44,896 nucleotides of DNA from Acidobacteriaceae bacterium (GTDB lineage: Bacteria > Acidobacteriota > Terriglobia > Terriglobales > Acidobacteriaceae): positions 1-44,896 of the forward strand of contig PKUV01000193.1 of NCBI GenBank assembly GCA_003131315.1. The letters are read 5' to 3'. A program made the translations under genes and the position numbers. The notes below the pieces were generated by a model. That model ran no database searches, was not told where the DNA came from, and saw only the letters and a list, made by a program, of their open reading frames with translations. Below are positions 1 to 44,896 of the stretch, piece by piece; the first letter of the stretch is position 1, and every line of letters begins with the position of its first letter.

Positions 1-601
1 TGATGGTCATCGATGTGGTGATTTGTTCGAGGTTGATGCCGTCGAAGAGAATCTCCATATCTTCGAGCGAATCGATGGCCACGCCGCACTTGCCGACTTC
101 GCCTTCGCTGGCCGCGTGATCGGAGTCGTAGCCCATGAGCGTGGGCAGATCGAAAGCAACGGAGAGTCCGCCGCCGCCGTGTTCGAGGAGATATTTGTAG
201 CGCTGGTTGGTTTCTTCGGGCGAGGCGAAGCCGGAGAACATGCGCATCGTCCAGAGCTTGCCGCGGTAGCCGGTGGCGTGAATGCCGCGCGTGTAGGGCG
301 GTTGGCCGGGATACCCGAGGTATTGATCGTAGTTCCAGTCGGCGGGGAGATCGGCCTGGGTGTAGAGGCGGCGAATCGGTGCGTTCGAGATCGTGCTGAA
401 GCGGGCGTGGCCGTTCTCGTCGAGGTTGGTGCCAGTGGGAGCGCCGATCGGTTTTTCGGGAGACTTGTCGAGCGTGGGCGCTAGAGTTTTCTCGGCCCAA
501 TCCTTTTCGGACGCGACGGGATGACGGCCTTCAAATACGTCGGAAATCGGGCTTTCAGCTACGGCCTTGTGCAGATCGGCTTTCGGTTTGTTCTCGGGCA
601 T
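1..601 (-). CDS. Methylmalonyl-CoA mutase family, N-terminal part (cut by the left edge)
   Basis: Reading on the minus strand from ATG at 601, the frame is open to the window edge and gives the first 200 residues of a methylmalonyl-CoA mutase large/alpha subunit. The family signature [18 protein letters not shown] is at residues 103-120, followed by the conserved stretches [29 protein letters not shown] and [23 protein letters not shown], all from the substrate-binding TIM barrel. The enzyme isomerises methylmalonyl-CoA and succinyl-CoA (or related acyl-CoAs) with adenosylcobalamin in the cytoplasm. The B12 domain, if fused, would lie outside the window, so a split subunit or an isobutyryl-CoA-mutase-like paralogue cannot be excluded. 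GGGGA lies just upstream of the start. Family assignment is strong; exact substrate is not settled. Confidence 0.93.
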
Positions 602-699
602 TCAGTTCCCCACTCCGGCTTTGATGATAGAGGAGGATCGTCATGCTGCAAAATGGCGCGACCGACCGAGCGGTTGGTGAAAGTCAAATTCAAGTTCAT

Positions 700-779
700 A
701 ACCACGAAGGACACAAAGGATCACGAAGGAAATCCTCAGAAATTCAAGCCTTCGTGTGACTTCGTGTCCTTTGTGGTTG
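700..779. repeat. ACCACGAAGGACAC-type inverted repeat
   Basis: Two arms of about 30 nt (700-729 and 749-779) are near-perfect reverse complements around a short spacer and would fold as a long hairpin. It fills the gap between the mutase start and the methyltransferase gene. The same arms occur at 35614-35642 and 35784-35814, where a different repeat sits between them. Confidence 0.8.
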
Positions 780-848
780 ACAAATTTGGGACACTACCGA
801 GGTTTCGGTGTGCTTGACTCCGCTTGACGCCTGTTTTCTTCGGCACCT

Positions 849-1505
849 ATGCTTGGTCTTCTTTCGGCGGAGGGGATTCTGAAAGCGTTTCGGCGGTTAT
901 TGCAGCGTACTCCGGTGTACGGCGCGTACAAGGCGCTTGGCCACTATCCCGACTACTGGTACTGGATACTGCGCGGGCGACCGCCGCGATCTCCGCATCT
1001 GTTGAAACAGAAAGTTGTGCGCGAATACGGCGAGAAATTTGGACTGAAGACCCTGGTCGAGACCGGAACTTATTACGGCGAGATGGTCGCTGCGATGAAG
1101 AGCCGTTTCGACCGTATCTATTCCATCGAATACGTCCCGGCGCTGGCGGAGCGGGCCACACGCAAATTCGCGCGCGATGAGCACGTTCGAATTTTCTGTG
1201 GAGACAGCCGTGTGGTCATGCCCGAGGTGCTGGCGCTGCTCAACGGTGCGGCACTGTTCTGGCTGGACGCTGGTTACTACGGCTGGGTTGGCAAGCAGGG
1301 CGATCAGCAGCGGTTATCGGCGGAACTGGAGATGATTCTGAGCCACCCGTACCCGCACATGATCCTGCTCGACGACGCGCACGGACTGACGGGCCGGGAC
1401 GGGATTCCTTCGGTCGGCGACGTGAAGGCTTATGTGGAGTCGAAGTTTCCGCAGCGGTCGGTGGAAGTGGAGTTCGACATCATGCGGGTGACGCTACGGG
1501 GATAG
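849..1505 (+). CDS. Class I SAM-dependent methyltransferase-like protein
   Basis: A 218-residue soluble protein. Residues 69-95 look like the first strand-loop-helix and second strand of a Rossmann methyltransferase: LVETGTYYG (motif I, acidic residue then Gly-rich turn) followed by YSIEY with an acidic residue that would bind the SAM ribose. FCGDS near residue 116 fits the post-II position, and an LLDDAH segment near residue 170 resembles the acidic motif of sugar O-methyltransferase-like proteins. The substrate is unknown. The convergent neighbour is a lipopolysaccharide-type glycosyltransferase, which suggests glycan modification, but that is only context. The start is ATG 849, after a repeat-rich leader. 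Methyltransferase fold is moderately certain; activity is inference. Confidence 0.7.
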   Translation: MLGLLSAEGILKAFRRLLQRTPVYGAYKALGHYPDYWYWILRGRPPRSPHLLKQKVVREYGEKFGLKTLVETGTYYGEMVAAMKSRFDRIYSIEYVPALAERATRKFARDEHVRIFCGDSRVVMPEVLALLNGAALFWLDAGYYGWVGKQGDQQRLSAELEMILSHPYPHMILLDDAHGLTGRDGIPSVGDVKAYVESKFPQRSVEVEFDIMRVTLRG

Positions 1506-1517
1506 TTTTCGCCGCCT

Positions 1518-1541
1518 GAGACGCGGCAAGCCGCGTCTCTA
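1518..1541. repeat. GAGACGCGG palindrome (REP-like)
   Basis: A perfect hairpin, GAGACGCGG / CCGCGTCTC around a CAAG-type loop, lies between two convergent genes. On the minus strand its end supplies the TAG stop codon (1541-1539) of the glycosyltransferase. Related palindromes are at 18872-18936 and 35831-35858. Confidence 0.8.
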
Positions 1542-2387
1542 CGTTGATTTTTCTTTGCGTGCCAGTTCCCACGCCTTTGCATATTTCCACGATATGTAGA
1601 CAGCGTGATAGACGTGCAGCAGTAGGCCTTCGCGGCCGTCGAGAAATCCGAGGCGGAAGATGTAGTTGTAGAGGAACGTCGCGATTGGACGCACGATGAT
1701 GTTGAACAAGCTGAAGCCGCGTCGGCCTTTGGCGATTGCCATCTCGGCGCCGAGCGACGAGTAGCGGTTCATGTGGTCGATGTAGTCGGCTATCGTGGGG
1801 TAGGAGTGGTGAAGGAGGGCGCCGCGGAGCCGTCTCGATGACATGACGATTCCGTTTGACTTGTACTCTTTGACCTCCAATATTTCGTGAACCGCAGTTT
1901 CCTTAAACCTGCCGGAGCCTCGCCGGAACAGCCTCAATTTGCGGTCGGGCCAGAAGCCTCCGCGCTTTATCCAGCGCCCGAGGAAGTAGTTCTTACGCGG
2001 CATCAAAAAACCGTTTACGAAAATTGGAGACGAGGTGCCATCGGGCAATTTCTGTCTAAATTTGTCACCTTGGGGTGGATACTTAACAACTCTCTGAACT
2101 TCCTCGGTGAGTTCATTGCTCACTTCCTCATCCGCATCCAAACTCAGAATCCAATCGCCCGCCGCCTTGTCGATCGCTGAATTCTTCTGCGCGGCGTAGC
2201 CCTTCCATTCTTCGACGAAGACTTTTGCGCCGAAGGATTTTGCGATCTCGACGGTGCGGTCGGTGGAGCCGGAGTCGACGACGATGATCTCGCCTTTGCC
2301 GCCGGCGACGATCGCTTGCACGCTGGCCAGCGTGCGTCCGATGTTGGCCTCTTCGTTGTGGGTGATGATGACGACGGAGAGGATCAC
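1539..2387 (-). CDS. Family 2 glycosyltransferase (WaaE/KdtX-like)
   Basis: A 282-residue protein opening with VILSVVIITHNEEANIGRTL and then IIVVDSGSTDRT and LSLDADEE. These are the GT-A nucleotide-sugar fold, the VDSGSTD loop and the DxD-type metal site of GT2 enzymes. The later RHGGFWPDRKLRLFRR-like segment and the C-terminal region match the WaaE/KdtX subgroup, which adds sugars to lipopolysaccharide inner core at the inner membrane. I chose GTG 2387 because AGGAG sits six bases upstream and homology begins there. An in-frame extension to 2468 would translate a GC-rich palindrome (2440-2462) and is unlikely. The stop codon lies in the palindrome at 1518-1541. Confidence 0.85.
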   Translation of the reverse strand: MILSVVIITHNEEANIGRTLASVQAIVAGGKGEIIVVDSGSTDRTVEIAKSFGAKVFVEEWKGYAAQKNSAIDKAAGDWILSLDADEEVSNELTEEVQRVVKYPPQGDKFRQKLPDGTSSPIFVNGFLMPRKNYFLGRWIKRGGFWPDRKLRLFRRGSGRFKETAVHEILEVKEYKSNGIVMSSRRLRGALLHHSYPTIADYIDHMNRYSSLGAEMAIAKGRRGFSLFNIIVRPIATFLYNYIFRLGFLDGREGLLLHVYHAVYISWKYAKAWELARKEKST

Positions 2388-2439
2388 GCGGGGCTCCTGC
2401 CGCTGCCAGCCAAGAGCCTGCCGAGCTGCGCTCGGCTTG

Positions 2440-2462
2440 GACGGCCGAGGGCGGCCGTCCCC
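2440..2462. repeat. GGCCGAGGGCGGCC palindrome
   Basis: A short GC-rich inverted repeat (GACGGCC / GGCCGTC) upstream of the glycosyltransferase start. It argues against the longer N-terminal reading of that gene. Confidence 0.5.
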
Positions 2463-2629
2463 ACACAAGCCTTCTCCACAATAGCATTGCCGATGGCCGA
2501 GAGCTTCACGGAGAGAGGATACGCGAGAGGCGGCAAGGTAGGGAACCGAATAGCAGGTCCTTCAAAAGGGAAACGCCGGGCGGGGACGCCCGGCGCTCCA
2601 TTGAAGAATTCCTCGCTACTGTTGCGGTC

Positions 2630-4708
2630 TTACTGTTGCGGTTGGGCCGGAGGGTTCGCCGGCGTGGGCTGGTCGGCTGGCCGCGGCGCTACGTGCGGAA
2701 TATTCGGCGTGTGGGTGACCTCGCCCCGCTCGGCCTCGGCGATCTGAATACCGGCATGATCGAGCAGGAGACCGATGGCCCGATCCAGCTCGATTTCTGC
2801 CTTTTCGTACAGGGCCTTGGCGGAGACGAGCGTGACTTCGGCCTGGGTCATGGCTGCCTGGTTCTGCAGCACCAGGGTTGAGGTGGATGCGCCGAGCGCA
2901 TATTTCTTTTGTTCGGCGTCGAGAGACTGGCGCGCCAAATCCACGGCGGCCTGGGCCGAAGCGACGCTGGCCCGATTCTGCTGCACGCCAAACTGCGCGT
3001 TGCGCACCTCAATGCGCACCTGGTTCTCGATCTGCTGGAGGCGTAACTGGGCTTGCCGGTATTCGAATTCCGAACGTACCTGCGTTGCTTGAGCAGCGCG
3101 GTTGCGAATCGGGATGGTGAGCTGCAATCCCACGCCCTTGTCAGGAGCCGTCGAATCGACCAACTGACCTAGGGCACCAGAGTAGGATGTGGCTGGAACT
3201 GCGCTGCCAGTGCATTTTGTCGGGTCCGTCTTACAAATGTAGTCGGGGTTCAGAGAACCGCCCAACCCGGTTCCTTGGTAGTAGGCGAACAAGTCCAGAC
3301 TCGGCAACAGAGCACTGCGAATGGCCTTGTTGCTGATCTCGGTATTGGAAAGGTTGATGCGCGCCTCCGCCAGTTCGGGACGATGCGCGAGCGCATTGTT
3401 GACTAGGTCCTGAGTAGGGACGACCGCTTCCTGCGCCGGCAGTTCCATGGTTGAGGTAGGAATTACTTCGGCGTCGGCCAGTACCGGATCGACGAGCGTG
3501 CGGCTGAGCGCATTCTTCATGAGCAGTTGCTGCAGCTCAAGATTGGTCAGCGCCAGGGTCAGGGTTTGCTGATTGGTTGCGACGGTGCTCTGCGCCCGGA
3601 CCACTTCGATCGGCGCGAGGGTCCCGATTTGCACCTGCTTCTGGTTGTCGGAGAGGGTCTTCTGAGCGAAAGCCAGTTGCTCCTGCTGAACCCTGACGTT
3701 CTCGTAGGCGAATACCAGGTCCCAGTACATGTTTTCGATCTGGTCGACGGTGTTGGTGATCTGCCAGCGAAAGGCCACATCGGAGATTTCACGGTTGTTC
3801 TTGGCGATCTGAATGAAGCGAGTATTTGGGGCGAATCCGAAGCCTTGCAACAAGTGCTGCGTCGCTTGGGCGCGAAAATTCGAGTTGTATTGGGTCGCGA
3901 AAGCTTGATAAGGCGAGAGTGGACTTGCGGTGCCCCGAGTGTTGTTGAATCCGACGGAAAGATTCGTGCCCCACTGGAACCCTTGCTGGTAGCCAAAGTC
4001 CCACGTGGCCGTATGACTGTCCGAAAAAGGGGGGGCGAATGGGCTCACAGTTTGAGTACGGTTCTGATCCAGTTGCAGCGTTCCCGTGAGGATAGGGTCG
4101 AAGCTGGTGATGAGCGGACCGCTGCCCAGGGTTGATACGACCAGGCCTCCCGTCCCGGTGCCGGCGCCGCCTGCCGCGACCGAGGTTCCGCCCTGGCCCG
4201 AGCCAACCTGCGAGCCGAGCCCGCCTACGCCGCCGCCGGGCGTGTTCTGCACGACACCGCTGTTAACACCGAGAATGCTGGAGCCGGCTTTGGCGCGCCA
4301 GACGTCGGTATCGGCGATGTTCAGGTTGTAGCGGGCGATCGCGATATCGAGATTGTTTTCGAGCGCCAGCGCGACCGCGTCGTTCATCGAGATGTAAAGT
4401 TTGCCATCGTGCATGAGCTGGTCGATCCGAGGCGTGTTGGCCAGGTTCGGCGGCGCTACGTGGCGCGCAGTGTAGGGCGCGAGCGGGTTGGGGAAGGACG
4501 ACTGCGGTTTCGAGTATTCCTTCACGTCAAATGGCTGCGACGATGACGGCACAGCCTTTTGGGTCTGCATCTGCGCCGACGGCGCACTGGGCACAGGCGA
4601 GGCATTCTGCGCCCACCCGGCAGGTATCATGATAGCGGCAAGAAAAACGGCGGCGGCCCGCTGAAACGCAGTCAACACGGTAGAACGTTGCATTTGCATC
4701 ATCTCCAT
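2630..4708 (-). CDS. TolC-family outer membrane efflux protein
   Basis: A 692-residue protein with an N-terminal signal peptide ending near AGWAQ. It then has the two repeated OEP modules of TolC-like proteins: AVALALENNLDIAIARYNLNIADTDVWRAKAG in the first and LAHRPELAEARINLSNTEISNKAIRSALLPSLDLFAYY in the second, each followed by long amphipathic coiled coils. Such proteins form trimeric outer membrane/periplasmic channels for RND or ABC pumps. No pump or adaptor gene is adjacent, so it is an orphan here. A Gly-rich insert (about residues 155-195) and a Pro/Gln-rich tail are unusual additions. The ATG at 4693 has GGAG nine bases upstream and may be the real start rather than ATG 4708. Confidence 0.9.
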   Translation of the reverse strand: MEMMQMQRSTVLTAFQRAAAVFLAAIMIPAGWAQNASPVPSAPSAQMQTQKAVPSSSQPFDVKEYSKPQSSFPNPLAPYTARHVAPPNLANTPRIDQLMHDGKLYISMNDAVALALENNLDIAIARYNLNIADTDVWRAKAGSSILGVNSGVVQNTPGGGVGGLGSQVGSGQGGTSVAAGGAGTGTGGLVVSTLGSGPLITSFDPILTGTLQLDQNRTQTVSPFAPPFSDSHTATWDFGYQQGFQWGTNLSVGFNNTRGTASPLSPYQAFATQYNSNFRAQATQHLLQGFGFAPNTRFIQIAKNNREISDVAFRWQITNTVDQIENMYWDLVFAYENVRVQQEQLAFAQKTLSDNQKQVQIGTLAPIEVVRAQSTVATNQQTLTLALTNLELQQLLMKNALSRTLVDPVLADAEVIPTSTMELPAQEAVVPTQDLVNNALAHRPELAEARINLSNTEISNKAIRSALLPSLDLFAYYQGTGLGGSLNPDYICKTDPTKCTGSAVPATSYSGALGQLVDSTAPDKGVGLQLTIPIRNRAAQATQVRSEFEYRQAQLRLQQIENQVRIEVRNAQFGVQQNRASVASAQAAVDLARQSLDAEQKKYALGASTSTLVLQNQAAMTQAEVTLVSAKALYEKAEIELDRAIGLLLDHAGIQIAEAERGEVTHTPNIPHVAPRPADQPTPANPPAQPQQ

Positions 4709-4802
4709 TGATCACACTCAATCGATCAGGCTCGAGAGGCACGGACGTAGTAGTGCGCACTTTTACTTACCCTTTGCTAATACGTAGAACGACAGGCAAG
4801 AG

Positions 4803-4842
4803 TTCCTTGCAATCTTCTCCTTGCAGTCCTCTCCTTGCAATA
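4803..4842. repeat. Short TTGCAAGGAGA tandem repeat in the tolC leader
   Basis: Three imperfect copies of a 13-14-base unit, reading TTGCAAGGAGA on the minus strand, stand between tolC and truA. The rest of 4709-4987 shows no gene; it is lower in GC and should hold the divergent promoters of both genes, but I cannot place them with confidence. Confidence 0.5.
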
Positions 4843-4987
4843 CCGGGGAAAGGCAATCTTTTCCATTTCCATTGATCGTAAGTGAAATAGTATAGCTGAC
4901 GCGCCGCTGCACTTTCTGTGATAGCGGCGGTAAAACTTTGTAAATAGTAACGATGATGCTCAGGCAGCTTAGGACTCGAAAAAGAAC

Positions 4988-5770
4988 GTGCGTAATCTCA
5001 GACTGATCCTTTCTTATGACGGCGCCGAGTTCGCCGGCTGGCAGGTGCAGCCCGGCCGGACGACGGTGCAAGGCGCGCTGACCTCAGCCATTGGACGGTT
5101 GAGCGGGGAAAATGTACTGCCCCAGGGTTCCGGCCGGACCGACGCGGGCGTGCACGCACTGGCCCAGGTGGCGAGTTTTGCGACCGCGTCGGCAATTCCG
5201 GTCGAAAACTGGATGCGGGCGCTGAACCACATTCTGCCGGCTTCGATCCGGGTGCTGGAGGTGACGGAGGCCGCGCCCGAATTCCACGCGCGCAAGTCGG
5301 CGCGCGCCAAGACTTATCGCTATCGCATTCACCGCGGAGCGATCTGTCCGCCGTTTCTGGCGCGGTATGTGTGGCATTACCCTTATCCGCTGGAAGAATC
5401 GGCGATGGTTGCAGCCGCTGGCGTGGTCGTGGGCGAGCACGATTTCACGTCGTTCGCGGCGGTGGATCCGGGGCGAGTGGAACGGATGGCGGCCGAGGAA
5501 AATGTTCGGACGAGCAATGTTCGCACGACTAACGTCCGGACGATCTTCTCTTCCAGTTGGGCGCGCGAAGGCGAAGAACTGATTTATACGGTTCGCGGCA
5601 GCGGATTTCTTCATCACATGGTGCGGAACCTGGTCGGCACATTCCTGCTGGTGGGGAAGGGAACGCTGACCCTGGAAGATTTGCGCCGCATCCTCGACGC
5701 GCGTGAGCGCACTGCGGCTGGCCCGACCGCGCCCGCCAGCGGGCTGTATCTGGTCGAAGTGGAATACTGA
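4988..5770 (+). CDS. truA: tRNA pseudouridine(38-40) synthase TruA
   Basis: A 260-residue protein matching TruA in length and motifs. It isomerises uridines 38-40 in tRNA anticodon arms. The catalytic aspartate is D52 in GSGRTDAGVHALAQV; the N-terminal LRLILSYDGAEFAGWQVQP and the C-terminal FLHHMVRNLVGTFLLVGKG are family hallmarks. The start is GTG 4988. Oddly, residues around 175-190 contain three consecutive NVRT units (NVRTSNVRTTNVRTIF), where homologues normally carry one VRTI-type segment. This looks like an in-frame expansion of a 15-base unit near 5510-5545. Function should not be affected if the loop is surface-exposed. Confidence 0.96.
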   Translation: MRNLRLILSYDGAEFAGWQVQPGRTTVQGALTSAIGRLSGENVLPQGSGRTDAGVHALAQVASFATASAIPVENWMRALNHILPASIRVLEVTEAAPEFHARKSARAKTYRYRIHRGAICPPFLARYVWHYPYPLEESAMVAAAGVVVGEHDFTSFAAVDPGRVERMAAEENVRTSNVRTTNVRTIFSSSWAREGEELIYTVRGSGFLHHMVRNLVGTFLLVGKGTLTLEDLRRILDARERTAAGPTAPASGLYLVEVEY

Positions 5771-5791
5771 CGCAAACAGCCCATCACCAAG

Positions 5792-5874
5792 TTGTCATCC
5801 TGAGCGAAGCGAAGGACCTGCTGTCTCGTGCACTGACAAAAAAGCAGGTCCTTCGCTGCGCTCAGGATGACAAT
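5792..5874. repeat. GTCATCCTGAGCGAAGCGAAGG inverted repeat, copy 1
   Basis: Arms of about 31 nt (5792-5822 and 5843-5874) are almost perfect reverse complements around a 20-nt loop. The element lies directly between truA and the aldehyde dehydrogenase gene and may also act as a transcription barrier. A second full copy is at 7528-7609 and a half copy at 24399-24443. Confidence 0.85.
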
Positions 5875-5932
5875 TCATAAAAAAATGAAGTTGGTGGCGC
5901 ACCCCTTCCGTCCCGCGTACACTTCTTCGCAG

Positions 5933-7504
5933 ATGGCCACCGAGGTCGAACTCGCCGTCTCCCGCATCGCCTCCGTGAATCCGGCGACGGGTGAAGTTCT
6001 GGGCGAACTGGACAGCGCTGGTCCGGCCGAAGTGCGCGCCGCGGTGGCTCGCTCGCGCGCCTCACAGCCGGACTGGAATGCCTGGGGCATCCGCAATCGC
6101 ATCCGGGTATTGCGCCGCTTTCAGCAGATTCTTCTCGCGCATAAGACCGACATCGCGCGGCGCATCACGCAGGAAGCAGGCAAGCCCCTGGTCGAAGCGC
6201 TCGTCACCGAAGTTCTGGTTGTGCTCGACGCGGCGCGATTCCTGATCGACAACGCATTCGAGATCTTACGCGAAGAAAAGCTGCCCCACGGAAATCCCGC
6301 GCTCAAAACCAAGTCCGGGCGCATTCTGCACGAGCCCTATGGCGTGGTCGGAATTATCTCGCCCTGGAATTATCCTTTCTCGATTCCGGCGACTGAGGCT
6401 CTGGCGGCGCTGGTTGCGGGAAATGCCGTAGTGCTCAAGCCCTCCGAGTTGACGCCGCTGATTGCGCTCGAACTACAGGTGCTGCTGCGCGAGGCCGGAG
6501 TTCCCGACGACGTTTTTCAAGTGCTCCCGGGCGAAGGCGAGACTGGGGCGGCACTGGTGAGAAGCGAAATCGACAAGCTGGTTTTCACTGGAAGTGTCGG
6601 CACGGGTCGTCGAATCGCGCAGATCGCCGCCGAACGCCTGCTTCCGTTGGTGCTGGAGCTGGGCGGCAAGGACGCCATGCTGGTGCTCGAAGACGCCGAC
6701 GTCGATGTCGCATCGAGCGGCGCCGTCTGGGGAGCTTTCGTGAACGCGGGGCAGACCTGCTTGTCGGTCGAACGCTGCTACGTGCATCGGAGTTTGTATC
6801 GGGCCTTCGTCGATGCTTGCTGCGAGAAGGCGCGCAAGCTGCGCGTCGGCAATGGCATGGATCCGGCTACCGAAATCGGCCCCATGATCCACGAGCGGCA
6901 AGTGCGCGTGGTGGAATCGCAGGTGGAGGATGCGAGGCAGCGCGGCGCCAGCGTTCTGGCTGGAGGCACGCGGTTGCGCGAACTTGGCCCAACATTTTTT
7001 GCGCCCACCGTGCTGGCGGACGTGGATCAGAACATGCGCGTGATGCAGGAAGAGACCTTCGGCCCGGTGCTGCCGATTGCGCCTTTCGCCGACGATGCCG
7101 AGGCGGTGCGCCTGGCCAACGATTCCGACTATGGACTGGCCGCCAGCGTTTGGACTCGCGATCGCGCCCGCGGCGAGCGACTGGCTCGCCAGATCGATGC
7201 TGGCACGGTGATGGTGAACGACGTCGTGTCGTGTTTCACCATCAGCGAAGCTCCACACGGCGGCGTGAAGTCGAGTGGCCTGGGGCGCACGCATGGGCGC
7301 TGGGGCCTGGAAGAAATGGTGCGCGTCAAGTATCTCGACAGCGACCGGGTTCCGCGCATGAAGAAAATCTGGTGGTTCGGCTACGGTGGTGGATTCGCGG
7401 GCGAGATGGAAGGCTTCCTCGACTTGCTGTATGGGCGACCCCTGCGAGAGAAACTCAAAGCCGGTGTCCGCTCCGCCGGAGCGCTGTGGCGGAGAAAATT
7501 GTAG
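5933..7504 (+). CDS. NAD(P)-dependent aldehyde dehydrogenase
   Basis: A 523-residue aldehyde dehydrogenase that oxidises an aldehyde to the acid. Seen in order: SPWNYPF with the conserved Asn (residue 145), NAVVLKPSE cofactor loop, FTGSVGTGR, ELGGKDAM with general base Glu near 242, NAGQTCLSVER with catalytic Cys 276, and EETFGPVLPI. The C-terminal tail after residue 485 (GEMEGFLDLLYGRPL then a basic amphipathic end) resembles the membrane-touching tails of fatty/aromatic aldehyde dehydrogenases. I placed the start at ATG 5933, where homology begins. In-frame ATGs at 5885 and 5867 also exist, but the latter is inside the preceding hairpin repeat. The specific substrate cannot be read from sequence. 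Confidence 0.9.
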   Translation: MATEVELAVSRIASVNPATGEVLGELDSAGPAEVRAAVARSRASQPDWNAWGIRNRIRVLRRFQQILLAHKTDIARRITQEAGKPLVEALVTEVLVVLDAARFLIDNAFEILREEKLPHGNPALKTKSGRILHEPYGVVGIISPWNYPFSIPATEALAALVAGNAVVLKPSELTPLIALELQVLLREAGVPDDVFQVLPGEGETGAALVRSEIDKLVFTGSVGTGRRIAQIAAERLLPLVLELGGKDAMLVLEDADVDVASSGAVWGAFVNAGQTCLSVERCYVHRSLYRAFVDACCEKARKLRVGNGMDPATEIGPMIHERQVRVVESQVEDARQRGASVLAGGTRLRELGPTFFAPTVLADVDQNMRVMQEETFGPVLPIAPFADDAEAVRLANDSDYGLAASVWTRDRARGERLARQIDAGTVMVNDVVSCFTISEAPHGGVKSSGLGRTHGRWGLEEMVRVKYLDSDRVPRMKKIWWFGYGGGFAGEMEGFLDLLYGRPLREKLKAGVRSAGALWRRKL

Positions 7505-7527
7505 AGCTGGAAAAGATTCCAAAATGT

Positions 7528-7609
7528 TTGTCATCCTGAGCGAAGCGAAGGACCTGCTGTCTCTTGCACTGACAGGAAAGCAGGTCCTTCGCTTCGCTCA
7601 GGATGACAA
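7528..7609. repeat. GTCATCCTGAGCGAAGCGAAGG inverted repeat, copy 2
   Basis: Second full copy of the element at 5792-5874, with the same arms and a similar loop, located immediately after the aldehyde dehydrogenase stop. The gene is therefore bracketed by two copies. Confidence 0.85.
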
Positions 7610-7625
7610 GAAGGTAATGTAAGTC

Positions 7626-8102
7626 ATGACCGACTCCCGCGTGCTCCTGCGCCACACCCTCGCCACCCTTGCCTATCGCGGAGCGAAAGCGATCCGCAAC
7701 GCTGGGGCGAGCTTTGCCGAATATGGCTCGGCCGAAACTTCGCGCACGCCGGCGAAAATTCTCGCGCACATCGGCGACTTGATGGACTGGGGCCTCGCCA
7801 TGTCCGAAGGCCGCCGCGAATGGCACGACACGGCTCCGCTCGCGTGGGAAAAAGAATGCGAGCGCTTTTTCACCGCCTTGAAAAAGTTCGACGACTATTT
7901 GGCGTCGGAGAAGCCGCTGCAAGTCTCCGCCGAAAAATTATTTCAGGGCCCGATCGCCGACGCGCTCACCCACGTAGGCCAGATCGCGATGCTGCGGCGG
8001 ATGGCCGGTGTCCCGCTGAAGGCCGAAAACTATTTCGTAGCCGAAATCACTGTGGGACGCGTCGCCGCGGATCAGGCGTCCCCGCGCAAGGAATTTGACT
8101 AG
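7626..8102 (+). CDS. DinB-like four-helix metal-binding protein
   Basis: A 158-residue protein with the DinB/YfiT layout: RHTLATLAYRGAKAI in helix 1, ILAHIGDLMDWGLAMSEG in helix 2 and ALTHVGQIAMLRRMAGVP in the last helix. Each contains a His in the position of the family's divalent-metal triad. Members are often thiol transferases or DNA-damage-induced proteins of unknown role, so no reaction is assigned. ATG 7626 follows the REP element by 16 bases. Its last 35 codons are duplicated at 10211-10319, after the next gene. Confidence 0.75.
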   Translation: MTDSRVLLRHTLATLAYRGAKAIRNAGASFAEYGSAETSRTPAKILAHIGDLMDWGLAMSEGRREWHDTAPLAWEKECERFFTALKKFDDYLASEKPLQVSAEKLFQGPIADALTHVGQIAMLRRMAGVPLKAENYFVAEITVGRVAADQASPRKEFD

Positions 8103-8206
8103 CGGTTCTCCATCGGCGCGAACGCAGGTTTGCAACCGCGACGAAAGCTCGGAGAGTTTGTTCGCACCGCTCTTCCCCAGTACACTGCTTGGCGTGAGGG
8201 GGGTAC

Positions 8207-10207
8207 ATGAAAAGGTTGGGTAGGCTTCTAGGTTCTAAGATACACAGTTCGCGGGCCAAGACTTTCCTGCGTGGGATGACTGTCTGTCTCTGGGTTGCGT
8301 TCGGTGTCCTCTTCGTCGGCCAGTCCGCGGCCCAGAGCGCCCAGCCGCCGACCGCGTACCCGGCCCTTCCCAGCGAGACGCCGGCGAAAATCGAACCTGT
8401 CACCGAAAGCTTTGATTACACCAAGCGCGAAGTCATGATTCCCATGCGCGACGGGGTCAAGCTGCACACGGTCATCATCGTGCCAAAAGGAGCCAAAGGC
8501 GCGCCCATCCTTCTGACGCGTACGCCCTACGACGCCAGCGGACTCACGAGCCATGCTGAGAGCACGCATCTCGGCCCCATCCTGCAGGGGTATGACAACG
8601 CCACCGACGTGATCGTCGAAGGCGGCTACATTCGCGTGGTCCAGGACGTGCGCGGCAAGCACGGCTCCGAGGGCGACTATGTCATGAATCGGCCGCTGCA
8701 TGGCCCGCAAAATCCTACGCCGGTCGATCACGCCACCGACACCTACGACACCATCGACTGGCTGGTGAAGAACATACCCGAGACGAACGGCAAGGTTGGC
8801 ATCCTCGGTATTTCTTACGATGGATTTCTGCCCCTGATGGCGCTCGTCAATCCGCATCCCGCGCTCAAAGTTGCGGTGCCAATGAATCCTATGGTGGATG
8901 GCTGGATGGGCGACGACTGGTTTCACAACGGCGCCTTCCGCGAACAGGGCATGCCCTACATCTATGAGCAGGAGGCGACGCGAGGCTCCGAGGTCAAGTG
9001 GTGGAAGAGCTACTTTGACGACTACGACATGTTCATGCAGGCGGGATCGGCGGGCGAACTCGGGCGGCTCCATGGGTTGGAGCAGGCCGGCTTTTGGCGA
9101 AAGATTCTCGAACACCCCAGCTACGACGCCTTCTGGCGCGACCAGGCGGTGGACCGCGTGTTGGCCGATGAGCCGCTCAAGGTACCGGTGATGCTTGTGC
9201 ACAGCCTCTGGGACCAAGAGGACATCTACGGGGCCATCGCCGTATACAAGGCCATCAAGCCGAAGGACACAATGAACGACAAGGTATTCCTGGTGCTGGG
9301 TCCCTGGCATCACGCACAGGAGATTGGGGACGGCAGCGCGCTCGGCGCCTTGAAATTCGGCAGCGATACTGCGCTCTATTTTCGGCGGGAGATTCTGCGG
9401 CCATTTCTCGATCAGTATCTGAAAGACGGTGCGCCGAAAGCCGATGTCGCGCCGGTCTCCGCCTTCGAAACCGGCACCAACAAGTGGCTGCGCCTGCCCG
9501 CGTGGCCGGCTGGATGCGCGACCGGCTGCGGCGTAAGGCCGACGCCGCTCTATCTGGATGCGGGTTTGAAGTTAAGCTTTACGGCGCCCAGCCCCAGCGA
9601 TGCGGCATTCGACGAGTATGTTTCCGATCCGTCGAAGCCCGTGCCCTTTCGCGCCCGCCCCATTGATGACGCATCGTGGTCGCGGTGGCTGGCGGACGAC
9701 CAGCGCGAAGCGTCCGGCCGCCCCGATGTTGTGGCGTTCGTTTCCGACGTCTTGACCGCGCCGGTGAAGATCAGCGGTCAGCCGGTGGCCAATCTAATCG
9801 CCAGCACCAGCGGCACCGATTCCGATTGGGTAGTTAAGCTGATTGATGTCTACCCTGACGAAGTGGCCGCCCAAGCGGCGATGGGTGGATATCAACTGAT
9901 GGTGTCGGCCGACATCTTCCGGGGCCGCTATCGCGAGAGCCTGGAGACGGCAAAGCCGATCGCGTCCGACCAGCCCCTGCTTTACCACTACGCTCTGCCT
10001 ACCGCGAACCATGTCTTCCTGCCCGGCCATCGCATCATGGTGCAGATCCAGTCGAGTTGGTTCCCGCTGTACGACCGCAATCCGCAGACGTTCGTCTCCA
10101 ACATCTTCTGGGCCAAGCCAGCGGATTACCGCAAGGCCGAGCAGCGTGTCTACCACACGCCCGGCCAGGCTAGCTTCATTGAATTGCCCTTGGTTGTGAC
10201 GCCTTAA
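8207..10207 (+). CDS. CocE/NonD-family secreted serine hydrolase
   Basis: A 666-residue protein with an N-terminal signal or anchor (hydrophobic residues 24-40, cleavage likely near AAQSA). The body begins REVMIPMRDGVKLHTVIIVPKG, typical of the X-Pro dipeptidyl-peptidase/CocE alpha/beta hydrolase domain. VGILGISYDGFLPL near residue 200 holds the nucleophile Ser in a G-x-S-Y-x-G elbow. LVHSLWDQEDIYG and GPWHHAQ supply the likely Asp and His. The C-terminal third is the jelly-roll (PepX_C) domain. These enzymes cleave acyl or peptide bonds, including aminoacyl esters; the substrate here is unknown. The start has a G-rich ribosome-binding stretch. The gene sits between a DinB gene and a copy of that gene's 3' end. 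Confidence 0.88.
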   Translation: MKRLGRLLGSKIHSSRAKTFLRGMTVCLWVAFGVLFVGQSAAQSAQPPTAYPALPSETPAKIEPVTESFDYTKREVMIPMRDGVKLHTVIIVPKGAKGAPILLTRTPYDASGLTSHAESTHLGPILQGYDNATDVIVEGGYIRVVQDVRGKHGSEGDYVMNRPLHGPQNPTPVDHATDTYDTIDWLVKNIPETNGKVGILGISYDGFLPLMALVNPHPALKVAVPMNPMVDGWMGDDWFHNGAFREQGMPYIYEQEATRGSEVKWWKSYFDDYDMFMQAGSAGELGRLHGLEQAGFWRKILEHPSYDAFWRDQAVDRVLADEPLKVPVMLVHSLWDQEDIYGAIAVYKAIKPKDTMNDKVFLVLGPWHHAQEIGDGSALGALKFGSDTALYFRREILRPFLDQYLKDGAPKADVAPVSAFETGTNKWLRLPAWPAGCATGCGVRPTPLYLDAGLKLSFTAPSPSDAAFDEYVSDPSKPVPFRARPIDDASWSRWLADDQREASGRPDVVAFVSDVLTAPVKISGQPVANLIASTSGTDSDWVVKLIDVYPDEVAAQAAMGGYQLMVSADIFRGRYRESLETAKPIASDQPLLYHYALPTANHVFLPGHRIMVQIQSSWFPLYDRNPQTFVSNIFWAKPADYRKAEQRVYHTPGQASFIELPLVVTP

Positions 10208-10210
10208 GAG

Positions 10211-10319
10211 GCGGCGGATGGCCGGTGTCCCGCTGAAGGGTGAAAACTATTTCGCAGCCGAAATCACCGTCGGAATGGTCGGCGAGGATCAGGCATCCCC
10301 GCGCAAAGAGTTCGATTGA
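10211..10319 (+). pseudogene. Duplicated 3' end of the DinB-like gene
   Basis: This stretch is collinear over 109 bases with 7994-8102, the end of the DinB gene, with roughly a dozen substitutions. It still translates to RRMAGVPLKGENYFAAEIT and ends with its own stop. There is no promoter-proximal part, so it is a remnant. It makes the CocE gene lie between two direct repeats. Confidence 0.85.
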
Positions 10320-10436
10320 AATTCGAACGGTGACTGGCATCCCGGTCCGAGCCGAACCTTCGCGGTCAATTTTCTCCTTCGAAGCGCTGTGCTTAGATAA
10401 CTCCGATCGCAAATCTCAAATTTCTAAGGACTCTTC

Positions 10437-10853
10437 ATGTACCGATTTCTGCTCGCCGTATTTCTTGCGACGGCTGCATTCATGCACGCGCAAGCGAAAC
10501 CCGCCACCACCAACATGCAGGTCAACCGGAATGCCAACCTCGCTCAGAGAGCGGTACAGGTAGATCCCGTGATGGTGTTGCAACGCCAGGTTGCGCAACT
10601 GCAGGCGCAGGTGAAGGAACTCAGACGCCAACTTGACCTGGTCGCCAAAGACGCCAACGCTGCCCGCAGCAACATTCCCAAGTGCAGCGCGGACCTGCGT
10701 GAAAGCTCAAGTCCCGGCGGGACACGCGCGTGCCAGCCGTACCAGTGCGACCCCGTGGCCGGAAGCTGCCTGATGTCCTGTGCCACCTCTGAAGATTGCA
10801 CGCCCGGCACAAACTGCGACATGGGCATTGGGCGCGGTACGACGGGACGCTAA
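10437..10853 (+). CDS. Secreted protein with coiled coil and Cys-rich tail
   Basis: A 138-residue protein of unknown function. Residues 1-20 are a clear signal peptide (MYRFLLAVFLATAAFMHAQA). Residues about 40-75 form a heptad-like coiled coil (VMVLQRQVAQLQAQVKELRR). The C-terminal 60 residues contain seven Cys in spacings such as CQPYQCDPVAGSC and CATSEDCTPGTNC. These resemble small disulfide-rich repeats found in outer-membrane or extracellular proteins. AAGGA stands seven bases before ATG 10437. It is probably exported and disulfide-bonded. I recognise no named family. Confidence 0.7.
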   Translation: MYRFLLAVFLATAAFMHAQAKPATTNMQVNRNANLAQRAVQVDPVMVLQRQVAQLQAQVKELRRQLDLVAKDANAARSNIPKCSADLRESSSPGGTRACQPYQCDPVAGSCLMSCATSEDCTPGTNCDMGIGRGTTGR

Positions 10854-10981
10854 CCGGCGGTGCGCAAAATTTGACCAGCTGCATGAATTTTCGTCAGTGG
10901 TTCCGGCGTCCTTGGTCTGAGGGCTGGGGGCTGAGTAAAATAGCGGGAAAGCGGCCTTTGCAAAGGCGCGCAGGAGACTCA

Positions 10982-11332
10982 ATGGCTTCCGGTGAAACGG
11001 CAACCGCTGTCACGAGCACGATTCCGCAACTTCCTAACCACAAAGTCAAGATCAAGAAGACGGGCCAGCGTGTATGCAATGAGAAAAACGAAAAGGGCAA
11101 GTTCTGCGGCGGACACCTGAAACGCTGGTTCTATGCCGCCGACGTGCTCGAACAGGAGTGCGGCTGCGTGGAGAAAGCCTGGGGAGCGGACGCAGAAGTG
11201 TATCGCTGCGAATTTTGTCAGACTCTCTACCTGCCCAGTCCCGAAGATCCGCGTGGGGTGAATGTCGCGGGGACAGGCCAGCTTTCGGTGTTCGGGCTAA
11301 CGGTTCCTCCCAAGGAAGAGAAAAAAGCGTAG
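10982..11332 (+). CDS. Small Cys-rich, possibly zinc-binding protein
   Basis: A 116-residue protein of unknown function, starting at ATG 10982 with AGGAG six bases upstream. An in-frame extension to 10796 lacks such a site and is unlikely. The central part has ordered Cys pairs (VCNEKNEKGKFCGGH, ECGCVEK, CEFCQTLY), which suggests one or two zinc knuckles. The lysine-rich start of the domain (HKVKIKKTGQRVC) could contact nucleic acid. It has no signal peptide. The convergent TPR gene ends only six bases downstream. A metal-binding role is inference. Confidence 0.7.
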   Translation: MASGETATAVTSTIPQLPNHKVKIKKTGQRVCNEKNEKGKFCGGHLKRWFYAADVLEQECGCVEKAWGADAEVYRCEFCQTLYLPSPEDPRGVNVAGTGQLSVFGLTVPPKEEKKA

Positions 11333-11337
11333 CGTCA

Positions 11338-12582
11338 CTACTCCGGCTCCCGCGCCAGTTCCGGACTCGGCACCGTCTCTCCCTCCAGTTCCTTGTGCCG
11401 CGCCGCCCGCTGTTCATTCAGCATCTTGGTCGCCGACGCCAACTCCGCCCGGCCTTCTTTGTCGCGTCCCATGCGCACCAGCACCTGCCCGCGTAGATAA
11501 CGCGCGCTAGCGGCCCCCCTGTCGAGCCGGATGACCCGATCCAGTTCCGACAGTGCGGCCGCGTAGTGCCGCCGGTGCTCTTCGATCTTCGCGAGGCCCA
11601 TGTGCGAGCTGATCAGTTGCGGATCGAGCTTCAGAGCGCTGCGATAATTCTTCGCCGCCTCGTCCTCGTTCCCGGCCGTCGACTCCACACTTCCCAACTG
11701 CTCGTAGCTGAAGGGCACGTCCGGCTCCAGCGCGATGTCCTTGTGAAACTCGTCGCGCGCCCGCTCGTAGTCCTGCTTGTGCGTATAGGCCAGGCCCAGA
11801 TTGAAGTGTACGAAAGGCAGCTTCGGATCGGCCTGCGCCGCCGCTTCCAGCTCCTTCACCGCATCGTCGTATTCTCCGCGATTGATATGCCCCTTGCCCA
11901 TCAGCAAATGAAATTCCGGAGAACCCTCTCCGATCTCAACCATCCGCGCCAGAGCTTTTTCCTCCAGTGCCTGGTTCTTGGCTTTGTCCGCCGCATGCTC
12001 AAGCACGTAGAGATAATTCAGTTGGTCCGACGCCTTTCCCCACAAGGGTTCCAGCGTGCCGATGGCATCCGTCCAGCGATCGTTGAAGAAGTAGCAAAGG
12101 CCCAGCAGATAACGAGCTTGATAGGAATCGGGCGACTGCTGCACCACCGACTCAAACGGATGAATCGCGCGCACGAAATCGTTCTGACGGAAATATGCGA
12201 GCCCGATATTCAGCCGGATTCCCGCGATGCCCGGCGCGAGCTTCTCGGCTTTGTGCAGCATTTCGAGAGCCCGCGGCCACTGCTTGCGGCGCATATGAAT
12301 CACGCCAAGATTCGCATAAGCTCCCGCCACGCCGGGATCGATCGCCAGCACCTGCCGGAACTCGCGTTCGGCATCATCAAGCTTACCCGCATGGAGCGCG
12401 GCTTCTCCGGCTTCAAACAGCTTCTGCGGATCGCGCGCCGCCTGCGCCGCTCCGGCCCCCGCCTTCGCCGGCGCCGTGCGCTGGACACTTGTCGTATTCG
12501 TTACACCACTCGTTACCCCACTCGAAAGAAAAAGCAGTAAGAAAACGACGAAGGTCATGCGGATGCTTGACACTCGATTCAT
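11338..12582 (-). CDS. Secreted/anchored TPR-repeat protein
   Basis: A 414-residue protein. A hydrophobic segment at residues 9-25 (MTFVVFLLLFLSSGVTSGV) is a signal peptide or anchor. An Ala-rich linker follows, then about nine tetratricopeptide repeats, for example LFEAGEAALHAGKLDDAERE, VLAIDPGVAGAYANLG and YEQLGSVESTAGNEDEAAKN. TPR proteins act as protein-binding scaffolds; a periplasmic or outer-membrane partner is likely but not identifiable. I used ATG 12582 because the frame continues upstream only into the opposite-strand LacI gene. The starts of this gene and of lacI are 45 bases apart and divergent, so the two may share a control region. Confidence 0.82.
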   Translation of the reverse strand: MNRVSSIRMTFVVFLLLFLSSGVTSGVTNTTSVQRTAPAKAGAGAAQAARDPQKLFEAGEAALHAGKLDDAEREFRQVLAIDPGVAGAYANLGVIHMRRKQWPRALEMLHKAEKLAPGIAGIRLNIGLAYFRQNDFVRAIHPFESVVQQSPDSYQARYLLGLCYFFNDRWTDAIGTLEPLWGKASDQLNYLYVLEHAADKAKNQALEEKALARMVEIGEGSPEFHLLMGKGHINRGEYDDAVKELEAAAQADPKLPFVHFNLGLAYTHKQDYERARDEFHKDIALEPDVPFSYEQLGSVESTAGNEDEAAKNYRSALKLDPQLISSHMGLAKIEEHRRHYAAALSELDRVIRLDRGAASARYLRGQVLVRMGRDKEGRAELASATKMLNEQRAARHKELEGETVPSPELAREPE

Positions 12583-12627
12583 CGTCCTGTAGTGTCCGCC
12601 AGCAAGAGGCTTAAATTCAAGGAGTCC

Positions 12628-13767
12628 ATGGAATCTGCCGATTCGAAGCCTACGCGAAATGCCTCGTCGGCGAAATCCCGCCATGCGTCCGAGCCCTCCC
12701 GCAAACGGTCGCAGCCGGCAGCGGTCACCATCCGCGACGTCGCCGAGCGCAGCGGATTTTCTTCGGCCACCGTTTCCATTGTCCTGAACAACGCGCCGCT
12801 GGCACGCTACATTCCCGACACCACCAAAGGAAAGATCCAGCGCGCCGCCTCGCATCTCGGCTACCGTCCCAACCTGTTTGCGCGCTCGCTGCGTGGCCGG
12901 CGCAGCCACACGGTCGGCGTCATGGTTTTCGACATGACCGACCCTTACTGCACGCTCGTGCTGCGCGGCATCGAGAACACTCTCTACCAGTCGTCTTTTC
13001 TTCCCATTCTTACAGATGTCCACAACGAGCGCAGCCGCTTCGAACGCTATCTCGAAATGCTGCTGGACCGCCGCATCGAGGGACTCGTCGTCCTCGCCAA
13101 CTGGTTGTTCGTCGACATCAACGTGCTCGCCGATCTCGAGAAGAACAACATCCCCACCGCGATTGTGGGGCGCGAATTGAAAAATGACAAGATCAGCTCC
13201 GTGATCGTCGACAATAATCTGGGCGCGCGTGCCGCCCTCGAACACCTGTATTCGCTCGGCCATCGCAAAATCGCGTTCATCCGCGGCCCCCACCAGTTGT
13301 CCGATACCGAACCTCGGTGGCGTGGCGTGCGGACGCTTGCCCGCGAACGTAACCTCGAACTCGACCCGCGGCTGATCGTCGATCTACCAGAATCTGGAGA
13401 TCCGTTCTCAAGTTTTGAACAAGGATACAAATTAACGGAGGAATTGCTGCACCGCCGCCGTCCCTTCACCGCGTTGATGGCCTTTGACGACATGACCGCT
13501 TTCGGCGCTATCCGTGCGCTCGCCAAGGCGGGGATTCGCGTTCCCGATCAATGCTCGGTGGTGGGTTTTGACGACGTCGCGCCTGCTGCCATCTATTCTC
13601 CCGCGCTGACCACCGTGCGCCAGCCCATGGAAGTTATGGGAACGGCCGCGGCGACCATTGTGCTCGAGGCCATCAACGCCACTCTCGAAAAGAAGCCGAC
13701 CCCTACCATTCACCGCAGAATCGTTCCCGAGCTGATCGTGCGCGAGTCCACCCGCAGCGTAAAGTAG
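12628..13767 (+). CDS. LacI-family transcriptional regulator
   Basis: A 379-residue repressor. After a charged N-terminal leader, residues 33-80 form the LacI helix-turn-helix plus hinge (VTIRDVAERSGFSSATVSIVLNN, then GYRPNLFARSLRGR). The rest is a periplasmic-binding-protein-like sensor domain (TVGVMVFDMTDPY, IVDNNLGARAALEHL, TALMAFDDMTAFGAIRAL, CSVVGFDDV). It should bind a sugar or derivative in the cytoplasm and release an operator. ATG 12628 follows AAGGAG at a good distance; a GTG at 12592 is a weaker choice. The TonB-dependent receptor 223 bases downstream has a LacI-like operator in its leader, so it is the likely target. Confidence 0.92.
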   Translation: MESADSKPTRNASSAKSRHASEPSRKRSQPAAVTIRDVAERSGFSSATVSIVLNNAPLARYIPDTTKGKIQRAASHLGYRPNLFARSLRGRRSHTVGVMVFDMTDPYCTLVLRGIENTLYQSSFLPILTDVHNERSRFERYLEMLLDRRIEGLVVLANWLFVDINVLADLEKNNIPTAIVGRELKNDKISSVIVDNNLGARAALEHLYSLGHRKIAFIRGPHQLSDTEPRWRGVRTLARERNLELDPRLIVDLPESGDPFSSFEQGYKLTEELLHRRRPFTALMAFDDMTAFGAIRALAKAGIRVPDQCSVVGFDDVAPAAIYSPALTTVRQPMEVMGTAAATIVLEAINATLEKKPTPTIHRRIVPELIVRESTRSVK

Positions 13768-13824
13768 CTGCCCTGGACCCAACCCTGCATTTTCTCTTGA
13801 CAGAGACAGACACCTGAAGCAGTA

Positions 13825-13838
13825 TTGATACGTTTTAA
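13825..13838. promoter_or_regulatory. Candidate LacI-family operator
   Basis: TTGATACGTTTTAA is an imperfect 14-base palindrome with a central CG, the form typical of LacI-family operators. It lies between the regulator gene and the receptor start, about 150 bases before ATG 13991. No other gene is seen in 13768-13990. Confidence 0.4.
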
Positions 13839-13990
13839 TAAAGGCATTTGACTGCTTTTGAGGATGGAACGCATAGGGCCCCGCACATACCAGGTTCTAG
13901 ATGGAAGCCCAGACGATTTTTTGGTGAGAGCGTCTTGATGAAAAGCGTCTGGTATTTGTTCCGCGTCGAATTGGCGAGAGGGAGTCAGAT

Positions 13991-16900
13991 ATGAGAGTTC
14001 GTCTGCTATGTGGGATAGCGGTAGGAGTGTTAGTGCTTTCGGCGGCATTCGTGCACGCCCAGGACACAGCATCTTTGACGGGAACGGTTCGCGACTCCTC
14101 CGGCGCGAGTGTCGTGAACGCGCAGGTTGCGGTCGCCAATGCGGAGAAGGGCATCAGCCGGAACACCAAAACAAATTCTGAGGGCGAATACTCAGTCCCC
14201 GCGTTGCCGGCTCCTGGTTCGTACAACGTTACGGTCACGGCACAGGGCTTCACGAAGTACGTGGCCAAGGGCGTTGTCCTGGATGTTGCCCAGAAGGCTC
14301 GCGTCGACGTGGCTCTCCAAGTCGGCGGTTCCACCATCGAGGTGACCGTCGAGGGCACAACCACAGCTCAGGTAGAAACCCAAAGTTCGGAAATGGCTGG
14401 CACCGTCACGGGCAAGGAAATCTCCCAGTTGCAGTTGAACGGTCGCAACTTCACCCAGTTGGTGACCCTGGTTCCCGGTGTCAGCAATCAAACCGGACAA
14501 GATGAGGCACAAGTCGGGATCATGGGCAGCGTTCAATACAGCATCAATGGCGGCCGCGTCGAGTACAACAACTGGGAACTCGATGGCGGCGACAACATGG
14601 ACAACGGGAGCAACGGCAGCTTGAACGTTTTTCCCAGCATAGACGCGATCGCGGAGTTCAAGGTGCTGACCTCGAACTACGGGGCGCAATACGGACGCAA
14701 CGGCTCCGGCACGGTGGAGACGGAACTCAAATCCGGGACCAGCGCCTTCCACGGCGACCTCTACGAGTTCGTCCGCAACGACGCCTTCAATGCCAAAAAC
14801 TACTTCGATTCTTCGGTGCCGCCGTACAAGAAGAACGATTTTGGCGGTACCATCGGCGGCCCGGTTTACATCCCCGGTGTTTACAACAAAGACAAGCAGA
14901 GGACATTCTTTTTCTATTCCGAGGAATTTCGGCGGGAACGCACGCCCGCAAACTACAACAATCCCGTTCCCTACAGCGCTGAACGTAGCGGCAATTTCAG
15001 CGACGTCTGCCCCAATACCAGTTCGTCGCCGCCGCCGGACCCTATGGCGGATTGCCCCATTGACCCCACAACCAGCACGTACTTCGTGAACAACCAGATT
15101 CCGACGAATCGGTTGGCTCAGGCCGGCCTGGACTTGCTCCCTCTGATCCCGGTGGGAACCGTAGATACTCCCGGAGCGGCATCCTACATTGCTTCCGAAT
15201 CGCTGCCCACGACTTGGCGCGAAGAACTGTTCCGCATCGATCACAACCTTACCGCACACAATCGGCTCTCCTTCCACTACGTCCACGATTCATGGGATCA
15301 ACTCCAACCCTCCAGCCTCTGGACTGGCGATCCTTTCCCCATCGTGCAAACGGACTTTAACGGTCCCGCGATCAGCATGTTGGCGCGCCTCACCAGCACG
15401 ATTTCGCCGACTCTGCTCAACGAGTTTGTTGCCAGCTACACCACCGACCACCTTACCATGCATTCCACAGGCCACAACTGGCAAGGTCCTCAGGGTGGTC
15501 TGCCCATGGGCTACCTCTTCCCTAACAATGGTTACGTAGGCAAATTGCCCACCATCTCACTTACCGGCGGGTATGCGTACGGCGGCGGCTTCAGCATGGA
15601 CCCGAACGGTGAGTGGCCGGAGGGGCCGTATAACTCGAATCCGACCTACACGTATCGCGACAACATGACCAAGATCGCGGGTAAGCATAGCCTGGCGTTC
15701 GGCGCCTACTTCGTCGCCGCGCAAAAAAATGAGCTCAGCGGTCTTCTTACCGACGGCCAGCTCTCGTTCAGCACAAGCTCTACCGTGACCACAGGGAACT
15801 CCTTTGCCGACATGCTCCTGGGGAACATTGCGAGCTTTTCTCAAGGCAGTAGCCAGCTAAAGTTCTATAACCGCTACAAGATTGTCGAGCCCTATTTGCA
15901 GGATGACTGGCGCGCCACCCCGCGCCTGACTCTGAATCTCGGTTTGCGCCTTAGCCTGTTTGGGACATATCGCGAGAAGTATGGACACGCTTATAACTGG
16001 GATCCGGCAGTTTATCTTAAGAACGGCGCGGCCGCCGTACCTCAAATCGACACCAATGGCAACCTGGTTTCGGGGGTCGGCAGCCCGTACGATGGACTGG
16101 TGCAATGCGGCAAGAACGGCGTCCCAGTCGGTTGCATGAAGGGACACCTGTTCAACCCCGCCCCGCGTATCGGCTTTGCCTTCGACCCCTGGGGGAACGG
16201 CAAAACAGCCATCCGCGGCGGTTACGGAATCTTCTTTGAGCACACCAACGGAAACGAGGGCAACACCGAGTCCCTGGAAACCCAATCCTCGCCTCTATTG
16301 CAAATTGCTTCATCCCCACCCAACATTTCCGGTTATCAGAACATTGGGGCGGGCGGAGCCGCGGGCCCGCTTAGTTTTATTTCGGTTCCCAATAAGGCGG
16401 TTTGGCCTTACATGCAGCAGTGGCACCTCGACATCGAGCATGAACTGCCTCACCACACGGTGCTCACGGTCTCCTATGTGGGCAGCAAGGGCACGCATCT
16501 CACGCGCCAGAGCGACTTGAACCAGCTACATCCAGTGACCGCCGCGCAGAATCCGTATCAAGCCGCACAGACGATTAGTGCTGCGGACTGCAATAGCATT
16601 GCAACGACCTGGGGCGCTGGTCCCGGCCAAACCACCGTGATTGCAATGGTGAACGGCCAGCAGTACTCTGGTCAGGTGGCGCAAGATCTCTCGACAGCTT
16701 GCGGCAACGACGCGGATTATTACCGGCCGTACTACGGTATTGGTAGCATTACCCGCACCGAGGCGGCAGCATCTTCGAGCTATAACGCTTTGGAGGTTTC
16801 GGGCCGCAGGACCATTGGCGGACTGACCCTCGATGTTGCCTACACGTACAGCCACTCCATCGACGATTCTTCGGATCGATACGACGCGGGCTTCGTGAAT

Positions 16901-17536
16901 TCATATGACTGGGCCTCCTATCGAGCCAGTTCGAGTTTCGATGTCCGGCAAATACTGAATGTCAGCTACATCTATGATTTGCCGTTCTTCAAGAAATCCG
17001 GCCTCAGCCACACGCTCCTCGGCGGGTGGCAGTGGTCCGGCATAGCGAGTTTTCAGAGCGGAACTCCATTCAGCGCCGTCAACAAAGGGGGCCCCTACCC
17101 CGACAACGCCGGTGTCGCCGGCAGTGGAGCCGGCTCCTACGCGGATCGGATCGGCGACCCCAACGCCAGTATCCCGCCGGTGCCCCCGGGCCCCCAGACT
17201 GCTGGTTTTTTCTACAACCCCAATGCCTATACGGATCCCCAAGGGCTCACCTTCGGAAACGCGGCCAGGAACTCCCTGCGCAATCCGAGCCGCACTAACT
17301 TCGACATGGCGCTCTTCAAGCGCTTTGCCGTGACGGAAGGCAAGGCGTTCGAGTTCCGGGCTGAAGTTTTTAACGTGTTTAACCACACGGAATGGCTTCC
17401 CATTGCCGGCGATCCAGGCTCCGGAGCGAGCAATAACAGCGACGGCACCAACGGATATGGCGCTTCCAACTTTTTTCAGCTCACTGGGGCTCACAACCCT
17501 CGCATCCTGCAACTGGGGGCGAAGTTCATCTTCTAG
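13991..17536 (+). CDS. Oar-like TonB-dependent receptor with N-terminal carboxypeptidase-regulatory-like domain
   Basis: A 1181-residue outer membrane receptor. A signal peptide (cleavage near VHAQD) is followed by a Cna-B/CarboxypepD-regulatory-like domain at about 27-115 (TASLTGTVRDSSGASVVNAQ). The plug comes next (about 130-260: QLNGRNFTQLVTLVPGVSNQ, YNNWELDGGDNMDNG, YGAQYGRNGSGTVETELKSG) and then a long beta-barrel ending in an aromatic residue (LQLGAKFIF). Such receptors in Acidobacteriota are thought to take up plant or microbial oligosaccharides or to bind surface polymers. AGGGAG stands eight bases before the start. The LacI gene upstream and the operator-like site suggest sugar-responsive control. 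Ligand unknown. Confidence 0.92.
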   Translation: MRVRLLCGIAVGVLVLSAAFVHAQDTASLTGTVRDSSGASVVNAQVAVANAEKGISRNTKTNSEGEYSVPALPAPGSYNVTVTAQGFTKYVAKGVVLDVAQKARVDVALQVGGSTIEVTVEGTTTAQVETQSSEMAGTVTGKEISQLQLNGRNFTQLVTLVPGVSNQTGQDEAQVGIMGSVQYSINGGRVEYNNWELDGGDNMDNGSNGSLNVFPSIDAIAEFKVLTSNYGAQYGRNGSGTVETELKSGTSAFHGDLYEFVRNDAFNAKNYFDSSVPPYKKNDFGGTIGGPVYIPGVYNKDKQRTFFFYSEEFRRERTPANYNNPVPYSAERSGNFSDVCPNTSSSPPPDPMADCPIDPTTSTYFVNNQIPTNRLAQAGLDLLPLIPVGTVDTPGAASYIASESLPTTWREELFRIDHNLTAHNRLSFHYVHDSWDQLQPSSLWTGDPFPIVQTDFNGPAISMLARLTSTISPTLLNEFVASYTTDHLTMHSTGHNWQGPQGGLPMGYLFPNNGYVGKLPTISLTGGYAYGGGFSMDPNGEWPEGPYNSNPTYTYRDNMTKIAGKHSLAFGAYFVAAQKNELSGLLTDGQLSFSTSSTVTTGNSFADMLLGNIASFSQGSSQLKFYNRYKIVEPYLQDDWRATPRLTLNLGLRLSLFGTYREKYGHAYNWDPAVYLKNGAAAVPQIDTNGNLVSGVGSPYDGLVQCGKNGVPVGCMKGHLFNPAPRIGFAFDPWGNGKTAIRGGYGIFFEHTNGNEGNTESLETQSSPLLQIASSPPNISGYQNIGAGGAAGPLSFISVPNKAVWPYMQQWHLDIEHELPHHTVLTVSYVGSKGTHLTRQSDLNQLHPVTAAQNPYQAAQTISAADCNSIATTWGAGPGQTTVIAMVNGQQYSGQVAQDLSTACGNDADYYRPYYGIGSITRTEAAASSSYNALEVSGRRTIGGLTLDVAYTYSHSIDDSSDRYDAGFVNSYDWASYRASSSFDVRQILNVSYIYDLPFFKKSGLSHTLLGGWQWSGIASFQSGTPFSAVNKGGPYPDNAGVAGSGAGSYADRIGDPNASIPPVPPGPQTAGFFYNPNAYTDPQGLTFGNAARNSLRNPSRTNFDMALFKRFAVTEGKAFEFRAEVFNVFNHTEWLPIAGDPGSGASNNSDGTNGYGASNFFQLTGAHNPRILQLGAKFIF

Positions 17537-17556
17537 CGAGACGCATAGTGCAAATA

Positions 17557-17588
17557 AAAAATCCTGGCTCGTTGCGAGCCAGGATTTT
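17557..17588. terminator. Strong bidirectional hairpin terminator
   Basis: ATCCTGGCTC and GAGCCAGGAT form a perfect 10-bp stem around a GTTGC loop, extended by A-run/T-run pairs on each side. It lies between the convergent receptor gene and the PLP-enzyme gene and can terminate both. Confidence 0.9.
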
Positions 17589-17652
17589 CTTCTTGAAACT
17601 CGACCACGACTAACCGCCAGCCGTCCACTGTTTCGAACAACACCGCGCGTCC

Positions 17653-18858
17653 TTAGTCCGCCACCACCGCTTCTTTCCTCGTCCGGTTCAGCACGGCCAA
17701 GCCCTTCTCCAGATCGGCGATCAGGTCCTCGACATGCTCTACGCCCACGGACAGGCGGATCATCTGCTCGGTCACGCCCATCTTTTTTCGCAGCTCCGGA
17801 TCGATCATGGCGTGCGAGGTCAGCACCGGGATGGTCACCAGCGAATCCACTCCGCCGAGGCTTGGCGCCAGGGTAAATAGATTCAGCGCCTCGGCCACGC
17901 GGCATGCGTCGGCGCCGCTGCCTTCCACCTCGAAGCTCACGACGCCGCCCGCGCCCGTCATTTGCTTCTTCGCAATCGCGTAGTCCGGATGCTCCTTCAG
18001 CATCGGATAGTGCACCCGCGTCACCTTGGGATGTCGGCTCAGGAACTCGGCAATCCGCAGCGCGCTTTCGTTCTGGCGCTGTACCCGGACGGCCAGTGTC
18101 TTGATCCCGCGCAGCAGCAGAAACGCCGCGTGCGGATCCATGCAGCAGCCGAGCGTGGTGCGCGTGTGATGGATCTGCTCGATCAAATCGCGTCGTCCGG
18201 TCGCGATGCCACAAATAATGTCAGAGTGTCCGCCAAAATATTTCGTCCCCGAATGCAGCACCAGATCGATGCCCCACTCCGCCGGACGGCAATTGATCGG
18301 CGTGGCAAAGGTCGAATCAATGGTCGAGATCAGGCCGCGCTTGCGCGCCAGCGCCGCAATTTTCTCCAGATCGACGACCCGCACCGTCGGATTCGTTGGC
18401 GACTCGATGTGCAGGATCTTTGTATTGGGCCGGATCGCGCGCTCGTGCTGCTCCATGTCGTTGGTGTCGACGAACGTCGTTTCGATCCCCACCTTCGGCA
18501 GCCATTGCGAAAAGAATTTTGTGACGCCGCCATAAATATCGCGCTGCGCCACGATATGGTCGCCCGCTTTCACCAGCGCCAGAATCGAAGTCGTGATCGC
18601 GGCCATGCCCGAAGAGAACAGTAGCGCCGCATCCGTGCCTTCCAGTTCGGCGATGGCATTCTCGGCGACCGTATGCGTGGGATTGCCGTAGCGCGTGTAG
18701 AAGCTGTCGGTAGGAGTGGCGCGCACCTGCTCCTGCATGTCGGTGACCTCGAAGGTCGAAGTCTGATAGATCGGCGTGGAGAGCGGACCGTTCTTTTTGG
18801 CGAGGCTGGTGCCGCCGCGCACGGCCTCGGTTTCCTGACGAAATTGATGCTTCTTCAT
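17653..18858 (-). CDS. Cystathionine gamma-synthase/gamma-lyase family PLP enzyme
   Basis: A 401-residue Cys/Met-metabolism PLP enzyme of fold type I. Visible features: PLP-phosphate contacts in FSSGMAAITTSIL, SRYGNPT-like TRYGNPTH near 55-62, Asp 181 in TIDSTFATP, and the Schiff-base Lys 206 in LHSGTKYFGGHSD. It either joins an activated homoserine to cysteine or cleaves cystathionine/homocysteine; sequence alone does not separate metB, metZ and mgl types. ATG 18858 has AGGAG eight bases upstream. A longer reading to 18966 would only translate palindromic repeats. Together with ilvE, thrC and thrB it forms an aspartate-family and branched-chain amino-acid neighbourhood. Confidence 0.93.
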   Translation of the reverse strand: MKKHQFRQETEAVRGGTSLAKKNGPLSTPIYQTSTFEVTDMQEQVRATPTDSFYTRYGNPTHTVAENAIAELEGTDAALLFSSGMAAITTSILALVKAGDHIVAQRDIYGGVTKFFSQWLPKVGIETTFVDTNDMEQHERAIRPNTKILHIESPTNPTVRVVDLEKIAALARKRGLISTIDSTFATPINCRPAEWGIDLVLHSGTKYFGGHSDIICGIATGRRDLIEQIHHTRTTLGCCMDPHAAFLLLRGIKTLAVRVQRQNESALRIAEFLSRHPKVTRVHYPMLKEHPDYAIAKKQMTGAGGVVSFEVEGSGADACRVAEALNLFTLAPSLGGVDSLVTIPVLTSHAMIDPELRKKMGVTEQMIRLSVGVEHVEDLIADLEKGLAVLNRTRKEAVVAD

Positions 18859-18871
18859 TTTGAGATCTCCT

Positions 18872-18936
18872 GTAGAGACGCGGCTTGCCGCGTCTCCATT
18901 CGCGGCGGGAGACGGGGCAAGCCCCGTCTCTACACG
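18872..18936. repeat. Pair of GAGACGSGG palindromes
   Basis: Two adjacent hairpins, GAGACGCGGCTTGCCGCGTC-like and GAGACGGGGCAAGCCCCGTC-like, lie between ilvE and the PLP-enzyme gene. Their stems differ by compensated changes (CGCGG/CCGCG against CGGGG/CCCCG). Confidence 0.8.
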
Positions 18937-18943
18937 AAACCCG

Positions 18944-19885
18944 CTAGCTTCGCACCGCCGCCGCATTCAACGCGGGCACCGGCGCCAGCCACGCGGCCGA
19001 CCTCGCGTGCCGGCCGCTCACCAGTTTGTCGAACTCTTGTTGCAAGGCGCGCGTTACGGGACCAGCCTTGCCGTCGCCGATGGTGCGAAAATCAATTTCG
19101 CGCAGCGCAACGACTTCCGCCGCCGTGCCACAGACAAAAACTTCGTCGGCAATGTAAAGCTGATCGCGTGAGATGGGCTCCTCGACCACAGAGTAGCCCA
19201 AATCCCGAGCCAGCGTGATCAGGCTGTCGCGAGTGATGCCCTCCAGAATCCCCGCTCGCGGTGTGGTGTAGACGATCTTATTGCGCGCGACGAAAAGATT
19301 TTCGCCGGTGCACTCGGCCACGTATCCATCGGGCCCCAGCATGATCGCCTCATCGAATCCGGCGCGGTGCGACTCCGTCTTGGCCAGAATCGAGCTTACA
19401 TAATTTCCCGAGACCTTGGCCTTGGTCATCATGATGTTCGGATGCAGCCGCGTGAACGACGCAATATTGGCGCGGATGCCGCGTTCCTTCGCCTCGGCCC
19501 CCAGAAAACTCTTCCACTCCCACACCGCGACCACGAAGCGCGGGTGGCCGGCCTCGACGGTCATGGACATTGCGCCGTCAAGATAAATCATCGGACGGAT
19601 GTAGCACGCCGAGAATTCGTTCGCTGCAATCGTCTGGTTGATGGCAGCCTTCACCTGCTCGGCGGTAACCGGTAGCTCGCGAAAGCCCACGATGTGGGCT
19701 GAGTCCAGCAGGCGCTCCACGTGTTCGTTCATCCGGAACACGGCTGGCCCCTTGTCGGTCGAGTAGCAGCGGATCCCTTCAAACACGCTGAAGCCGTACT
19801 GCATTCCGGCGCTCAGAAACGGGACCACGCCTTCGCTGGCGGGCCTCAAAGAATCGGTAATCCATATGTAACGAGCGGCTCCCAT
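18944..19885 (-). CDS. ilvE: Branched-chain amino-acid aminotransferase
   Basis: A 313-residue fold-type IV PLP aminotransferase that makes valine, leucine and isoleucine from their 2-oxo acids with glutamate. Seen: YGFSVFEGIRCY near the start, YIRPMIYLDG, the catalytic Lys in KAKVSGNYVSS (residue 157), EAIMLGPDGYVAECTGENLFV and the late EVFVCGTAAEVV. These match IlvE class I well in order and spacing. ATG 19885 has GGAG three bases before it; the in-frame extension to 20011 has no homology. The gene is downstream of nothing on its strand and divergent from thrC. Confidence 0.94.
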   Translation of the reverse strand: MGAARYIWITDSLRPASEGVVPFLSAGMQYGFSVFEGIRCYSTDKGPAVFRMNEHVERLLDSAHIVGFRELPVTAEQVKAAINQTIAANEFSACYIRPMIYLDGAMSMTVEAGHPRFVVAVWEWKSFLGAEAKERGIRANIASFTRLHPNIMMTKAKVSGNYVSSILAKTESHRAGFDEAIMLGPDGYVAECTGENLFVARNKIVYTTPRAGILEGITRDSLITLARDLGYSVVEEPISRDQLYIADEVFVCGTAAEVVALREIDFRTIGDGKAGPVTRALQQEFDKLVSGRHARSAAWLAPVPALNAAAVRS

Positions 19886-19949
19886 ATTCTCCTTAACAAA
19901 GCTGCAATCTCTTAAGATTACCTGCGCTGCGCAGCCGCGGCAAGGCGTG

Positions 19950-19978
19950 TGGCGCGGACACTCCTGTCCGCGCAGCAG
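19950..19978. repeat. GCGCGGACA/TGTCCGCGC palindrome
   Basis: A short hairpin, GCGCGGACACTCCTGTCCGCGC-like, in the divergent ilvE-thrC gap. A second copy is at 33677-33700 and a variant with a different stem is at 29812-29838. Confidence 0.7.
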
Positions 19979-20082
19979 CGCCTGAAAATTCAAGCGCGTA
20001 TCGGACCTCACGGGCGCAGCCGTGCCGTATGATGTCTATGGGCGAGCGCATTGAGCCGCCGCCTTTCAACGGATCATAGCCC

Positions 20083-21474
20083 TTGTCGACCACTCAAACC
20101 GCCGGAAGCGTCTCCCGTCTGCGCTGCATCGCGTGCGGCGCCACCCCCGATTCCGCCGGCCAGGACTTCCGCTGCACCGCTTGCGGCGACCTGCTGGAAT
20201 TCTTTTTCCCCGGATGGACCTCCGCCCCGCCTGCCTCCGACCCATCTCCCTTCGAACCAGCGGCGCTGAAGTCTCTCTGGCTCGGCCGCCGCACCTCACG
20301 CGAAGCCCTCGACCAGAGCGGCGTCTGGCGCTTCCGCGAACTTCTTCCACACATTCCCGAAGAACATGCTATCACGCTGCGCGAAGGAAACACGCCGCTG
20401 TACCGCCTGCCACGATGCGCACGCGCGGCCGGCGTCGAGAATCTCCACGCCAAGCACCAGGGCATGAACCCGACCGCATCGTTCAAAGACACGGGCATGA
20501 CGTTCGCCGCCTCGTCCGCGCACCAGGGCAAATTCAAATGGGTCGCCTGCGCTTCCACCGGCAACACTTCTGCCTCCATGGCCGCCTACGCGGCGCGCGG
20601 CAACATGCACAGCCTGGTGCTCATCCCGGAAGGCAAAATTTCCTGGGGCAAGCTCTCGCAGTCGCTCGACTACGGAGCCCTCACCTGCCAACTCCGCACC
20701 GATTTCGACGGATGCGTCCGCATCCTCAACGACCTCGTCCGCCAAAAGCCGGTTTACCTGCTGAATTCGGTGAATCCTTATCGCATCGAAGGCCAGAAAA
20801 CTGCCGCCGTCGAACTCATGGAGCAACTCGCATGGGAGCCGCCCGACCACATCATCGTCCCCGGAGGCAATCTGGGAAACAGTTCCGCGATCGGCAAGGC
20901 GCTTCTCGAAATGCGTGAGCTCAAACTGATCTCGCGCCTGCCGAAGCTTTCCATCATTCAGGCGCAAGGCGCGAATCCGTTCTACCGCAGCGTGCGAGAG
21001 TTCGGCGGGAAGAAGCTCGAACCCATGACTGCCGACACGCTTGCGACCGCCATACGCATCGGCAATCCGGCGTCGTGGAAGAAAGCCTTGCGCGTGCTCC
21101 AGGCGACCGGCGGTGAGGTCGAAGAGGTTACAGAAGTCGAAATCGCCGCTGCCAAAGCCGAAATCGGCGCCGATGGCATCGGTTGCGAACCTGCCTCCGC
21201 CGTCACGCTGGCTGGACTCAGGAAGCTGCGCCGGAGTGGATTCGTCAAGCCCGGCGAGTCCGTCGTGCTGATCCTGACCGGCCATGTCCTCAAAGATCCC
21301 GATTTCACCATCAAGTTCCATCGCGGCGATCTATTCGCTGGAACGCCCGTCGCTGGAACGCCCGACGAGACCGAGGCCGCCCAGGCAAAATATCTGCAGC
21401 GCGCCCCGGTTGTGCTCGATGCCGAGTTGGGAGCCGTCATTGCCGCCCTCGACGCGGCCGAGAGAAATTCGTAG
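20083..21474 (+). CDS. thrC: Threonine synthase
   Basis: A 463-residue PLP enzyme that converts O-phosphohomoserine to threonine. The N-terminus carries a zinc ribbon (Cys 15, 18, 31, 34: CIACG and CTACG) seen in many thrC proteins. REGNTPLYRLP and NPTASFKDTGMT hold the PLP-binding Lys 135; ACASTGNTSASMAAYAARG binds substrate phosphate; VPGGNLGNSSAIGKA is the PLP phosphate loop. Start is TTG 20083. A small in-frame repeat, AGTPVAGTP, is near residue 425. thrB follows on the same strand after 270 bases that contain a dispersed repeat. Confidence 0.94.
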   Translation: MSTTQTAGSVSRLRCIACGATPDSAGQDFRCTACGDLLEFFFPGWTSAPPASDPSPFEPAALKSLWLGRRTSREALDQSGVWRFRELLPHIPEEHAITLREGNTPLYRLPRCARAAGVENLHAKHQGMNPTASFKDTGMTFAASSAHQGKFKWVACASTGNTSASMAAYAARGNMHSLVLIPEGKISWGKLSQSLDYGALTCQLRTDFDGCVRILNDLVRQKPVYLLNSVNPYRIEGQKTAAVELMEQLAWEPPDHIIVPGGNLGNSSAIGKALLEMRELKLISRLPKLSIIQAQGANPFYRSVREFGGKKLEPMTADTLATAIRIGNPASWKKALRVLQATGGEVEEVTEVEIAAAKAEIGADGIGCEPASAVTLAGLRKLRRSGFVKPGESVVLILTGHVLKDPDFTIKFHRGDLFAGTPVAGTPDETEAAQAKYLQRAPVVLDAELGAVIAALDAAERNS

Positions 21475-21588
21475 CAGTTCGCCGCGAACTCGTGTATAAG
21501 ACACAGTTCTAATGTCCGCGCCTGTTGGAATGGATTTCGTCTCGGCCGGACCGGGCTAAAGCCTTTCATTTCTGTTGTTTCTGGCGGT

Positions 21589-21716
21589 TTAACAGGCTGC
21601 TTGAAAATTCGGGGGCCCACGCCCAGCTCCTAAAGGGGCGTCTGATTTCGAAGAATTTACGGCATCGCTAAAGCGATGCCCTGATACGAAGCCCGAGTTG
21701 TCCCGCAGCCTGTTAA
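21589..21716. repeat. Dispersed 125-bp structured repeat, copy A
   Basis: Terminal inverted repeats TTAACAGGCTGC / GCAGCCTGTTAA (perfect, 12 bp) close a 128-base element. Inside are a small CTCC-TAAA-GGGG hairpin and a perfect GGCATCGCT-AA-AGCGATGCC hairpin (21661-21680), then CTGATACGAA. Copies B, C and D share this plan. It takes up most of the thrC-thrB gap (21475-21744); I see no gene there. Confidence 0.85.
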
Positions 21717-21744
21717 GCCCGCCGAGGAGTTTGCTCTCGAACCT

Positions 21745-22710
21745 ATGCCTTCACGTCCCACATCTTTAGACCGCTCGCTGCGTCTGGCGCTCCCGGCGAC
21801 CTCCGCCAATCTGGGCCCTGCTTTTGACGCCGCCGCCCTCGCCCTGGATTTCCACCTCCGCTTGCGTGCCGAGCGCGCGCCTGACTTCTTCGTCACGGCC
21901 GAAGGCCGCGACGCGCAGATCTGCGCCCGCATGGAGAATCACCTCATCGTCACCACCTACTGCGAGGTCCTCGAATCGGAGAATCGCAAGATCGCGCCGC
22001 TGCGCATCCACATCGAAAACGAGATTCCTATCGGCAGAGGTTGCGGATCGTCCGCCGCCGCCCGCCTGGCTGGGATCGCGCTGGCTGTGCATTTCGGGCA
22101 TCTGCGCTGGAAAAATGACCGCATCGTCGGCGAAGCTTCCATGCGCGAGCACCATCCCGACAACGCCTCTGCCTGCTGGATGGGCGCGCTCACCGTGGCT
22201 CGCATGGCCAATCAGGTTCAGGCGCAGGTGGTCGAAGTGAAGCCGAAAGGGAAGTGGCCGCTGCTGCTGGCTGTCCCCGATGCCCTGCTTTCGACCGAGC
22301 AAGCCCGCCGCGTGCTGCCATTCCAGTACTCGCGCGCCGACGCCGTCACCAACATTCAGAACTCGATGCTCCTGCTCGCGGCGTTCACGCAAGATCGTCC
22401 CGACCTGCTCTCCTCGGCTCTCGAAGACCGCATCCACCAGCCTTATCGCGCGCCGCTCTGTCCGCTGCTTCCCGCCCTCAAGGAACTCACTGGAGATTCC
22501 GGCATCCTCGGTGCCGCCCTCAGCGGAGCTGGCCCGTCTGTGCTGGTGTTCCTCGACCCGAAGGTTCCAGCGAAAAAGGCGAAGCAGAGAATCGCTGCCC
22601 ACCTCACCAAGCGCCGGCTTACCGCCGAACTCCTCCTCACACAGATCGCGCTCCACGGTGGACGCGATGGAGCCGACTGGCGCAAGCATCATCCCGCCGC
22701 AAAAAAATAA
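21745..22710 (+). CDS. thrB: Homoserine kinase (GHMP family)
   Basis: A 321-residue GHMP kinase that phosphorylates homoserine for threonine synthase. The N-terminal LRLALPATSANLGPAFDAA and the ATP-binding loop PIGRGCGSSAAA (residues 95-106) are typical of ThrB. GILGAALSGAGPSVLVFL is the third GHMP motif near the C-terminus. Length is normal. It follows thrC, consistent with a threonine operon, although the 270-base gap holds a structured repeat that could separate transcription. The C-terminal GADWRKHHPAAKK tail is a little longer than usual. Confidence 0.93.
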   Translation: MPSRPTSLDRSLRLALPATSANLGPAFDAAALALDFHLRLRAERAPDFFVTAEGRDAQICARMENHLIVTTYCEVLESENRKIAPLRIHIENEIPIGRGCGSSAAARLAGIALAVHFGHLRWKNDRIVGEASMREHHPDNASACWMGALTVARMANQVQAQVVEVKPKGKWPLLLAVPDALLSTEQARRVLPFQYSRADAVTNIQNSMLLLAAFTQDRPDLLSSALEDRIHQPYRAPLCPLLPALKELTGDSGILGAALSGAGPSVLVFLDPKVPAKKAKQRIAAHLTKRRLTAELLLTQIALHGGRDGADWRKHHPAAKK

Positions 22711-22740
22711 GTGGGGGGACGGGGCTTTGCCCCGCCGCCA
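22711..22740. repeat. GGGGACGGGGCTTTGCCCCG-type palindrome
   Basis: A short GC-rich hairpin right after thrB, of the same general type as the other GACGGGGC elements; it may serve as a terminator. Confidence 0.5.
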
Positions 22741-22789
22741 CACAACCTCTTTTCAACCTTCCCTCTGCGGTTTGCCTTTGATTTACCCG

Positions 22790-22862
22790 CGAACAGCGAA
22801 CAGCGAACGACGAACGACGAACAGCTCCCCCGAACGACTAACGACTAACGACCAACGACCCA
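22790..22862. repeat. Heptamer tandem repeat array 1
   Basis: Consecutive seven-base units such as GCGAACA, ACGAACG, ACGACTA and ACGACCA run across the 3' end of the permease gene. On the minus strand the units read GTCGTTA/GTCGTTG and supply that gene's last codons and TAG stop. Confidence 0.85.
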
Positions 22863-24316
22863 TCCCCAAACGGCCACTCCCGCCGCCGCCAAGCCCGCAC
22901 ACAATAAACAACAATCCCCACCACCAGAATCACCGCCGCGTACCGGATCTCCCGCAAAAATCCCGTGCGCGAAACCAGAATGAAAACGAAGCTCCCGGCC
23001 GCCACCAGCGCCGGCACCGGATAAAGCCACATCCGAAACGGACGCGCCATCTCAGGACGCCGGATCCGCAGCACAATCACGCCAATGCTCTGCACCAGGA
23101 ATTGCAAGATGATTCGGATCACCACCAGCGCTGCAATCAAATCCGCCAGCCGCAGAAAACAGAACAGCGCCGCCACGCCCGCCAGCGCCAGCAAAGAAAC
23201 ATAAGGAAACTGATGCACCGGATGCACCCGGGCAAACGCCCGAAAATAATTCCCGTCAACGGCCGCCGCGTATGGCACGCGCGAATAACCCAGCATCAGC
23301 GAAAACACCGATGCGAACGCCGTCCACATCACCAGCGCCGATACCACTCCGCCCGCCCCATGCCCGTAGACTCGCTGCATAAAGGTGGAAACCACGTACA
23401 GCTTGCTGTTCGACGCCCCCGACTGCGCCAGTTCCCGCCACGGCACCACGCCAAGAATGCTGACGTTCATCACCACATACAGACACGCCACCGCCAGAAT
23501 GGATAGCAACAACGCCCGCGGAATAGTTTTCCCCGGATTCTTGATCTCACCCCCAAGGAAGCACACGTTGTAATAGCCCCAATAGTCATAGGCGGCGATC
23601 AGCATCACCGCGCCCAGCCCGTGAAAGAAGTCTCGCGAAAGCGAAAACGCTCCCGGGGGGAAATCAAATGCCTGCCGCGCATTGAAATGAGTCAGGCCGG
23701 CAAAGATGATCCACCCGATCGTCCCCATCACGCCGACCCAAAGCAGCTTCGAAAGCCATGAGATCGCCGTGATCCGCCGGTAAAGCAGAAACGCCGTGAA
23801 CAGGCAAACTCCAATCGCAAGCAAAGTCGCGGGCATTGCGACCCAGGTCAACTGCAGTTGACCAAGCAGCGGCAGATTCAGGCTCAACGTGCGTGTCGCC
23901 CAAACCCGCTCCAGTCCGGGCCAGAAGAAAGAGGCATACTGCGAGAGCCCCACGGCTCCCGAGGCAATCGAAAGCGGAGCGCTGAATGAGAGTTGCCAGA
24001 TAAAGAGGAAGGAAACGGCTCGCCCCAACTTCTGCGGCCCGTAGATTTCTTTCAAATACCGGTACGACCCGCCCGACCCCGGCATCGCCGCGCCAAGCTC
24101 CGCCCACACCAGCCCATCGCAGACGGCCAGCACCGCGCCCAGTACCCACCCCAGCATCGCCTGCGGACCGCCCATCGCGGTGACGATCAGCGGAATCGTA
24201 ATAAACGGCCCCACGCCGATCATGTCAATCATGTTCAGCGCAGTAGCCGAGCCCAGGCCGATGCCGCGAACGAGTTGCGGCTTGGTGTCGGATTCGCTCT
24301 CGCGCGAAATTGTCAT
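22838..24316 (-). CDS. APC-family amino-acid permease
   Basis: A 492-residue integral membrane protein with about 12 hydrophobic segments. The start (LVRGIGLGSATALNMIDMIGVGPFITIP) carries the first-helix glycine-rich break typical of APC transporters. ELGAAMPGSGGSYRYLKE in TM2 and WGYYNVCFLGGEIKNPGKTIPRAL are further family hallmarks. It probably imports or exchanges amino acids or polyamines at the inner membrane. Its last residues (SLVVSR) and stop codon are encoded by a heptamer repeat, so the original C-terminus may have been replaced. Neighbouring biosynthetic genes give no specific substrate. Confidence 0.9.
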   Translation of the reverse strand: MTISRESESDTKPQLVRGIGLGSATALNMIDMIGVGPFITIPLIVTAMGGPQAMLGWVLGAVLAVCDGLVWAELGAAMPGSGGSYRYLKEIYGPQKLGRAVSFLFIWQLSFSAPLSIASGAVGLSQYASFFWPGLERVWATRTLSLNLPLLGQLQLTWVAMPATLLAIGVCLFTAFLLYRRITAISWLSKLLWVGVMGTIGWIIFAGLTHFNARQAFDFPPGAFSLSRDFFHGLGAVMLIAAYDYWGYYNVCFLGGEIKNPGKTIPRALLLSILAVACLYVVMNVSILGVVPWRELAQSGASNSKLYVVSTFMQRVYGHGAGGVVSALVMWTAFASVFSLMLGYSRVPYAAAVDGNYFRAFARVHPVHQFPYVSLLALAGVAALFCFLRLADLIAALVVIRIILQFLVQSIGVIVLRIRRPEMARPFRMWLYPVPALVAAGSFVFILVSRTGFLREIRYAAVILVVGIVVYCVRAWRRREWPFGDGSLVVSR

Positions 24317-24319
24317 GAA

Positions 24320-24352
24320 ATAAGTCGTCGGTCGCTGGTCGTTAGTCGTTGG
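24320..24352. repeat. Heptamer tandem repeat array 2
   Basis: GTCGTCGGTCGCTGGTCGTT-like units on the plus strand, directly upstream of the permease start. It is in inverted orientation relative to array 3, so 24320-24533 is bounded by inverted heptamer arrays. Confidence 0.75.
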
Positions 24353-24398
24353 CGATCATCAGCATCAATTGTTTGCAAAGTGCTAACCTAAACTAAAT

Positions 24399-24443
24399 TT
24401 GTCATCCTGAGCGAAGCGAAGGACCTGCTTTTGCCAGTGCAAC
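24399..24443. repeat. Half copy of the GTCATCCTGAGCGAAGCG element
   Basis: The left arm of the inverted repeat seen at 5792 and 7528, without a matching right arm. Confidence 0.75.
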
Positions 24444-24471
24444 CACTACCGCGTGTGGCCCTGAACAACTC

Positions 24472-24533
24472 CCCGAACGACCAACGACTAACGACTAACG
24501 ACCAACGACTGCCTACCAACGACTAACGACTGC
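24472..24533. repeat. Heptamer tandem repeat array 3
   Basis: ACGACCA/ACGACTA units continue into the end of the PIG-L gene, which terminates with AGT CGT TAG taken from the repeat. Confidence 0.85.
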
Positions 24534-27312
24534 TGATCAAATTCACAAACAGCCGCACCGCCCCCGGCACGCCCACCGGCAGTTGCCGGAAGAACGCATA
24601 TCCCGTATAGATATACGTCCCCTTGCCGTAGTGCGCCACCAGCAGCCCCCCCTTCTGCTCGCTCTCTCCCGGATCATGCGATTCGAGCAGCGGTGTAAAG
24701 TTGCTGTCCCACTGCGACATGAAGTACAGCCCGCGCTCCTGCACCCATCCCTCGAAATCTTTCTGCGTAATTTCGTTCGGAGAATGAAAGATCGGGTTCG
24801 CCGGGTCGAGAATCGCAACCGGAGCCTCTTCCACCGAAACCCGTGCCCGGCTGAGCGTTGCCGGATACGGCGTGAACTTCCCCGTATTGAAATCGCCCGC
24901 CGCCGCGTTGTACTGCACCACCAGCCGTCCGCCCGCCTGCACAAAATCGAGCAGCCGCTTGTTGTTAGCGATCACATCTTTCTGCGTATCGTAAGCGCGA
25001 ATCCCCAGCACGATGGTTTGAAACCGGCTCAAATCTTCCGAACTCAGCTTCTCCGCCGGAATCAGCGTCACATCCATCCCGATCTGCTGAAGGACGGTTG
25101 GAATATCGTCCCCCGCCCCCATGACGTAGCCGACCTTCAGATCTTTCGGAACCTTCACGTCCACGATGCTGACGTGCTGCATCGCGGGTTGATAGTAATA
25201 AAACGTGCCCAGATCTTCGCGCGTGACGACCGAATAGCCCTCCTCGTAGTTCCGATGTCCGCTCTTCAGCGAGGCCCGAATTTCCTTTCGTCCCTCAGTC
25301 CGATTCCCCGGATGCACCTTGAAATCCACGCTCTGCCGCTCGCCGCGCTCATGAAACTCAAGCTCCCGTTCCGCCGGTTCCACGCGCCAGCCCTCCGGAA
25401 CCTCGACCCGCAGCGCTCCTTCATTCTTCTCCGGATCTCCCGCCCAGTGCGTTTCCTGCAGCGTCTTCGATTCCAGATTGCTCGACCCACCCACCTTCGC
25501 ACCCGATGGTGGCCCGTCCTCCATCGGCATCACCTGCTCGCCTGGATCAAGCATGACGGAAAAAGCAGGCGCCACTGCCAACGGACGCTCGGCAATCGTG
25601 CCGGACGCATCCTTATATCTCACCATGCACACTGCGGACAACACGCTCGCCCCGCCGATGTTGGCAAGTGCTTTGACCGGGGGCGGCGGGAAGGGAAGTC
25701 CTCGATACTGCGGGTCGTCAATTGCGTTGAGCGCCTCAGTTTCAGGATCGTTCCGGTGCCAGTACGGCCTCGTGGGCTGGGCTGTCGGAGGAACATAGAC
25801 CATGTATCGCGTGATGGCATCGCTTCCCTCAGTTTCTCTCGCCAGAACCCTGGAATTCCATCCCTGCGGAAGTTCCAGACTGATGCTGGACGCCCTGGTT
25901 GAGCGGTCTGCGCCAGATAGTCTGGCTGTGACTTCAAACGTCCGGCCGGGCACAGCCATGAACGCGTCCTCAGGACTTGATCCGACCGGTGCGTCGACCA
26001 CAACGTGCAGACTCACGCCCGATGCGAGTGCCCGCGCTTGCGCAATTTCACTCCCCATCCCTTGAAGCAACCGGAGCCGAAAATCCTTCTCCGCCTGTGC
26101 CGAGAGTTGGGAGCCTAGAATCTGATTGAAAACTCTGACGACCAGTCCGCTAGCCGTGGCGAGAGGAGTCTCCGCCGAAGACGGGTTTTTCTCCGCTACT
26201 GCCGTCGCCTCGTCAATTTTCGTTTTGATTTCAACCAATGCCGCTCGCAGCCAAGGCACCTTCGTCTCTTCCTCACCCAGCCGCGAAGCCAACCCCGGCA
26301 GCGTCTCATCAATCCCGTCAAAGAAATCCTGCTCGTGCCCATCCTTATCCTTCGGCGACTCCACCACGGAATCCACGAGCTTGTAATAGGTGAACCGGTC
26401 TCCCGGCTCGACCGTCCAGTTCGCCGCTCCCTGCGACTGCTGGTGCCGCAGTCCCTGCATCGCAAATTGTATGTACGATGCTCCGAGCACCGGATCAACC
26501 ACGCCCGTGTTCAGCCGCAGCGTGTAGTTGGCCGCATCGCACGTCATTGCCCCAAAGCCGCACACATTGCCGATGTACAACTTCTTCGGCTGCCAGGGCT
26601 CAAGTCCCTCTGCGATCTGCTCCGGAAACCGCTTCGCATCGCCCGCCGCGCGGAACGCCTCTTTCGTCAAGATCGCCGATGCCTGATGATGCCCATGCCC
26701 ATCGCGATCTGTCCCAGAAAACCGCGCCACCAGTACATCCGGACGAAAGGTTCGAATCACCTGCACCATATCCGCCAGCGCAATATCATGCCCTTGCCAC
26801 TTCTGAAATGTTTCTTCGGGAGTCTTCGAATATCCAAAGTCAGCCACGCGCGAAAATCGCTGCTCGACGCCGTAATAGCGATCGGAAGCCAGCAACTCCA
26901 AAGTCCGCAGCACACCCAGCACGTCGAACAGATTGCTGCCCAACTTGTTCTGCCCACCTTCGCCGCGCGTCAGCGTCATCAGCAACGTCAAGGCGCCTTT
27001 CCCGCGCGCCTCCAGCGTCAACATGCCACCGTCTTCGTCATCGGGATGCGCCGTGACCTGCATCAGCCGCGCCGTGGTGTTCAGGCGTCGCAGCATCAGC
27101 TTCAGCCCCGCCGCACCCGTTTCCTGCGGGAGCTGCTCATAGTAATGATCAGCGCTATGGTCAACGTTACGATCGCCCGCGGTCTTCTCGGCCGTCTCCG
27201 CAGCGGCGGATAGCGCGGTTGAAGCCGCCAGCAGAACCAGGAGCATCGCAGTCGCAAGCCTGTAGCGCACCAATCCAAGCCCGAACTTCTTCAGCATCGC
27301 AAACATGACCAT
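24523..27312 (-). CDS. Secreted PIG-L family deacetylase with large C-terminal region
   Basis: About 929 residues. A hydrophobic signal or anchor (residues 17-38) is followed by a PIG-L (LmbE-like) domain: MQVTAHPDDEDGGML (zinc motif AHPDDE, residues 88-93), TLTRGEGGQN and the second His motif DGHGHHQAS. PIG-L enzymes remove N-acetyl groups from sugars. The remaining 600 residues include an Ig-like middle (VPEGWRVEPAERELEF) and a C-terminal alpha/beta part (TIVLGIRAYDTQ, GGRLVVQYN, GTYIYTGYAFFRQLP) like glutamine-amidotransferase-type domains. It probably acts on an extracytoplasmic glycan. ATG 27312 is my choice; other in-frame starts nearby are possible. The last two codons come from a heptamer repeat. 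Confidence 0.82.
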   Translation of the reverse strand: MVMFAMLKKFGLGLVRYRLATAMLLVLLAASTALSAAAETAEKTAGDRNVDHSADHYYEQLPQETGAAGLKLMLRRLNTTARLMQVTAHPDDEDGGMLTLEARGKGALTLLMTLTRGEGGQNKLGSNLFDVLGVLRTLELLASDRYYGVEQRFSRVADFGYSKTPEETFQKWQGHDIALADMVQVIRTFRPDVLVARFSGTDRDGHGHHQASAILTKEAFRAAGDAKRFPEQIAEGLEPWQPKKLYIGNVCGFGAMTCDAANYTLRLNTGVVDPVLGASYIQFAMQGLRHQQSQGAANWTVEPGDRFTYYKLVDSVVESPKDKDGHEQDFFDGIDETLPGLASRLGEEETKVPWLRAALVEIKTKIDEATAVAEKNPSSAETPLATASGLVVRVFNQILGSQLSAQAEKDFRLRLLQGMGSEIAQARALASGVSLHVVVDAPVGSSPEDAFMAVPGRTFEVTARLSGADRSTRASSISLELPQGWNSRVLARETEGSDAITRYMVYVPPTAQPTRPYWHRNDPETEALNAIDDPQYRGLPFPPPPVKALANIGGASVLSAVCMVRYKDASGTIAERPLAVAPAFSVMLDPGEQVMPMEDGPPSGAKVGGSSNLESKTLQETHWAGDPEKNEGALRVEVPEGWRVEPAERELEFHERGERQSVDFKVHPGNRTEGRKEIRASLKSGHRNYEEGYSVVTREDLGTFYYYQPAMQHVSIVDVKVPKDLKVGYVMGAGDDIPTVLQQIGMDVTLIPAEKLSSEDLSRFQTIVLGIRAYDTQKDVIANNKRLLDFVQAGGRLVVQYNAAAGDFNTGKFTPYPATLSRARVSVEEAPVAILDPANPIFHSPNEITQKDFEGWVQERGLYFMSQWDSNFTPLLESHDPGESEQKGGLLVAHYGKGTYIYTGYAFFRQLPVGVPGAVRLFVNLISSR

Positions 27313-27361
27313 CTGATGGATCTTCCCCAAAGAAAGGAGCAAATATATTCCCGCCCAGCCC

Positions 27362-29779
27362 TTACCTGATCATCCCCTGCGCCGCCGTGAACTTCTGCTG
27401 GCATTCCGCCGCCGCTTGCACAATCTGCTGGAACTCCGCATCCCCGCGCACGCCTGCCAGCAGCGGGTCCGATTGCAACGCTTGGTGCGCGCAATAATTC
27501 TCGGCCACGGCCTTGCGTAGAAACGCGAATGCAATCTGTTTTTCGCCGCAAGCTGCCAGCACCGCACCCTGGTAGTACTTCAACTCCGAATCCTGCTCCG
27601 GCAATAATTCGTTTTGTGCCAGCTCCGCCAGCCGATGGACCTCCGTTGCCGGCGCCTTGTTCAGGCAAGCCTGCAAGAGTCCCCGCAGCCACATCGAATT
27701 TTCCGTCATCTGCTGCGCCGCCTGCTGGGCTTCCGTCGTCTTCCCCTCGCGCATCAGCACCGAAACTCGCACCGCGTTCGACCACTCCGAGCCCGCATCC
27801 AGGTTCAGATACTCCATCGCCCGCGCCGACTTCCCCTGCTCAAAAAAAGCAAACGAGCACGATCGCCAGTTGTAATTCCCCGAATCGATTGCCAGCGCCC
27901 GGTCGCACTCGCTCTGCGCCTCATCCAGTCGTCCGGCATAGCGCAGCACATACGCCAGCGAATAATGCGCGGTCGCATTATCCGGACGCTTCTGCACCAG
28001 TGCCCGTGCATCTTCATAAGCCTTGTCCAGGTTTCCGGCCTCGACTTCGTTTGCCGCCAGAAATCCAGCCGCACTCGCCCGTCCCGGTTCCAGCGAAAGC
28101 GCCCGCTGGTACGCCGCATTCGAGCGCTGATATCCCGCTGCCCCGCCGCCCGAATAAATCGCGTCGAAGTAATACCGCCGTCCCAGCGCTTCCCATGCCG
28201 GCGCGTAATTCGGATCAAGTCCCACCGCCCGCTCCAGCATCGCGATCGCATCCTTATTCGCTCCCCCATCGTGCGGCATCGCGACGCTGCGCAAATACGA
28301 GTCATACCCTTCGCGATTCGCCGGAGTGCTGCTGGTTTCCACCGCCCCATTCGCCACACCCAGCGCCGGCACCAGTTCCTGCCGCACTTTTTTCGCCATC
28401 TGGTTCTGCAGAGCGATCAAGTTATCCGCGGGCGAGGTCAGCGTGCCCGTCCAGATCAGCTTGTTGTCTTTCACTTCCACTGCTTCCAGCGTCACCATCA
28501 CCATCTTGTCTTGCCGCAGAAAGTGTCCGGTCACCACCGTGCCCACGCCCAACTCGCGCCCGGCTTTTGTCGGATCCGCTTCTCCGTTGCCATATTTCTG
28601 TGTCGCTGCCGATGGCCGGATTTCGAGCGAGTGTGCATACGTCAGCGCATTTGCAATCTCGTCCGCCAGCGCAAACCGCAGAAACTCGTTCTCCGCATCG
28701 TTATTAATATTCTGCAGTGGCAGCACCGCGATCGTCCGGTTACTCGCCTCCACCGTCGGCACCCGATGCTTAAGCCACCACGCCCCCACTGCCGCCAGTA
28801 CCGTGAGCAGCACCGCCGCCAGTCCAAGGCTGATCCAGTTCAGCTTCGAACTCGACTTCTGGAACTTGTGCGTCACCACGTGCAGCCCAGTCGCCTGACG
28901 AAGCCCGCTCCGCAGCTTCGGTTCCGTTCCTTGCTGCAGTCGCACCAGGTCGGCCTTCATCTCCGCCGCGTTCTGGTACCGCTGGTTGCGGTCCTTCTCC
29001 ATCGCCTTCTCGACGATCGCTTCGAGTTCCGCCGGCACCGCCGGATTGATCGACCGCAGCGATGCCGGCTTCGAATTGATCACCGCATGCAGCGCGGTCA
29101 CCACGTTCGTTCCGGTGAATGGCTTCTTACCGGTTGCCATCTCGAACAGCACCACGCCAAATGAAAATATGTCGCTCCGCACGTCCAGATCTTCCGACCG
29201 TGCCTGCTCCGGCGACATATAAACCGCCGTTCCCGGAATTACTCCCACCTGCGTCAGCGATTCCTCAAGCGACGAGTCCGTGCTCGTGCCCACACTCTGA
29301 TCCTTGGCCAGCGTCGCTAGCCCAAAGTCCAGAATCTTCACCTGTCCATTCGGAGTCAGAAAAATGTTTGCCGGCTTGATGTCGCGATGCACAATCCCCT
29401 TGGCATGCGATGCCGCCAGCGCGTCCGCCACCTGCACCGCAATTTCCAGCAGGTCTTCAAGGTCGATCGCGTTGCCATGGATCCGCTGCTTCAGGCTCTC
29501 GCCTTCCAGTTTCTCCATGACGATGAACGGCTGCCCGCCGTTGTCCTCAATGTCGTGAATCGTGCAGATGTTTGGGTGGTTGAGCTGCGATGCGGCGCGC
29601 GCCTCCCGCGTAAACCGGTCGAGCGAGCGTTGATCCTTCGCCAGGTGTTTGGGAATGAATTTCAGAGCGACATGCCGCCCCAGGCGGACGTCCTCCGCTT
29701 CGTAAACAACTCCCATTCCGCCGCCGCCCAGCTTCGACAGCACGCGGTAATGGGACACCGTTTGCCCAACGATATCCAT
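27362..29779 (-). CDS. PknB-type Ser/Thr protein kinase with TM segment and TPR region
   Basis: An 805-residue membrane kinase. The kinase domain (11-280) is intact: GGGGMG P-loop, Lys 40 in ALKFI, HRDIKPAN (131-138) with catalytic Asp, DFG (151-153) and the SPEQAR motif. A transmembrane helix (about 316-338) follows. The outer part has a FlgO/TolB-N-like domain (TIAVLPLQNINNDAENEFLRFALADEIANAL) and TPRs (DPNYAPAWEALGRRYYF, NATAHYSLAYVLRYAGRLDE). This kinase-TM-sensor-TPR design is common in Acidobacteriota. Signals and substrates are unknown. The PIG-L gene begins about 50 bases after its stop, so the two are probably co-transcribed. Confidence 0.93.
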   Translation of the reverse strand: MDIVGQTVSHYRVLSKLGGGGMGVVYEAEDVRLGRHVALKFIPKHLAKDQRSLDRFTREARAASQLNHPNICTIHDIEDNGGQPFIVMEKLEGESLKQRIHGNAIDLEDLLEIAVQVADALAASHAKGIVHRDIKPANIFLTPNGQVKILDFGLATLAKDQSVGTSTDSSLEESLTQVGVIPGTAVYMSPEQARSEDLDVRSDIFSFGVVLFEMATGKKPFTGTNVVTALHAVINSKPASLRSINPAVPAELEAIVEKAMEKDRNQRYQNAAEMKADLVRLQQGTEPKLRSGLRQATGLHVVTHKFQKSSSKLNWISLGLAAVLLTVLAAVGAWWLKHRVPTVEASNRTIAVLPLQNINNDAENEFLRFALADEIANALTYAHSLEIRPSAATQKYGNGEADPTKAGRELGVGTVVTGHFLRQDKMVMVTLEAVEVKDNKLIWTGTLTSPADNLIALQNQMAKKVRQELVPALGVANGAVETSSTPANREGYDSYLRSVAMPHDGGANKDAIAMLERAVGLDPNYAPAWEALGRRYYFDAIYSGGGAAGYQRSNAAYQRALSLEPGRASAAGFLAANEVEAGNLDKAYEDARALVQKRPDNATAHYSLAYVLRYAGRLDEAQSECDRALAIDSGNYNWRSCSFAFFEQGKSARAMEYLNLDAGSEWSNAVRVSVLMREGKTTEAQQAAQQMTENSMWLRGLLQACLNKAPATEVHRLAELAQNELLPEQDSELKYYQGAVLAACGEKQIAFAFLRKAVAENYCAHQALQSDPLLAGVRGDAEFQQIVQAAAECQQKFTAAQGMIR

Positions 29780-29811
29780 AGAAGTTGTGCCCGGGCACCC
29801 TTGCAGAAGTG

Positions 29812-29838
29812 TGGCGCGGGCGCCCTCGCCCGCGAAGG
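29812..29838. repeat. GCGCGGGCG/CGCCCGCG palindrome
   Basis: A variant of the GCGCGGACA hairpins, with a compensated stem, upstream of the kinase gene. Confidence 0.6.
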
Positions 29839-29915
29839 CGTAATGTTAGGCTGTCATCGCGGTCGGGTCAACCGAGTTTGGGGATAGCTATGCAAGCGGT
29901 AAAATTGTCGGGTGC

Positions 29916-29948
29916 CCCACTCATTCGCGCTCTTTGCGAATGAGTGGG
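29916..29948. repeat. GTGCCCCAC hairpin with variable stem, copy 1
   Basis: CCCACTCATTCGC / GCGAATGAGTGGG around a GCTCTTT-like loop, downstream of the divergent ATP-grasp gene end. Copies with different but fully paired stems are at 40136, 41395 and 41519. Confidence 0.75.
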
Positions 29949-29967
29949 AGCGGGGAATCATGACCAA

Positions 29968-31155
29968 CTAACTACCAACCAGCGCCGCCGACGATCCAAC
30001 CCAATCCATATTCTTGTTCTGATCCACGCCCATCATCAGCCCACGTCCCATGCGCACGATCGTCAGCACCGGAACCAATTCGTCGAGCCACACATACATG
30101 ATCCGCAGTTCGACTTTGGTTGCGCCGTGCGGTGTCTCCACCACCGGCGTGAAATTCAATCGCTCCTGCAGAATGTATTCGCTGCGTTTCGCCGCAGGAA
30201 TCGCCTCAATTTCTCTCCGCGAAGGCGCAATCACCACGCCCAATCCGGCAAACGAATACAGCGGCTTGAGCACAAAATTCTCCAGATCCGCCGGCACTTC
30301 CGTCAGTTGATCCAGAAACCACGTGCGCGGCACCGACGGATGCTTCAAATAAGGGATCGAATACTTGCTCATCCGGAAATACCAGTTCGGATGCCCCGCC
30401 CACTCCACATCCAGCTCATCGCGAAAATCAAACGGCAACGTGATGCCCTTGCGTTCCAGTTCATCCACGATGGTGCGGTTATAAATCCGCTCAATCGGAA
30501 TCCGCTTGCCGCCCTGCTCATAAAACAGCCGCCGCCCGTCTTTATGAATCTTGGTGATGCACACCGTTCGAATCCCAAGCATCTTTTCCGTCAGCAGAAA
30601 ATCCGGACGCGTCTTCTGCTCCTCCGGATGCACCTCCATCAACACTACATTCGCCGGATCGTGCCCCGCGACAATCGCGTCCTGCAAAAGCCGCTGGTAG
30701 GAAGCCGAGTCCAGCCCACTCAAAAAGTAGCGAAGCTTCCGATCGAGTCCGAACACATCGATGTAAGCCTGCGCCAAAACCGGCTGGTACGCGTAAAGGG
30801 AAGGGAATGCCTGCAACTCGACCAGTTTCGGCTGTAACTCGCCCGCCGAATCCCGCACCAGTCCGAAGTCCACCTGGATAAACATCGGATGCGGCGATTC
30901 ATTCGGCACCCGAAACTGCGCCGAAATCGAAGCCTCCGAGCGCGCCCGGTACTCCGGATTCTCCACCAACTGCCGGATCAGCGCTTTCCCATCCTCCCCC
31001 ATGCGCTCGACCAGCGCATTCGGAAAGAAGCAAGGCGTCTCGCAAAGCGCGAATGGAACTTCCATCCCGCACCGCGAAGTCATCTCGCGCCGCAACCGCT
31101 CGTATTTGTCAGAAGTGAAGCTCGAGTTGAAGCTTTGCCGATAAGAGGGAATCAT
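29968..31155 (-). CDS. Divergent ATP-grasp enzyme (glutathionylspermidine-synthase-like layout)
   Basis: A 395-residue soluble protein without a well-known name. FVLKPLYSFAGLGVVIAPSR (near 295-315) has the ATP-binding Lys and glycine-rich loop of an ATP-grasp fold. ILQERL fits the hinge, and TKVELRIMYVWLDELVPVL the C-terminal lobe. The N-terminal half has LVELQAFPSLYAYQPVLAQAY, comparable in place to the substrate-proximal acidic segment of glutathionylspermidine-synthase-type ligases. It probably joins a carboxylate to an amine with ATP. It is the last of five same-strand genes with a second ATP-grasp and a GCS2 ligase. The fold is likely; the subfamily is tentative. Confidence 0.6.
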   Translation of the reverse strand: MIPSYRQSFNSSFTSDKYERLRREMTSRCGMEVPFALCETPCFFPNALVERMGEDGKALIRQLVENPEYRARSEASISAQFRVPNESPHPMFIQVDFGLVRDSAGELQPKLVELQAFPSLYAYQPVLAQAYIDVFGLDRKLRYFLSGLDSASYQRLLQDAIVAGHDPANVVLMEVHPEEQKTRPDFLLTEKMLGIRTVCITKIHKDGRRLFYEQGGKRIPIERIYNRTIVDELERKGITLPFDFRDELDVEWAGHPNWYFRMSKYSIPYLKHPSVPRTWFLDQLTEVPADLENFVLKPLYSFAGLGVVIAPSRREIEAIPAAKRSEYILQERLNFTPVVETPHGATKVELRIMYVWLDELVPVLTIVRMGRGLMMGVDQNKNMDWVGSSAALVGS

Positions 31156-31209
31156 GGAGTGCGTGTGGGGCCGGGTCTTCGACCCGGCCCGTCGAAGCTC
31201 GACGGCCTA

Positions 31210-31327
31210 ATAGCCTGCTGAAAAGTCGAAATCGCAACGGCAGCCCCTAAAGGGGCGGTTACCACTGAACCACTACGGCATCGCTGAAGCGATGCCCTGA
31301 TACGAAGCGCGAATTGTTCCGCAGCCA
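31210..31327. repeat. Dispersed 125-bp structured repeat, copy B
   Basis: Shares the body of copy A (CCCCTAAAGGGG hairpin; GGCATCGCTGAAGCGATGCC at 31277-31296; CTGATACGAA). Its outer stem is degenerate. It sits between two genes of the ligase cluster. Confidence 0.8.
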
Positions 31328-31337
31328 CCAATGCCAA

Positions 31338-31387
31338 GAGCTAACAGCCAAGAGCTAACAGCCAAGAGCTAACAGCCAACAGCCAGC
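31338..31387. repeat. Heptamer tandem repeat array 4
   Basis: GCTAACA/GCCAAGA units in a 14-base period, starting right after the stop codon of the M29 peptidase gene. Same seven-base logic as the ACGACTA arrays. Confidence 0.85.
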
Positions 31388-31388
31388 T

Positions 31389-32432
31389 CTAAGCCTCAAT
31401 CAAAAACTGCCCGCTCCGCATGATCTGCTCGCCGTCCACCCAGATATCGAATTTCCGTCCCACCACATCAATGTGCGTCGACGAATACCACTCCGCTCCA
31501 GTGTGCGCCCCATACGGATTCCCAAACGCAATGTGCACGCCCGGGTATTTCTCATCCTGCAATATCTGCCCAATCACATCTTTCAGTTCGATGTTCGTCC
31601 CAATCGCAAATTCGCCTACCCGATTGCTGTTCTCATCCGTATGCGTGTAAGCCCAGAAATCGTCTTTCAATTCTTTGTTCGCCGAGTGCGCCTCGATCAA
31701 CCGATTCCCCTTGACCTGGATGGTCAGCGGATTCGCCTTCAGATCGCCAAACTTCGCGCACAAATAGTCGCCGACCACGCCATCAATCACGAAGGTTCCG
31801 TTCACCTCGCCCGGCGTAGTGAACACTTCACCGCCCGGCAGGTTCCCCCACTTTTCCGTACTGATAATCCCGCTCGTCTTCACCCACCGGTAATTCGGAT
31901 TCAAATCCGCTACCAGGTCCGTCCCCGCGGACGTCTTCGCCCGGATTTGTTTCGCCTGGCGCACCGTCTCCAGTACTTTCACGCTCAGCCGGTCCACCTT
32001 CTGGAAGTCCGCGCGCATGCCTTCCAGCATGATCCGCTTGTTGATGTTGACCATGTGCGCGTGCCGGATCTTTCGCCGATTCACGATATCCGTCATCTGC
32101 ATCCGCGACTTCAGTTCGTTGGTCTGCGCCTGCACCGCAAAAATGCTGACCTGGCTGGTCTCCAGATCCTCCATGATCGCCAGCGGCAAATCCGTCAGCG
32201 GACGAGTCGCCACATCCTCCAGCACCCATGTCTGGTACCGGCAGCCCACCTCTTCCAGTTCGCGCACCAGCGCCGCGGCAATCTCCAGACTCACTTCATC
32301 GGCGATGACGGCGACTTTTTCCGAAGCCAGCACGCGCAGGCACACGCGCACCGCATTTCGCGCCCCCGGCGTCAGTTGCGGATCAAAAGCCATCTGATTC
32401 AGTTGTCGGTTGGATGGTTCCGCAGTATTCAT
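31389..32432 (-). CDS. M29-family metallo-aminopeptidase (AmpS/PepS type)
   Basis: A 347-residue cytoplasmic peptidase that removes N-terminal residues with a two-metal centre. The expected ligands are present in order: Glu in LPGGEVFTTP, Glu in NRVGEFAIGTN, His in GVHIAFGNPYGAHTGAE, and His and Asp in STHIDVV near the C-terminus. Length is slightly shorter than the usual 360-410. It follows the GCS2 ligase by 34 bases and is likely translated from the same message. In this setting it may trim or recycle the product of the amide ligases. Its stop codon is directly followed by a heptamer repeat array. Confidence 0.85.
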   Translation of the reverse strand: MNTAEPSNRQLNQMAFDPQLTPGARNAVRVCLRVLASEKVAVIADEVSLEIAAALVRELEEVGCRYQTWVLEDVATRPLTDLPLAIMEDLETSQVSIFAVQAQTNELKSRMQMTDIVNRRKIRHAHMVNINKRIMLEGMRADFQKVDRLSVKVLETVRQAKQIRAKTSAGTDLVADLNPNYRWVKTSGIISTEKWGNLPGGEVFTTPGEVNGTFVIDGVVGDYLCAKFGDLKANPLTIQVKGNRLIEAHSANKELKDDFWAYTHTDENSNRVGEFAIGTNIELKDVIGQILQDEKYPGVHIAFGNPYGAHTGAEWYSSTHIDVVGRKFDIWVDGEQIMRSGQFLIEA

Positions 32433-32466
32433 CCGCAGTATCCATCAAAAGTCTTCATCAAACTCA

Positions 32467-33606
32467 TCAGACGGCCCGGGCGGTGGGCAAACTATCCACC
32501 TCGTCCACGCCCACCTCAGTCTCCTCTATGATGTAGTCCACCACGGATTTCATGTCGCCGGTTTCGCGGTACACCCGCAACTGCCGGTCCGCGCCCGTGC
32601 CCATCGTCATAATCTCGCGGATGTACTCCACTTCTTTCCGGCAATCAAGTTCGTCCAGCACGTCATCGACGAATTCCAGGTACTCTTCGATCAACTCGCG
32701 CTCCGGAACCTCCATCGACTTGCCGAAGTCGATCAGTTTTCCGTTGATCCCATAGCGTGCCGCCCGCCACTTGTTTTCCATCAGCAGCGACTTCCGGTAC
32801 AGCCGGAATCCCTGGTTCTGCGAGTACAGCTTATAGAGCTTTGCCACCGTCGCCTGGATCAGCGCCGCCAGCGCAATCGTCTCGTCCACCCGCATCGGAA
32901 GATCGCACACCCGGAACTCCAGCGTGTCGAAGAATGGATGCGGCCGGATGTCCCACCAGATTTTCTTCGCATTATCGATCGAGTTCGTCTTTACCAGCAG
33001 CTTGATGTAATTCTCGTACTCGCCCCAGCTCGGAAAATAATCTGGCAGGTTCGTCCGCGGAAACTTGTCGAACACCTTGCAGCGGTACGATTTCAGCCCC
33101 GTATCCATCCCCAGCCAGAAAGGTGAGTTCGACGACAGCGCCAGCAGATGCGGCACAAAATACCGCGCATGATTCATCAGGTGGATCAGTGTCTCGCGAT
33201 CCTCGATGCCCACATGTACGTGCAGCCCGAAAATCAGGTTGGCCCGGGCCACCAGTTGCATATCCTCCACAATGTTTTTGTAGCGCTCGCCCGGCGTAAG
33301 TTCCTGCATGCGCCAGTCCGCAAACGGATGCGTTGCCGCCGAAGCCAGCCGCAGCCCATTCTCCCGCGACAGCCGGATCATGTGCCTCCGCAGCTTCTTC
33401 AGTTCTTCCCGGGCTTCCTTAATATTGGCGCAAACCGAAGTTCCAACTTCCACCACCGATTGGTGCATCTCCGTCTTGACCCGTTCCTGCAGGATCAATT
33501 TGCCCTTCTCGACGATCTCGGCGTGAATGTGCGACCGAAGATCCCGAGTCTCAGGATCGACGGTCTGATACTCCTCTTCGATTCCAAGCGTGAATGTAGG
33601 CTTCAT
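32467..33606 (-). CDS. GCS2-type carboxylate-amine ligase (YbdK-like)
   Basis: A 379-residue member of the glutamate-cysteine-ligase-like GCS2 family, close to the usual YbdK length. Residues 6-13 (TLGIEEEY) carry the metal-binding glutamates; GLHVHVGIED (128-136) and FFDTLEFRVCDLPM (near 222-235) complete the signature of the glutamine-synthetase-like fold. Such enzymes form an amide bond between a carboxylate and an amine with ATP, and several have weak gamma-glutamylcysteine ligase activity. ATG 33606 is the sensible start, because homology begins at MKPTFTLGIE; an extension to 33639 is possible. It lies between an ATP-grasp gene and a peptidase gene. Confidence 0.92.
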   Translation of the reverse strand: MKPTFTLGIEEEYQTVDPETRDLRSHIHAEIVEKGKLILQERVKTEMHQSVVEVGTSVCANIKEAREELKKLRRHMIRLSRENGLRLASAATHPFADWRMQELTPGERYKNIVEDMQLVARANLIFGLHVHVGIEDRETLIHLMNHARYFVPHLLALSSNSPFWLGMDTGLKSYRCKVFDKFPRTNLPDYFPSWGEYENYIKLLVKTNSIDNAKKIWWDIRPHPFFDTLEFRVCDLPMRVDETIALAALIQATVAKLYKLYSQNQGFRLYRKSLLMENKWRAARYGINGKLIDFGKSMEVPERELIEEYLEFVDDVLDELDCRKEVEYIREIMTMGTGADRQLRVYRETGDMKSVVDYIIEETEVGVDEVDSLPTARAV

Positions 33607-33676
33607 CGCGGCACCCCAAGCTGCCAGGTGGGAGGGCACTCTGGCAGAAGTTGCACAAGTATACCAATGAGCAGGT

Positions 33677-33760
33677 GTGGCGCGGACACTCCTGTCCGCG
33701 AGCTGTCGGTGTCAGCAAGAATTGTCAATGGAGACAGGGATATCCCTGTCCGATCCCCGT
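33677..33760. repeat. Two short palindromes between ligase genes
   Basis: GCGCGGACACTCCTGTCCGC at about 33679-33700 and ACAGGGATATCCCTGT at about 33733-33750 fill the 156-base gap between the ATP-grasp and GCS2 genes. Confidence 0.65.
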
Positions 33761-33762
33761 CC

Positions 33763-34752
33763 CTACGCCTGCCCCTTCTTCCGCACCTTCGGCGCCCGGA
33801 TCTCCACCCACTTCGGCGCATTCAGAAACGCCGCCCAGCGCAATTCCTCCACCGGATTCTTCCCGCTCAGCGCTTTCTTCACTGCCATCTCCGCCACCGC
33901 GTCCACCACCCACTCAAAATTCTGCTGCCCCACCGACGTTACCTCCGCATCCGGAGCCGGATTCATGAAGTCAATTGCATAGGGGATGCCACCCTCCACC
34001 GCAAACTCCACTGTGTTCAGGTCGTAGCCCAGCGCGCGGCACAACGCCAGCGCATCTTTTTCGATACGCTCCTTTAACGGCGCCCCCGGCTGCGGGTTCC
34101 CCTTTACATAGCGCTCATGGTGCGGAGCCTTCGGATCGTACTTCATGATGTGCACTTTCTCCTGCCCCACCACGTAACAGCGGTAATAATCCTCAAACTC
34201 CACGCCATGCTGCAGCGTCATGCAAAGGTCGCCCGTCTGGTTGTAGTTGTGGAAGAACTCCTCCGGAGAATGCGCCTTATACACATGCTTCCATCCGCCG
34301 CCCGAGTAAGGCTTCAAGAATGCCGGAAACCCAACATAGGCAAACACCTCTTCCCAATTCAGCGGGTACATCAAATTCCGCATGGATTTGTCGGTTGTAT
34401 CCGGCGGATGCTCGTGATGCGGCAAAATCACCGTAGGCGGAATCGCCACGCCCATCTTGTGCGCCAGCGCATAATTAAAAAACTTGTCGTCCGCTGTCCA
34501 CCAGAACGGATTGTTAATCACGATCGTCCCCTGCAGCATCGCGTTCTTCAAATAGGCCCGGTAGAAAGGAATGTCTTGCGAAATCCGGTCAATGATTACG
34601 TCGTACTTCTTCGGCTCATCCATACGGATGCCGCCGATCTTCACAAATTCGGCCGTAACGTCCTCGGCCTTCATGGAGTTAATCTTCTCGACCAACGCCG
34701 GCGGAAACGTATTCTCCATCCCAAAAAGAATTCCGATTGTCTTGTTAGTCAT
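33763..34752 (-). CDS. ATP-grasp amide ligase (RimK-like)
   Basis: A 329-residue protein with a clear ATP-grasp core. FPAFLKPYSGGGWKHVYKAH supplies the nucleotide-binding Lys and flexible glycine loop. VHIMKYDPKAPHHERYV is the next strand pair, and VEFAVEGGIPYAIDFMNPAPD is the metal-binding Glu/Asp/Asn motif near the C-terminus. The N-terminal pre-ATP-grasp domain starts TIGILFGMENTFPPALVEKIN. It should activate a carboxylate as acyl-phosphate and couple it to an amine. Donor and acceptor are unknown. The upstream gene is an esterase and the downstream gene a GCS2 ligase, an arrangement that suggests one pathway. Confidence 0.85.
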   Translation of the reverse strand: MTNKTIGILFGMENTFPPALVEKINSMKAEDVTAEFVKIGGIRMDEPKKYDVIIDRISQDIPFYRAYLKNAMLQGTIVINNPFWWTADDKFFNYALAHKMGVAIPPTVILPHHEHPPDTTDKSMRNLMYPLNWEEVFAYVGFPAFLKPYSGGGWKHVYKAHSPEEFFHNYNQTGDLCMTLQHGVEFEDYYRCYVVGQEKVHIMKYDPKAPHHERYVKGNPQPGAPLKERIEKDALALCRALGYDLNTVEFAVEGGIPYAIDFMNPAPDAEVTSVGQQNFEWVVDAVAEMAVKKALSGKNPVEELRWAAFLNAPKWVEIRAPKVRKKGQA

Positions 34753-34792
34753 AACTTAGATCCTCTTCAGCCTATGATCTCATCTTTCCGCC

Positions 34793-34827
34793 AACGACTA
34801 ACGACCAGCGACCAACAACTAACGCCT
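34793..34827. repeat. Heptamer tandem repeat array 5
   Basis: ACGACTA/ACGACCA/GCGACCA units start at the stop codon of the esterase gene and end before the ATP-grasp start. Confidence 0.75.
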
Positions 34828-35536
34828 AAAAATACTTTCCCGCCATCCGCTGCCACAGCGGCCAATCATGCTTGCTGTTATCTCCGTAGATATCCAGCCA
34901 ATGCGGAATCCCCTTGCCTTCGAGAATCCCCGCCATCTTCACGTTCGCGTCCAGACACATATCCCAGTCCGACGTTCCCAGCACAATCTTCATCTGCCGG
35001 CACCGGCTCAGGAACCACTCATCGCCCATGTTCGGCAAGTAGTCCGGAGGGTTATTGAAATAGCAGTTGTCGTCGTAGTAGCCGTCGAGGAAGCTCTTGA
35101 TGTCGAACGATGCGCTCATGGTCACGCAAGACGAAACCACATCCGGATGCCGCATGGAAAAATTCAGCGCGTGATAGCCGCCAAAACTGCATCCCGTCAC
35201 CACCATCTGCGGAGCCCAGTTCTTCCACTTCAAATACGGCAGGAACTCGTTGATCACGTAGCGCTCGTATTGCACATGCCGCCAGATCCGCGCTCCCGGA
35301 TGCACGCCTTTGTTGTACCAGCTCTCGCCGTCGACGCCGTCCATGCAGAACACCTGGATCGCGCCCGCTTCCAGTTTCCCGCCCAGCGCACGGATCATCC
35401 CCGCATCTTCATACTCAAAAAAACGTCCCATGGATGTCGGAAAAACGATGACCGGTTGCCCGGCGTGCCCGAACACCAGCGACTCCATGTCGCGCCCTAA
35501 TTCGTGGCTATATTGTTTGTTATATTCGCGGTTCAT
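34826..35536 (-). CDS. Alpha/beta-hydrolase, esterase D-like (COG4947-type)
   Basis: A 236-residue cytoplasmic hydrolase. The nucleophile Ser is in VVTGCSFGGYHALN; GTSDWDMCLD and DNSKHDWPLWQ give the likely Asp and His of the triad. The starting segment (ESLVFGHAGQPVIVFPTSMG) and the VHPGARIWRHVQYERYV region are typical of the small putative-esterase group next to S-formylglutathione hydrolase. It is the first gene of the five-gene ligase cluster and could release or transfer an acyl group from the ligase product. Downstream spacing is 73 bases. No clear ribosome-binding site is seen before ATG 35536. Confidence 0.82.
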   Translation of the reverse strand: MNREYNKQYSHELGRDMESLVFGHAGQPVIVFPTSMGRFFEYEDAGMIRALGGKLEAGAIQVFCMDGVDGESWYNKGVHPGARIWRHVQYERYVINEFLPYLKWKNWAPQMVVTGCSFGGYHALNFSMRHPDVVSSCVTMSASFDIKSFLDGYYDDNCYFNNPPDYLPNMGDEWFLSRCRQMKIVLGTSDWDMCLDANVKMAGILEGKGIPHWLDIYGDNSKHDWPLWQRMAGKYF

Positions 35537-35613
35537 GTGCGCGAGGATTGTAACCGAACTGCCTGACCTTCGGCATCTGGCCCAGGCGGCGTTCGGTACG
35601 TCCTAAATTCATC

Positions 35614-35814
35614 AACCACAAAGGACACGAAGTCACACGAAGGTGTGAACCCTTAAGAGCCCGTGGTGAAACTCCAGTTTCCGGCCTCAGGGCCTGAAGG
35701 CGCTCTCATAACGCAGCGCTTACGGCATGCCTGAAGGCATGCCCTGATACGAACCATACTTGCACCACGGGCTGATAAGGCTTTCCTTCGTGCTCCTTCG
35801 TGTCCTTTGTGGTT
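35614..35814. repeat. ACCACAAAGG inverted repeat interrupted by copy C
   Basis: Arms 35614-35642 and 35784-35814 match the element at 700-779, but here they are separated by about 140 bases. That spacer is copy C of the dispersed structured repeat. The 317-base gap 35537-35853 holds these repeats and no gene. Confidence 0.85.
35651..35780. repeat. Dispersed structured repeat, copy C
   Basis: Outer stem CCTTAAGAGCCCGTGGTG / CACCACGGGCTGATAAGG and inner perfect hairpin GGCATGCCTGAAGGCATGCC (35724-35743), followed by CTGATACGAA. The inner stem differs from copies A and B by paired changes. Confidence 0.85.
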
Positions 35815-35830
35815 AAAGCTCTTCCGCCGG

Positions 35831-35858
35831 TAGAGACGGGGCTTGCCCCGTCTCTACT
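35831..35858. repeat. GTAGAGACGGGG palindrome
   Basis: GTAGAGACGGGGC / GCCCCGTCTCTAC hairpin. Read on the minus strand it contains the TAG stop of the sigma-54 activator gene. Confidence 0.8.
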
Positions 35859-38800
35859 GCCCCGGCGATCCTGACCGCGGATTGATTCCAAAATACTTCA
35901 GCTTCGATTGCAGCGTTGTCCGCTTCAATCCCAACCGCATGGCTGCTCCTCTCAGCCCGCCAATCTGCCCGTGGCTCTCCCGCAAAGCCCGCAGAATGTG
36001 CTCGCGTTCCGTCGCCTCCAGAGTTTCATCCGCGCTTTTCTCCTCCGTGCTAATCGGCTTCAGTTCGCTTAACGGCGACACCAGCACCGAACCTTGCGTC
36101 AGAATCACGGACCGCTCGATAAAATTCTCCAACTCCCGCACATTCCCCGGCCACTCCCACCCCATCAGTGTATCCATGGTTCTCTTTGGAATGCTCGTGA
36201 TCGACTTATTCATCCTCCGGGCGCACTTCTGCACAAAATGTTCCACCAGCAACCGGATGTCTTCCCGCCGTTCCCGTAAGGGTGGCACGCGGATCGGAAA
36301 CACGTTCAGCCGGTAATACAGATCGCTCCGAAACCCCTTCTGTCGCACGAGCTCAGCCAAATCGCGGTTCGTCGCCGCAATCAAACGAAAGTCCACCTTC
36401 AACGTATGCGTTCCGCCCAGCCGTTCGAACTCCTGATCCTGTAAAACCCGCAGCAGCTTCGGCTGCAACGCCAGCGAAATATCGCCAATCTCGTCCAGAA
36501 ACAGCGTGCCCTTGTCCGCCAGTTCGAGTCGTCCAATTTTCTTGCTCACCGCTCCAGTGAACGCGCCCTTCTCATTACCGAATAACTCGCTTTCCAGCAG
36601 CCCCGACGGAATCGCCGCGCAATTCATTTTGATGAAACTATTGTTGACGCGCAGGCTCAACCGGTGGATCGCCCGCGCTACCAGTTCCTTTCCGGTTCCC
36701 GTTTCGCCCAGCAGCAGCACGGTGGCATCGCTGGCCGCCACTTTCCCCACGTACTCCATGACCTCTTGCAAGGCCTTGCTGTGCCCGATGATTTCCCCGA
36801 ACCCCAGTTCCGTATCGATTTCCTGCTCGAGATAAAGCTTTTCTTCCGTAAGCTTTTTCTTGGCTTCGCGTAACGCTTCGGTTGCCACCCGGAGCTCGGT
36901 GACATCCGTGCTGGCGCCGGTGAGTCCAATCACCGCGCCCGCCGAGTCCAAAACCGGCTCGATCGTCGTATCGAGGTAGTGCTTCCTGCCGCCGTAGGTG
37001 ACCTGTATTTCATCACGTACTCCCACCCCGGTTTCCAGCACCCGCCGCCGGACTTCCGCGGTGCGCGCAGCCTCCTCCGCGTCGAAGATCTCGCCCGCCG
37101 TCTTTCCCAGCAGTTCGCTCGGCGGCCGAGAAAGATGCGAATTGTAGATCCAGGTGTGGCGCAAATCCCGGTCCAAGTTGAACACCGCAATCGGAGAATT
37201 CTTCAGCGCCACGCGGAACCGTTCCTCGCTTTGCCGCAAGGCCTCTTCGGTCCGCTTGCGCTCGATCTCCGCTGCCGTTCGCGCCGAGAACAGTTGCAGA
37301 ATCGTTTCGACAAATTTTGCATTCGCCAGCGGTCGAGTGTAGGCCGCCACCATGATGCCAATGGCCCGCCCTTGCGAATTGCGCAAAGGCGTCCCGACAT
37401 ATCCCTCCACCTTCATCTGCTTGAGCAAAACGTCTTTCGGGAACATCTCCGCCACACCGGAAACATAAGTGCAGGCGCCTTGCTCTATGACTCCTTCGCA
37501 CGGAGTATGCGCGAGATCGTAAGTGAAGTTGTCCGCGATCGCACCCTGACTGCAGACACCAATCGTTCTTACCTTGTCTTCTTCGCCTTCGATGAGTTCT
37601 CCAATAATCGTATAGTCGGCTTCCAGACACTTGGCAAGCTGCAAGGCCATCGAGGTAAAAAAGTTCTCGCTGCTGTCGGCTCGCACCTCTTGCACCAGGG
37701 TGGCGATCGCCGCCGCCTCCCGCTTGCGCTCGGTGATGTCCATGTTCACTCCGACAACTCGCAAGGACCCTGTGGCCGCATCCTCCATTACCAACCCTCG
37801 CCCGCGTATCCACCGCATCACGCCGTCCGGCCGAATCAAGCGGAACTCCGATTCGCTCTCTTCGCGGCTCTGCACCAACTGCGCAAACTCCTCTTTGACC
37901 CTTGCCCGGTCTTTGGGATGCACCAGTTCCCAACAAAAGAAGGTGGCAAAATTCTCCGCGAAGCCGCTGGGGATCCCCCAGATTTCGGCGAATTCGGCCG
38001 TCCACGTTCCCCGTCCGCTCTCCAGTTCTACCTCAAACGCTCCGATCTTTCCGATCTGGAGCGCCAGTTGTTGCCTCCGCTCACTCTCCCGCAGCGCCTC
38101 CTCCGCCTGCCTCTGTTCGGTGATGTCCTCCACCAGAGCCATGTCCCATCGGCACGTCTCTACGTCACCCCACATCGGCACCACCAGAATCCTCACCCAG
38201 CGCACCGATCCATCCGGGCGGACATACCTTTTTTTCAGCTCGTAATTTGCCAGCTTTTCCTCGGACAGTCGGTGCAGGTACTCATTGCTGCGCTCAATAT
38301 CGTCGGGGTGGGTAACGCTTGCCACGTCGCTCCGCAGCAGTTCTTCTTCCCCGCGCCCGGTGATTTCGCAGAACTTCGGATTGGCTTGCAGGAATCGCCC
38401 GTCCCTTGATTCCACCAGCGCAATGCCAACCGGAGACCGCTCGTACACCGCCCGGAATCGCACTTCACTTTCCCGCAACGCCTTCTCCGCCTGTTTCAGC
38501 TCGGTCACGTCGACCGACGCCCCCACTGCTCCCCGCGCCTTGCCTTCCTCATCCAGCAGCGGAACCATATTCACCAATGTTTCCAGCTCGGTGCCATCCT
38601 CAAATACGATCGTCAGCGCCCGCCCATACACCGGCTTCCCCGTGGCCGCCGCTTGCTGCATCGGCAGCAAATCCACCGGAAGCTCCACCCCGTCTTCCAT
38701 CAGCCGGAACGTGGGTCGCTCCTCGAGCGCTGCGCTCTTCGAAATGTTCTTGCCCGCGGGCACACGCATCTGTTCGTATGCCGCCCGGTTGCCGGTAATC

Positions 38801-39777
38801 CGCCGGCACTCGGCGTCATGCGCGATACAAACCGCTACCGGTACCGCCTCCAGCACCGTCTCCAGTTCCTTCGCTCGTGCCCGCTCCCGCGCTTCACTCT
38901 CCCGTAACGCCTCCTCCGCCCGCTTCCGCTCCGTGATGTCGCGCGACACGGACACGTCATACTCGCGGTCCAGTCGCACCCGGTGCGCATTCACTTCCAC
39001 CGGAAACGTCGTTCCATCTTTCCGCCGGTGCGTTCTCTCAAAGATTGCGAATCCCGACTCCCGCAACTGCTGCTGCACCCGCGCCCGCGAACTTTCGTCG
39101 ATGTCCGGGTCGATGTCAAAAACCGTCATCGACAAAAGCTCTTCCCGGCTGTACCCAAGCTCAACCCACGCCCTCTCATTCATATCGAGAAAACGCAGGG
39201 TCTCCGGATCGGTGACCTGAATGGCATCGTTCGAATGGTCCAGCAGGGTCCGGAACAGCGCCGCCTCGTGGAGTATCTGCTCCCGCTCGTGCGCAGTCTT
39301 CAGCAGCTCTTCGTTGCTCGCGCGCAGCGCCTTCTCCGCCCGCACCCGTTCCGTGACGTCGTGCGCGATCCCCCACACAATCGACGACTCCACTCCTTCG
39401 GTTCGCAGCGTGTTGTGACACTCCCAGATCCGCTGCTCTCCCGATCGCGTCATTACCGCCAAAAGGCCGTGAAACACGCCTGTGCGCTCGATCCCGCGCA
39501 GATAGACATCAAACTCAGCGCGGAATTGCGGGTCAATAAAATCCCGCATCGGCATCTGCAGCATTTCTTCTACGCTGTAACCCAGCAGACGCGCTGCAAT
39601 GGAATTGACCGACAGGAATCGGCCTTCAAGGTCGTGGACGCACAGCAGGTCTTGGCTGTGCTCAACCAGATCGCGATACCAGTCTTCGTTTTCTTCCAGG
39701 TCCCGCCGGATCGGGTCCCACGCGACTAGCGCTTCTTCCGGGAAATGGCGCTTCCGTTCCGCAGAGTGCAATGCCAT
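35854..39777 (-). CDS. Multi-PAS/GAF sigma-54-dependent transcriptional activator
   Basis: A 1307-residue regulator without membrane segments. At least five PAS/PAC units are visible (about 30-150, 170-285, 300-430, 435-555, 565-690), then a GAF domain (about 700-845) and one more PAS (about 850-975). The AAA+ domain starts near 991: Walker A GETGTGKE (1024-1031), the sigma-54 contact loop GAFTGA (1071-1076), Walker [10 protein letters not shown], and WPGNVREL. A Fis-type HTH closes the protein (about 1266-1298, [18 protein letters not shown]). It would activate an RpoN-dependent promoter in response to cytoplasmic signals. The final codons run into a palindrome. Targets are unknown; the ligase cluster downstream on the same strand is a candidate. 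Confidence 0.93.
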
Positions 39778-40049
39778 GGTTCACCCATAAGCGAGCCGCT
39801 TGGAATCCCATACTTATGCTTGGCCAGATCGATTCCAGCAGCCGCCCCAATTTTTAATCCCGGAGGTTCTTCGAGAAACTCTTCCAAGATGGGCCCATCT
39901 AACTTGTCCAAGTCAAGAACCTGCCCTCGAACTTGCGGGAAGTTTAGCAGAATATTGTTTTCGTTACACTGGCCTCTCAGTGCCACCTGTGAGATCAAGA
40001 CCTCAGCCTCAGCGACGCCGATATAATCAAGCTGCCGAATGTAGTTCAA
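39726..40049 (-). CDS. Uncertain small ORF overlapping the activator start
   Basis: A 107-codon frame starting at TTG 40049 and ending 52 bases inside the sigma-54 activator gene. The predicted protein ([20 protein letters not shown], later [20 protein letters not shown]) has protein-like composition and lower GC than its surroundings, but I recognise no family and there is no good ribosome-binding site. It could be a decayed or acquired fragment. Confidence 0.3.
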
Positions 40050-40129
40050 GGCGCATCCCGTCTGCGGAGCAGGGAAGAGTAAGGGAAGAGTAGCAGGGCG
40101 GGCGGTCCACAGAGGTAAAAGTGAAAAGC

Positions 40130-40328
40130 GGGTGCCCCACTTCTCGCGCTTTTCGAGAAGTGGGCCTTTCCGACCGCCGACTCCATCGTTTCCAGTCAGA
40201 CTGACTGGGGGCACAGCGCTTCATCCATCTAAGCGAAGGCGCGAACCGTTGAAAACCAGGGGACAGAGAGACCGCTGATGTTTGATGTGCTGACGGTCCG
40301 CCGTCCCACGTTTCGAAAATCGCGAAAC
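40130..40328. repeat. 200-bp direct repeat, left copy
   Basis: Begins with a GTGCCCCAC hairpin (40136-40164) and ends in TTTCGAAAATCGCGAAAC. It matches 41513-41714 in the same orientation with scattered substitutions. The two copies flank the DUF3494 gene. In the 524-base gap 40050-40573 I also see a GGCCGAGCGAAGCTCGGCC hairpin (about 40373-40391) and no convincing gene. Confidence 0.85.
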
Positions 40329-40573
40329 TTGGGGCGCCCTCGTCTTGGTTGGTGCCGCATTCCAGCAATCTGGGCCGAGCGAAGCTCGGCCGGGCAGCGA
40401 CGAGGTAACTGCATTGGAAGAAGTGGTGGTGACGCTTTTAGCCGATTGCACGTGAACTCCGCGCGGCACACGCGTAGGGACAAAGTGTGCGAAATTGCAC
40501 AGACATAGAACACTGCACCGTATTAAATTCTATGACGGCCGAAGAAAGGGATTCGCGTAATACGGAGAATATT

Positions 40574-41338
40574 ATGAAATTGTTCACTTTGTTCTTGCTC
40601 GTTCTATCGTCGTTGCAAGTTGGCGCTTTTGCCCAAACTGTTATCAATCTTGGAACAGCTGATAACTTTGCCTTGCTGGGCGCCGCCGGCATCACCAATG
40701 TTAGTGCACACACCTACATAATTGGCGATGTAGGCAGTTTTCCGACACCCAGTATAACCGGCCTCACGCAATCCCAAGTGAATGGTCTCCTGTACCTCGA
40801 GGCGAGCCCCGCGACGGCCCAGGCGCAGACGGATCTGACTGGGGCATACACTCAAGCGTTTAACGCGCCGTGTGCCAACGACCTTACCGGCAAGGATCTG
40901 GGCGGATTGACACTCGGACCTGGAGTCTATTGCTTTTCGTCCTCAGCCGGATTGACTGGCACTCTGACGCTGGACGCTCACGGGAATACCCATGCGCAGT
41001 GGATTTTCCAGATTGGCAGTACTCTGACGACTGCCAGCAATTCCACAGTGGCCATAGTCCTAGGGCACAAGCCAGGGCCGCTCTGGAGCACAGGTGTCCT
41101 AGGGCACAGGCAAGGGCCGCAGCCGCTCTGGAGCCGAGGTTTGAGAGGGTGCAATGTGTACTGGCAGGTCGGTTCCTCAGCTACTATTGGGCACGGTACC
41201 ATTTTCCGCGGAGTGATCCTGGCGCTTACTAGCATCACGCTAGACGGCGGGACCCTTCACGGTAAGTCTCTAGCCAGTAATGGTGCGGTCACGATGTCTG
41301 CCCGGGAGACGGTTAACGGTCCGCCATGTGGTAACTAA
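40574..41338 (+). CDS. Secreted DUF3494 ice-binding-like protein with internal insertion
   Basis: A 254-residue secreted protein. A signal peptide (cleavage near GAFAQ) precedes the DUF3494/ice-binding beta-solenoid: LGTADNFALLGAAGITNV, YIIGDVGSFP, DLGGLTLGPGVYCFSSSA, ANWIFQIGST-like AQWIFQIGSTLTTASNST, then CNVYWQVGSSATIG and GVILALTSITLDGG. Known members bind ice or act as adhesins. About 30 residues (163-192, LGHKPGPLW... to ...LWSRGLRG) interrupt the usual direct run from the STV strand to CNV(Y/F)WQVGSSA. They are encoded by two tandem copies of a 40-base repeat. ATG 40574 has GGAG at good distance; earlier in-frame starts lack it. Confidence 0.88.
   Translation: MKLFTLFLLVLSSLQVGAFAQTVINLGTADNFALLGAAGITNVSAHTYIIGDVGSFPTPSITGLTQSQVNGLLYLEASPATAQAQTDLTGAYTQAFNAPCANDLTGKDLGGLTLGPGVYCFSSSAGLTGTLTLDAHGNTHAQWIFQIGSTLTTASNSTVAIVLGHKPGPLWSTGVLGHRQGPQPLWSRGLRGCNVYWQVGSSATIGHGTIFRGVILALTSITLDGGTLHGKSLASNGAVTMSARETVNGPPCGN
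41058..41141. repeat. Tandem 40-base repeat inside the DUF3494 gene
   Basis: Unit 1 (41058-41096) and unit 2 (41097-41141) both begin TCCTAGGGCACA and contain GGGCCG and CTCTGGAGC; unit 2 has six extra bases. The reading frame is kept. Confidence 0.85.
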
Positions 41339-41394
41339 AACTAACATTGTAACTTTCTGAAGAGGTTTGTAGTTCGCTGGGTGCCCCATCCTTG

Positions 41395-41415
41395 ACGTTC
41401 TTTATCAAGGGTGGG
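41395..41415. repeat. GTGCCCCAT hairpin with variable stem
   Basis: CCCATCCTTGA-type arm pairs with TCAAGGGTGGG, same loop and outer bases as 29916 and 40136. It lies in the 41339-41902 gap, which otherwise holds the right direct repeat and no supported gene. Confidence 0.7.
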
Positions 41416-41512
41416 ATTCCACCGGTCATGACCCGCTTGGGATTTTGTTTGATGTCCTCCAGGAATCCGCCCAGCTTCATTTCCTCACCTTCAGCTGTTA
41501 TCGCCGGGTGCC

Positions 41513-41714
41513 GGGTGTCCCACTTCTCGCGCTTTTCGAGGAGTGGGCCCTCCCCATCGCCGACTCCATAATGTTTACAGTCGGACTAACCGGATGACCC
41601 AGCGCTTCATCCATTTGACCGAACGCGCCCACCGTTGAAAACCAGGGGACGGAGAGATCGCAGATGTTCGGTGTGCTGACAGTCCGGCGTCCCAAGTTTC
41701 GAAAATCGCGAAAC
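41513..41714. repeat. 200-bp direct repeat, right copy
   Basis: Same orientation and order as 40130-40328: hairpin (41519-41547), CGCTTCATCCAT, GTTGAAAACCAGGGGAC, GTGTGCTGAC and CGAAAATCGCGAAAC. Confidence 0.85.
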
Positions 41715-41902
41715 ATAGAACCCGCCAGTAACATAAAAGCATTATTGAATGAGCTTTTTGTGCGTCGCATCACTCAGCCCCGTGATCCTAACCACAGATT
41801 TCCAATCGTTCACGCGGATAATCTCCGTCGCCAGTGACCGCGGACCCCCAGGGGAATGAGCAACTCCTCCTGGGCAATGTACCGGCGGCGCCAGCATCTG
41901 CA

Positions 41903-42295
41903 ATGAAGCACACGCCAAGCGCACAGATCGGTTCTCTTCTGCTGCTACTGGCGGCGGCAATGCAAGCATCCCCCATCGAGCACCCGGGCATCCTCCCCAA
42001 GGATGCCAATTGTTCCTCCTGTCACGCCGATAAAACCCGCGGTAAGTCCGTGCATTCCGCCATGGCGCTTTCGTGCACGGTCTGCCATCTGGCGCAGACC
42101 GAAGGCGACATGACTACGCTGAATCTGGCAATGCCGAAGGAAAAGATCTGTTTCGCCTGCCATGAGAAATCTGTGCAATTGCAGCAGCACTCGCCAGTCG
42201 TGAAAGGACAAGGACAATGTGTGGACTGTCACGATATTCACAGCAGTAGTCGTCGCTCTCTGCTGCGAGAGCAAGTCGATGTCCGCCACCCGTAG
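41903..42295 (+). CDS. Secreted tetraheme c-type cytochrome, 3' end probably damaged
   Basis: About 130 residues with a signal peptide (SLLLLLAAAMQASP) and four CXXCH heme sites: CSSCH (37-41), CTVCH (58-62), CFACH (83-87) and CVDCH (106-110). Spacing resembles doubled-CXXCH proteins, which carry electrons in the periplasm or outer membrane. Such proteins normally continue after CVDCHxxH...LLR with another CxxCH. Here the frame ends at VDVRHP, while the next frame reads SSGCHHPA before its stop, so a frameshift may have removed a fifth site. ATG 41903 is preferred to 41834 because the signal peptide begins there. No partner gene is adjacent. Confidence 0.75.
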   Translation: MKHTPSAQIGSLLLLLAAAMQASPIEHPGILPKDANCSSCHADKTRGKSVHSAMALSCTVCHLAQTEGDMTTLNLAMPKEKICFACHEKSVQLQQHSPVVKGQGQCVDCHDIHSSSRRSLLREQVDVRHP

Positions 42296-42369
42296 CTCAG
42301 GCTGTCACCATCCCGCATAGAAAACGGAAGGGGCGGGTGGCCCGGGCTATCGCGTCCAGCGTTATTCCG

Positions 42370-42537
42370 TCACGGCGCGGCTTCAACCGTAAGACTCAAA
42401 CCTACCGCCTTGGTTACGGCAACAAGGGTGGAGAGTCGAGGGTTTCCACGCACCGATAAGGCGCGATACAAACTCTCTCGCTCAATGCCAGCGGTTTTGG
42501 CCACCTTGGCAATGCCGCCTCTGGTTTCCGCATCCAT
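42370..42537 (-). pseudogene. N-truncated copy of the HigA-like antitoxin gene
   Basis: A 55-codon open frame, MDAETRGGIAKVAKTAGIER through GLSLTVEAAP, is almost identical to the helix-turn-helix half of the antitoxin at 44158. Upstream of the shared part the sequence diverges completely. It is most likely a duplicated remnant, though the HTH itself is intact and could still be made. Confidence 0.75.
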
Positions 42538-42583
42538 CCTTACTCTCGAGGGCGCCCGGGAAAACTCAGACGGTCGCTATAGG

Positions 42584-42708
42584 CTAGCAGCCTGTGGTGA
42601 AACTCCAGCGCCCAAAACCAGCGCCTAAAGGCGCATTCATAACACGACACTTACGGTATGCTAGAGCGATACCCTGATACAAATCGTACTTGCGCCACGG
42701 GCTGCTAG
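42584..42708. repeat. Dispersed structured repeat, copy D
   Basis: Outer stem CTAGCAGCCTGTGG / CCACGGGCTGCTAG, GCGCCTAAAGGCGC hairpin and an inner GGTATG...ATACC hairpin, followed by CTGATAC. It lies upstream of pilT. Confidence 0.85.
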
Positions 42709-42714
42709 GCCACC

Positions 42715-42737
42715 CGGCGAAGGGGGTAACCCGCCGA
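42715..42737 (+). other. Hairpin with GTAA tetraloop in the pilT leader
   Basis: CGGCG-AA-GGGG-GTAA-CCC-GCCG can form a compact hairpin with a GNRA-type loop, about 140 bases before pilT. I do not recognise a named riboswitch. Confidence 0.3.
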
Positions 42738-42878
42738 CCGCCAGTTTGAAGATTTGGTGTCTTCCGTAATCTTTCTGACTCGCGACTCGGGGTGTACTCT
42801 CAACGTAAGCCTTAACAAAGCTGAATCTTTCAGAGGCCCACCACCTAAGTTTCTTATCTGAAGGACGCCACCGCCTCT

Positions 42879-44087
42879 ATGTCTTCTCCTACGAATGGTG
42901 TACCGAATATAGGTCCGTCTGCTCCGCGCGCAGCTACCGCCGCCGCCCCCGCTGTTGCGCCGTTCTCGACTCCTGCGCTGCTGGCGGCGATGCTGAAAAC
43001 TTCGCCGAAGATCAGCGATCTCTTTTTTTCGCCCGGGAAGCCACCGCTCGTGGAAATTAGTGGAAAACTGGCCTCAGCCGGACCGGCACGTGCCCTCACG
43101 AGTGAGGATACCCGGCGCATTGCGTCCGATCTTATCGGCAACAACCAACATGCAATTGATAACTTGAAGGAGCTCGGTTCGTGCGATGTGTCCTACAGTT
43201 TGCCGGGTGCACATCGGTTTCGAGTCAACATCTTCATGCAGCGCGGCTCCTGTGCTGTCGTGATGCGGGTAATTCCTGGTAAGATCCCAGACTTCGACGC
43301 GCTGAACTTGCCTGCCGAATTGAAGAAGATCGTGGACCTGCGCAACGGAATCGTGTTGGTGACCGGCCCGACCGGCTCCGGCAAATCGTCTACCCTGGCG
43401 GCGATCATCGACAGAATTAATAAAGAGCAGTCCTATCACGTGCTCACCATCGAAGATCCCATAGAGTTCCTGCACCCCCACAAAAACTGCATTGTTAATC
43501 AACGTGAATTGCACAGCGATACGCCCAGCTTTGCCCTCGCCCTAAGGGGAGCGCTGCGCCAGGCTCCCAAAGTCATTCTTGTGGGAGAGATGCGAGACAA
43601 GGAAACAATCGAGATCGCGATGGAGGCGGCAGAAACGGGTCACCTGGTCCTCTCCACCCTGCATACCATCGACGCGTCGAAGACGGTGGAGAGAATCGTG
43701 GGCGTTTTCCCCATGGCCGAACAGCACACCCTTCGCAACCGCCTCGCGAAGAGCTTTCGCTACATCGTTTCACAGAGACTCGTTCCTCGTAAAGATGGCG
43801 CTGGACGGATGGCTATAATTGAAATATTGAAGTCCACTCTCCGCACTCGTGAGTACGTCGAGAAGGGCGAATCCGACGGCAAGACCTTGCTGGATGCGAT
43901 GCGCGTCGGCGAACAAGAGGGCATGCAGCATTTCGACGGCGACATCGAGAGACTGATCCGTGAGGGTATTCTCGATATGGACACGGGACTGGCGTATGCC
44001 ACCAATCCCGGTAATCTTCAGTTGGACATGTCCGACCTAAAACTCGAGGCAGAGTCGGATCCGCTGCTCGAAACCAGTGCGACGTAG
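42879..44087 (+). CDS. pilT: Type IV pilus retraction ATPase PilT
   Basis: A 402-residue secretion ATPase that powers pilus retraction at the inner membrane. Walker A GPTGSGKS (163-170), Asp box TIEDPIEFLHPHK, Walker B VILVGEMRD (233-239) and His box TGHLVLSTLHT (254-263) are all intact. The C-terminal VSQRLVPRKDGAGRMAIIEIL is the PilT/PilU signature. The N-terminus has a 25-residue Ala/Pro-rich extension before the N-domain. In PilT the normal C-terminal AIRNLIRE motif is replaced by IERLIREGILD, still similar. No other pilus gene is in the window, so it is isolated. Antitoxin copies lie on both sides. Confidence 0.93.
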   Translation: MSSPTNGVPNIGPSAPRAATAAAPAVAPFSTPALLAAMLKTSPKISDLFFSPGKPPLVEISGKLASAGPARALTSEDTRRIASDLIGNNQHAIDNLKELGSCDVSYSLPGAHRFRVNIFMQRGSCAVVMRVIPGKIPDFDALNLPAELKKIVDLRNGIVLVTGPTGSGKSSTLAAIIDRINKEQSYHVLTIEDPIEFLHPHKNCIVNQRELHSDTPSFALALRGALRQAPKVILVGEMRDKETIEIAMEAAETGHLVLSTLHTIDASKTVERIVGVFPMAEQHTLRNRLAKSFRYIVSQRLVPRKDGAGRMAIIEILKSTLRTREYVEKGESDGKTLLDAMRVGEQEGMQHFDGDIERLIREGILDMDTGLAYATNPGNLQLDMSDLKLEAESDPLLETSAT

Positions 44088-44157
44088 GAAAGCACTTGGC
44101 GGATAAACCGGGGCGATCGGCCGGATGGCCCAGGCTATCGCGCTCAGCATTATTCCG

Positions 44158-44409
44158 TCACGGCGCGGCCTCAACCGTAAGTCTCAAACCCACCGCCTTG
44201 GTCACGGCAACCAGGGTGGAGAGTCGAGGGTTTCCACGCACCGATAAGGCGCGATACAAACTCTCCCGCTCAATGCCAGCGGCTTTGGCCACCTTGGCAA
44301 TGCCGCCTCTGGCTTCCGCGATGCGGCGCAGGGCGATCAGGAGCACGCTGGGCTCGTCGTCATCCTCCAATGCAGCTCTGAGGTACTCTGCGGCAAAGTC
44401 GGGATTGTC
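44158..44409 (-). CDS. HigA/YbaQ-like HTH antitoxin (start uncertain)
   Basis: The frame encodes a small HTH protein of the addiction-module antidote type: DNPDFAAEYLRAALEDDDEP, then VLLIALRRIAEARGGIAKVA, IERESLYRALSVRGNPRLST and a C-terminal GLRLTVEAAP. It would bind its own promoter and a RelE/HigB-type toxin. Homology extends upstream of the TTG at 44370 to at least 44409, but no ATG or GTG is found in that frame before a stop near 44495, so the start is unclear or lost. No toxin gene is adjacent. An N-truncated duplicate is at 42370-42537. Confidence 0.7.
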   Translation of the reverse strand, partial: DNPDFAAEYLRAALEDDDEPSVLLIALRRIAEARGGIAKVAKAAGIERESLYRALSVRGNPRLSTLVAVTKAVGLRLTVEAAP

Positions 44410-44543
44410 ACCCCCTGTTTCCAGTTGGACTGACGGGGGTGGAACAGGGTTATCCCTTATGTCCTCGATGAGCGAGAACCTGTCTGCCGAGCATTTCCAC
44501 TACGGTGCTCAGTCATCCTCAATCTGATAGCTGGCGCAGTCCG

Positions 44544-44896
44544 CTACCCTGCCAGTCTAACCGTCTGAGATTTCGAAGGCATCGGCGCAACGTAGCTGAA
44601 CATCGCTTGCTTCAACTGTGAGTCGACTTCATCCGCGATAGTCACAACATCCAGCAATAGTCTACTGAAGTCCACGCCGCACAAATTCCTTTGCAAGGTG
44701 CTAAAAATGCTCACCTGCAAGATACGAGATTCTTCCACCACCATGGTAGCGGTGTAGCCCTGTTGGCGCCGCAGCACTCCATGGTCGCGAGCTGCCAGGG
44801 AAATTGGGGCTGCCAATCCCGAGTCCAAGCGCAGGCGAATAATGAGGTCTAGAAGCAGTTTAGGGAGGTGCCCAGTGGACTGGACCCCTCGGCTGA
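44544..44896 (-). CDS. C-terminal part of an RsbRD-N-like sensor/stress protein (cut by the right edge)
   Basis: The minus-strand frame enters from the right edge and ends at 44544. The visible 117 residues (GHLPKLLLDLIIRLRL, then AARDHGVLRRQQGYTATMVV, EESRILQVSIF and LLLDVVTIADEVDSQLKQAM) look like the helical RsbRD N-terminal sensor module found alone or before histidine kinases and STAS proteins. The protein ends soon after this module, so the window shows the end of a short, stand-alone version. Function is inferred only from this resemblance. Confidence 0.5.
   Translation of the reverse strand, partial: SRGVQSTGHLPKLLLDLIIRLRLDSGLAAPISLAARDHGVLRRQQGYTATMVVEESRILQVSIFSTLQRNLCGVDFSRLLLDVVTIADEVDSQLKQAMFSYVAPMPSKSQTVRLAG

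Follow-up and report, generated by a model that had tools for sequence, protein, structure and literature searches.

Gene content of the locus

The window analyzed here, by which we mean the whole stretch of 44,896 nucleotides from an Acidobacteriaceae bacterium, carries five genes on the minus strand between positions 29968 and 35536. They are an esterase (E), two ATP-grasp ligases (R and D), a carboxylate-amine ligase (G), and a metalloenzyme (M), as listed in Table 1. The presence of five same-strand genes, originally predicted by inspecting the sequence, was confirmed by the open reading frame (ORF) calls. For G, the ORF tool placed the start at a GTG (33639), and the ATG in the table was adopted. 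Because each of the five is retained in many other genomes, with approximately 39–95% identity, they are genuine genes rather than chance ORFs.

Table 1. Positions and predicted products of the five genes in the window
Gene	Position	Strand	Predicted product	Remarks
E	34826–35536	−	Esterase, alpha/beta-hydrolase	236 aa; triad S117/D192/H223
R	33763–34752	−	RimK-like ATP-grasp ligase	329 aa; core module member
G	32467–33606	−	YbdK/GCS2 carboxylate-amine (gamma-glutamyl-type) ligase	379 aa from ATG 33606
M	31389–32432	−	M29/NicX-superfamily metalloenzyme	347 aa; M29 two-metal ligand residues
D	29968–31155	−	Circularly permuted ATP-grasp, glutathione synthetase/glutathionylspermidine synthetase/YgiC fold	395 aa

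The protein G exceeded the curated cut-offs of Pfam GCS2 (227 bits; cut-off 21), the NCBIfam carboxylate-amine ligase model PRK13515 (561 bits; cut-off 371), and TIGR02050 (311 bits; cut-off 176), and it matched YbdK (1r8g) in the PDB at 9e-52; judged by these models, it is a predicted YbdK/GCS2 carboxylate-amine ligase. E scored 31 bits against Pfam Esterase (cut-off 22), and its three triad residues were each found in 48 of 49 aligned sequences. R matched no Pfam family and reached 28.5 bits with the NCBIfam model rimK_fam (TIGR00768), whose cut-off of 143.4 places it outside the RimK family, while the PDB sequence search returned weak D-Ala-D-Ala ligase and carboxylase matches (E 0.009 and worse). 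From its sequence, R can thus be called RimK-like only.

No Pfam family was over the cut-off for D (ATPgrasp_ST was sub-threshold, with 18 bits vs. 31), and neither D nor its profile matched any PDB sequence. Its structure model (pLDDT 92.5) was compared with solved structures using Foldseek, and all 18 matches at E ≤ 0.001 belong to the glutathione synthetase/GspS/YgiC group, including glutathione synthetase (6e-15), the putative glutathionylspermidine synthase 3n6x (9e-14), YgiC (5.5e-13), GspS (8e-11), and Cp1B (9cjn, 1e-10). On this model, D is assigned as an ATP-grasp enzyme of the glutathione-synthetase/glutathionylspermidine-synthetase type, with a fold that also matches YgiC/YjfC. Kinship of D with RimK was rejected, since LysX and RimK appear only at Foldseek ranks 19–20, with E of 0.08–0.15. 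A homologous replacement of D, here called D2, is collinear with D when the two profiles are aligned and, unlike D, matches CP_ATPgrasp_2 and 3n6x by sequence.

The match of M to Pfam Peptidase_M29 (57 bits; cut-off 27) covers profile positions 202–353 of 406, and none of the NCBIfam models matched. Residues E202, E274, H300, Y307, H320, and D322 do not vary across the 50 aligned sequences. The first four align to E256, E322, H351, and Y358 of AmpS (AmpS chain numbering), which we take to be the M29 two-metal ligands and the catalytic Tyr; H320 and D322 lie beyond the AmpS-aligned stretch and were assigned from the THxD motif. The alignments of E and M thus bore out, for these two proteins, the original claim that catalytic residues are visible.

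Alternatively, M could be a NicX-like oxygenase, in which case the module would make or break an oxidized ring instead of trimming a peptide, a reading compatible with the ligase part. The best Foldseek match of the M model is indeed 2,5-dihydroxypyridine dioxygenase (NicX, 1.2e-19), ahead of PepS (2.2e-17) and AmpS (1.8e-15); this dioxygenase alone was above noise in the single-sequence PDB search (0.00022), and the length of M is NicX-like. However, all the M29 residues described above are invariant, and the position aligned to NicX H265, presumably one of the iron ligands together with H318 and D320, carries Arg in 47 of the 50 sequences and Leu in the other three, with H320 and D322 being shared. 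The curated M29 match, the two-metal ligand set with its Tyr, and the incomplete NicX set favor a putative M29-type enzyme. By its ligand residues, M is less likely to be a plain NicX dioxygenase, a rival that we retain but regard as unlikely.

Conservation of gene order and co-occurrence

All five genes were found on one strand in 27 of the 80 named loci, and the order was E-R-G-M-D in every one of the 27, which include close relatives of one another. The set co-occurs and keeps its order across genera and families instead of being scattered, as the single-pathway idea anticipated. The intergenic gaps have medians of 38–145 bp, although in the genus of the window two of them are long (156 bp between R and G, and 233 bp between M and D), and a module without M extends to two Ignavibacteria-type loci. 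R itself was located in at least 592 loci. While the shared neighborhood agrees with the original view of a single unit, the unit is modular and not indivisible, its parts being E-R, G with D or D2, and M or a GATase-like gene.

Among the 149 genomes sampled from the phylum, E is present in 46 and R in 48, the latter count including five weak matches (29–32% identity). Both occur in 45 genomes, E only in one, R only in three, and neither in 100 (p = 2.5e-33, with phylogeny not corrected for). Nine of the 149 genomes have retained the E-R pair while lacking D, D2, M, and a close G, so the pair must have a function independent of the rest of the set; one of the nine, G089, whose R is among the weak matches, has a G match at 1.5e-135.

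Close G orthologs, defined as E ≤ 1e-144, were present in 33 of the 149 genomes, all of them with R and 32 of them also with D or D2 (p = 1.3e-24 for G with D/D2 in the 149 genomes, again uncorrected for phylogeny). Matches between 1e-60 and 1e-144 were left out (13 genomes, of which G089 and one other have R), and the counts were repeated with the full set of 46 G genomes. The three-ligase combination, R and G with either D or D2, occurs in 32 of the 149 genomes. D itself is present in 19, 18 of them with R; six genomes with weaker D2 matches (E about 1e-60 to 1e-68), none of which has R, were left out. The 19 D genomes comprise 11 with M, seven with the GATase-like gene, one with neither, and none with both. 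One partial GATase-like match and the partial M match of G176 were counted, and 11 genomes with weak M matches (28–32% identity, E 1e-20 to 1e-28; one has R) were left out. Outside the phylum, 13 genomes were compared, three of which have D, and none showed this alternation, in a comparison that had no positive control and for which genome completeness is not given.

Presence and absence also coincide within genera. Of the nine genomes of genus g31, four have G, M, and D and the other five have none of the three, with D unlinked there. In the genus of the window, 13 genomes were tested: eight contain both M and D, and the other five have neither and lack R as well. Two genomes of this genus, with a completeness of 72 and 76%, carry M and D but gave no R match; M and D without R were likewise found in one more genome, a partial M without R in G176, and E, R, G, and M without D or D2 in another.

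These distributions bear on whether the five genes serve several independent housekeeping functions and stay adjacent by chance or by selfish clustering. The genes are in fact dispersed in many genomes (E and R lie on different contigs or >20 kb apart in 22 of 45, R and G are unlinked in 12 of 34, and M and D in five of 11), but the parts of the module co-occur even when unlinked, and G, M, and D are gained or lost together within a genus where D is unlinked. Independent functions are therefore very unlikely.

Neighborhood and regulation

The original statement that the locus has no transporter is only roughly true, because an amino-acid permease lies downstream at 22838–24316; it remains linked to the module in only some members of the genus and family. 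In a survey of ORFs of at least 90 aa, no other small-protein family was present in more than nine of 82 loci; an aldo-keto-reductase-like family was seen in 12 and an MFS-like transporter in six, both named by eye. With the median gaps given above, most loci offer scant space between the genes for a precursor-peptide gene beside the ATP-grasp gene, as in graspetide clusters; the ORF survey covered lengths of 90 aa and above.

In one alternative, the module would tag proteins or peptides, with R and G or D adding amino acids to a protein target, possibly a small protein, and M and E removing or editing them. M29 enzymes act at peptide N-termini, and amidoligase-peptidase neighborhoods have reportedly been proposed as tagging systems. 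RimK has been described as modifying a ribosomal protein (PMC10092738). Set against tagging are the finding that no other small-protein family (ORFs of at least 90 aa) recurs in more than nine of 82 loci, the short gaps between the genes, and the fold of D, which it shares with ligases acting on small molecules, such as glutathione synthetase, YgiC, and Cp1B; we regard tagging as unlikely. The module could also serve the salvage or degradation of amides or peptides, the ligases only activating the substrates. In putrescine use, for example, gamma-glutamylation precedes oxidation, and the hydrolases E and M, as well as the GATase-like gene of some relatives, would suit such a role. No oxidase or transporter, however, is prominent among the frequent neighbors in the 82 loci, which makes salvage improbable.

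A PAS/sigma-54 activator adjoins the module. A sigma-54 promoter for this activator was sought, and the 44 matches found in the whole window, vs. 51.9 expected, represent no excess. Internal terminators were likewise discounted, with four terminator-like sites between positions 29700 and 36000 vs. 5.4 expected, and no Rfam family reached its gathering score in the window. An anti-phage defense system was rejected, as PADLOC returned no family for the five proteins at E ≤ 0.001. BshC, of bacillithiol synthesis, is encoded in 102 of the 149 genomes; because these include the genome of the window, the module was rejected as a substitute for a missing thiol pathway and is unlikely to be the main thiol route.

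Relation to known systems and proposed pathway

The enzyme families described here are already known, and what is new is the fold assignment of D, the residue pattern of M, and the alternation, inside the phylum, of M with the GATase-like gene. The combination of ATP-grasp enzymes, other amide ligases, and peptidases recalls the neighborhoods that Iyer, Abhiman, Burroughs, and Aravind reportedly predicted in 2009 to make peptide metabolites or tags. No description of the E-R-G-M-D set was found among literature titles and abstract openings, a search that did not cover that study.

The module resembles glutathione and glutathionylspermidine biosynthesis in that G belongs to the GCS2 superfamily, D has the fold of eukaryotic glutathione synthetase, GspS, and YgiC, and a close G is nearly always accompanied by D or D2. 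It differs in that G is of the YbdK type, D is 11–17% identical to the solved enzymes, and the set also includes a further ATP-grasp enzyme (R) along with the M29-like enzyme and the esterase. YgiC/YjfC, according to work by Pederick et al. in 2023, is said to be a peptide-spermidine ligase. M shares its fold with the aminopeptidases AmpS, AmpT, and PepS and with NicX, and carries the M29 ligand residues, but is shorter than the solved chains (397–413 aa), and NicX is the solved structure closest to it in fold. D has a fold in common with Cp1B of the fungal E-64 pathway, an enzyme that joins a dicarboxylic acid to an amino acid to give a pseudodipeptide and works alongside an oxygenase of the Fe(II)/alpha-ketoglutarate type and an amide synthetase of the ANL family (PMC12568646). 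Neither partner was seen among the annotated neighbors here.

Since the set is kept together in many relatives, it probably makes a small peptide-like compound. We consider it reasonably probable that the locus belongs to a conserved, ribosome-independent pathway to a small gamma-glutamyl-type peptide or peptide-amine, of which the five genes would be the acidobacterial form. In this pathway, G would couple an amine to a carboxylate that it has activated, the most likely one being the gamma-carboxyl group of glutamate or a glutamyl compound. D or D2 would then attach an amino acid or a polyamine to the free carboxyl of the resulting product. R would make a further amide bond; it and E are the parts with the widest distribution. 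M may take off an N-terminal aminoacyl or glutamyl group, in maturation or turnover, and E may cleave an ester of the precursor or product. The short peptide or conjugate originally proposed fits the three ligase folds and the hydrolases; that the peptidase and the esterase trim or recycle it is something we infer.

A more specific version, to which we give little credence, is that G, D or D2, and R make a new gamma-glutamyl peptide-amine similar to glutathionylspermidine or trypanothione in Acidobacteriota and some neighbors, which would be bacillithiol users, with M and, in other lineages, the GATase-like protein as interchangeable removers of a glutamyl protecting group.

Acidobacteriota are abundant in soil and chemically poorly understood. 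With its three ligases, R and G plus either D or D2, the set points to a metabolite that has yet to be described and supplies a defined group of genes with which reconstitution could be attempted. Should the product prove to be a peptide-amine conjugate, that chemistry would gain a branch independent of glutathione.

The five genes and their surroundings

Five same-strand genes had been predicted from the sequence at 29968–35536, and they were recovered at exactly these coordinates on the minus strand of the window, which is contig C128 of its own genome (G000, 6.0 Mb). They encode an esterase (E), a RimK-like ATP-grasp (R), a YbdK-type GCS2 ligase (G), an M29-like metalloenzyme (M) and a divergent ATP-grasp (D).

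Features of the window at and around the five genes
Feature	Position	Strand	Remark
E, esterase	34826–35536	minus	
R, RimK-like ATP-grasp	33763–34752	minus	
G, YbdK-type GCS2 ligase	32467–33606	minus	
M, M29-like	31389–32432	minus	
D, divergent ATP-grasp	29968–31155	minus	
Multi-PAS protein with sigma-54 activator domain	35854–39777	that of E	1307 aa; directly upstream of E
Amino-acid permease, PIG-L deacetylase with NPCBM-associated domain, Ser/Thr kinase with TPRs	22838–29779		downstream of D
Palindromic 31-base repeats	21658–21688, 31274–31304, 35721–35751	minus	three near-identical copies
Ice-binding-like protein	40487–41338		Pfam Ice_binding, 155 bits

Among the fetched stretches, the PAS/sigma-54 activator adjoins E in part of the genus; it is a possible regulator, but a search for sigma-54 promoters gave matches not above chance. 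Downstream of D, the permease, deacetylase and kinase persist in some members of the genus and in some genera of the family. The 31-base repeats (CGTATCAGGGCAT..ATGCCGTA), of which one lies upstream of E and one in the M-D gap, look like REP-type interspersed hairpins; their pattern, itself derived from two of the three copies, had a mean of 0.00 in 100 shuffles.

Enzyme identities

Judged by its sequence, G is clearly a YbdK-type carboxylate-amine ligase. R had been called RimK-like; it is an ATP-grasp, and its similarity to RimK is weak, under the family cut-off. A confident model of D (pLDDT 92.5, pTM 0.92) gave 18 Foldseek matches at E ≤ 0.001, all of them glutathione synthetases and their relatives, including YgiC, YjfC, GspS, Cp1B and a putative glutathionylspermidine synthase. 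For M (model pLDDT 84.7), the fold is common to M29 aminopeptidases and the 2,5-dihydroxypyridine dioxygenase NicX, NicX being the slightly better match. Its residues E202, E274, H300 and Y307 align with E256, E322, H351 and Y358 of the M29 aminopeptidase AmpS (chain numbering) and, together with H320 and D322 of a THxD motif, are invariant in 50/50 sequences, while the position aligned to NicX H265 is Arg or Leu. The aligned AmpS and NicX residues have catalytic roles. E is an alpha/beta-hydrolase, with each of the three triad residues present in 48/49 sequences.

Conservation of gene order

A search for R in 61 genomes gave matches in 27, the window's own counted; the match is incomplete in G030 and weak in G040. 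Among 25 fetched stretches, E-R-G-M-D repeats as gene order both within the genus and in further genera of its family, with variable outer flanks; E-R occurs alone in three stretches of the genus, and E is inverted in locus L024. An R-alignment scan of named genomes confirmed at least 592 places, the nearest, among the matches listed, belonging to Acidobacteriaceae and Ca. Sulfotelmatobacter MAGs. The best 80 of these are biased to close relatives and come partly from the same genomes as the 25 stretches; at E ≤ 1e-10 the numbers of loci with each gene are R 80, G 59, M 52, E 50 and D 39, many loci being truncated at contig ends. The original prediction had called for a check of co-occurrence and order: the genes do co-occur, and all 27 of these best 80 loci that carry the five on one strand keep E-R-G-M-D. 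Median gaps along this order are 67.5, 145, 44.5 and 38 bp. The Ignavibacteria-type loci L122 and L125 have E-R-G-D, without M.

When ORFs of at least 90 aa were clustered across 82 loci, the commonest neighbour after the five was a second, Pfam-assigned esterase family (19 loci), followed by an aldo-keto-reductase-like family (named by eye) and the PIG-L family of the window (12 each); the remaining families reached at most nine loci, an MFS-like transporter (named by eye) six.

Co-occurrence

Among 149 phylum genomes with a completeness of 90% or more, R was found in 48, E in 46, G in 46 (33 at E ≤ 1e-144), D in 19 and M in 14 at E ≤ 1e-40. E-R is the most widespread pair (both 45, E alone 1, R alone 3, neither 100). 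R accompanies all 33 close G orthologues, 18/19 D genomes and 12/14 M genomes, and D is present in 11/14 of the last; D or its homologous replacement in other lineages, D2, accompanies 32/33 close G orthologues, the exception being G186. Since E and R are on different contigs or separated by over 20 kb in 22/45 genomes, and M and D in 5/11, the co-occurrence exceeds mere linkage. Fisher values (e.g., 2.5e-33 for E-R) take no account of phylogeny and serve as description only. Genus g31 (nine genomes) divides into four genomes with G, M and D and five that lack all three, even though D is some 0.9 Mb distant or on a separate contig; E and R are present in 7/9. E and R stand without D, M or a close G in thirteen genomes, of which four have D2, leaving nine.

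R at 29–32% identity occurs in G067, G073, G089, G111 and G189, all with a divergent E (29–34%), about 300 bp from R in G067. These sequences suggest an old E-R pair; as a counterpoint, E copies at 33–34% identity are found in G065, G097 and G118 as well.

Within the genus of the window, 13 genomes were tested, including all seven without a match in the R search. M and D were both present in eight and both absent in five, and R was absent from all of these five. M and D occur with no R match in G021 and G023 (72 and 76% complete), and in G001, G002 and G010 M and D are on a different contig from E-R.

Variants of the module

The set is modular (REPLACEMENTS), being R-D2-G in other lineages. 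D2 belongs to the circularly permuted ATP-grasps (the one member tested matches Pfam CP_ATPgrasp_2 at 2.6e-12), and a profile comparison shows it to be homologous to D and collinear with it (hhalign E 4.5e-6, probability 86.5). High-scoring D2 occurs in 22 of the 149 genomes, all with R, and weaker matches in six further genomes, all without R. D or D2 is found in 38/48 R genomes, both in G065 and G124 only. In a distant relative (L025, 9097–14594), G-R-D2-M precedes a TldE/TldD-type metalloprotease pair in convergent orientation.

A GATase-like gene, named by eye from a Cys-His-Ser-Phe-Gly stretch and matching no Pfam family in its L024 copy, separates G from D in L024, L138 and G097; in L133 it follows D2. 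It occurs in 10/149 genomes, all with R and none with M. The 19 D genomes have M (11), the GATase-like gene (7) or neither (G124), never both, an alternation which suggested that M and the GATase-like gene share one slot. The idea failed its test outside the phylum, where none of 13 genomes, three with D, had it; the slot stands only as a within-phylum pattern, and a lineage effect may be its source.

Proposed pathway

The genes had originally been read as one pathway building a short peptide or conjugate. Most likely they form a soluble pathway that yields a small gamma-glutamyl peptide or a peptide-amine. The steps and substrates of this pathway we infer as follows: G would act as a gamma-glutamyl ligase, followed by the glutathione-synthetase-fold ligase D or D2, and M and E would trim or recycle. 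This ligase succession fits because close G is accompanied by D or D2 (32/33). It is unlikely that the product serves as the main cellular thiol, since BshC, an enzyme of bacillithiol synthesis, is present in 102/149 genomes of the phylum, that of the window included, and PMC6282198 predicts bacillithiol for Acidobacteria.

The enzyme families of all parts are already known. Amidoligase-peptidase neighbourhoods were reportedly proposed by Iyer et al. 2009, which lay outside the reach of our literature search; in titles and abstract openings, that search found no description of a pathway with the E-R-G-M-D set. The module is conserved, defined and open to direct testing.
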